Assembly (NCBI GenBank): GCA_013306675.1 | Contig: JABLUY010000308.1 | Span: 1-36,786, forward strand | Reading direction: 5' to 3' | Source of the DNA: Thraustochytrium sp. TN22 | Taxonomy: Eukaryota > Sar > Bigyra > Thraustochytrida > Thraustochytriidae | DNA: 36,786 bases | In this document: one piece after another, positions 1-36,786 of the stretch | Layout: each line of letters opens with the position of its first letter | How positions within the stretch are numbered: the first letter of the stretch is position 1 | Notes under the pieces: generated by a model | Database searches by the model: none | Told to the model about the DNA's origin: nothing | Seen by the model: only the letters and a program-made list of their open reading frames with translations | Program-made: the position numbers and the translations under genes

Positions 1-104
1 CGCGGCGCGGCGCGAGGCGGCGAGGCGCGCGGGTGCATCCGCGCGCGCGACACCGGCGGCGGCTCGGCAAGGCGCGCGAGGCGCGGCGGCGCGCGGCGAG
101 GGCG

Positions 105-124
105 CGCGCGCGCGCGCGCGCGCG
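105..124. repeat. (CG)n dinucleotide run
   Basis: An alternating C/G run lies just upstream of the RING-H2 gene start, probably in its 5' leader. Such runs can adopt Z-DNA. No function is claimed. Confidence 0.7.
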
Positions 125-134
125 CCGCGGCGGC

Positions 135-2129
135 ATGGAGCCGGAGGAGCAGGCGCAGCTGCAGCAGGCGCAGCTGCACGGCGGCGAGATGGCGCGGCGG
201 CACGCGAGGCTGAACAGCAGGTGGCTGAGCATGGACGAGTCCGTGCAGCACGAGGCCGAGGAGGACTGGCAGCGCCGCCAGCGCGACTTCCACGAGGCCG
301 ACTGGCCGCTGCAGGCAGGGAGCGGCGGCAACGGCCAGGCCGCGGCGGGCGAGAGCGCCGACACGTCCGCGGCGGGGGCTGCGCGCGGCGGCCAGGGCGG
401 CTCGGGAGGCGGCAGGAGCAGCAGCGACGCGACGACGCTCCGCGTGCTGACCAGACCGCGAGCCGGCAGCGAGGGCGCCGCCATGAGCGTGTTGTCCGTC
501 AGCGACGAAGAGGATGAGACCGAGGACAGCACCATGACGCTGGGCGACCGCAAGAAGGAGTTCCGCATCATCACCTTCATCCTGACGCCCGCCATCATCA
601 CCACCTTTGTGTTCCTGGTGCGGTACTGGGAGGAGGAGGGGGACTGCGAGGTGCCGCTGCGCATGTGGTGTCTCGTGGAGGCGGTGCGCCTGGTCATGTC
701 CATCTCCATGTCGTGGCTGCTGCAGCGCGAGGTGCAGCGCACGGCTGCGGAGACGGACCGCCTCGACAGCCTGGGCCGCGTCATGAGCTTCTTCTCGTTC
801 GTCTGGTTCGTCGTGGGTCACCTCTGGCTCGTGCAGGGCGCCGGCCAGTGCACGCAGATCTCGCCGCACTTCTTTCACCTGACGGCGGCGCTCATCATCT
901 TGCAGTACACGCTCATGCTGCTCCCGCTCATCGTGCTCATTCTGCTCACGCCCTTCCTCTGCCTGTGTCTGCCCTGCATCATCCAGGGCTTCTTCTTCTT
1001 CAACAAGCCGCAAGTCAAGGGCGCCACCAAGCGGGAGATCAACAAGCTGCCCACGGAGATCTTTGACGCGGAGAGCTTCGCAGAGAAGGGTTACGACTCT
1101 CAGTGTTCCATCTGTATCGCCGACTACGAGGACCGCGAGATCATCCGCGTGCTGCGCTGCCAGCACACCTTCCACAAGGCCTGCATCGACCCGTGGCTCA
1201 CACTCAATGGCACCTGTCCCATCTGCCGCGCGCCCATCATGCAGGTACGCGAGAAGCAGGTCTCGGACCGCGCCGTGGAGCTCGCGCCGCTCGCGGGCGA
1301 CGCCGGCCGCTCTGACGCGCGCGTTGGCGTGACCGACCTCGACGACGAGGGCGAAGACGATGACAGCGACGGGATGGCCTCCGTCGGCCGTGCCTCGCAC
1401 ACAACGGAAGCTGGCCCAGCCTCACCTGCAAGCGGCGCAGGCTCCCCCCCGCGCCACAGGCAGCAGGTGCGCGGGGCGGACCGCGCCGCGGTCGAGGTTG
1501 GCGAGGCGCGTTCGCACACCTTGTTACCAACCACGAGTAGCGGTAGTCTGCCGTATGAGGAGGCCACGTACGCGGAAAGCGAACGGCCGGCGCCGCAGGC
1601 TTCCGCCGCGCCGTCGGCCGACCACGGTCCGTTCGGAGGCGCGCGCGCCCTGCCGCCCGTGGCGCCTCAGCAGCCCGGCGGCCACCGGCTCTCGCACGCG
1701 CTGCGCAGCTCGGCCTCCACAGAGAGCCTCGTATCTTCGCCGCCCGGCCCGCTCGGCCCGCCCGGCGAGCTGCGCAGGTCCTCGTCGGGCCGCTTGCGCC
1801 GGGTTCGCGCCGGCAGCGGCTCCGGCGGCTCTGGCGTGCTCATCGGGAGCCAGCCCTTTTCGCTCCACACCTCGCTCGTGCGCAGCTGGGGGCTCGCCTC
1901 GCGTGCTCGCGCCGTGGAGCGCAGGCGCAATGAGATGGGCCGGCTCTTCTCCAGCGATGATATTATTGGCCTGCGCCATGCCTCCAGCGCTGGCGCCGAC
2001 GCCGATGACGAGGGCGGCATTGGCTGGGCTCTTGGCCTCAGTGACGACGAGGACGCTGTAAGCCACCATGGCCACTCGCGAGGCTCCGGGTCCGCCGGCC
2101 GCGGCAGCGAGGACCTCGCGCTGCGTTAG
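135..2129 (+). CDS. Multi-pass membrane RING-H2 E3 ubiquitin ligase
   Basis: This is a probable membrane-anchored E3 ubiquitin ligase of 664 residues. An N-terminal Gly/Ser-rich stretch is followed by four or five hydrophobic segments (about residues 143-165, 174-199, 216-236 and 248-288). A C3H2C3 RING-H2 finger then lies on the cytosolic side, with zinc ligands C324, C327, C342, H344, H347, C350, C361 and C364 and the typical W after the second His pair. About 290 residues of acidic, Ser/Pro-rich disordered tail follow. The start is the ATG at 135 in a GCGGCATGG context; the frame is open further upstream, but only through Arg/Ala codons in a GC repeat and with no upstream ATG. RING-H2 ligases with several membrane spans usually act in organelle or endomembrane protein turnover; the substrate is unknown. 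The biochemical class is well supported, the biological role is not. Confidence 0.85.
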   Translation: MEPEEQAQLQQAQLHGGEMARRHARLNSRWLSMDESVQHEAEEDWQRRQRDFHEADWPLQAGSGGNGQAAAGESADTSAAGAARGGQGGSGGGRSSSDATTLRVLTRPRAGSEGAAMSVLSVSDEEDETEDSTMTLGDRKKEFRIITFILTPAIITTFVFLVRYWEEEGDCEVPLRMWCLVEAVRLVMSISMSWLLQREVQRTAAETDRLDSLGRVMSFFSFVWFVVGHLWLVQGAGQCTQISPHFFHLTAALIILQYTLMLLPLIVLILLTPFLCLCLPCIIQGFFFFNKPQVKGATKREINKLPTEIFDAESFAEKGYDSQCSICIADYEDREIIRVLRCQHTFHKACIDPWLTLNGTCPICRAPIMQVREKQVSDRAVELAPLAGDAGRSDARVGVTDLDDEGEDDDSDGMASVGRASHTTEAGPASPASGAGSPPRHRQQVRGADRAAVEVGEARSHTLLPTTSSGSLPYEEATYAESERPAPQASAAPSADHGPFGGARALPPVAPQQPGGHRLSHALRSSASTESLVSSPPGPLGPPGELRRSSSGRLRRVRAGSGSGGSGVLIGSQPFSLHTSLVRSWGLASRARAVERRRNEMGRLFSSDDIIGLRHASSAGADADDEGGIGWALGLSDDEDAVSHHGHSRGSGSAGRGSEDLALR

Positions 2130-2726
2130 CGACTGCATCTCCTCTCCCTCCTCTTGTGCTCTTATGTACTTACTGTTAGTCACATACACCTGTATCCGTG
2201 TCACCCCGAAAGCGAATTGTACAAGAAACGTGCGTGAGGGCGGCTGGTCTTGCGAATCGAGGCGAGCCTACCTTGGCCTTCAGACACGTCCGGCTCGGCG
2301 CCTTTTAGTCAAGGAAGTTTGCGACCTGAAAGTCAATCTTGGTCGGACAGGCGAATCACTCTCGCGCAGCTTGCACATTCTTCATGGGTTTAGAGAAAGG
2401 GAGAGCTAGGATAGCCAAAGTGTGAGAGCGCGACGACGAGAAAGGCCATGGTCAGATCAGCAGCAGTCGGACCTGGACGCCCGAGGCGCCATGCCGTGCC
2501 CGCCCTCGGATGCGTGCTGACCTGATTCGTGGACCATTGGTTCCGTCGCCGTGTTAGATGATGATCGACAGGCCGCGCGCCAGCTAATCGCCAACTCGCT
2601 AGCACTGCGATCGCCGCCACCGCCCAGGTCCGGCCGAGACGTACACCGCCAGGCCGTAGGGCACGGCAGCAGGAGTAAGGAGTAGAGGCAGATAGCAGTT
2701 GCACTAGCGCAGCGGCGGCGGCAGAG

Positions 2727-2757
<31 letters not shown>

Positions 2758-2770
2758 CAACAGGAACAGA
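2130..2770. other. Convergent intergenic region (RING-H2 / eIF3g 3' ends)
   Basis: This non-coding stretch lies between two convergent genes and should hold both 3' UTRs. It is visibly less GC-rich than the flanking genes. No convincing reading frame, RNA gene or polyadenylation hexamer was seen. It contains a CAG-type triplet repeat near its right end. Confidence 0.6.
2727..2750. repeat. (GCA)8 trinucleotide repeat
   Basis: Eight perfect GCA triplets, followed by degenerate GTA/GCA units, lie about 20 bp beyond the eIF3g stop. They therefore fall in its 3' UTR, where they read as (TGC)n in the transcript. Confidence 0.9.
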
Positions 2771-3706
2771 TTAGCCCATGTTCTGCGGAAGGGCACCACC
2801 GTAGCCGGACACGATACCGGACTTCATGACGCTCTGGGTGCCGGCATCGTCGCGCGTGGACGGCTTGGCCCACTCGACCTTGAGGATGAGGTGATCGTAG
2901 CCAAAGCCGTTGAGGCGGTCCATGGCCCGCTGCGCGTCATCGCGGTAGTGGTAGCTAATGTACGCAAAGCCGCGCGAAACCTGGGTCTCGCGGTCGCGCG
3001 CCAGATACACCCTCTGTATCCTGCCAAACGGCTGGAAGAGCTCTCGCAAGTCGTCCTCGGTGGTGTCCTCGGAGATGTTGGTGACACGCAGGGTGGTCTG
3101 GTCCTCCTCCTCGAAGCGCGACATGCTGGCCGCGGCCTCGCCGCCGCGCATGTGCAGCGGCACGTACTTGCCGCCGGCAGCGCCGCCCATGCCGCCAGCC
3201 TCCTGCGAGTCGGCCATCTGCGAGAGCGCCGTGCCGGTGCGCAGGCCCGTGCCCATGCCCTCGGGGCCCAGGATGGTGGACTCCTTGGCGGCGAACTCCT
3301 CGCGCTTGCGGCGGTTGAGCGCGCCGCTGCGCAGGCGCTTGATCATCTCCTCCTCCTCGCGCTTCTGCGCCTTGGCCTCCTCGCCCGGGTTCTCAATATA
3401 CACCTCGTCGCGGCTCATGATGGTCGTCTCATCCTCCGGCCCGGGCGGCGCGTCCTCCGCGAGCCCGAACTTCTTCCACTGCAGCCGCTCCTGGATGCGC
3501 TTGCTCACCTTCTTCTTCTTGCTCACCACCTTCACCTTGCGCACCACCTTCTGCTTCTCCCCGTCCTGGATCCTGTACGTCGTGATGGTCTTGATGCCCT
3601 TCTCGTCGGGGCCCTCCTCCGTCGCCTCGGGCAGGTAGTCGTACTCGTCCACCACCTGGTCCACCACGCCATCGTCCTCGTCCGCCCACCCGCCGAACGA
3701 CGCCAT
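2771..3706 (-). CDS. EIF3G: Translation initiation factor eIF3 subunit G
   Basis: This is subunit g of eIF3, which joins the scanning 40S ribosome and mRNA during translation initiation. The 311-residue product has the N-terminal eIF3g domain (acidic start, then a Lys/Arg-rich stretch near residue 65) and a C-terminal RRM (about 204-283). The RRM has RNP2 LRVTNI at 206 and RNP1 RGFAYISY at 245, and ends in the family signature GFGYDHLIL..VEWAKPS. The linker motif GKYVP is also present. The start at MASFGGW is chosen because the frame extends only 12 more residues upstream. The protein contains no cysteine at all, so the CCHC-type zinc knuckle found in the middle of animal eIF3g is absent. It is divergently arranged with thymidylate kinase. 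A short Gly-rich tail follows the RRM. Confidence 0.95.
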   Translation of the reverse strand: MASFGGWADEDDGVVDQVVDEYDYLPEATEEGPDEKGIKTITTYRIQDGEKQKVVRKVKVVSKKKKVSKRIQERLQWKKFGLAEDAPPGPEDETTIMSRDEVYIENPGEEAKAQKREEEEMIKRLRSGALNRRKREEFAAKESTILGPEGMGTGLRTGTALSQMADSQEAGGMGGAAGGKYVPLHMRGGEAAASMSRFEEEDQTTLRVTNISEDTTEDDLRELFQPFGRIQRVYLARDRETQVSRGFAYISYHYRDDAQRAMDRLNGFGYDHLILKVEWAKPSTRDDAGTQSVMKSGIVSGYGGALPQNMG

Positions 3707-4409
3707 GCTGCCGCCCGCGCTCCGAGCGCCGCCCACCCGCACGCAAGCCCGCCGCCCCGCCGCCCGCCCGACCCCAGCGCCCCGCCCAAGCCGCGCTCCG
3801 GCGATTGATTTGATCGCTTTGATTCACTCGCCTCGCCTCGCCAGCCACGCTCCGGCGCCCCGCCGCGCCGCACTCGCGCTACCCTGCCAGCCACCCGCCC
3901 GCGCCCGCCCGCCGCCGCGGCCGCTCGGCTCCGCCGCCGCGCAAGGGCGCGCCACCGCGCGCAAGGGCGCGCACACCCTTTGCGGCGCTTGCGCGGAAGT
4001 CGGGAGCCGGGCGGGAGAAGGGCGGGGCGGGGGTGCGCGGGGGGAGGCGAGTGGGCGCCGGGGTGAGCGAGAGGGTGGGCGAGGCAGGCGGGCGCGACAG
4101 GGAGAAGGGAATCAAAGACTTTGCGGAGCTGACAGGGACCGACGCGGGAGGGAGGAGGGAGGGAGGGAAGGCGGACGCGAGGCGGGGCCGGGAAGGCGAA
4201 CGGAGAGTGGAAGGACGGCGTGCCGCAGCGAGCGAGCAGCGGGCGACCGGGACGTCCCGCGCATGAGCCGTGGTTAGGTTGCTGCTCGAGCCGCGGCCCC
4301 AGCGTCCAGAACCGGTTCTTCTTCGTGGTCGTCTTCTTGGTCGGGTTCTCGCTCGTGCTCTTGTTGTCGCGGGGCTCCTCTGGCTTGCTTGCCTTGTGCC
4401 TCGGGCAAG
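3707..4409. promoter_or_regulatory. Divergent promoter region, eIF3g / thymidylate kinase
   Basis: About 700 bp separate the start codons of two head-to-head housekeeping genes. It is strongly GC-rich on the eIF3g side and G/A-rich in the middle (4000-4240). No TATA-like element stands out. It should contain both 5' UTRs and a shared or paired promoter; this is inferred from gene orientation only. Confidence 0.5.
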
Positions 4410-5096
4410 ATGGCGGGCGGGGCGGCGCGCGGCGCGCTAATTGTGTTCGAGGGCGTGGACAGGTGCGGCAAGACGACGCAGACGCAGCGGCTGGTGCAGG
4501 CACTGCGGGCCAAGAAGGTGGACGTGGAGCTGTGCAGGTTCCCGGACCGCACGACGGCGACGGGCAAGATCATCGATGCGTACTTGAAGAACGGCGTGGA
4601 GCTGGACGACCACGCGGTGCACCTGCTCTTCTCCGCGAACCGCTGGGAGGCGGCGCAGGCCATGCGCGAGAAGCTTGCGGCCGGCACCACGCTCATCCTG
4701 GACCGCTACGTGCACAGCGGCGTGTGCTTCTCGGCGGCCAAGCCTGGCATGGACCTGGACTGGTGCAAGGCGCCGGACGCCGGCCTGCCCGCGCCGGACG
4801 CCGTCTTCTTCCTCAAGCTCGCCGTGGAGGACGCCATGCAGCGCGGCAACTTCGGCGAGGAGCGCTACGAGAAGCAGGACTTCCAGAACAAGGTGCTGGC
4901 CAACTTCCTCCGCATGCGTGACGACAGCTGGCGCGTGATTGACGCGGCGCGCGAGATCGAGTCCATCGCGCAGGAGATCGAGGGCCACACCCTGGACCTC
5001 ATCCGCGCCTGTGGCTCGGCGCCTCTGCGTACGCTCTGGCCCGCCACTGAGGGCGCGGCGCAGGACGGCCTCCAGGACGGCAAGTCATCTCCATAA
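4410..5096 (+). CDS. DTYMK: Thymidylate kinase (dTMP kinase)
   Basis: It phosphorylates dTMP to dTDP for dTTP synthesis. The 228-residue protein shows the P-loop G15-V-D-R-C-G-K-T-T, the DRY motif at D98-Y100 and the LID motif RGNFGEERYE (about 144-155). The basic residue in the P-loop DR places it with the eukaryotic (type I) enzymes. The start is the ATG at 4410 in a near-ideal context (GCAAGATGGCG); the frame upstream has only non-ATG codons. The last ~37 residues (from GHTLDL) extend past the usual kinase core. Their coding sequence, including the stop, is repeated 344 bp downstream in a tandem duplication. No targeting peptide is evident. Confidence 0.95.
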   Translation: MAGGAARGALIVFEGVDRCGKTTQTQRLVQALRAKKVDVELCRFPDRTTATGKIIDAYLKNGVELDDHAVHLLFSANRWEAAQAMREKLAAGTTLILDRYVHSGVCFSAAKPGMDLDWCKAPDAGLPAPDAVFFLKLAVEDAMQRGNFGEERYEKQDFQNKVLANFLRMRDDSWRVIDAAREIESIAQEIEGHTLDLIRACGSAPLRTLWPATEGAAQDGLQDGKSSP

Positions 5097-5668
5097 TATG
5101 TACAGCGCCGGCCGCCCCGAGTTCGCCCTGGCGCCTTGGACGTTGTGTCAAGCTCTCTAAAAGAGCATAACGATGCGACAGATGATGCTGGCCGAAGACG
5201 ACGACCGGAGCGTCGAGCCCGCAAGCGTGGCCGAGCGCCGCGTAGCAGGCCGTGCTGTGCCAGGACAGGCCAAGGTCTGCAAAGCGCGGCAGCCGGCGGG
5301 CGGAGGCTACGACTCAGGAGACCGTGGGCCACAGCCTGGACCTCACCCGCGCCTGTGGCTCGGCGCCTCTGCGTACGCTCTGGCTCGCATCCGAGGCTGC
5401 GGCGCAGGACGGTCTTCAGGACGGCAAGTCATCCCCATAAGATGTAGATGTACAGCGCCTGCCGCCTCGAGCTCGCCTTGGCGCCTCGGTCGTTGTGTCA
5501 AAAGCGCTAAGAAAAAGAGGCAATCGATGCGACGTACGATGACGGCCGAGGACGACGACCTGAGCGTCGAGCCCGCAAGCGTGGCCGAGCGCCGCGTGGC
5601 AGGCCGTGCCGTGCCAGGCCAGGCCAAGGTCTGCAAAGCGCGCCAGGACGCGGGCGGAGGCCACGACT
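4971..5668. repeat. Tandem duplication spanning TMPK 3' end and the next gene's 5' end
   Basis: Two diverged copies lie head to tail, unit 1 at 4971-5314 and unit 2 at 5315-5668, both opening with CAGGAGA. Each carries the thymidylate kinase C-terminal codons and stop, about 75 bp of spacer and an ATGCGAC start followed by AEDDD...SVEPASVAERR. Offset is 344 bp in the left half and 354 bp in the right half, so about 10 bp of indels separate the copies. Between unit 1 and unit 2 the second half differs mostly at third codon positions in the AEDDD frame. The TMPK tail half shows a mixture of replacement and silent changes. Confidence 0.9.
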
Positions 5669-6822
5669 GCGGCACGACGGAATGCGTGCAACCGCTTGGC
5701 GCCGCGACGGCAGAACGCAGCCGCAGAGCGGTCGCGCGCGGCAGAGGCGCGGGCAGAGGCGCGGAGGGGAGCGGCGCGAGCGCAATGCAGCAGCACGTGT
5801 CCACGCAGCTGCGCGCGCCGCTGCAGGCGTCGGCGGCGTCGGCGAGGGCCGGGGCATCGAGCATGGGCATGGGCATGCGCACGGGCGCGGGCGCGGCGCG
5901 CGCGGGCGTGGCGCGCGCGGAGAGCGGCGTCGCGAGCGAGGTGGCCGACTTCTTGCACAGCCTGTACCCGGCAGAGCACTTCGAGGTGGACATCGTGATG
6001 GCGCAGGCCGAGGAGGAGCGCGAGAACGCGAGGTGGACCACGCCCAAGCACGAGGGCGGCGGCGCGGCCGCGGTGGGCGGCGTGCAGCCGCCCGCAAGGC
6101 CGTGTGCCAGGCCGGCCGGCGCTAGGGCGCGGCACGGGCCCGGCGCGGCGGAGGCCGCGGCGCAGCGCGCCCGCGCCAAGTTCCAGCGCACGCTGGACCT
6201 GTCGGCGGACTCGCGCGACGGCCCGCTGGCGGACGCGGCGCGCCAGGCCGCGGCGCGCGTCTCGCACGGGCGCAGGAACGGCGTCTTCGCGCCCGTGGAC
6301 GAGGCCGAGGAAGACCTGCCCTCCATCTCCTCCCCGCCGGCGGCTCGCCTGGTCGCCCGCGGCCTCGCGCGCCGCGGAACCGCTGGCTCGGCCTTCTCGC
6401 CTCCGTGCTGGACCAGCAGGACCAGCAGCAGCAGCGGGAGCAGCGGGAGCAGCAGCGGCAACGGCGGAGACCTCAGCGCCTCCAAGCGGCTCGGCGGCAG
6501 CTCCAGCATCCACACCAGCGGCGACAGCAGCGGCAAGCGGCGCCGCGGCAGCGCCTCCGGGTCGCCGCGCGACCTGCTCGAGCGCCGCGTTGCGGAGATC
6601 GAGCACGCCCGCCTCCAGCGCAAGCACCGGCAGAAAATCGAGGAGCAGGAGCCGCGCAGCGACGACTGCGGCACGCGGCTCTCGCTGCTCGACCTCTCGG
6701 CCACCGCCTCGCTCGCCGAGGCGCGCGCCTTCGCGACCGAATGGCGCCTCGCGCGCCAGGCCGCCGCCGCCGGCAACGGGCCGCGCTCTTCGTCGCGGAC
6801 CCAGCGCGCGCTGCAGATCTAG
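5527..6822 (+). CDS. Unrecognised protein, Ser/Arg/Ala-rich with C-terminal charged helix
   Basis: I do not recognise this 431-residue protein. GC at third positions is high and even. The best-ordered segment is around 5935-6055, reading SEVADFLHSLYPAEHFEVD and then an acidic helix ending near WTTPKHE. A polyserine stretch lies around 6420-6540, and a charged, probably helical region (LLERRVAEIEHARLQRKHRQ) near the end. The start is uncertain. The ATG at 5527 lies in duplication unit 2, whose equivalent in unit 1 is the ATG at 5173; the frame is open back to there, which would add 118 residues. A later ATG at 5785 would give 345 residues. The mostly synonymous differences between the duplicated copies favour real coding from 5527. 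Long frames on the opposite strand here look like shadows. Confidence 0.6.
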   Translation: MRRTMTAEDDDLSVEPASVAERRVAGRAVPGQAKVCKARQDAGGGHDCGTTECVQPLGAATAERSRRAVARGRGAGRGAEGSGASAMQQHVSTQLRAPLQASAASARAGASSMGMGMRTGAGAARAGVARAESGVASEVADFLHSLYPAEHFEVDIVMAQAEEERENARWTTPKHEGGGAAAVGGVQPPARPCARPAGARARHGPGAAEAAAQRARAKFQRTLDLSADSRDGPLADAARQAAARVSHGRRNGVFAPVDEAEEDLPSISSPPAARLVARGLARRGTAGSAFSPPCWTSRTSSSSGSSGSSSGNGGDLSASKRLGGSSSIHTSGDSSGKRRRGSASGSPRDLLERRVAEIEHARLQRKHRQKIEEQEPRSDDCGTRLSLLDLSATASLAEARAFATEWRLARQAAAAGNGPRSSSRTQRALQI

Positions 6823-7087
6823 CCGATAACGCCGCGCCGGGTCCGGTGACCCCTCGCCTCCCTCGCGCCGCGAGGCTCGCCCCGCTCGGGCCCCCAAACC
6901 GCATCGCGAGCCTCGCAGCGCGCGCGCGCGCGCCGGCCAGCGGGCGAGCGGCGCGGGCGCGGGCCCGCCTTCCTCCTCCCTCCCTCCCGCCCGCCGCGGC
7001 CCCTGGCCCGCGCGCCGCCTCCGCCGCGGCGCGAGGAGATCGCGAGGCCTGAGGCGCGCAGGTTTTTCCCGCCCCCGCCCGCCCGCC

Positions 7088-9343
7088 ATGAGCGGCGAGA
7101 CCGCCGCCGCCGGCGCGGGCCGCGCGGCGCTGGGCGCCGCGGCGCTGCGCAGCGCCGGCATGCTGGCGTACGCGCCGGCCGCCAACCGCGCCGCCATCCT
7201 GCAGGCGCGCCGCGACGCGCTGCCGGAGGTGGCGGCGCCCGAGCTGCACCCGCACGCGGCCGCGCCCACGGGCGCCCCGCTCACCGCGACAGGCGCTCGC
7301 GCGAGCACGCCCACGACGGCGGCGGCCGCCGCCGCCGCCGCCGCGCTCGCGCGGCGCGGCGTCAAGGTGCCGGCGACGGCGGCGCCGTTGGCGCCGGCCG
7401 TCCCGGTGCCCGTCGTGTCGGTGTCCGTCATGGACGCGCCTGCCGCGGCGCCGGCGCGCAGCCCCGTGCCCGCGACCGTGCAGGCGGCGCGCGACCACTT
7501 CGACGAGCTCTTCACGGAGTTCAACACGACGCTGGAGAGCGAGTACGACGAGGAGTTCGAGGCGCCGCCCGCCGCCGCCTACGTGCAACGGCCGCACGAG
7601 GTGCGGCCGCGCGACAAGCTCGGCTGGTTCTACGGCGGCGGCGAGGACCGCAGCGGCGATCCGCCCGACGACGTGGGCGGCGCCGAGTTCGGGCGAGGCC
7701 CGCGCGGCGGCGCCGGCGTCGGCTTCTTTCAGGATGCGCGCGTGCAGGGCCGCCGTCACGTGCCGGGCCACGTCGTCGGTGAGGAGTCGCGTCCCTCGCC
7801 GCTCGCCCCTGCGCCTGCGCCGCTCGCGAACGCGGCTGTGACCGAAGCCAGGGAGCGCTTCCGCAAGCCGCCGGCGGACTTCCGCCCGCCCAAGCCCGCC
7901 CTGCAGGCCGGCGCCGACCACCTTGCGTTGCCCTTCAGCACGCTGGAGGCCTCGGCGCCCCCGCCCCCGCCGCCGCCGCCCCTGGATGTCGCGCGCATGC
8001 GGAGGGAGTTCCACGAGGAGATGGTGCGCATCCACGGCTTTTCCGAGGGCGGGCCGCCGCCCGAGTCCGAGTACGACGCCAAGTTCCGCTCGCCCGGGGC
8101 CGTGGCCCCCGCCGCGCCCGCGCCCCGCGAGCGCGCCGGCGTCACGGAGCACGCGCAGGCCTTCAAGGCCTTCTCGCCCGGTGATGTAGCGGCTGCCGCG
8201 CGCGCCCCGCCGGCCGGGGCGCCCGTCGCGCGCGCGCCCCTGCCCTGGTCCACCGCCGCCGCCGCCGAGGCCGCGGCCGTCCTGCCGCCACAGCCCCGCC
8301 TGAGCGAGACCTCCGAGTACAAGCGCAGCTTCGCGAACCCCAACGCGCTGCGCGAAGCGGAGATGGCCGCGGAGCACATCAAGCGCGCACGCGAGGAGGC
8401 GCGCGCCGCGGCGCGCGCCGCCGAGGCGCAGGCCGACGTGGCGCAGGCCGCGGCCGCCAAGGCCGCGGCGGCGCGCAGCCTCGTGACGGGCGCGACGGTG
8501 AGCTCCACCGAGTATCGCGACCGCTTCTGCCACGGCGGCGACACGGCGGCGCTGCCGGACGCCGGCATGACGACGTCGCCGCGCCAGCTCAAGCCGACGC
8601 ACGAGGTGCTGCAGGAACCGATGGTGTCCGAGTACAACCACGAGTTCGACCACATGGGCCGGCCGAAGCCGCACGCGCGCAATCCGCCGTCGCACACGTA
8701 CACGCCGGGCTTCATCACCGAGTACGAGGGCTCCTACTGCGGCGTCGACCTGCACGACGACCTCAAGGACGTCGCCGACAAGCTCAAGGCCGTGGAGCGC
8801 GACGTCGTGCTCCGGCCGGCCTACGCGCTGGAGCCGGAGCGCGCCCATAAACACCGGCTTCTCCAGGCGGAGACCGCACGCGGCTACGTGCCCAAGACGG
8901 AGTACATGGGCAAGTACGTCAACCCGCAGGCGCCGGCCGCCGACCGCCTGCGCCGCACGGTCGTGGACCTGCCCGACGCCGAGCTACAGCCTGCGGCCGT
9001 GGCGGCGCGCAAGGCCGAGGTGCTGCGCTCCGCCCAGGAGCACCTCGGGCTGCAGAGCCCCAAGCGTCCGCCGCCGCCGCCGCCCACCTCGGAGCCGGCC
9101 CAGCCGGTGCTCATGCCCGCTGTACACCAGCCCAAGGCGGCGCCGGCGCCGGGCGCCGCGCACGATGCCCGCCTGGCGCTCGCCAGCCAGACCAGCTTGC
9201 AGTGGTGGAACGCCACAGGCAAGAAGCTCTGGGCCACCTACAACCCGGTCACCCTGCACCCGCGGTGGAACCCGTTCGGCAACTACTTCAAGACGCCGCA
9301 GACCGAGTACCAGCGCGCCTTTGCCAGCAGCAAGGTCAAGTAG
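7088..9343 (+). CDS. [ST]EYxxx[FY]-repeat protein, MDM1-like microtubule/centriole protein
   Basis: This 751-residue protein is low-complexity Ala/Pro-rich sequence punctuated by eight copies of [ST]EY-x3-[FY], with the Tyr at residues 153, 329, 411, 476, 516, 546, 606 and 741 (examples SEYDEEF, SEYKRSF, TEYQRAF). The same motif is the hallmark of MDM1, a microtubule-binding centriole protein, and related tyrosine motifs occur in axonemal microtubule stabilisers. A microtubule or basal-body role is therefore inferred from motif resemblance. A helical stretch at about 415-470 (Ala/Glu/Arg-rich) may be a coiled coil. The ATG at 7088 follows GCCCGCC. The gene is convergent with fumarylacetoacetase, 165 bp away. 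The long frames on the minus strand are compositional shadows. Confidence 0.7.
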   Translation: MSGETAAAGAGRAALGAAALRSAGMLAYAPAANRAAILQARRDALPEVAAPELHPHAAAPTGAPLTATGARASTPTTAAAAAAAAALARRGVKVPATAAPLAPAVPVPVVSVSVMDAPAAAPARSPVPATVQAARDHFDELFTEFNTTLESEYDEEFEAPPAAAYVQRPHEVRPRDKLGWFYGGGEDRSGDPPDDVGGAEFGRGPRGGAGVGFFQDARVQGRRHVPGHVVGEESRPSPLAPAPAPLANAAVTEARERFRKPPADFRPPKPALQAGADHLALPFSTLEASAPPPPPPPPLDVARMRREFHEEMVRIHGFSEGGPPPESEYDAKFRSPGAVAPAAPAPRERAGVTEHAQAFKAFSPGDVAAAARAPPAGAPVARAPLPWSTAAAAEAAAVLPPQPRLSETSEYKRSFANPNALREAEMAAEHIKRAREEARAAARAAEAQADVAQAAAAKAAAARSLVTGATVSSTEYRDRFCHGGDTAALPDAGMTTSPRQLKPTHEVLQEPMVSEYNHEFDHMGRPKPHARNPPSHTYTPGFITEYEGSYCGVDLHDDLKDVADKLKAVERDVVLRPAYALEPERAHKHRLLQAETARGYVPKTEYMGKYVNPQAPAADRLRRTVVDLPDAELQPAAVAARKAEVLRSAQEHLGLQSPKRPPPPPPTSEPAQPVLMPAVHQPKAAPAPGAAHDARLALASQTSLQWWNATGKKLWATYNPVTLHPRWNPFGNYFKTPQTEYQRAFASSKVK

Positions 9344-9508
9344 TAGTCGCGGGCGAAATGAGATACACACATGTCCACATCATCATGCAGAGGAAGAACA
9401 TGGAGAAGGCAAAGGAGACGCAGGAGTGAGAAGCGAAACGATACTTTTACGTTAAAGAAAAGATTGGAGGAAAAGCAAGCAGGAAGGGCCCTTCGTCTAG
9501 CTAGCGAG

Positions 9509-10789
9509 CTAGCACTGCGGCTTGGCGGGCAGCACGGTGCCGACGCAATCGCCAAAGCCGACGCGGAAGCCGTCGCCCTGGCAGAAGCCGGAGATGATGA
9601 CGGTGTCGCCATCCTGGATGAACTTGCGCTCGACACCCGGCTTGACCTGGATCGGCTTGGTGCCCTTCCAGCAGAGCTCGAGCATCGAGCCATAGCTGTC
9701 CTCAGTATCGCCGCTAATGGTGCCGGAGCCGAGCAGGTCGCCCGGGCGCATCTCGCAGCCCGTCACGGTGTGGTGCACGAGCTGCTGGCGGTGCGTCCAG
9801 TACATGTTGCGGTAGTTGGAGCGCGTGACGCAGAACGGCTCGGGCCCAATGTCCTCCGCCTGCAGCGCCACCTCGAGCTTGATGTCGTATGTGCTGTAGC
9901 CCGGCTCGCGCAGGTACTGGAGCGGCTCCGGGTCGTCCTGCTTGCCGGCGCTCGTGGGCGCCGTGAACGGCTTGAGCGCGTCCGTCGTGACGACCCAGGG
10001 CGAGATGGTGGACGCGAAGTTCTTGGCGCCGAACGGGCCCAGCGGCACATACTCGAACTTTTGGATGTCGCGCGCGCTCCAGTCGTTGAGCAGGACGAAG
10101 CCGAAGATGTGGTCCTCGGCGTCCTCGATGCGGATCGGCTCGCCCATCTTGTTACCCGGGCCCAGAAAGACGCCCATCTCCAGCTCGAAGTCCAAGAGCT
10201 TGCACGCGCCGTACACGGAGCCCTGCTTCGGGTCCGCCGCGTCCTTTTGCAGCTGGCCGCACGGCCTGCGCACCGCCGTGCCGCTCGGCACCACCGTCGA
10301 CGCGCGCCCGTGGTAGCCGATGGGCATGTGCATCCACGCCGCCGGCAGCGCGTTCTCCTTGCCGCGGAACATGATGCCCACGTTGGTGGCGTGCTGGCGC
10401 GACGCGTAAAAGTCCGTGTAGTCGCCGATCTTGGCCGGCAGGTGCATCTGCACCTCGGCCACCGGGACGATGGCGCGCGCGCGCAGGTCCGCGTCGTCGC
10501 GCAGCCGCGCGTCCTCGCCCGACACCAGCTTCTGCAGCGTCTCGCGCGCCGCCGTCCACGCCGGCCTGCCCATGCCCATGAAGGTGTTGAGCGCGTCCTC
10601 CTCGAAGCAGCTCGAGTCGAAGCCTGCGAACACGCCTGCGGCGTGCAGCTCCGCCAGGTCGATCACGAAGTCGCCCACGCGTGTGCCGACGCGCGCGCGG
10701 GCGCCATCCTCCTTGCGCGAGAACACGCCGTACGGCAGGTTCGCCGCGGAGAAGTGGGACTCGGCGTCCACCTCCACAACGCTCGCCAT
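9509..10789 (-). CDS. FAH: Fumarylacetoacetase
   Basis: This is the last enzyme of tyrosine catabolism, splitting 4-fumarylacetoacetate into fumarate and acetoacetate. Starting at the ATG at 10789, the product is 426 residues and opens with the N-terminal domain motif LPYGVFS. Active-site residues then fall at D126 and H133, the same numbers as in mammalian FAH. The other metal ligands are E202 and E204 (ELEMGVF) and D236 (NDWSARD), three later than in mammals. This agreement is why I prefer that start. Two in-frame ATGs lie further upstream, the farthest at 10948. They would add up to 53 Arg/Ser/Glu-rich residues with no clear targeting signal, encoded partly by a GCTC repeat. The gene is divergent from the GRASP gene. 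Confidence 0.95.
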   Translation of the reverse strand: MASVVEVDAESHFSAANLPYGVFSRKEDGARARVGTRVGDFVIDLAELHAAGVFAGFDSSCFEEDALNTFMGMGRPAWTAARETLQKLVSGEDARLRDDADLRARAIVPVAEVQMHLPAKIGDYTDFYASRQHATNVGIMFRGKENALPAAWMHMPIGYHGRASTVVPSGTAVRRPCGQLQKDAADPKQGSVYGACKLLDFELEMGVFLGPGNKMGEPIRIEDAEDHIFGFVLLNDWSARDIQKFEYVPLGPFGAKNFASTISPWVVTTDALKPFTAPTSAGKQDDPEPLQYLREPGYSTYDIKLEVALQAEDIGPEPFCVTRSNYRNMYWTHRQQLVHHTVTGCEMRPGDLLGSGTISGDTEDSYGSMLELCWKGTKPIQVKPGVERKFIQDGDTVIISGFCQGDGFRVGFGDCVGTVLPAKPQC

Positions 10790-11849
10790 GCTCGCCATGC
10801 TCGCCGCCTCCTCGCTGCGCGCGCGCTTCGCCGCGGGTTCCTCGCCGGGCATGCAGGCCTCGCCGCGCCGCTCGCTCGCTCGCTCGCTCCTTGCCTCGCT
10901 CCTCGCCTCGCTCTTCGATTCGGGTCTGGGACTCGGCTTGGTGGTCATGATCCTGGGGCCTGACTCCGCAGGCGCTCACAAAAATGATCAGAGTTCTCGC
11001 CTCTCCCGGCGCCCGTGACCAACGACTGACGAAGGGGCGAGCCTGGGCGAGGGCGCTTCTCGCCTCACGTCAGCCGCGGCTTGCCGCGTGGCTGCTCGCA
11101 TCCTCGCTGCTCGCCTCGTCGCTGTTCGCCTCGTCGCGGTTTGCTTGGTGATGCAGTTTGAGGCCATCTTGGTCACGTTCTGCAAGGCGTCCTGCGCTGC
11201 GCTACGAGGCCGGGACGACCACGGACTGCTAGGACGGGGACTCGCTCGGCCGTGCACGGGGAGATGCACGTGAAGGACGACGCAGGAAAGAGGGAGGAGC
11301 CGCGAGCTGCGAGATGAGGACAGGACGAAGAGAGTGATTGGATTGGCGAACGGGTCATGGACGCCGTTGGCGAAGCTCAGAGGTGCTCGCAGCTCCTCGC
11401 GAGCAGAGCCTTTGTAGTCCAAAGAGCATGGACGTCACCGCCGGGCGAAGCCTCGAACAGTCGCTCGAAGCGCGCACGCAACCTCTTCTTGCGTCGTGTT
11501 CGGACCCAGCGAGATCCCCCCCCCCAACCCATGGCACCCGATGCTGTCCGATGCCATCCGGTATCTTGCACCTACAGCCTCGCAGCCGAAGACGCTCTTG
11601 CACGTGTGTCTCGCGCCGCGCTCTCTCGAAGGCGCGCACGTTTCGCTCGCTTTTTCCACGCGTCATCCCGCTGTCGCCGTGGTGGACTTGATAGCCGTGG
11701 TGGTAGTCGTGGGTAGTCGTTGCAATCACGAAAGTCGCGGCGAGGGAGGAGAAGGCGCGGCGGCGGGCTCCGCGGCGCGGCGGCAGGCTCGTCCCGGCTC
11801 GGCTCGGCTACGCCAGGCTCGGCTTCGGCTTCGGCTTCGGCTCGCCAGC
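10790..11849. promoter_or_regulatory. Divergent promoter region, FAH / GRASP
   Basis: Just over 1 kb separates the two start codons. It includes GCTC-type repeats near 10870-10910, a C11 homopolymer around 11517-11527 and a CTTCGG-type repeat (about 11815-11845) immediately before the GRASP start. Short frames on both strands lack coherent composition and were not annotated. The promoter assignment rests on orientation only. Confidence 0.45.
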
Positions 11850-12965
11850 ATGACGGCGGACGGCGCGGGCGAGCCGGCGGCGAGCGAGCGGCCCGTGGGC
11901 GCGCGCACGGTCATCGTGAACCGGTGCGGCGCGCCTCAGCACATCGTGGACCTGCTGTACCGCCGCGCGCACGCGTACCGCGTGCTGGTGGTGTCGCCAG
12001 ACAGCCCGCTGGGCAAGTCCGGCTTGGTGCCGTGGTTCGACTTCATCGTGAGGGCCGGCGAGGTTGACCTGGTGGCCGTGGATCTGGTGGAGTGGAACGA
12101 GGAGAGCTTCCAGCGGCTCGTGGTGGCGTCCGAGGGCAGCCCGCTGCGGCTCACGGTGTACAACTGCAAGAACCGGAGCCTGCGCGAGGTGGTCTTCACG
12201 CCGAGCAAGCGGTGGGGCCGCCGCAACGACCTGGCGGGCGTGCGCTTGTCCTACGACACGTACACGGACTGCCTGCGCGATGTTGTGCGCGTCATGGACA
12301 TCCAGGGCCAGTCACCGGCGCTTGAGTCTGGCTTGCAGGCGCACTCGGACTTCATCCTCGGCACCATTTACGGCCAGCCCTTTCGATCCAGCGCTGCTCT
12401 CGTCGCCACGGTGCGCCGCGCCATCAATAAGAGCCTGCACCTCTTTGTCTACTCTAGTGTCGCTGACACGGTGCGCATCGTGCAGGTGCGCCCTACGGAC
12501 TCATGGTCCGGCGATGGTTTGTACGTTTCTTTCAACCACTTTGACCGCTGCAAGCGAAGCGACTGACTGACCTTCTCACGGCGTCGATGACGGCGTTGAC
12601 ACAGGCTTGGCTGCGACATCGGCATCGGGCAGTCCCACATGATCCCCGCTGACGTGCGCGACACCCTCGGCTCGTACCGGCCCGTGAGCATCGCCTCGCT
12701 CTCCCTGTCGCTGTCCAAGGACGACTCCGACGTGGTGGAATCCTCCATGGTCTCACAAATGTCGCAGCGCGGCGCGCGCGCGCGTTTCGTGCGGCACCAG
12801 ATCGCCACGGCAGCAGGATACGGCGAGATTCTGGGCCTCGCCTCCGATGGCAGCTGCGTCGCGGAGCTCGACTGGAAGCTCGCCAACGGCGCTGTCGTGC
12901 TCTGCAAGCTGTCCGCGGGCAGCTACGACCGTCTCCCCAAGTTGTCGCGCGGCGACAAGTCCTAA
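11850..12965 (+). CDS. GORASP: GRASP-type Golgi stacking protein with C-terminal extra domain (one intron)
   Basis: Two exons (11850-12520 and 12605-12965) encode 343 residues. Tandem GRASP PDZ domains are clear. The first (about 15-122) has SPLGKSGLVPWFDFIV and VYNCKNRSLREVVFTPSKRWG. The second (about 125-238) has SGLQAHSDFILG and, across the splice, DGLLGCDIGIG..HMIP, the conserved end of the second domain. Without splicing the frame ends at 12566 in the middle of that motif. GRASPs tether Golgi cisternae and act in secretion. The protein starts MTAD, so the myristoylated Gly2 of animal GRASPs is missing. The usual Ser/Pro-rich tail is replaced by a short Ser-rich linker and a compact segment at about 290-332 (GYGEILG, then LDWKLANG). 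It is convergent with the channel gene, 69 bp apart. Confidence 0.9.
12521..12604 (+). other. Spliceosomal intron in the GRASP gene
   Basis: An 84-nt intron starts with GTACGT and ends with TTGACACAG. A branch-point-like CTGAC occurs twice near 12563-12571. Removing it joins GGT-TT to G-CTT-GGC-TGC and restores the conserved GRASP sequence. It contains in-frame stops and is not a multiple of anything that would preserve an unspliced product. It is the only intron I could demonstrate in the window. Confidence 0.9.
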
Positions 12966-13034
12966 CAAGCTCTTCTCCTCTCTAACTTAGAGCTGGTAGC
13001 CTTTCGCCCACCTTGAAAAAAGACAAACTTGACA

Positions 13035-14933
13035 TCATTCGTGCTCTGTTCGGCCTCCCTCGCCCATCGCCTCTTGCAGCTCGTCCAGACGCACGAGGAC
13101 GACCTGCAGGAGGGCGCGCAGCTCGGAGAGCTCGTTGCTGGCCTGCTGGCTCAGGTACGGCTTGAAGATGAGGTCGTAGTGCGTCTCGAGCTCGTAGCCT
13201 CCAGCGACGGCGTCCGACGGCTGGAAGATCGAGTTGCGACGTTTCGCCTGCTGTTGAGCCGCAGTCAAGCCGCGCCACTGCGGCCAGACACGTCGGCCGG
13301 CGCGCGCTTGCACCAGCGAGTAGCCGTAGTGCGGGTCGGCCTCGTACGCCTCGCGCGCGCTCAGGTAGCGAAAGCGGCGCAGCGCCCACTCCGCCACGGC
13401 GTTCGCCTTGATGTCCTGGTACGTGGAGGTCATGAGCGCGGTGAGCAGGTTGATGGCGAGGATCGGCCCGAGCACGACAAAGACTGCGTACAGCACGACG
13501 GCCATCGGGTCGTAGCGGCCCTTGTTCCACCAGGCCATGCGCACAGCCGCGAAGGCGTCCGCGCCCACCAGGCCGAAGAAAAGCTCCGCGACCGCGGTGG
13601 GCATGCGCATGTACAACACTGCATCCTCCTCCGTTTCGAAGTCCTCGAAGTTGGACACGAGCAGGGAGATACTGGCGGCGAACGCGAAAAAGAAGACCAG
13701 AAAGATGAGCAGAAATGGCGCCACGTCCCGGCGCAGCATCTCCACCAGCATGATAAAGAATGGCCCGATGCCCGGCCGCAGCGACATGTAGCTCACAAAC
13801 CGCTCGTACTGGAGCAGGTTGCTCAGTGCAATGAAGATGAGCTGCGTCCGCTCGCTGGCGCGCGTCACGCGCAGTGCGCACACCACGTAGAGCAGCAGCT
13901 GCGCGGTCGCTGGGACCAGCGTAGCGCCGAGGCTCTCCTTGAACTGCGGCGGCCGCAGGGCAGACTTAAATATGCTCGTGTACCATCCGGTCCAGCCGGC
14001 TTCTCGCATGAGGATTTGCAGAACGAGGAGCGCTAAGATCAGCACCAGAATTTCAACCCCAAGACGGAGCAGGCTCACCCCGTTGCTGAGGTCGTAGCAG
14101 TTAATCGACGCCCCCATCCCTTCCAGCGCGAGCACGTTGCTGCTGCACAGCACGCAGAGCACGGTGACAAGAACGAGCTGCAGCCCGCAGATGCCAGACT
14201 CCAGTCGATACACGCGGCGGCCGAAGGCGTCCCACTTCCACCACATGAGGCCGAGGCAGACAGGGTGCATGAGCAGACGACCCTGATGCTTCTTCACCAG
14301 CACGTGCACCGGCGTGAGGCCGGCCGGCGAGTGACTGCCATCCGGCCAGCGCATCTGCACGAGCGGGCTGTCCAGGATCTCCAGGCCTTCGAAGCGGAAG
14401 CGTCCATGTCCGTTCGAGTCTTTGGACAGCACACTCACGCGCAGGCTGTCCAGCACGGTCTCCGCGACGCTTTCCGCGTTTGACGCGTAGCACGCCGCCA
14501 GCACGCGCTCGGGCCGCACGCCGCTGCCGCCGCTGCGATCCATCTCACTCGCGAGGATGCGCAACACGAGCTTGGCGTGGTTGCCCTCCTTGATCTTGCT
14601 CCCGAAGCAGGCAAAGTAGAAGGCGTCCCTGAACCTCGCATCCTGCGTCTCCGTGCTCGCGCCGCGCTCCAGCAGCACCTCGACCACATCCCCGTAGTCG
14701 TTCGCCACCGCCTTGAGCAGCGCCGTCTGGCCCTCCTTGTCCTTGGCCTCGACGTCCGCGCCGGCCTCGAGCGCTGCCTTGACGGCCACCGAGTCTCCGC
14801 GCTCCGCGGCCCGCAGGAGGCGCTCCTCCTGGCTCCCTTGCGCGCCGTCCTCTCCGCCCACCGACTTGCGCCTCCGCTGCAGCTGCCTCTCGCTGTGTCC
14901 GAGCAGCCTCAGCCTGCGCTCCAGCCGCTCCAT
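13035..14933 (-). CDS. Ankyrin-repeat TRP-like cation channel
   Basis: This is a probable non-selective cation channel of the TRP superfamily, 632 residues. Two to three ankyrin repeats occupy about 37-125. Six membrane spans follow from about residue 248, and a pore loop with the filter-like FFGLVGADAF lies at about 451-460. S6 is about 477-501, continuing into a TRP-box-like helix (AEWALRRFRYL). A C-terminal heptad-like segment (LSELRALLQVVLVRLDELQ) could tetramerise. The ankyrin part is much shorter than in TRPV or TRPA channels. The ATG at 14933 has an ideal context (GCCGCCATGG). A long GA repeat lies in the transcript about 13 nt before it. Assignment to a TRP subfamily is not possible by eye. 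Confidence 0.8.
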   Translation of the reverse strand: MERLERRLRLLGHSERQLQRRRKSVGGEDGAQGSQEERLLRAAERGDSVAVKAALEAGADVEAKDKEGQTALLKAVANDYGDVVEVLLERGASTETQDARFRDAFYFACFGSKIKEGNHAKLVLRILASEMDRSGGSGVRPERVLAACYASNAESVAETVLDSLRVSVLSKDSNGHGRFRFEGLEILDSPLVQMRWPDGSHSPAGLTPVHVLVKKHQGRLLMHPVCLGLMWWKWDAFGRRVYRLESGICGLQLVLVTVLCVLCSSNVLALEGMGASINCYDLSNGVSLLRLGVEILVLILALLVLQILMREAGWTGWYTSIFKSALRPPQFKESLGATLVPATAQLLLYVVCALRVTRASERTQLIFIALSNLLQYERFVSYMSLRPGIGPFFIMLVEMLRRDVAPFLLIFLVFFFAFAASISLLVSNFEDFETEEDAVLYMRMPTAVAELFFGLVGADAFAAVRMAWWNKGRYDPMAVVLYAVFVVLGPILAINLLTALMTSTYQDIKANAVAEWALRRFRYLSAREAYEADPHYGYSLVQARAGRRVWPQWRGLTAAQQQAKRRNSIFQPSDAVAGGYELETHYDLIFKPYLSQQASNELSELRALLQVVLVRLDELQEAMGEGGRTEHE

Positions 14934-14942
14934 GGCGGCCTT

Positions 14943-14946
<4 letters not shown>

Positions 14947-14995
<49 letters not shown>
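14947..14995. repeat. (CT)24 microsatellite
   Basis: This near-perfect CT run of about 49 bp lies directly before the channel gene's start codon. It reads as (GA)n in that gene's 5' UTR. A shorter CT run lies at about 15417-15434. Length polymorphism is likely. Confidence 0.95.
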
Positions 14996-14997
<2 letters not shown>

Positions 14998-15874
14998 CGC
15001 GCAGCCTTCGTCCGCGTCGTCGAGCCCGAGCTCGAGCGCGGAGCCCGGACGAGCCCCTTTGCAGTGCACCACCCACGGTGGCAACTCCTCGCATCAGTAC
15101 TGGTACCGGATACAGCCGTTGACGCGCAGGGCGGCCCCCGGCGCTACATCCAGTCTCATCAAAGGAGCCCGTGAGCGTCACGAATCCGCAAGCGACCGCA
15201 AAGGCACGAGCGGCTTCGCTTGCGAGCTCGCGCTGCAGGCAGACGCACCCATGCCCAGCTCAGCATTGTCCTCGCTCTCGTCCTCAGCCCCAGCGTCCGC
15301 CATCCCAGCTCCAAGTCATCCCGCCAAAGTTAGCCACAGCCTCTTCGCGCCGTCCTCGCGCGTCTATGCACCGTGCTCCTCCGAATGCACCTGCGCCTGC
15401 CCAATCTCTCTCCCACAGAGTCTCTCTCTCTCTCCACACCCGCCGACCGCGACGCTCTCCATCCGTCGCGGCCCAACGGGCCTGCGCGCCGCGGCCGCGC
15501 GCCCTCCGGCCCATCCATGACGACGCTGGTGTATCCTTTCCCGTGTCTACGCTGGGGTCGACGTAAATCCGGTGCAAAAGGACACGCGCCAAACCCTTCC
15601 CGCGCTCGCTCGCTCGCCCGCGCTCGCTCGCGCTCGCTCGCCCGCGCTCGCCCGCGCTCGCTCGCTCGCGCGCGCTCGCTCGCGCGCGCTCGCCCGGCAG
15701 CCGCGCCCAGCGCAGCGCGCGGCGGCAGCAGAGCGCAGCGGCGGCCCTGGGCTCGCTCCATCCCTCCCTCCATCCATTCGTCGATCCCGCGCGCGCGCTC
15801 GGACCCGGTCCCTCGCTCGCTCGCGCGGTCGCGCGGTCGGTCGCTAGGCAAGGCGCGCGCGCGCGGCGAGGAGG
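14996..15874. promoter_or_regulatory. Divergent promoter region, channel / small basic protein
   Basis: Together with the adjacent CT repeat this makes about 940 bp between two divergent starts. Its right part (15601-15694) is an irregular GCTC/GCGC repeat. Frames crossing it consist of Arg/Ser/Ala repeats and were rejected as genes. Confidence 0.45.
15601..15694. repeat. Irregular (GCTC)n / (GCGC)n repeat
   Basis: This is a tetranucleotide-type tract of GCTC and CGCC units, with a short related tract at about 15812-15840. It lies upstream of the small basic-protein gene. Confidence 0.85.
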
Positions 15875-16162
15875 ATGGGCGCGATGGAGAAGGTGCGCAA
15901 GTCGCTGTCGCGCAAGTCGCTGACGCGCGCGGTGTCGCTGCGGTCCGGCAAGGCGGAGCTGGCCAAGGCGCTCAAGGAGGAGCAGGCGCGCCTCGAGGCG
16001 GAGCAGCTGGCCAGCGCGGCGCCGCGCGACTACTTTCAGGACGAGGGGCGCTCGCTGGAGGAAAAGCTGCGCGCCCGGGCGCGGACCTCCGTGCGCAAGA
16101 GCGGCGTCTGGAACCCGAGCGACTTCTCGCGCGAGTCCGTCACCTGGGAGGCGCGTTGCTGA
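15875..16162 (+). CDS. Small basic protein of unknown function (95 aa)
   Basis: I do not recognise this protein. Support for coding is an ATG in a GAGGATGGGC context, very high GC at third positions throughout, a normal mix of amino acids compared with the flanking repeats, and placement between a promoter-like spacer and a convergent gene. The N-terminal third is Ser/Lys/Arg-rich (MEKVRKSLSRKSLTRAVSLR). The middle is a probable charged helix (about 27-48), and the C-terminus has the aromatic patch SGVWNPSDFSRESVTWE. The protein begins MG, but the residues after it are a poor N-myristoylation site. It could be a phosphorylated adaptor-like peptide; nothing more can be said. Confidence 0.6.
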   Translation: MGAMEKVRKSLSRKSLTRAVSLRSGKAELAKALKEEQARLEAEQLASAAPRDYFQDEGRSLEEKLRARARTSVRKSGVWNPSDFSRESVTWEARC

Positions 16163-16333
16163 GCGCGGTGCCACGCACATAAAAGTCAGTGCCTGCCGCA
16201 CGACGCCCGCCGCTCCTCCTGTGTTCACCTTTTTCGGCTCGGCTCGCTATCGTTGCTCTTATTCACACATTGTTTGCTCTTTTCCTCTCGCTTTGGGCCT
16301 TGGTTCGTTCGACTCGATTCGCTTGCTCATCTC

Positions 16334-17317
16334 TCAGATGGACTCGTACGTGACCTCAAGGCCACACTCCGTGCAGGCCTTGATGAAGCTGCTCGAGTCG
16401 CCAGGCGTCGCTGGCCGCGGCGCGCCAAAGGAGTGCTCATGGTACGTCTTGTTCTTGGGTACAAAGGGCGCGGCGGCCGCCGCGGCGAGCTTGGCCTTGT
16501 CCTGGCGGGCCCGCTTCGCGCGGCGTGTGTCCTCGAGGCGCAGGCCGCCGCCTTTGGCCTTCTTGGCACGGTCCTTGGGCGCCGCGACCTCCGCCGTGCT
16601 CTTGCCACTAAGCTCGCCGCGCAGCTTGCGGATGTTGCGCTGGAAGACGTCGTCCGTGTCGGCGGCGTCGGCGGCGCTCTCAAAGGCCTTGCGCGCGCGC
16701 TCCTCGCGCCGCTTGGCGCGCTCGACCTGGCGCCTAGTGCGCTCCTGCTCAAGCCCGGCCTTGGACCCCCAGCGCTCCATGGACCGCGCTTCCACGTGCT
16801 TGGTCAAGTACAACTTCATGACGGACCACCCCATGCGGCGCGGGTTGCTCGAGACCACGAACTTGAGGTCGTACAGGTCGTCGTCGGACAGCAAGTACTG
16901 CTCCTTGGCCTTGGTCTTGGGCACCGTCTTCAGCATGGGGTCCTCCAGCTTGCACGCCGTGCAACGCGCCTCGCCGAAGTTCGCCAGCAGCCGCTGGTCC
17001 AGCGACAGGGACCCGCACGACTCGCACTGCAGGCCGTCCGGCCGCGCCGCGCCGTCCAGCCTCATGCCCGCCGCCTCCCCGGCGGCTGCGGCGGCGCCGC
17101 TGCCATCGCCCGCGCCGCCGCCGTCCCCGCCCCTGCTCGTGGCCGAGCCCTCCTGGGCCTCGGCCTGCGCGCCATGGCGGCCATCGACGCCGCTGCCGCC
17201 GCTGCTGGGCGCGGGCCGGGCCGCCTGCGCGGCGCGCGCGGCGCGCGCGGCGGCCTCGGCCTCGGCCTCGGCCTCCTCGTCGTAGTCCTCGGGCCAGGAG
17301 GCCGCGTCGTCGGCCAT
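16334..17317 (-). CDS. XPA: DNA repair protein XPA (nucleotide excision repair)
   Basis: XPA verifies DNA damage and organises the nucleotide excision repair complex with RPA and TFIIH. In the 327-residue product the zinc finger is C98-x2-C101-x17-C119-x2-C122, the same spacing as in human XPA. It is followed by the DNA-binding core: YLLSDDDL, NPRRMGWSVMKLYL, then RSMERWGS. The C-terminal block HEHSFG...CTECGLEVTYE, corresponding to the TFIIH-contacting end in animals, is also kept. The first ~95 residues are acidic then Ala/Gly-rich and probably disordered. Start MADDAASW at 17317 is preferred; upstream codons in frame are non-ATG. A CCTG repeat lies in the presumed 5' UTR. Confidence 0.93.
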   Translation of the reverse strand: MADDAASWPEDYDEEAEAEAEAAARAARAAQAARPAPSSGGSGVDGRHGAQAEAQEGSATSRGGDGGGAGDGSGAAAAAGEAAGMRLDGAARPDGLQCESCGSLSLDQRLLANFGEARCTACKLEDPMLKTVPKTKAKEQYLLSDDDLYDLKFVVSSNPRRMGWSVMKLYLTKHVEARSMERWGSKAGLEQERTRRQVERAKRREERARKAFESAADAADTDDVFQRNIRKLRGELSGKSTAEVAAPKDRAKKAKGGGLRLEDTRRAKRARQDKAKLAAAAAAPFVPKNKTYHEHSFGAPRPATPGDSSSFIKACTECGLEVTYESI

Positions 17318-17387
17318 GACGAAACAGTTCTGCCGCGGGACCGCGACCGCGACCGCCACCAGCGCGCTCCTCTGCCACTCCCCAGGG

Positions 17388-17412
17388 GCCTGCCTGCCTG
17401 CCTGCCTGCCTG
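17388..17412. repeat. (CCTG)6 tetranucleotide repeat
   Basis: Six CCTG units lie upstream of the XPA start codon, in its presumed 5' UTR or promoter. Confidence 0.9.
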
Positions 17413-17537
17413 GGAGCAAAGAAAAACGACGAAGCAACGCAAAGCATGTTCACCATCTCCGTACAGTAGTTCTAAGGTAGGCTACGTTGCCGTCGTCGAC
17501 GCAAATGGTCGCCGACGCCGGCCATCTGTGGTATAAT

Positions 17538-20500
17538 CTACAGCTCCTCGCCGAAGTTCTGGCCAAGGCCCTGGCCGAGGATGGCCTCGGCGGTGCCGCG
17601 CGCCACAAGGGCACGGGCCTTGGCGGAGGCTCGGGAGCGGCGCCTGCGCGCGAGCCGGGCGTCGCGCGGGTCGGCCGCCATATCGTCGCTCGAGGGAAAG
17701 GAGTCCATGGACGACTCGCTGTCCACGCTCCACCGGTGCGTGCGCCGCACCGTGGAACTCAGCATGCAGTTGTCCGAGTCCGAGGCGGAGGCCTCCGCGT
17801 TCGCGGACGCGCCCAGTGCACGCCGCGCCAGCTCGCGCGCGCGCTCCTCGCGCACCTCGTCATCCGTTTCCGAGACCTCGTCCATGTCCGAGGTCGACCC
17901 GTCGATCAGCGTGGCGCGTACCCTGGCGCTGTGCAGCACCGAGACGTCCGCCATCGAGGACCACGCGCCGCTCGCTGCGAACGTCTCGTCCTTGGCAATC
18001 TCCTTCAGCAGCTCGCCGGAGTTGCGCCCGGCCGCCACCACCACGCCGTGGCTATGGTAGCTGCGCGAGACTGCGCCCCCGGCGCCCTGCTCCTCCACAT
18101 CCGAGAGGTCAAACCTGCCGTCGCGCGTTGCGTATACATCTTCGGCGTCCACGTTCTCGTCCTCCTCCTCGAGCGGTTCGTCCATGCGCGGCGACGATCC
18201 GAACGACTCCACCGTCTCGGTGGCCGTGCGCGAGCCCTGGTCGTCCTCCTCGTCCTCATCTTCCGAGCTCGTCAAATGGCTCCGCCGCCCGCTTCGGTAC
18301 AAGCCCTCCTGGTGCTCCATCTCGAGCGTGTCTGGCGCCTGCGCACTGGGCTCGCGCGACTGAGCGGCGAGGCTCGCCTCGCGCGAGACCGCATCCGCCT
18401 CCTCGTCCGACTCACTTTCGCCGTCCTCGTCGACCTCGCGCTGGACGCCGCGGCTCCGGCCCCGGCGCGGCGCCGCATCGACCTCACGCTCAGCCTCGAG
18501 CTCGCTCTCGCCCTCGCTCTCGCCCTCGCTCTCGCTTTCCTCCTCCGTCGAGAGCGCCTCATGCTCGTGCTGGAAGCGCGGTACCGCGGCCTTCGCCGCC
18601 AGAGCGGCCTCGAAGGCGGCGCTCTCATCGTCCTCGTCCGACTCCTCGTCCGACTCCGCATCCGACTCGACCGCTGCCGGGGGCGGCTTGCGCAGAGCAC
18701 GTTGGGCACGCTCACGGGCGCTCGCGGCGTTGAGTGCAAGGCCCATATCGCCGCCCTCCTCGTCTTCAGAATCGGAGTCAGACCCGAATGCGCTGCCCGC
18801 ATCGGCCTTCGCTGGCGCGCTGCGCGGTTCCGTGCTGGTCGGCGACTTGGCCTCCTCCACCTCATTGGCCTCCAGGGGTGTCAAAATGGGTTCCGCCTCC
18901 GCAGAGGTGGCGGCGCGCGCCGCAACACGCGCCGTAGGCGGCGTTGGCACCTTGAGGTCCTGAAGCTCGTCGTCCTCCTCGGATGAGGATGCTGTGTGCA
19001 CGTCCTCAGCGGCGGCCACCGAATCGGCCGTCTCAACTTCCTTGACGAGATCGTCTTTCTTGTACACCGCCTCGTCCGCCTCCTCAGTCTCCTCTTCGTC
19101 GTCGTCGTCGTCGTCATCGTCGTCCTCACCTTCGGACATAAAGTAGCCCAGCGTGGTTGGCGAAATGTACTTACGCGGGGTCGGTTCCTCCTCGTCCGCG
19201 GACTCGGCGCCCCCGTCGCCCGTCGCAGCACCGGCGGCCTGCGAAGAGGGCGAATTCTGCATCATCCACGGCTTGATGTCCGGACCGAACTTGAGCGGGC
19301 TGCCACTGCCGTCCACGGCCGCGCCGGCCGCGATCGAGCTGGCAGACACCGCTTCGGGCGAGTTCTTGACATCCGGACCCACCTTCGGCCCGGCGCCCTC
19401 GTCCTCATGCCTGCTGGATGACTCGACGCTGCTGATGCGCAGAGCCGAGTCGTCGTCCGAGGTCGTGTACTCGGATGCATCTTCCTGCGAGGGCGCCTGC
19501 GCTGGCTGAGACCAGGAGACTGGCGTCGGCGGCGTTTTAGGGCCGGCCACGCGCGGCAGCTGCGGCGGCGTCGGCAGTGTCGACTCGCCCTCGCTGCTCT
19601 CGTCCGAGGACGACCGCACGCGGCGCGGCGACGGGCTGCCCAGCAGCGGGCCCACGTACTCCCCGTCATCATCGTCATCATCGTCATCGTCGTCCGCAGC
19701 GTCGCGGGCCTCGGCGGCCCTGACGCGGTCGTCCAGCGCGAGCGCCATCTTTTGCACCTGGGACAGCTCCTTGGGCGGCTCCTCGTCCTCCTCGTCCTCG
19801 TCGCTCTCGCCCGAGTCGTAGTCCGGACGGGCGTAGGTCGGCGAGCGCTGCGAGGCCGCGGCCGCGGTCGCACCTGTCGCGCTCGACACCGTCCCAGCGC
19901 GCGAGCGCGCGAGCAGCGGGCCGCGGTCGATTCGCGAGTCGCCGTCGTCTGAGATGGCGCCCATGCGATCGTCGTCGTCGTCGTCCGACGGCTGCCCACT
20001 GAGGTAGTCAAAGAGCTCCTCGGAAGACTTGCGCTTGTGCATGAAAGCGAGCCCCGGGATGCTCTCGCGGCTCTCCTCAGTGCCCTCGCTCATGCCCGAC
20101 ACATAGCGGCTCGGGAGCGGCTTTTTGCCGGCGCGGCGGTCCGCGTGCTCATTTTCGGCGCTCACGCTGCCGGCCTCGTCCTGCGCGTCGGTGCCGCGGC
20201 TCGCCGCAAGGTTGTCCATGGCGCGCGCCTCCGCCTCGGTCGCCTCATCGGACTCGTCGTCCGAGTCCTCTGCGTCCGAGTCTGACAGCACGACGGGCTG
20301 TAGCGTGATGTCGTCCACTTCCGGGTCGTTCTCGCTCTCGGCGACGTCAATCTCGGGCAGCGACTCGCCGCCGCTGAGCTCCGGCGACCCCTGCACCATG
20401 CGCTCCTGGTCCTCAAAGAAGGCCTCGCTCACCCTGGCACGGCGCGCACCGGCCGAGGCAACAGCTGCGTGCAGCGGAGAGATGGTGGGCGCGCCAGCGG

Positions 20501-23500
20501 AAGACGGCGTGCTTGGCGTCTGACGCAGCCCCTGCCGCGCTTGCGCCATGGTGGCGCCGCTCAGCACGCCGCCCACGGGCTGCGCCATGAGCCGCTGCGC
20601 GCCCGGCGTGCGGCTTAGCAAGGCCTCGGCCTGCGAAGGACTTGGCGGCGGCCTGCGCGAAATGCCGAGGCTCGACGCGGGCCGCGCGACCGCACCCGGC
20701 GAGTCCTGCTGTCCGCCGTCGCCGTCGCCGCCGCCGCCGTCGCCGTTGCGGGACGCGGGCGTGCCCTCGCGAGACCGAGCAAAGGCCGCCGCGGCCCAAG
20801 CCGCCACGCGGAACTTGCGCAAGTGGTCCAGCTCCTGGCCGCTGTCGGGCGAGCTGCGGATCACACGGCCCAGCTTCTCGTCCATGCTCTCCTCCGCTTG
20901 TTCGTCGCGTACGCTCGTGCCGCCCACCTCGGCAGACCTGGTCCTGCGCGGGGGCGTCACAGTGGACGGTGCGAATGCGACGGGCGAGCGCGCCGCCTCC
21001 GGGGCCGGCGTTTCGGCGGCGCTCGACAGCGCCGCCTCCGGGGCCGGCGTTTCGGCGGCGCTCGACAGCGCGCTCGAGCGCCGCCGCCGCCGCCGCTGCG
21101 CCGGCGATGCGACGGGAGTGGCAGGCGCCCCTGCGGAGCTGCGCTCGGCTTCGCTCTCGTCGTAGTCCGAGGTCTCGCCGTCGCTGCCGTACGCGACGAG
21201 GTGCGGGCCAGCCGCGGGGCGACGCTCGGACCGCTCCACGGCAGATCGAAGCTTGTTGTCCTCATCCACGCCGCTCTCCTCGTCCTCGTCGCCCAAGGCC
21301 TCCTCGTCGCTCCCATACGCAAGGCCGGACCCAACGTAGTTGTGCTCCTCGCCCATGTCGCTGCCGGGGTCCGAGCTTGCCATGGACCCGTACCGGGACC
21401 GCCGCCGCCGACCACCACCAGGCCCGACGCTGTCCGTCTGCGACAGGTAGCTGACGAGCCGACGGTGCCGCGGCCGCTGCTGCTGTTGCCGCTGCAGGGC
21501 ACTCGACGTCGTGCTCAGGGCATCATCGTCCACACCGGGGCCTGCGTAGGTGCGCCTCGCCTTGGTCTTCACGTCAAGCTCGTCCTCACTGTCCGAGTCA
21601 CGCGCGAGCGCGTCCTTGGCATCGTCCCCATCGTCCTCGGACGACGAGCTCCCGTACATGGCCGCATCATTTGTAGAGCTTGCAGACCCGGCGCGCGACT
21701 GTCGCCTCCTTCGCGAGAATGATGCGTCCGCGGATTGTGGGCCGCCCGCGCCAAAGTGCGAGGGCAGCCTTGCTGCCAGGGAGGAGCCAGAGGGCGCAGG
21801 CTGTTCGCCTGTGCTAGCCTTCTTCGCCGTGGCCCTTTCCTCATCGCTGTCGCTGTCGCTGGCCACGGTAGCTTCGCCAAAATGGGAGGGCAGCTTTGAC
21901 AGGCCAGTCTTCGGTGCAGCGACCACACCCTCATCGCTGTCACTGTCCGAGTCGACACCGGCCGCCGCGCCGGTCACCTCGTCGTCGCTGCCGCTATCCG
22001 AGTCCTCGACAACGTCCTTGGCCTTGGCAGAGCCGGGGGCGCCGGGCGCCGCTGCCGCAGCGGCCTTATCCTCGGTATCCTCGTCTTCGGAGGAGGATGA
22101 CTCATCCTCATCAACCCTGCCGGCGGCCTTGGCCTTGACGCCGTCCTTGGCCTCTTCGTCCTCATCGTCGGAAGAAGAGTCGGACTCCTCGCCATTCTTG
22201 CCCAGGACCTCCTTCTTCGAAGGCGCGGCCTCCTCCTCGTCAGACCCACCCTCGCTGCCGGCACGACTTTTGGACGTTGCCTTGTTCTTGGCGGCGGCGG
22301 CTTCCGATTCGGACTCGGACTCGGACCCGGACTCGGACTCAGACTCGGACTCGGACTCGTCGGAGCCGTCGCCGCCATCGCCGGCGACCTTGGCCTTTTG
22401 AGTCTTGCTCTTCTCTTTGCCTGCGGCTTTGGCGGTCTCCGCGTCGCCGCCGTCCTCCTCCTCCTCCTCCTCGCTGCTCGACGCGTCCTCTTCGTCCTCG
22501 CCCTTGTCCTTGGCGCCTGAAAGGCCACGTGCCGCGCGGAGCGCGGCGGCGCGGCGCTCCTTTGGATCCTTGGGCGCCTCATCTTCACTGCTGGACTCCT
22601 CGCTGCTAGAGTCCTCCTCTTCGGACGAGGCCGTGGACTTTTTGGCAGCAGACGCAGCCGGGGCCTTGGCGGCGGCTTCCTCGCCCTCGTCCTCAGACTC
22701 GGACTCGGACTCGGATTCCTCGCTGCCAGTCTCGCTGGTCTCGCTGCCTGCGCGAGTTTTGCCGTGCCCCGACATGGAGGGGGCGCCGGCCTTGGCCTTG
22801 GCCTTGGCACCCTCGTCCTCGTCCTCGGAGGCGGACTCTTCCTCCGACCCGGACTCCTCTCCCGAGCTGGACTCCTCCTCGGACCCGGAGCCCTTGCGGG
22901 CACGCGAGGCGGCCGCGCCGCCAGCCGCGGCGCCGGCCGCGCCGCCGAGAACCTTGGCAGCCACGCCGCCGTCCTTGGCATCGTGGTCCTCGCCCTCGCC
23001 CTCGTCCTCGGACTCGGACTCGGTGACGGAGCCGCCATCGGACTCGTCGCTTGCGGACGGGTGCTGGGCGCGGCGCACGGTCTCGTCGCGAATATCCGGC
23101 ATGTCGTCGTCCGAGTAGGGCTCGGACTCGGCACCGGAGGACGAGACGCGGCGCTCCCGGGAGGAAGTCTTGAAGTGGCGGAAGCTGACCTCGTCGCTGA
23201 ACTGGACGCCGCGGCCGGACTTGGCGGAACGGCCGGAGCCTTCGATGTCCTCATCGGAGTCGTCCACGGGCAAGCCGCGCATGAGGTGAATAATGCGCAC
23301 AAGCTTGACGCGGTCGCCCATTTTAAAGCCCATGCTCTTGAGGTGGTCGTCGGTGAGCAAGAGAAACTCGGGCAGGCCGATCTTCTCCTTCTTGAATTTG
23401 GACGCGTGCTGCACAAGGTTGATGGCGCGCAGGAGGTCGTCCAGACTGTGGATGTCAGCGCGCGCGAGCGACTCGATGTTGAGCGCGCTGTCGCGCAGGC

Positions 23501-24374
23501 CCTGAAGCGTCTTGTGCACCTCGATCTTTTCGCTGTCGAGCAGACGGAGCGAGTTGCGCTTGTCGAGGCGCGAGGTCGTGGACACCACGTCGCCCTTGGA
23601 GTGGCCGGCCGCGAGCTTGGATACGGACGCGCCGTTGAGGATGACCACGCCGGGGCCCTCGGGTCGTGCCCAGACGCGGTCGCCCGTCGTCTGGTTCACG
23701 TAATAGCGTTCGTCGTTTTCTGGGTCCTTGTTGGAGATCCAGACCACGACGGCGTCGTCTGCGCCGGCCTTGCCAGCGGCAGCCGCGGCCCTGGTCGGCT
23801 TGGCGTCGTCCTTCTCCTCCTCCTCGTCGGACGACTCCGCGTCCTGCTCCCGGGCCATGCGCGCCAGGCCCTCGCGCGTCATGCTCTGGCGCTTGGTGTC
23901 GACGCCGCGCGCGCTGGCGGTGCGTGACGCAGCAGAGCCCGTGGCGCCTGCGTCGCGGCGGAGGCCGGCACCGCTGCCCGCGGCGCCCGAGGCGTCGCGG
24001 CGAAAGGTGCCTCGGCGCGGCTCGTCCGGCTCGGTGTCGCTGCCGGAGCCGGAGCCGGCGCCGCCCTGCCGCTGCTCCTGTTCGCCGGGCGTCCGCTTGC
24101 GTCGCTTGAGCCGCTTGCCGATGGACTTGCCCATCTTCTTCGGCCCGCGCTTGATGCCCGACCCGATCTTCGCCGCGTTGCGCGCCAGGTTCCTGCGCAG
24201 CACGGCCAGCACCGAGTCCTTGCGCTCGTTGTGCGCGGACAGCGTCGACGTGCCGGAGCTCGCGGACGAAGCCCCGCGCGCGCCGCCCGCGGCGCTGGCC
24301 CCTGCGGACGACGCGCCGCGGCCGGCGCCGGCGCCCGTCGCCGTCGCGCCGCCCTTCGCGCCGCGCTTCATCAT
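17538..24374 (-). CDS. Giant WW-SAM protein with long Ser/Asp/Glu-rich tail (2278 aa)
   Basis: This single open frame of 2278 codons starts with two adjacent ATGs (24374 and 24371). The N-terminus is Ala/Gly/Ser-rich, then strongly basic (GKSIGKRLKRRKR, about residues 80-92). A WW domain follows at about 212-240 (W..., RYYVNQTTGDRVWARP), and a SAM domain at about 310-363 (INLVQHASKF..., LLLTDDHLKSMGFKMGDR). The remaining ~1900 residues are dominated by Ser, Asp and Glu with short aromatic islands such as AYGSDEE, PDYDSGESDE and LGYFMSEGEDD. The last ~70 residues are basic again (RRTHRWSVDSES, ARRRRSRASAKAR). WW domains bind proline motifs and SAM domains oligomerise, so a phospho-regulated scaffold is plausible; this is inference. 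No orthologue is recognised. Confidence 0.8.
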   Translation of the reverse strand: MMKRGAKGGATATGAGAGRGASSAGASAAGGARGASSASSGTSTLSAHNERKDSVLAVLRRNLARNAAKIGSGIKRGPKKMGKSIGKRLKRRKRTPGEQEQRQGGAGSGSGSDTEPDEPRRGTFRRDASGAAGSGAGLRRDAGATGSAASRTASARGVDTKRQSMTREGLARMAREQDAESSDEEEEKDDAKPTRAAAAAGKAGADDAVVVWISNKDPENDERYYVNQTTGDRVWARPEGPGVVILNGASVSKLAAGHSKGDVVSTTSRLDKRNSLRLLDSEKIEVHKTLQGLRDSALNIESLARADIHSLDDLLRAINLVQHASKFKKEKIGLPEFLLLTDDHLKSMGFKMGDRVKLVRIIHLMRGLPVDDSDEDIEGSGRSAKSGRGVQFSDEVSFRHFKTSSRERRVSSSGAESEPYSDDDMPDIRDETVRRAQHPSASDESDGGSVTESESEDEGEGEDHDAKDGGVAAKVLGGAAGAAAGGAAASRARKGSGSEEESSSGEESGSEEESASEDEDEGAKAKAKAGAPSMSGHGKTRAGSETSETGSEESESESESEDEGEEAAAKAPAASAAKKSTASSEEEDSSSEESSSEDEAPKDPKERRAAALRAARGLSGAKDKGEDEEDASSSEEEEEEDGGDAETAKAAGKEKSKTQKAKVAGDGGDGSDESESESESESGSESESESEAAAAKNKATSKSRAGSEGGSDEEEAAPSKKEVLGKNGEESDSSSDDEDEEAKDGVKAKAAGRVDEDESSSSEDEDTEDKAAAAAAPGAPGSAKAKDVVEDSDSGSDDEVTGAAAGVDSDSDSDEGVVAAPKTGLSKLPSHFGEATVASDSDSDEERATAKKASTGEQPAPSGSSLAARLPSHFGAGGPQSADASFSRRRRQSRAGSASSTNDAAMYGSSSSEDDGDDAKDALARDSDSEDELDVKTKARRTYAGPGVDDDALSTTSSALQRQQQQRPRHRRLVSYLSQTDSVGPGGGRRRRSRYGSMASSDPGSDMGEEHNYVGSGLAYGSDEEALGDEDEESGVDEDNKLRSAVERSERRPAAGPHLVAYGSDGETSDYDESEAERSSAGAPATPVASPAQRRRRRRSSALSSAAETPAPEAALSSAAETPAPEAARSPVAFAPSTVTPPRRTRSAEVGGTSVRDEQAEESMDEKLGRVIRSSPDSGQELDHLRKFRVAAWAAAAFARSREGTPASRNGDGGGGDGDGGQQDSPGAVARPASSLGISRRPPPSPSQAEALLSRTPGAQRLMAQPVGGVLSGATMAQARQGLRQTPSTPSSAGAPTISPLHAAVASAGARRARVSEAFFEDQERMVQGSPELSGGESLPEIDVAESENDPEVDDITLQPVVLSDSDAEDSDDESDEATEAEARAMDNLAASRGTDAQDEAGSVSAENEHADRRAGKKPLPSRYVSGMSEGTEESRESIPGLAFMHKRKSSEELFDYLSGQPSDDDDDDRMGAISDDGDSRIDRGPLLARSRAGTVSSATGATAAAASQRSPTYARPDYDSGESDEDEEDEEPPKELSQVQKMALALDDRVRAAEARDAADDDDDDDDDDGEYVGPLLGSPSPRRVRSSSDESSEGESTLPTPPQLPRVAGPKTPPTPVSWSQPAQAPSQEDASEYTTSDDDSALRISSVESSSRHEDEGAGPKVGPDVKNSPEAVSASSIAAGAAVDGSGSPLKFGPDIKPWMMQNSPSSQAAGAATGDGGAESADEEEPTPRKYISPTTLGYFMSEGEDDDDDDDDDEEETEEADEAVYKKDDLVKEVETADSVAAAEDVHTASSSEEDDELQDLKVPTPPTARVAARAATSAEAEPILTPLEANEVEEAKSPTSTEPRSAPAKADAGSAFGSDSDSEDEEGGDMGLALNAASARERAQRALRKPPPAAVESDAESDEESDEDDESAAFEAALAAKAAVPRFQHEHEALSTEEESESEGESEGESELEAEREVDAAPRRGRSRGVQREVDEDGESESDEEADAVSREASLAAQSREPSAQAPDTLEMEHQEGLYRSGRRSHLTSSEDEDEEDDQGSRTATETVESFGSSPRMDEPLEEEDENVDAEDVYATRDGRFDLSDVEEQGAGGAVSRSYHSHGVVVAAGRNSGELLKEIAKDETFAASGAWSSMADVSVLHSARVRATLIDGSTSDMDEVSETDDEVREERARELARRALGASANAEASASDSDNCMLSSTVRRTHRWSVDSESSMDSFPSSDDMAADPRDARLARRRRSRASAKARALVARGTAEAILGQGLGQNFGEEL
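20992..21069. repeat. Perfect 39-bp tandem repeat inside the giant gene
   Basis: Two identical 39-bp copies (20992-21030, 21031-21069) encode the repeated peptide ALSSAAETPAPEA. Identity in DNA indicates a very recent duplication in the disordered tail. Confidence 0.95.
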
Positions 24375-25180
24375 CGCGCGCGCGCGTGCAGGCCGGCCGG
24401 CCTTCGGCCTCGGCGCGCTCGATGCCCAATTTCAAAAATGCCAATGCGCGCCTGCGCCCGCCCGCGCGCCGGCGCGCCGCGCCGCGCCCGCCCGCGCCCG
24501 CGCGCGCCCGCCGCGCGCCCGCCGCGCGCCGCGCCGCGCCGCGCCGCGCTGCGCCGCGCCGAGATGGACTCTGGCGGCGGCGGCGCGCGCGCTCGAGGCG
24601 AGGCGGCAAGCGCGGAGCTCTACTTGCGCGCGCGCGCCGCAAGTGGCGCCGCGCCGGAGCCCCACTTGCGCGGCCGCCGCCACAGGAGCCGGCCGCCGAG
24701 CACCACTGCAGTTTTCCACCCCGCTTGCCCAACTGGCGTCAAGTCCGAGGTCGGGTCCGCGCCGAGAACAGCTGGTTCGCTTTTCTCGGCTTCACTAAGT
24801 TCACGGTCAGGAGCTTTCGTCGTCAAGCCAATCACGAAGCCGAGCCAGGCTCGGCGGGCGGGACTCGGAGACCTCGGCCGGCAGCGGAGGCGGGAGCTTG
24901 GAGAGGTGCGGCGGGAGGAGCCGCGAGAGGAGCCCGGCATGACTCGAGCGGAGGCACATCCGAGCTGGAGGATGGATGCCCAGGATGGCGCGAAGGGATG
25001 CGGCTTGGGGTCGGCAGCAGGGCGAGGGGAGAGCAGCGGACGAGGGAGAAGGTGCCGGCGAGGATGCTGCACAGAGAGATTGACCGCTGCTTGTGGCGGA
25101 AGCAGGACGAAGGACGTTTCAATGAAAAGGCTTGGACAAGGCAAGGCTCGGCAGGAATGTAGCAGCGGAGGCAGATGCGG
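24375..25180. other. Upstream region of the giant gene, with a decayed NIPA fragment
   Basis: About 800 bp lie between the start of the giant gene and the stop of the first NIPA gene, both on the minus strand. The left part (24440-24600) is almost pure G/C with CGCC repeats and probably holds the promoter. The right part contains a decayed copy of a NIPA 3' end (24962-25108). No intact gene was seen. Confidence 0.5.
24962..25108 (-). pseudogene. Decayed duplicate of the NIPA-A 3' end
   Basis: This segment aligns with 25188-25368 of the neighbouring NIPA gene, with several small indels. Shared blocks include GAGCTGGAGGATG at the stop-codon side, GCGGACGAGG.AGAAG and GCTTG.GGCGGAAGCAGGA. On the minus strand it still reads SCFRHKQ...LCSIL..FSLVR against SCFRRKQ...LCGIL..FFLVR in the intact gene. 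Only the last membrane segment and tail are represented, so it is a partial, non-functional tandem copy. Confidence 0.75.
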
Positions 25181-26236
25181 TTAGGTGAGCTGGAGGATGT
25201 CGCCGGAAGGCTCGACGGGCTGCGGCTCGTCCGGCTCGTCCTGGACAGGCTTGGTCTCGGCTGCAGGGCGTGACGGAGCACTGCGGACGAGGAAGAAGAT
25301 GCCCACGAGGATGGTGAGGATGCCGCACAGAAAGAGCGCCCACTGCTTGCGGCGGAAGCAGGAGAACTCCTCAAAGAAGATGCCGCCGAAGGTTGTGCTG
25401 CAGATGATGAGCATGGTGGAGTACAGTGGCGAGAAGACGGTGCAGGCGAAGGCGGCGAGGCCCTGGCCGATGAAGGAGACCTGCGCGATTGCCATGACGA
25501 GAAAGGCAACCAAGAAGGCGAAGCCAAGAACCGGGTCTTGATCGAACGCGGGCCGGCCTTGCGCTTGCGAGGAGATGAGCTCAGAGACCTGCTTCATGAA
25601 GATGTTCGCTTGCGCGCCGATGAGCCCGGCCGTTGTCGCGTGCAGGAGAGGCAGACACCGGGAGGGAATTGCCATTCGAGCTCGCGGCACCTTGAGCACG
25701 AGGACGCTGACAAAGATGCTCGCGAAGGCGAAGGCCTGCGCTGTCACGACTGCCGGTTGCCGCCAGAGCGCCTTGAGATCGGCCATGCTGTAGTCAGCCT
25801 GCACGTGGACACCAAAGGCCGTGGTGAGCACGATGCCGACAATCACGACGAAACTGGCCAGGTACGCGTCTCGCGAGACGGTCTCGCCCTCCAGCATGCG
25901 GTCTCCCGCAAACTGCGAGAAGACCAGCGTTAGGGCGCCCAAGGGCGCGATGAGCGAGTGGGCGGCCAGCGCGAAAGCGAGCAGGTCGAGCAGGACCGGC
26001 GCCAAGCCCATCAGGAGGAATGCCAAGCACCAGCGCGGTGAGAGCACGATGCCAGGCACGGGCTCACGCCAGCGCTTCGAGGGCTCCAGCTCGGCTTGTT
26101 CCAGCGATGCCTGGCGCATCACCACGTTGCCTAAAGCGCATAGCGAGGCCCCAAGCACGCCGCACGCTACGCCCAGCAGCCACAACAGGTTCGTCGCGTC
26201 CGGCTCCGAGGCATCCGCGCCGCCGCACGATGCCAT
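25181..26236 (-). CDS. NIPA/DUF803-type magnesium transporter, paralogue A
   Basis: This is a multi-pass transporter of the NIPA family within the drug/metabolite transporter superfamily; characterised members carry Mg2+ and other divalent cations. The 351-residue protein has about nine hydrophobic spans. Family-like blocks are LLWLLGVACGVLGASLCALGN at the N-terminus (quoted here only to its first span), then PLGALTLVFSQFAGDRM, and a Tyr/Ser-Met-Asp-Leu stretch before LWRQPA. The C-terminal half has FSPLYSTMLI and FGGIFFEEF. Start at 26236 is chosen by alignment with paralogue B, which has the same length. The C-terminal tail is acidic and Pro-rich. Substrate is inferred from the family only; the acidic tail is probably cytosolic. 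Confidence 0.85.
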   Translation of the reverse strand: MASCGGADASEPDATNLLWLLGVACGVLGASLCALGNVVMRQASLEQAELEPSKRWREPVPGIVLSPRWCLAFLLMGLAPVLLDLLAFALAAHSLIAPLGALTLVFSQFAGDRMLEGETVSRDAYLASFVVIVGIVLTTAFGVHVQADYSMADLKALWRQPAVVTAQAFAFASIFVSVLVLKVPRARMAIPSRCLPLLHATTAGLIGAQANIFMKQVSELISSQAQGRPAFDQDPVLGFAFLVAFLVMAIAQVSFIGQGLAAFACTVFSPLYSTMLIICSTTFGGIFFEEFSCFRRKQWALFLCGILTILVGIFFLVRSAPSRPAAETKPVQDEPDEPQPVEPSGDILQLT

Positions 26237-26876
26237 GCTCGTCCAAGCGAGGCTGGCGATCCGCTGGTTACCTGTCTGCTCACTGTCAGTGTCACATTGA
26301 TGTGCTGCAAATGACTGAGTCAAGGTTGATTTTCGGCCCGCGTGATTCACTGTCATTGGCAAGGCCGGGCCAAGTCCTCGCTTGCAGTGGGGATTGCCAG
26401 TGCAAATTAGTAATTGGAGTGTCTGTCACGGTCGCTCGGCCGCGCGACGCGGCGGTGCACAGGTTGCACAGCCGCTGACGCGGGTACTCGCGCTTTGGAG
26501 AGAACCAGACTTCAAGTACTGCCAGTGCGCGCTGCTGCGCTGCGGCTCGCTGCGGCCGCTGCAGTGCGGCATCATGGACTCACTGTCAGAAAGAGCAGCC
26601 AGCGCCGGCGCCTGTAAAGTTCGGTCTCACTGCACAGGCTGTGGCGCGAATGAAGAGCGACTCCGCGGAGAAGCACGGGGAACAAGACCTGCGCTCCGCT
26701 GCGGCCAAGTTGGAAATAAAACGCAGAAATGAAACAAAAACCGAAAACAAGCTGAGAGAGGACTCGACCATAGATAAAGTTACTCGGAAAAAGCGGGTCA
26801 GCGGCCTGCAGTGCAAGAGTACACGTGCGCACAGCACGCCACCTCGGCCCAGGTAGGCTACGCGTGCAAAGAAAGT
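26237..26876. other. Intergenic region between NIPA-A and NIPA-B
   Basis: About 640 bp hold the promoter of NIPA-A and the 3' UTR of NIPA-B. It is less GC-rich than the genes. CACTGTCAGT occurs at 26281-26290 and CACTGTCAG at 26581-26589, and TTAGTAATT at 26407-26415. A charged 71-codon plus-strand frame at 26641-26856 has no supporting features and was not called. Confidence 0.55.
26281..26290. promoter_or_regulatory. Candidate element CACTGTCAGT upstream of NIPA-A
   Basis: This 10-mer lies 45 bp upstream of the NIPA-A start. Exact copies lie at 31606-31615 and at 35009-35018, the latter upstream of NIPA-D. A second shared 9-mer, TTAGTAATT, lies at 26407-26415 here and at 34972-34980 near NIPA-D. 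A regulatory role is only a suggestion from recurrence. Confidence 0.3.
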
Positions 26877-27932
26877 TCAAGGATCAGACTGGATCTTGGC
26901 GGCCTTGGCGTCCGGATGATCTGGTTCGGGAGAGCGGGTGGCCACTATCTCAAGATCGTCAGGACCAGCGTGAGTGCTGCGGATGAGGAACGCGATGCCT
27001 ACAAGGATGATGAGGACGCCACACACGAAGAGCGCCCACTGGTCGGGCCCGAAGCAGAAAAACTCCTGAAAGAAAACGCCTCCGAATGTCGTGCTGAAGA
27101 CGATGAGCATGGTGGAGTAGAGCGGAGAGAATACGGTGACGGGGAAGGCCGCGAGGCCCTGGCCGATGAATGAGAGCAGGGTGACGGCCATGCCGAGGAA
27201 GACCACCACAAAGACGAAGCCGAGGCCAGGTTCCTGGTCAAAGGCAGAGCCGCCCTGCGCTTGGGCGGAGAAGAGCTCGCCCACGTGCTTCATAAAGATG
27301 TTGAACTGCGCGCCGATGAGCCCAGCTGCTGTCGCGTGCAGGAGGGGCAAGAGCCGCGCGGGAACCGCATCACGCGTTCGTGGCGTCTTGACCACGGCTA
27401 CGCTAAGCAGGATGCTTGCGAATGCAATGCTCTGAACCGCGATGGTCGACGGCATCCGCCAGAGCGCCTTGAGGTCGGCCATGCTGTAGTCTGTCTGGAC
27501 GTGGACGCCAAAGGCTGTCGTGAGGACGATGCCGACGATGATGATCAAGCTGGCCAGGTACTGCGCCTTGGAGACCGTCTCCCCATCGACCATGCGGTCG
27601 CCGGCAAACTGCGAGAAGACCAGCGTGAGGGCGCCCAAGGGCGCGATGAGCGAGTGGGCGGACAGCGCGAAGGCCAACGTGAGCAAGACTATGGGCGCCA
27701 GCCCCATGAGCAGGAGGGCCACGCACCAGCGCGGCGAGAGCACGATGCCGGGGAGTGGTTCGGGCCAGCGTCTGGACTCCTCCAGACGCCCCTGCTCCAG
27801 CAAGGCTTGCCGCATCAGGACGTTGCCTATTGCGCTGACCGAGCACGAGAGCACGCCGCACGCCACGCCCAGCAGCCACAGCATGCCCCCCGAGTCCTGC
27901 CCGGCGCGCTCCGCGCTCTCGCACGCCGTCAT
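26877..27932 (-). CDS. NIPA/DUF803-type magnesium transporter, paralogue B
   Basis: This is the closest relative of paralogue A: same length (351 residues), colinear, and nearly identical in stretches (GMLWLLGVACGVL, SLIAPLGALTLVFSQFAG, DYSMADLKALWR, VFSPLYSTMLI). DNA identity is also high around 27600-27740 against 25905-26050, which points to recent tandem duplication or gene conversion. About nine membrane segments are predicted. The start at 27932 is the first ATG and aligns with A. It is divergent from the TPR gene, whose start is 343 bp away. Transport of Mg2+ is inferred from the family; the tail after the last span differs from A. Confidence 0.87.
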   Translation of the reverse strand: MTACESAERAGQDSGGMLWLLGVACGVLSCSVSAIGNVLMRQALLEQGRLEESRRWPEPLPGIVLSPRWCVALLLMGLAPIVLLTLAFALSAHSLIAPLGALTLVFSQFAGDRMVDGETVSKAQYLASLIIIVGIVLTTAFGVHVQTDYSMADLKALWRMPSTIAVQSIAFASILLSVAVVKTPRTRDAVPARLLPLLHATAAGLIGAQFNIFMKHVGELFSAQAQGGSAFDQEPGLGFVFVVVFLGMAVTLLSFIGQGLAAFPVTVFSPLYSTMLIVFSTTFGGVFFQEFFCFGPDQWALFVCGVLIILVGIAFLIRSTHAGPDDLEIVATRSPEPDHPDAKAAKIQSDP

Positions 27933-28275
27933 CTCGTACGCCAGCGCGCTGCTCAGCCTTGATTGCTTCGTTTGGTGTGCAGTGGTTCTTGTTGAGAGTC
28001 TGCGACGGGTCAGAGGACCCCGCTCTCGGGCCTTGCTCGCTCACGTCTAGCTTGACGCGGCTAAGCGAGCCGGGCCGCCGCGCCGCAGGCTCACGGACTC
28101 GCGCTAGCTCCGAGTCGGGCTCGCCAGCGCGATCGAGACCGGCAGCGCGACGGCGCGCGTGCAGTGCCTCGATCCTGAGAGGTCGCACGTGCCGCACGCG
28201 CCGCGGACCGCGCCACGCGGCCAGCGCAGCGCCGCCAGCAGAACGCATCCGCACGCCGCCGCCGCGCGCGCCGCC
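27933..28275. promoter_or_regulatory. Divergent promoter region, NIPA-B / TIR-like TPR gene
   Basis: This 343-bp spacer separates two divergent starts. The NIPA side is relatively AT-rich (27955-28010), and the TPR-gene side is GC-rich and ends in GCCGCC before the ATG. No specific element was identified. Confidence 0.45.
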
Positions 28276-30408
28276 ATGCCGGGCGTCCTCTCGCGCGCGC
28301 GCAGCTGGCGCCGCAGCCTCGACGACCGGCGCAGGAGCTCGCGCTACCTGGCGGCGGAGAGAAAGATCATCGACTATCGCAGCGTCAGCGTCGCCTTCCT
28401 CGAGCGCACGGCACGCCGGCTGGTCGAGGAGGTCGAGGCGCCCGGCGTGCGCCTCTTCGTCGCCACGCGCGACATCAACGACGACGTCAAGGCCGGGGCC
28501 ACCATCGAGCTCTACGAAGTCAATGAGCAGGGCTTCATGATTGGCCGCGTGCCCTACGTCGACGACCTCGTCGAGTTCACGGAGGGCGTCGACGCCAGGC
28601 CCAAGCCGCGCAGCGAGTGGACCACGGAGGACGTAGCGGAGCACGTGGTCCTCGCCAAGACGCGCAAGATGCGCACCAAGCAGTTCTTCATCAACACCAT
28701 CCAGAACGCCGCCGACGTCGGCCAAAAGTACCAGGGCACCTTCGTGAGCCAGGCCCGCAAGTGCAGCTTCCACGACCTCGTCGCCGCCCTCGTCGCCCAC
28801 TTCAGCGACAAGCCGCCCCACCTGCGCTTCGTGTGGCTCGACCTCTTCTGCGCCAACCAGCCGTTGCTGACCACCAACGACACCGACCTGCCCGACGACG
28901 TCGTCGCCGCCCGCCAGGCCTTCCTCAACACCGGCCTCCACGAGGCCATCACGCGCTTCGACAGCGCCATCATCTTCTTCGACAGATGGGACAAATCCAT
29001 GCCCCTCCAGCGCGCATGGTGCGTGTGGGAGATTTACGGCGCCGTGCGCAGCGGCGACCCCGTCGACGTCGTCTACGCGCCCGGCCAGGAGGACAGCTTC
29101 GTCAAGCAGCTGCTGGACGACCCGAGGGAGATCGCCACCATCATGGCCCGCAACATGGACATGAGGAACGCGGCCTGCTGGAAGCCCGAGGACAAGGCCA
29201 TGATCGACCGATCCGTGACCGAGAAGCTCGAGGGCGGCTACTCCACCCTCAACACGGAGATCCAGGGCCGGCAGCGCGCCTGGCTCGCCGCCATCGCGCG
29301 CGACCGCGTCGCCGACCTCCGGCAGCGCGGCGACGGAGACCCCGTCGAGATGGCCCGAATGCTGCACCAAGCTGCCAGCCTTCTTGATGACTACGGCGAC
29401 TATGACGAGGCGCTCCAGTACTACAAGGAGGCGCTGGATCTGTTCCGGGAGGCCATCGGGCCGCAGCACGCGTACGTGGCGGACACGCTAAAGAACATTG
29501 CGGTCGTGTACTCGAACCAGGGTCGCTACGAGGATGCGCTGCGCTACTACAACGAGGCGCTGGAGCTGACACGGGAGGCCCTCGGGCCCCGGCACCCGGG
29601 CGTGGCGGACACGCTTTACAACATAGCGGGCGTGTACAAGGCCCAGGGCCGCTACGAGGATGCGCTGCGCTACTACAACGAGGCGCTGGAGCTGACACGG
29701 GAGGCCCTCGGGCCGCGGCACCCGGACGTGGCGGCAACGCTCGATAACATGGCGATCGTGTACAAGGCCCAGGGCCGCTACGAGGATGCGCTGCGCTACT
29801 ACAACGAGGCGCTGGAGCTGACACGGGAGGCCCTCGGGCCGCGGCACCCGGCCGTGGCGACGACGCTCAACAACATGGCGAACGTGTACGGCTCCCAGGG
29901 CCGCTACGAGGATGCGCTGCGCTACTACAACGAGGCGCTGGAGCTGAAGAGGGAGGCCCTCGGGCCGCGGCACCCGGACGTGGCGGCAACGCTCAACAAC
30001 ATAGCGGTGGTGTTTCGTGCCCAGGGCCGCTACGAGGATGCGCTGCGCTACTACAACGAGGCGCTGGAGCTGAAGAGGGAGGCCCTCGGGCCGCGGCACC
30101 CGGGCGTGGCGGCAACGCTCAACAACATGGCGGTCGTGTACAAGAACCAGGGCCGCTACGAGGATGCGCTGCGCTACTTCAACGAGGCGCTGGAGCTGAT
30201 GAGGGAGGCCCTCGGGCCGCGGCACCGATCTGTTGCGGTCACGCTGTACAACATCGCAGATCTTCACAAGACGAGGCGTCGCTTCGGTCAAGCATTGCCG
30301 CTGTTTGAGGAGGCGCGGAGCATCTATGAGGAGGTGCTGGGCTCCGAGCACTCAAAGACAGTGGACGCTGCGGCTCAGGTCCGACACTGCCGCAGCCAGT
30401 TGCGTTGA
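28276..30408 (+). CDS. TIR-like N-terminal domain fused to kinesin-light-chain-type TPR array
   Basis: The 710-residue protein has three parts. Residues 1-150 have no recognised domain. Residues 150-335 carry a conserved protist module: FVSQARKCSFHDLV at 156, WLDLFCANQ at 187, then AIIFFDRWDKSMPLQRAWCV with W248-C-V-W-E252. The order strand/Ser, Asp strand, hydrophobic strand, W-x3-E resembles TIR domains, where the Glu of W-x3-E is catalytic in NAD-cleaving members; that equivalence is my inference. From residue 374 there are eight 42-residue TPRs of the kinesin light chain type (RYEDALRYYNEALEL...LGPRHP). Such database hits are often labelled kinesin light chain, but no kinesin-binding heptad region is present. 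The ATG at 28276 is in a GCCGCCATG context. Confidence 0.75.
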   Translation: MPGVLSRARSWRRSLDDRRRSSRYLAAERKIIDYRSVSVAFLERTARRLVEEVEAPGVRLFVATRDINDDVKAGATIELYEVNEQGFMIGRVPYVDDLVEFTEGVDARPKPRSEWTTEDVAEHVVLAKTRKMRTKQFFINTIQNAADVGQKYQGTFVSQARKCSFHDLVAALVAHFSDKPPHLRFVWLDLFCANQPLLTTNDTDLPDDVVAARQAFLNTGLHEAITRFDSAIIFFDRWDKSMPLQRAWCVWEIYGAVRSGDPVDVVYAPGQEDSFVKQLLDDPREIATIMARNMDMRNAACWKPEDKAMIDRSVTEKLEGGYSTLNTEIQGRQRAWLAAIARDRVADLRQRGDGDPVEMARMLHQAASLLDDYGDYDEALQYYKEALDLFREAIGPQHAYVADTLKNIAVVYSNQGRYEDALRYYNEALELTREALGPRHPGVADTLYNIAGVYKAQGRYEDALRYYNEALELTREALGPRHPDVAATLDNMAIVYKAQGRYEDALRYYNEALELTREALGPRHPAVATTLNNMANVYGSQGRYEDALRYYNEALELKREALGPRHPDVAATLNNIAVVFRAQGRYEDALRYYNEALELKREALGPRHPGVAATLNNMAVVYKNQGRYEDALRYFNEALELMREALGPRHRSVAVTLYNIADLHKTRRRFGQALPLFEEARSIYEEVLGSEHSKTVDAAAQVRHCRSQLR
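29395..30402 (+). repeat. Eight in-register 126-bp TPR-coding tandem repeats
   Basis: Units begin at 29395, 29521, 29647, 29773, 29899, 30025, 30151 and 30277 with exactly 126-bp spacing. The first and last are diverged; the six internal ones share a 46-bp block encoding helix B (RYEDALRYYNEALEL), with one single-base change in the last. Differences cluster in the part encoding the following helix A. Confidence 0.95.
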
Positions 30409-30439
30409 TTTGGCACAAGGTCGATCGCGAGACATGTGA

Positions 30440-31480
30440 ATGATGTTTGTTTTGCTTGCGATGCGACGCTGGCATTTCTTGTTGCTGTTCCTCATGCTGG
30501 CCTTGGCGGGCTGCGCGGCGAACGCGGACGCGGACTTGGCGGTGACGGACGATGTGAGAGTGGGCGACAAGCGCTTCCCTGTAGCGGTTGGCGCCAACAA
30601 GAACGAGCGCCCATAGCTGCTCGCGACCGTCGAGGGCCAGTGCGACATGACGGGGAGGGGCTTTCGGGAGAGCGGGCGCCTCCCTCTCCTGCACAACTTC
30701 TGAGCCGAGACTTGGGACGAACGCGCTCACGACTACGGCATCGTTCTCATCACAGAGGATCGCAAGCAGGTAATATGCGCCACCATGGACGCCATCGAGG
30801 ACAGCACGGGCGGGGCGCGCTTCGTCGACGTGGCGGACAGGCTCAAGCGACACGCGCCAACGCCTACTGGGCCCTGTGCTTCATCTTTAACAAGTAGGTC
30901 GCCGTTGTCGCCCTGGCGACGCCGAGGGTCGGCCCGGTATCAGACCGATGGTTGCGAGCCCACGCAGTGAATGCTGCCCGGGACTAGCGTGCTGACTACA
31001 ACCTGGTGGGCGTCTTTGTTGGCGCCGCGCAGGTCGATGAGCAGCTCGTGGCTTTGGAGATCAGGCGCTGGGTGCCTTCTCTTGGAGCGTGCGAAGTGAT
31101 GGATGGTCGGCTGCACCTCCATTGGGATCTCGGTGTTGCCACGGCCAGTGCAGTGGTCCAAAGGTCACACTCGAGAGGCTTTCGGCGGCCCGGGCCCCCA
31201 GTCCTCGCTCAAGGTGGCCTTCCGTCCTCAGGCTCGGGCGATGTGACACACCGTCCCTCACCATCAATGCCTGCGCACGGGGCTCGTCGGGATCGGCGAC
31301 TACTCCACGCGCTATGGGGGGTGCTTCAGCTACAGAGTGAGGCGTATTATGAACAGCAGTGTCGTGAATCTTGGCGAGATGAGGTGCTTCATCGATGAGA
31401 TCAGCACGCATGAGCTGCAGCTTGTGGCAGACGCGGATGCCGCTCCAAGCCACGGCCGCTGGGGAGCGCGACCGTGCTGA
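30440..31480 (+). pseudogene. Probable decayed gene for a secreted or membrane-anchored protein
   Basis: From the ATG at 30440 a 58-codon frame reads a strong signal-peptide-like start (MRRWHFLLLFLMLALAGC after MMFVLLA), then stops at TAG 30614-30616. The same frame continues with coherent sequence, a second stop at 30701, and an open run to 30970. A different frame is coherent at about 31000-31165 (DYNLVGVFVGAAQVDEQLV). The original frame returns at about 31274 (GLVGIGDYSTRYGGCFSYR) and ends at 31480. I read this as a relict broken by stops and frameshifts. An intron-containing gene is the alternative. The LAGC motif resembles a bacterial lipobox, possibly by chance. The family is not recognised. 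Confidence 0.4.
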
Positions 31481-31813
31481 GTCGAGCGGCAGCTCAGCTC
31501 GCGCGGTGCCTGCGTTGCAGCTTGCTGCGCAAGGGCGTCTGGGGACTGGTTCACATTTTTCGGGCCCCGGGCCGGCGGAACTGCACATTCGCTGTCACGC
31601 GCTGTCACTGTCAGTCGGGCTGCTGCAAGCACGTGGTAGGGAGGTGACGGTGGTGCACGGTGGTGACGGTGGCCACCAACAGCCAAGCTCAGAGAGCGAG
31701 AACGAGCCAAAGAGTTCGATCGACAGCGACGTCTGTGAGACGCAAAAGGGAAGGTTAGGAAGGTTGTAGAATCTTAGTGGTACAGTAGTGATCAGTGCAG
31801 CGCACCGCGCCAG
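31481..31813. other. Intergenic region before the NIPA-C 3' end
   Basis: This stretch has mixed composition and no convincing gene. It contains one copy of CACTGTCAGT (31606-31615) and presumably the 3' UTR of NIPA-C. Confidence 0.5.
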
Positions 31814-32995
31814 CTACACGTAGTCGACGGCCGCGGTGGCATCCTTAGCGGCGGTGTCGGGGCTGGCGGCGCGGAAGCTCGTCGTCGCCGCCGAGAGGCT
31901 GGTCCGCTTGGTCTGCAAGGTTGCCTGCGGGGCGTCGCTGGAAGTAGTAGCCTTTGCGACAGGTGGCGATACATCGGAGACTGCAGCTTGGCTGGGCGCA
32001 GCAAGCGGAGATGCCTGGGCCTTGAAGCGAACCAGCAGGTACATGCCGAGCAAAATGGTGAGCAGGCCGCAGACGAAGCCCGCCCACCGGGACGGCGAGA
32101 GGCCAGCAAACTCGTTGAAGAAGATGCCGCCCAGGATGACGCCGCTGACGAGGTGGAAGGCCGCGTTGAGAGGCGTGAAGATGCTGACGGGGAAGCGAGC
32201 CAGGCCTTGGTTGACGAAACTGAGCAGAGAGGCGGCGAGGAGGAGAAAGGCCAAGACAAAGGTCAAGGAGAGCAGCGGCTCGTGTGAGAAGGGCTTGGTC
32301 TCGCCGGCGAGCTGCGTGGTGACGAGCTCGCCCACGCTCTTGAGCATGAGGGCCATCTGGCCGCCGAGTAAGCCCGCCAAGAAGGCCCACACCACGGGCA
32401 AGAGCGGCTCGGCGACGATGTGGTCGAAGCGGGAGGGCAGCAGGAAAGCGAGCGCCAGGATCATGGCGTACGCTACGCTCTGCGACGCGATGGTCGCCGG
32501 CCGCCGCCAGAGCGCCAGCAGCTCGTCCAGGCTGTACTCATGGGACTCGTGGCTGCCGAAGGTGGTGCAGATGGCGATGCCGGCCAGCATGGTGAGCCCC
32601 GCCCCGAGCTCCTTGGCGGTGACGGTGTCGTCCTCGAGCACGCAGGGCGCCAGGAGCTGCGAGAAGATGATGGTGCTTGAGCCGACCGGCATGGCGATGG
32701 TCTGCGGCGCGAGCGTGAGTGCCGTCATCATGAGTGGAATGGGCAGCAGCGCCATGCACACAAAGCCCACCACCCACCTCGGCGAAAGCACTACGCCCTT
32801 GATGGGCTCCAGCCACGCCTTGCCCTCGTCGCGCAGTCTCCGTTGTTGCTCCTGCGCCGTCTTGCCCGCAATCATGCCGAGCGTAACGAGCAGCGCGGAC
32901 GCCAGGTTCACCATGGCGCCGGCGAGCCAGAGCATCCCGCCGGCGGCCTCGTCGGGGTTCTCGGCGGCCGCCGAGGGCGCCGACGTCGCGTTCAT
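31814..32995 (-). CDS. NIPA/DUF803-type transporter, paralogue C (divergent)
   Basis: This 393-residue member of the cluster keeps the family layout with about nine membrane spans, but is clearly more diverged than A, B and E. GMLWLAGAMVNLASALLVTLG opens the first span (compare the LLWLLGVACGVL of A). PVGSSTIIFSQLLAP replaces the PLGALTLVFSQFAG block, and IFTPLNAAFHLVSGVILGG replaces the FSPLYSTMLI block. A Ser/Thr/Ala-rich tail of about 60 residues follows the last span. The start is the ATG at 32995; the frame upstream uses no ATG. Substrate could differ from Mg2+, given the altered central motif. The long plus-strand frame over it is a shadow. Confidence 0.8.
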   Translation of the reverse strand: MNATSAPSAAAENPDEAAGGMLWLAGAMVNLASALLVTLGMIAGKTAQEQQRRLRDEGKAWLEPIKGVVLSPRWVVGFVCMALLPIPLMMTALTLAPQTIAMPVGSSTIIFSQLLAPCVLEDDTVTAKELGAGLTMLAGIAICTTFGSHESHEYSLDELLALWRRPATIASQSVAYAMILALAFLLPSRFDHIVAEPLLPVVWAFLAGLLGGQMALMLKSVGELVTTQLAGETKPFSHEPLLSLTFVLAFLLLAASLLSFVNQGLARFPVSIFTPLNAAFHLVSGVILGGIFFNEFAGLSPSRWAGFVCGLLTILLGMYLLVRFKAQASPLAAPSQAAVSDVSPPVAKATTSSDAPQATLQTKRTSLSAATTSFRAASPDTAAKDATAAVDYV

Positions 32996-33585
32996 CGCGG
33001 CCACTTCGAAGTTCGCGCTACGTGCTAGCTAGCTAGCTTGAAGGCTTTGTCTCTACGCCGCCCCCGCCGCCGACGCTTGCCAGCGCGGTCCCGTGGGTGA
33101 CCGCGCCGTGCAGGTGCCCCGTGGCGACCTGCCTGGCACGACTAGTACTGCAGCGGGCGGGCGGGCGGGCGGGCGGGCGCTCGCGCGAGCGGCGGGCGGC
33201 CAGGCGCCGCGCGCGAGCCTCGCCTCCGAGCCGCGAGGCTCGAGCACGTGAGCGCCAGCGCGCGAGAACGAGACCGCGCGCCGCGATGATGGCGATTTAT
33301 TGCGAGCCTCGGAGAGGTTTGGGGACTAGGCCTAAACCACTTTACAGAATTACAGAATTACTGGTAGCGCGCAAGGCGCGCGCAATGGCACCCGGTGGTT
33401 CCGCTGCGTGCGTTCGCGGCCCGGGACGTAGCAGAAGTCCAGCGGGACAACTGCGCGCTGAGCTGAGCGAGAGCTTGCTTGTGCACGGTGCCGTTCATCT
33501 CAGACACAAGAACGATCTGCTTCAAGTTCAGGGCGTTCAGGTTGGTTTGCAGCCTCCGACTCGGAGTCGTCCAGCTAAATAGCGG
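32996..33585. other. Intergenic region between NIPA-C and NIPA-D
   Basis: About 590 bp containing the NIPA-C promoter and the NIPA-D 3' UTR. A GGGC repeat (33154-33179) could form a G-quadruplex on the plus strand. On the minus strand AATAAA occurs at 33294-33299, a possible polyadenylation signal for NIPA-D about 290 bp past its stop. No gene was seen. Confidence 0.5.
33154..33179 (+). repeat. (GGGC)6 repeat, potential G-quadruplex
   Basis: Six consecutive GGGC units give more than the four G-triplets needed for an intramolecular quadruplex. They lie about 160 bp upstream of the NIPA-C start. Confidence 0.85.
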
Positions 33586-34743
33586 CTAGCACTCAGCTAG
33601 ATTTTGGTTGGTGGGCGACCGCGACGATGGGAACGGCGAGGACTTGGTCGTGGGGAAAAAGGAGAAGGAGGAGGAGGAGGAGGAGGAGGAGGACTCTGGG
33701 AAAGAAGTCGCAGGCTTTACGGGGAGGGAGAAGCTGCGGTCATCGGGCGCCTGCGGCGGCGAGGTGATCGGGGCCGAGGCGGAGACCTGGAGTACGAGGA
33801 GGAGCATGCCGCAGCAAATGATGAGGATGCCGAGAGCGAGCATCGACTTGCCAAGCTGGCTCAGACAGCGCAGCTCGTCGAAGAAGATCGCACCCTCAAG
33901 CGAACCCCAGATGATGAGCTGGCCCATGTAGAGCGGCGCGAAGAGCGTGCAGTCGAAGAGGGCCAGCCCCTGATTGACGTAGCTGAGAAGCGCCACGCCG
34001 AGAAGGATGAAGGCGATGATGAGACCTGCCATGACGCCTGGCGCCTCGTGAAAGGCGTTGGAGCTGCCCTCGAACTTGGTGGCCAGCAGCTCGGCCAAGA
34101 TCTTGCAGAGCGTGTTGAAGTGGCCTGAGAGGATGCCCGAGATGGCGGCGTAGACGACTGGGAGCGCCGCGTGCGGGATGCGGCGTACCACGCTGCGCGT
34201 GCGCACGACCAGTCCAAGGACGAGCAGCGCTGCATAGGTGCTCGCTTGGAGCGCCACGTTCGCCGGGCGCCGCCAGAGCGCGCGGATCTCATCCAAGGCG
34301 AAGCTGTCGGTGGTTCGATTGCCAAATGCCAGGCTGATGGCAATGCCTGTCACAATGACAAGGCCGGCCACGAGGTCGCGCACCGAGACGGACTCCTTTT
34401 CAAGCAGGCGCGGCCCGAGTACCTGCGTGAAGACGATGCTCAGGGCGGTCAATGGCAAGACGAGAGTCTGCGGCGCCAGCGCGAGGCCGACAAAGGTCAA
34501 GGCGACGGGCAGAAGGCTCTGCAGCGTCAAACCGAGCACCCAGAGCGGCGAGAGGATGAGCCCCGCCACAGGTTCTGGCCACTTGCGGCCAGTTTCCAGC
34601 GCTTGCTGCTGCTCATGCGCACGTTTGTAGACCACGAAGCCCGCCGAGTCTGACAAGGCCGTGCCGACGGCGGCCGCCACACCGCCAATCCACGCCAAGT
34701 CCGCGCCCTCGGCCCTGCCAATCGTGCCGCATTCCTCCCCCAT
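33586..34743 (-). CDS. NIPA/DUF803-type transporter, paralogue D (divergent)
   Basis: This 385-residue paralogue has about nine spans and recognisable family positions: WPEPVAGLILSPLWVLG, PLTALSIVFTQVLGPRLLE, DEIRALWRRPA, QGLALFDCTLFAPLYMG and EGAIFFDEL. It is diverged from A and B in the loop after the fifth span. The C-terminal tail is Ser/Pro-rich and contains a polyserine run encoded by a (GGA)n stretch on the plus strand (33667-33692). The start at 34743 (MGEECGT) is chosen by alignment with paralogues; upstream codons in frame come from a GAGAC repeat. Mg2+ or related cation transport is inferred from family membership alone. Confidence 0.8.
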   Translation of the reverse strand: MGEECGTIGRAEGADLAWIGGVAAAVGTALSDSAGFVVYKRAHEQQQALETGRKWPEPVAGLILSPLWVLGLTLQSLLPVALTFVGLALAPQTLVLPLTALSIVFTQVLGPRLLEKESVSVRDLVAGLVIVTGIAISLAFGNRTTDSFALDEIRALWRRPANVALQASTYAALLVLGLVVRTRSVVRRIPHAALPVVYAAISGILSGHFNTLCKILAELLATKFEGSSNAFHEAPGVMAGLIIAFILLGVALLSYVNQGLALFDCTLFAPLYMGQLIIWGSLEGAIFFDELRCLSQLGKSMLALGILIICCGMLLLVLQVSASAPITSPPQAPDDRSFSLPVKPATSFPESSSSSSSSSFSFFPTTKSSPFPSSRSPTNQNLAEC

Positions 34744-35479
34744 GCCAAGTGGGAGATGTTGAGACTGGATGCGACGAGACGAGGCAAGATGAGACGAGAC
34801 GAGACGAGACGAGATGAGATGATAAAGAGACGAAGCGAGGCAATGAGCGTTTGTTTGCCCTGCCAGCTGTCCATGCGCAATCATGTGTCAGCCGGCTCAC
34901 GGCCAGCGAGGAGGTGTAGGAAGCAGCTCCAGTGAGTCGGCCGCCCGACTTGGAGCACGTAATTATAAAAGTTAGTAATTTTCCGCCCACTGGCACTGCA
35001 CTCACCACCACTGTCAGTGCACTGGCTGCTGGCAGCCTGACTCGGACCCGGACCCGGGCCGGAGCTGCAATCATTGCCGTTCTCCTTCGAGTCAAGCGAG
35101 ACTCGGCCCGGAGAGCGCCGCCGCGGCCCGCGGCTGGTGCCGTGACGGCGTGGCGCCAGCTGCGGCCAGCGGCAGCAGCGGCAGCTGGTCCCGCGGGTCC
35201 GTCAGCGGGGCGGCGTGCGGCTCAGCTGCGCGCGCTGCACGCGGCGCAGGTCCGTAGGAACTAGGCCTACTAGGAAGCAAAATGCAGCAAGCCTGGCTGC
35301 GCCTGGCTGCAGCGCAGTTCTGTCCCTCGTGACAGGACCGACCTGTCCTGTTCCTGGCGGCCGTCCGTGTCCTTTGCACTTTGCAAGGTTTGCAAGTCAG
35401 GTGGGACTCGAAACAGATCGCGGGCCGGGCTCGAGCCGAACAGGCAGAGCAAATAAACATGTTGTATTAGTTGTAATGA
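34744..35479. other. Intergenic region between NIPA-D and NIPA-E
   Basis: About 740 bp with the NIPA-D promoter and NIPA-E 3' UTR. It contains a GAGAC pentanucleotide repeat, TTAGTAATT (34972-34980) and CACTGTCAGT (35009-35018). A 110-codon plus-strand frame from 34932 has no supporting features. Confidence 0.55.
34791..34822. repeat. (GAGAC)n / GAGAT pentanucleotide repeat
   Basis: Four perfect GAGAC units followed by GAGAT units lie just upstream of the NIPA-D start codon, in its presumed 5' UTR. Confidence 0.9.
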
Positions 35480-36649
35480 TCAAACGAATTTGTGGCCCTG
35501 GTCGCTCGCGGCTCGGGTAGTAGGGTCCGAAGGAAAGGGCTGTCTCGTAGTGGGGGACGACTCGGACGGCTCCGCCTGCTGGTCCTCTGCGCGAACCTTG
35601 TTCTCGAAGTCGAGATCCTGCATGCCGGCATGCTGGTCCGGCGAGGGTGCGACGGGCGCCGGTGGGCCCAAGACGGCGGTGCCGCTCGCGGCGAGCGTGA
35701 GCGCGCCGCCGATGATGGCGCAGAGCCCGAGAACGTAAACGATCCACTGCCGGCGCGAGAAGCAGTTCATCTCGCGGTAAAAGACGGCGCCGTTCACTGC
35801 GCTGAAAAAGATGAGCATGGTGCTGTAGAGCGGCGAATAGAGCACGCAGGAGAACTTGGCGAGACCCTGCGCAAAGTAGGAGAGCTCCACCACGGCTAGC
35901 ACGGCATACCAGAGCATAAAGAAGGCGCCCAGGAGCGGTTCGGCGCTCAAGGAGGACCGGCCAGCGATCTGCCCCTCGATCAGCTCCGAGACGGTCTTGA
36001 GCGTGATGGTCGCCTGCGAGCCGGCCAGGCCGGCGCAGATGGCATACACCAGGGGCATGAGCCGCGGCGGGAGCGCAAGCTGCAGGCGCGGGCTCTGGAT
36101 GACCGTCATGCAAACACCGAGCCCCGCGTAGGCGAGGACCTGCGTCGCGATGGTGGCGGGTTCATGCCAGAGTTGCTTGATGTCGTCCATGGAGTACTCG
36201 ACTTGCATGTGCGCGCCAAAGATGGTGCAGAGCACGGTGCCGGCGATGATGGCCAGACTGGCGCCGTACTCGCGCCAGCGCACGGTCTCATCCTCCAGCA
36301 TGCGCTCGCCCGTGAACTGCGTGAGCACGAGCGTGAGCGCGCCCAGCGCCGTGACGAGCGTGTGCGCGGTGAGCGCGTACGCCACGAGATCCAGCAGGAC
36401 GGGCGCGACGCCCATGAGCAGGAAGCCGAAGGCGAAGCGCGGCGAGCAAATCAGCCCCGGCACGGGCTCCGGCGAGCGCTGCCCGGGCTCCCTGCGGTCC
36501 TGCTGCGTGGCCGCCTGTTTCAAAATGACGTTCCCCACCGCGCAGGCCGTCGAGCTGACCACGGTGGCGGCCACGCCGGCCAGCCACAGCAGGTTCCCGC
36601 CGCCGAGCTCGTCCAGGTCGCCCGCGGCGGCCTCGCACGCGGCCTCCAT
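35480..36649 (-). CDS. NIPA/DUF803-type magnesium transporter, paralogue E
   Basis: This 389-residue paralogue is closer to A and B than to C and D. Shared blocks include NLLWLAGVAATVV, ALGALTLVLTQFTGERML, EYSMDDIKQLW, YSPLYSTMLIFFSAVNG and FYREMNCFSRRQW. About nine spans precede a Pro/Ser/Glu-rich tail of about 60 residues. The ATG at 36649 gives an N-terminus of the same length as in the paralogues. An upstream in-frame ATG at 36751 would add 34 Arg/Gly-rich residues that look like translated GC-rich leader. Its promoter lies mostly beyond the right edge of the window. The family suggests divalent cation transport. Confidence 0.85.
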   Translation of the reverse strand: MEAACEAAAGDLDELGGGNLLWLAGVAATVVSSTACAVGNVILKQAATQQDRREPGQRSPEPVPGLICSPRFAFGFLLMGVAPVLLDLVAYALTAHTLVTALGALTLVLTQFTGERMLEDETVRWREYGASLAIIAGTVLCTIFGAHMQVEYSMDDIKQLWHEPATIATQVLAYAGLGVCMTVIQSPRLQLALPPRLMPLVYAICAGLAGSQATITLKTVSELIEGQIAGRSSLSAEPLLGAFFMLWYAVLAVVELSYFAQGLAKFSCVLYSPLYSTMLIFFSAVNGAVFYREMNCFSRRQWIVYVLGLCAIIGGALTLAASGTAVLGPPAPVAPSPDQHAGMQDLDFENKVRAEDQQAEPSESSPTTRQPFPSDPTTRAASDQGHKFV

Positions 36650-36786
36650 GCCGGCCGCCGCGCGCGCCGCGCGGCCGCCGCGTCCGCGCGTACGGCCGCG
36701 CCGCCTTTCCGGTTCTCCTCCTCGCCGCGCCAGCCCGCGCCAGCCCGCCATGTCGCGCCATGCCGGCTCGTGCCGGGCGGCGCGGG

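Follow-up and report, generated by a model that had tools for sequence, protein, structure and literature searches.

A putative NTPase-free receptor gene family with a probable TIR/HET-like domain and TPRs that vary at their ligand positions

The window analyzed here, a stretch of 36,786 nucleotides that forms contig C231 of a genome searched in 453 contigs (37.9 Mb), carries on its forward strand, at positions 28276-30408, an uninterrupted open reading frame of 710 amino acids that begins with an ATG at 28276 (context gccgccATGcc) and belongs to a large family of the same genome. Amino acid change within its TPRs, and within those of its paralogs, is concentrated at the ligand positions of the repeat, and this variation is the strongest evidence of our analysis, stronger than the W-x3-E motif of the N-terminal domain (N-domain). 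The explanation that we tentatively favor is that the gene encodes an NTPase-free intracellular receptor, in which a TIR/HET-type effector is joined to a diversifying TPR sensor and which may serve in immunity by cleaving NAD+ with E252 as the catalytic glutamate. The four motifs that the original prediction had read from the N-domain, with a W-x3-E following a hydrophobic strand, are all present in the order given below (M is residue 1).

28276..30408, + strand: 710-residue open reading frame with a family-specific N-terminal segment, a probable TIR/HET-like domain and eight 42-residue TPRs (basis: 46 aligned paralogous N-domains of the same genome, that of the window gene included)
28276..28632, + strand: residues 1-119, conserved family-specific segment (L60, G74, K110, R112, W115 and D119 invariant in alignment A1; no Pfam match at cut-off)
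28723..29085, + strand: residues 150-270, probable TIR/HET-like core (hhalign against a TIR profile of the same genome, 95-101 aligned columns; averaged propensities)
28741..28758, + strand: FVSQAR, residues 156-161, putative beta-A (aligned with TIR FLSHxWG)
28834..28860, + strand: WLDLFCANQ, residues 187-195, putative beta-B (W187 and D189 in 51/51)
28966..28980, + strand: AIIFF, residues 231-235, putative beta-C (N-domain alignment; averaged propensities)
29017..29031, + strand: W248-C-V-W-E252, putative catalytic W-x3-E (E252 in 49/51; TIR alignment)
29086..29310, + strand: residues 271-345, conserved tail with A299, C301, D306, M309, I310, G320, G321, R334 and W336 (recognizable in the divergent relatives L089 and L098)
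29353..30360, + strand: eight 42-residue TPRs, with units at residues 360, 402, 444, 486, 528, 570, 612 and 654 (Pfam, TRF)
29479..30234, + strand: TPR units 2-7, amino acid variation concentrated at repeat positions 2, 5, 9, 12 and 13 (pairwise unit comparison)

The original prediction had been drawn as a box at 28276-29290, which stops shortly before the conserved N-domain does and excludes the TPR array. This array is recognized by Pfam from about residue 360 onward (TPR_12, 2.3e-145) and by TRF as a 126-bp period repeated 6.4 times at 29419-30226. Since the N-domain ends at about residue 345 and the TPRs start at residue 360, a gap of some 15 residues, there is no space for an NTPase between them. 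In Pfam, residues 1-375 yielded a single sub-threshold match (E 0.23) and no NTPase match, and the NACHT or NB-ARC domain that stands between effector and repeats in NLR/STAND proteins is absent from the 710-residue protein. The predicted layout of an effector followed by a TPR array with no NTPase in between is thereby borne out. Elsewhere in the window, five genes for NIPA-type magnesium transporters lie on the reverse strand at 25184-36751, the receptor gene sitting between the second and the third of them; a 2278-residue uninterrupted frame on the reverse strand (17538-24374) has a SAM domain as its sole Pfam match at E<=0.001, and a 354-bp unit is present in two copies (85% matches) at 4971-5668.

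A genome search with the whole protein returned at least 90 matches (63 of 282 candidates were scored). When the N-domain of one divergent member served as the query, 113 rows merged into 104 places, 80 of which span at least 800 bp; 23 chosen rows from a second search and one from a third brought the collection to 116 places on 91 contigs. The approximately 100 related places are places rather than verified genes, and they include fragments, possible alleles and copies with stops (e.g., on C56, C293, and C442), which leaves the number of genes uncertain. Of the forty-eight loci first examined, 46 had an N-domain of sufficient length in a single frame and entered the alignment, and two partial ones (L018 and L047) were left out; alignment A1 comprises 33 of these 46. 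Within A1, residues W187, D189, W248, C249, W251, and E252 are invariant. When five divergent members are added to the 46, both W187 and D189 persist in 51/51, W248 in 48/51, and C249 and E252 in 49/51 each, E252 being lost in two of the five divergent members (L090 and L092). Divergent members and family can be treated as one superfamily, since L089 matches the family profile with an E value of 2.5e-20. Start, motifs, and TPR layout recur in the paralogs, so that the observed order of the motifs is more than chance. By the same comparison, the sequence FVSQAR, which had been taken for an unusual variant that might alter activity, turns out to be the norm of the family: position 159 is Q in 38/51 and position 161 is R in 46/51, while the W161 of FVSHxW occurs in 3/51, all of them divergent (L089, L098, and L092). 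Six divergent members lie about 4 kb apart at C448:21603-41938, and the one examined, L092, is without C249 and E252. Two further loci, L099 (C331:110000) and L100 (C111:458900), carry TPR arrays that are 77-80% identical to that of the window gene, with no effector-like motif in the 561 and 421 bases examined, respectively; they are possible repeat reservoirs or fragments.

Searches for relatives beyond this genome covered viruses, bacteria, archaea, and plasmids (the latter queried with L098), and none was confirmed in viral contigs, genome contigs, phages, or plasmids, the contig scans being keyed on short exact patterns. Five viral contigs found with a looser pattern were dropped as chance matches; the frames over the match were checked in three, one of which appeared terminase-like by eye, and two (L093 and L097) had no frame over it. 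We found no published account of the family in a literature coverage that most subscription journals fall outside of. The genome has no chlorophyll a/b-binding match, which suggests that the host organism is a heterotroph; it is presumably a unicellular eukaryote, judging by the size of the genome and its gene content.

The register of the repeats was set by the residues L4, M/I7, A/G8, Y11, A20, Y/F24, and A27, which constitute the TPR signature. It identified 199 TPR units in 44 of the 48 loci, with between 0 and 12 recognized units per paralog. Units 2-7 of the window gene are 85-93% identical in DNA and 79-88% in protein; the gene shares the internally conserved repeats of the hypervariable receptors of fungi and brown algae, with some pairs of these units below the 85% protein-identity threshold quoted for such repeats in a passage of Dyrka et al. 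(PMC4986451). Variation was assessed on 292 within-gene unit pairs from 19 loci, each pair with at least 30 of 42 residues identical. Amino acid differences are most frequent at positions 9 (0.75), 12 (0.66), 31 (0.66), 2 (0.64), 13 (0.59), 41 (0.54), and 5 (0.41), and do not exceed 0.20 at any other position. Positions 2, 5, 9, 12, and 13 belong to the seven positions at which TPRs in general vary most, and which lie on the concave face of the repeat according to an excerpt of PMC1261162. The family lacks variability at the other two canonical positions, 33 and 34; it varies at 31 and 41, and position 41 occupies the place expected of 33, immediately ahead of the following repeat.

At the five ligand positions, dN/dS amounts to 1.37 (bootstrap over loci 1.13-1.63) vs. 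0.35 (0.26-0.49) for the framework in these 292 pairs from 19 loci, ratios that stem from a counting method applied to repeat pairs of one genome, where within-gene pairs are non-independent and conversion may distort the values, and where the locus bootstrap covers the non-independence alone. For the window gene by itself, the corresponding values are 1.75 and 0.17 (15 pairs). Positions 31 and 41 give 1.29 in the family and 0.52 in the window gene. Only 35 out of 850,668 sets of five positions vary as much as the set 2, 5, 9, 12, and 13, and the excess at the ligand positions recurs in each of the 19 loci with usable pairs. Judged by the contrast of 1.37 with 0.35, the concave TPR face appears to be under diversifying selection, a pattern that makes a role of the TPRs in recognition likely and that does not tell a viral, a bacterial, and a mate-protein ligand apart. 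The receptor function that the original prediction had envisaged thus gains support from the excess of amino acid change at these positions. As a rule, TPRs vary at their ligand positions, and we have counted this against the explanation that we favor. Among close paralogs, L002 and L004 nearly share their first two units and differ in the interior ones, while L003 contains a two-unit block twice, as expected of repeat shuffling.

Repeat instability by itself might have driven the expansion, with conversion and relaxed constraint generating the variation and no recognition role being selected. Such a course of events would account for the stops at some of the places and for the very low dS values across residues 120-345 between the window gene and L002 (0.000), L004 (0.020), and L003 (0.035), which point to conversion or recent duplication and leave too few changes for an effector dN/dS. 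It would also fit the finding that the five positions have an elevated dS as well (0.42 vs. 0.12) and consequently differ from the framework in more than dN. Relaxed constraint, however, would spread change across the whole repeat, whereas the framework is held at a dN/dS of 0.35 and the excess at ligand positions appears in 19/19 loci; we regard instability without selection as very improbable.

Curated models do not name the N-domain. Its sequence found no match at the cut-off in Pfam, NCBIfam, and PADLOC, nor did the family consensus in Pfam; the consensus likewise retrieved nothing from PHROGs, and neither of the two had a meaningful match in the PDB, so that a direct match to a solved TIR is absent. 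The TIR models PF01582 and PF13676 matched neither the window protein nor any of 33 of the 46 aligned members. The HET model PF06985 did not match the window protein either, and its best result among 33 members was a single match at E 0.097. In genome-wide searches with both TIR models and the HET model, no match fell on any place of the receptor family, the sole genome place found with the HET model lying outside it. An hmmsearch with the family profile did not separate TIRs from shuffled sequences (best real TIR E 0.76; one shuffled sequence scored better at 0.081; the HET-domain protein P0002, discussed below, reached 0.036). Single-sequence AlphaFold models of residues 1-365 and 146-346 had pLDDT values of 39.5 and 40.9, too low for a reading of the fold. 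Propensities averaged over the alignment, a crude method, give strand-helix-strand-helix-strand up to residue 235 and a strand at 264-267; by the same crude measure WCVWE itself scores as a strand, where TIRs have a helix.

TIR domains are numerous in the genome itself: at E<=0.01, TIR_2 gives 126 matches, and 114 of these pass the Pfam cut-off. Some of these TIRs end proteins that look ROCO-like by eye, and one (L050) follows what appear by eye to be long helical repeats; at C160:1247-4627, four TIR-like matches, all containing a TGA in frame, follow one another at a spacing of exactly 1043 bp. By hhalign, we compared the receptor superfamily to a profile built from 30 of the TIR domains. Untrimmed, the two directions gave probabilities of 3.4 and 6.4%; after removal of gappy columns, the family-to-TIR direction scored 25.2 (8.7%, 101 columns) and the reverse 29.0 (22.7%, 100 columns). 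Both directions yield one co-linear alignment, in which FVSQAR pairs with FLSHxWG and WLD with WLDE. The IIFF strand matches the third strand of TIRs, and WCVWE matches CRxEF, placing E252 opposite the glutamate of the TIR C-x-x-E; the WLD block is followed by some 20 additional columns. Once the divergent members are removed, this register survives from TIR to family (1.7%), while family-to-TIR retains only a 26-column segment (0.3%). In the family-to-TIR direction, for which alone nulls were computed, none of 200 column shuffles (mean 13.4, SD 2.5, maximum 21.5) and none of 56 reversed or rotated TIR profiles (maximum 16.4) reached 25.2; seven windows of the ROCO-like alignment, named by eye, scored 10.3-15.9 in both directions.

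In TIR domains, the conserved glutamate of a W-x3-E after the third strand is catalytic. One TIR of the genome aligns its C-x-x-E with DWCWDE of Cat1 (E 0.0006) and DWVHKE of SARM1 (E 0.005), whose glutamate we take to be the catalytic one. As the TIR profile of the genome aligns with the family, and this one TIR with SARM1 and Cat1, E252 comes to stand, in two steps, at this presumed catalytic position. Homology of the N-domain to TIR/HET domains is supported by the profile comparison, but weakly so. The claim of a TIR-like domain accordingly holds for the order of the blocks and for E252 opposite C-x-x-E, while low scores and the lack of a curated TIR match keep its support weak to moderate. 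We consider the N-domain probably TIR/HET-like and assign it to membership of neither TIR nor HET.

A further possibility is that the protein is an ordinary TPR scaffold or cargo adaptor, similar to a kinesin light chain, which was amplified in the genome and whose N-terminal fold has no relation to TIR. Its 42-residue TPRs are of a type that we take to be that of kinesin light chains. Fungal NLR TPRs were modeled on kinesin light chain 2 in a passage of Dyrka et al. (PMC4986451), and the missing curated TIR match, the weak hhalign probability, and the strand score of WCVWE would all suit an unrelated fold. A housekeeping scaffold would not be expected, however, at some 100 places, with a ligand-position dN/dS exceeding 1 in those examined, and the in-register TIR profile match stands above all 256 nulls. 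We therefore hold a scaffold to be improbable.

One protein outside the family, P0002 (L049, C110:186306), combines MORN repeats with a Pfam HET domain (25.2 bits vs. a cut-off of 22.5), and a genome search with this domain found only P0002 itself. Compared with the superfamily by hhalign, it gave probabilities of 53% (49 columns) and 62% (26 columns) in the region of FVWIDFSCIDQ, a better match than that to the TIRs, reported here without a null. WLDLFCANQ of the window gene aligns with WIDFSCIDQ of P0002 in a W-x-D-x-x-C-x-(N/D)-Q block, which is the HET consensus block. P0002 shares the FVSHRW and FVWIDFSCIDQ blocks with the family but has repeats of the MORN type rather than TPRs, and GWIRVE where the family reads AWCVWE. 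"HET-type TIR" appears to be a closer label for the N-domain than TIR. HET is regarded as a distant relative of TIR, with homologs outside fungi that include stramenopiles and haptophytes, according to passages of PMC4986451, PMC12881547, and PMC10197012.

A TIR/HET-like domain need not be an enzyme. The N-domain might instead act as an adaptor that self-associates and recruits downstream TIR proteins without cleaving NAD, and the 126 TIR_2 matches of the genome, 114 over the cut-off, show that partners exist; signaling of this recruitment type was proposed for HET domains in a passage of Dyrka et al. (PMC4986451). Conservation of W187 and D189 in 51/51 and of E252 in 49/51 would seem to exceed what an interaction surface usually needs, and we consider a purely non-enzymatic adaptor rather doubtful, less so than a scaffold.

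The nearest published systems are the fungal HET-domain and TPR-bearing NLRs and the brown-algal NB-ARC-TPR and ROCO receptors. Fungal NLRs (the HNWD family; Pa_2_10340) resemble the window gene, as far as a passage of PMC4986451 describes them, in the N-terminal HET/TIR-type effector of HET-NLRs, in C-terminal internally conserved repeats, and in a concave TPR face under positive selection; they differ by the NACHT or NB-ARC domain between effector and repeats, whereas the window gene has no NTPase and an N-domain that the Pfam HET model does not match. The brown-algal NB-ARC-TPR and LRR-ROCO candidate receptors share the shuffled repeats, and the ROCO proteins selection on the concave LRR face (an excerpt of PMC11378527), but rely on exons that encode the repeats and on a core of the NTPase or ROC-COR type, whereas the receptor-family genes show neither introns nor an NTPase. 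For mollusc proteins, one oyster paper and one Aplysia paper each use the term TIR-TPR once, which is a likeness of name. In the genome under study, NTPase receptors look few, with 2 NB-ARC and 8 NACHT matches (7 over the cut-off). A W-x3-E is shared with the TIR NADases SARM1 and CRISPR-associated Cat1 (DWVHKE and DWCWDE vs. WCVWE, reached in two steps), as it is with plant TIR-domain NADases; a direct sequence match to a solved TIR is lacking and the columns inserted after the WLD block set the family apart.

Under the receptor model that we favor, the TPR superhelix (residues 360-695) would use its concave face to bind a ligand that is probably a peptide or a protein, and binding would cluster or free the N-terminal TIR/HET-type domain. 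This domain would then signal, most likely by cleaving NAD+ with E252 as catalytic glutamate, and the splitting of NAD+ would lead to metabolic arrest or death; adaptor action is its alternative output. Duplication, gain and loss of repeats, and conversion that keeps the framework uniform would diversify the family, with selection favoring new residues at the ligand positions. Fast change at the binding surface of the repeats is as expected of immune or self/non-self receptors, and we infer such a role for the family.

In a wider and somewhat doubtful extension of this model, the approximately 100 places would represent a repertoire of that many genes, operating without an NTPase switch in a probably unicellular heterotroph. 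A near-constant NAD-cleaving TIR/HET-type effector would be coupled to a TPR ligand face renewed by shuffling and selection, and ligand-induced clustering alone would bring about the death of infected or foreign-fused cells. An effector joined straight to its sensor in so large a family would show that the NTPase switch can be omitted, and the family would offer a minimal receptor for testing, with E252 as a defined candidate for the catalytic residue and the variable TPR positions as defined candidates for specificity. It would also broaden the range of HET/TIR-type effectors that carry selected repeats by a lineage in which the trigger, be it a virus, a bacterium, or a mate, can be sought.
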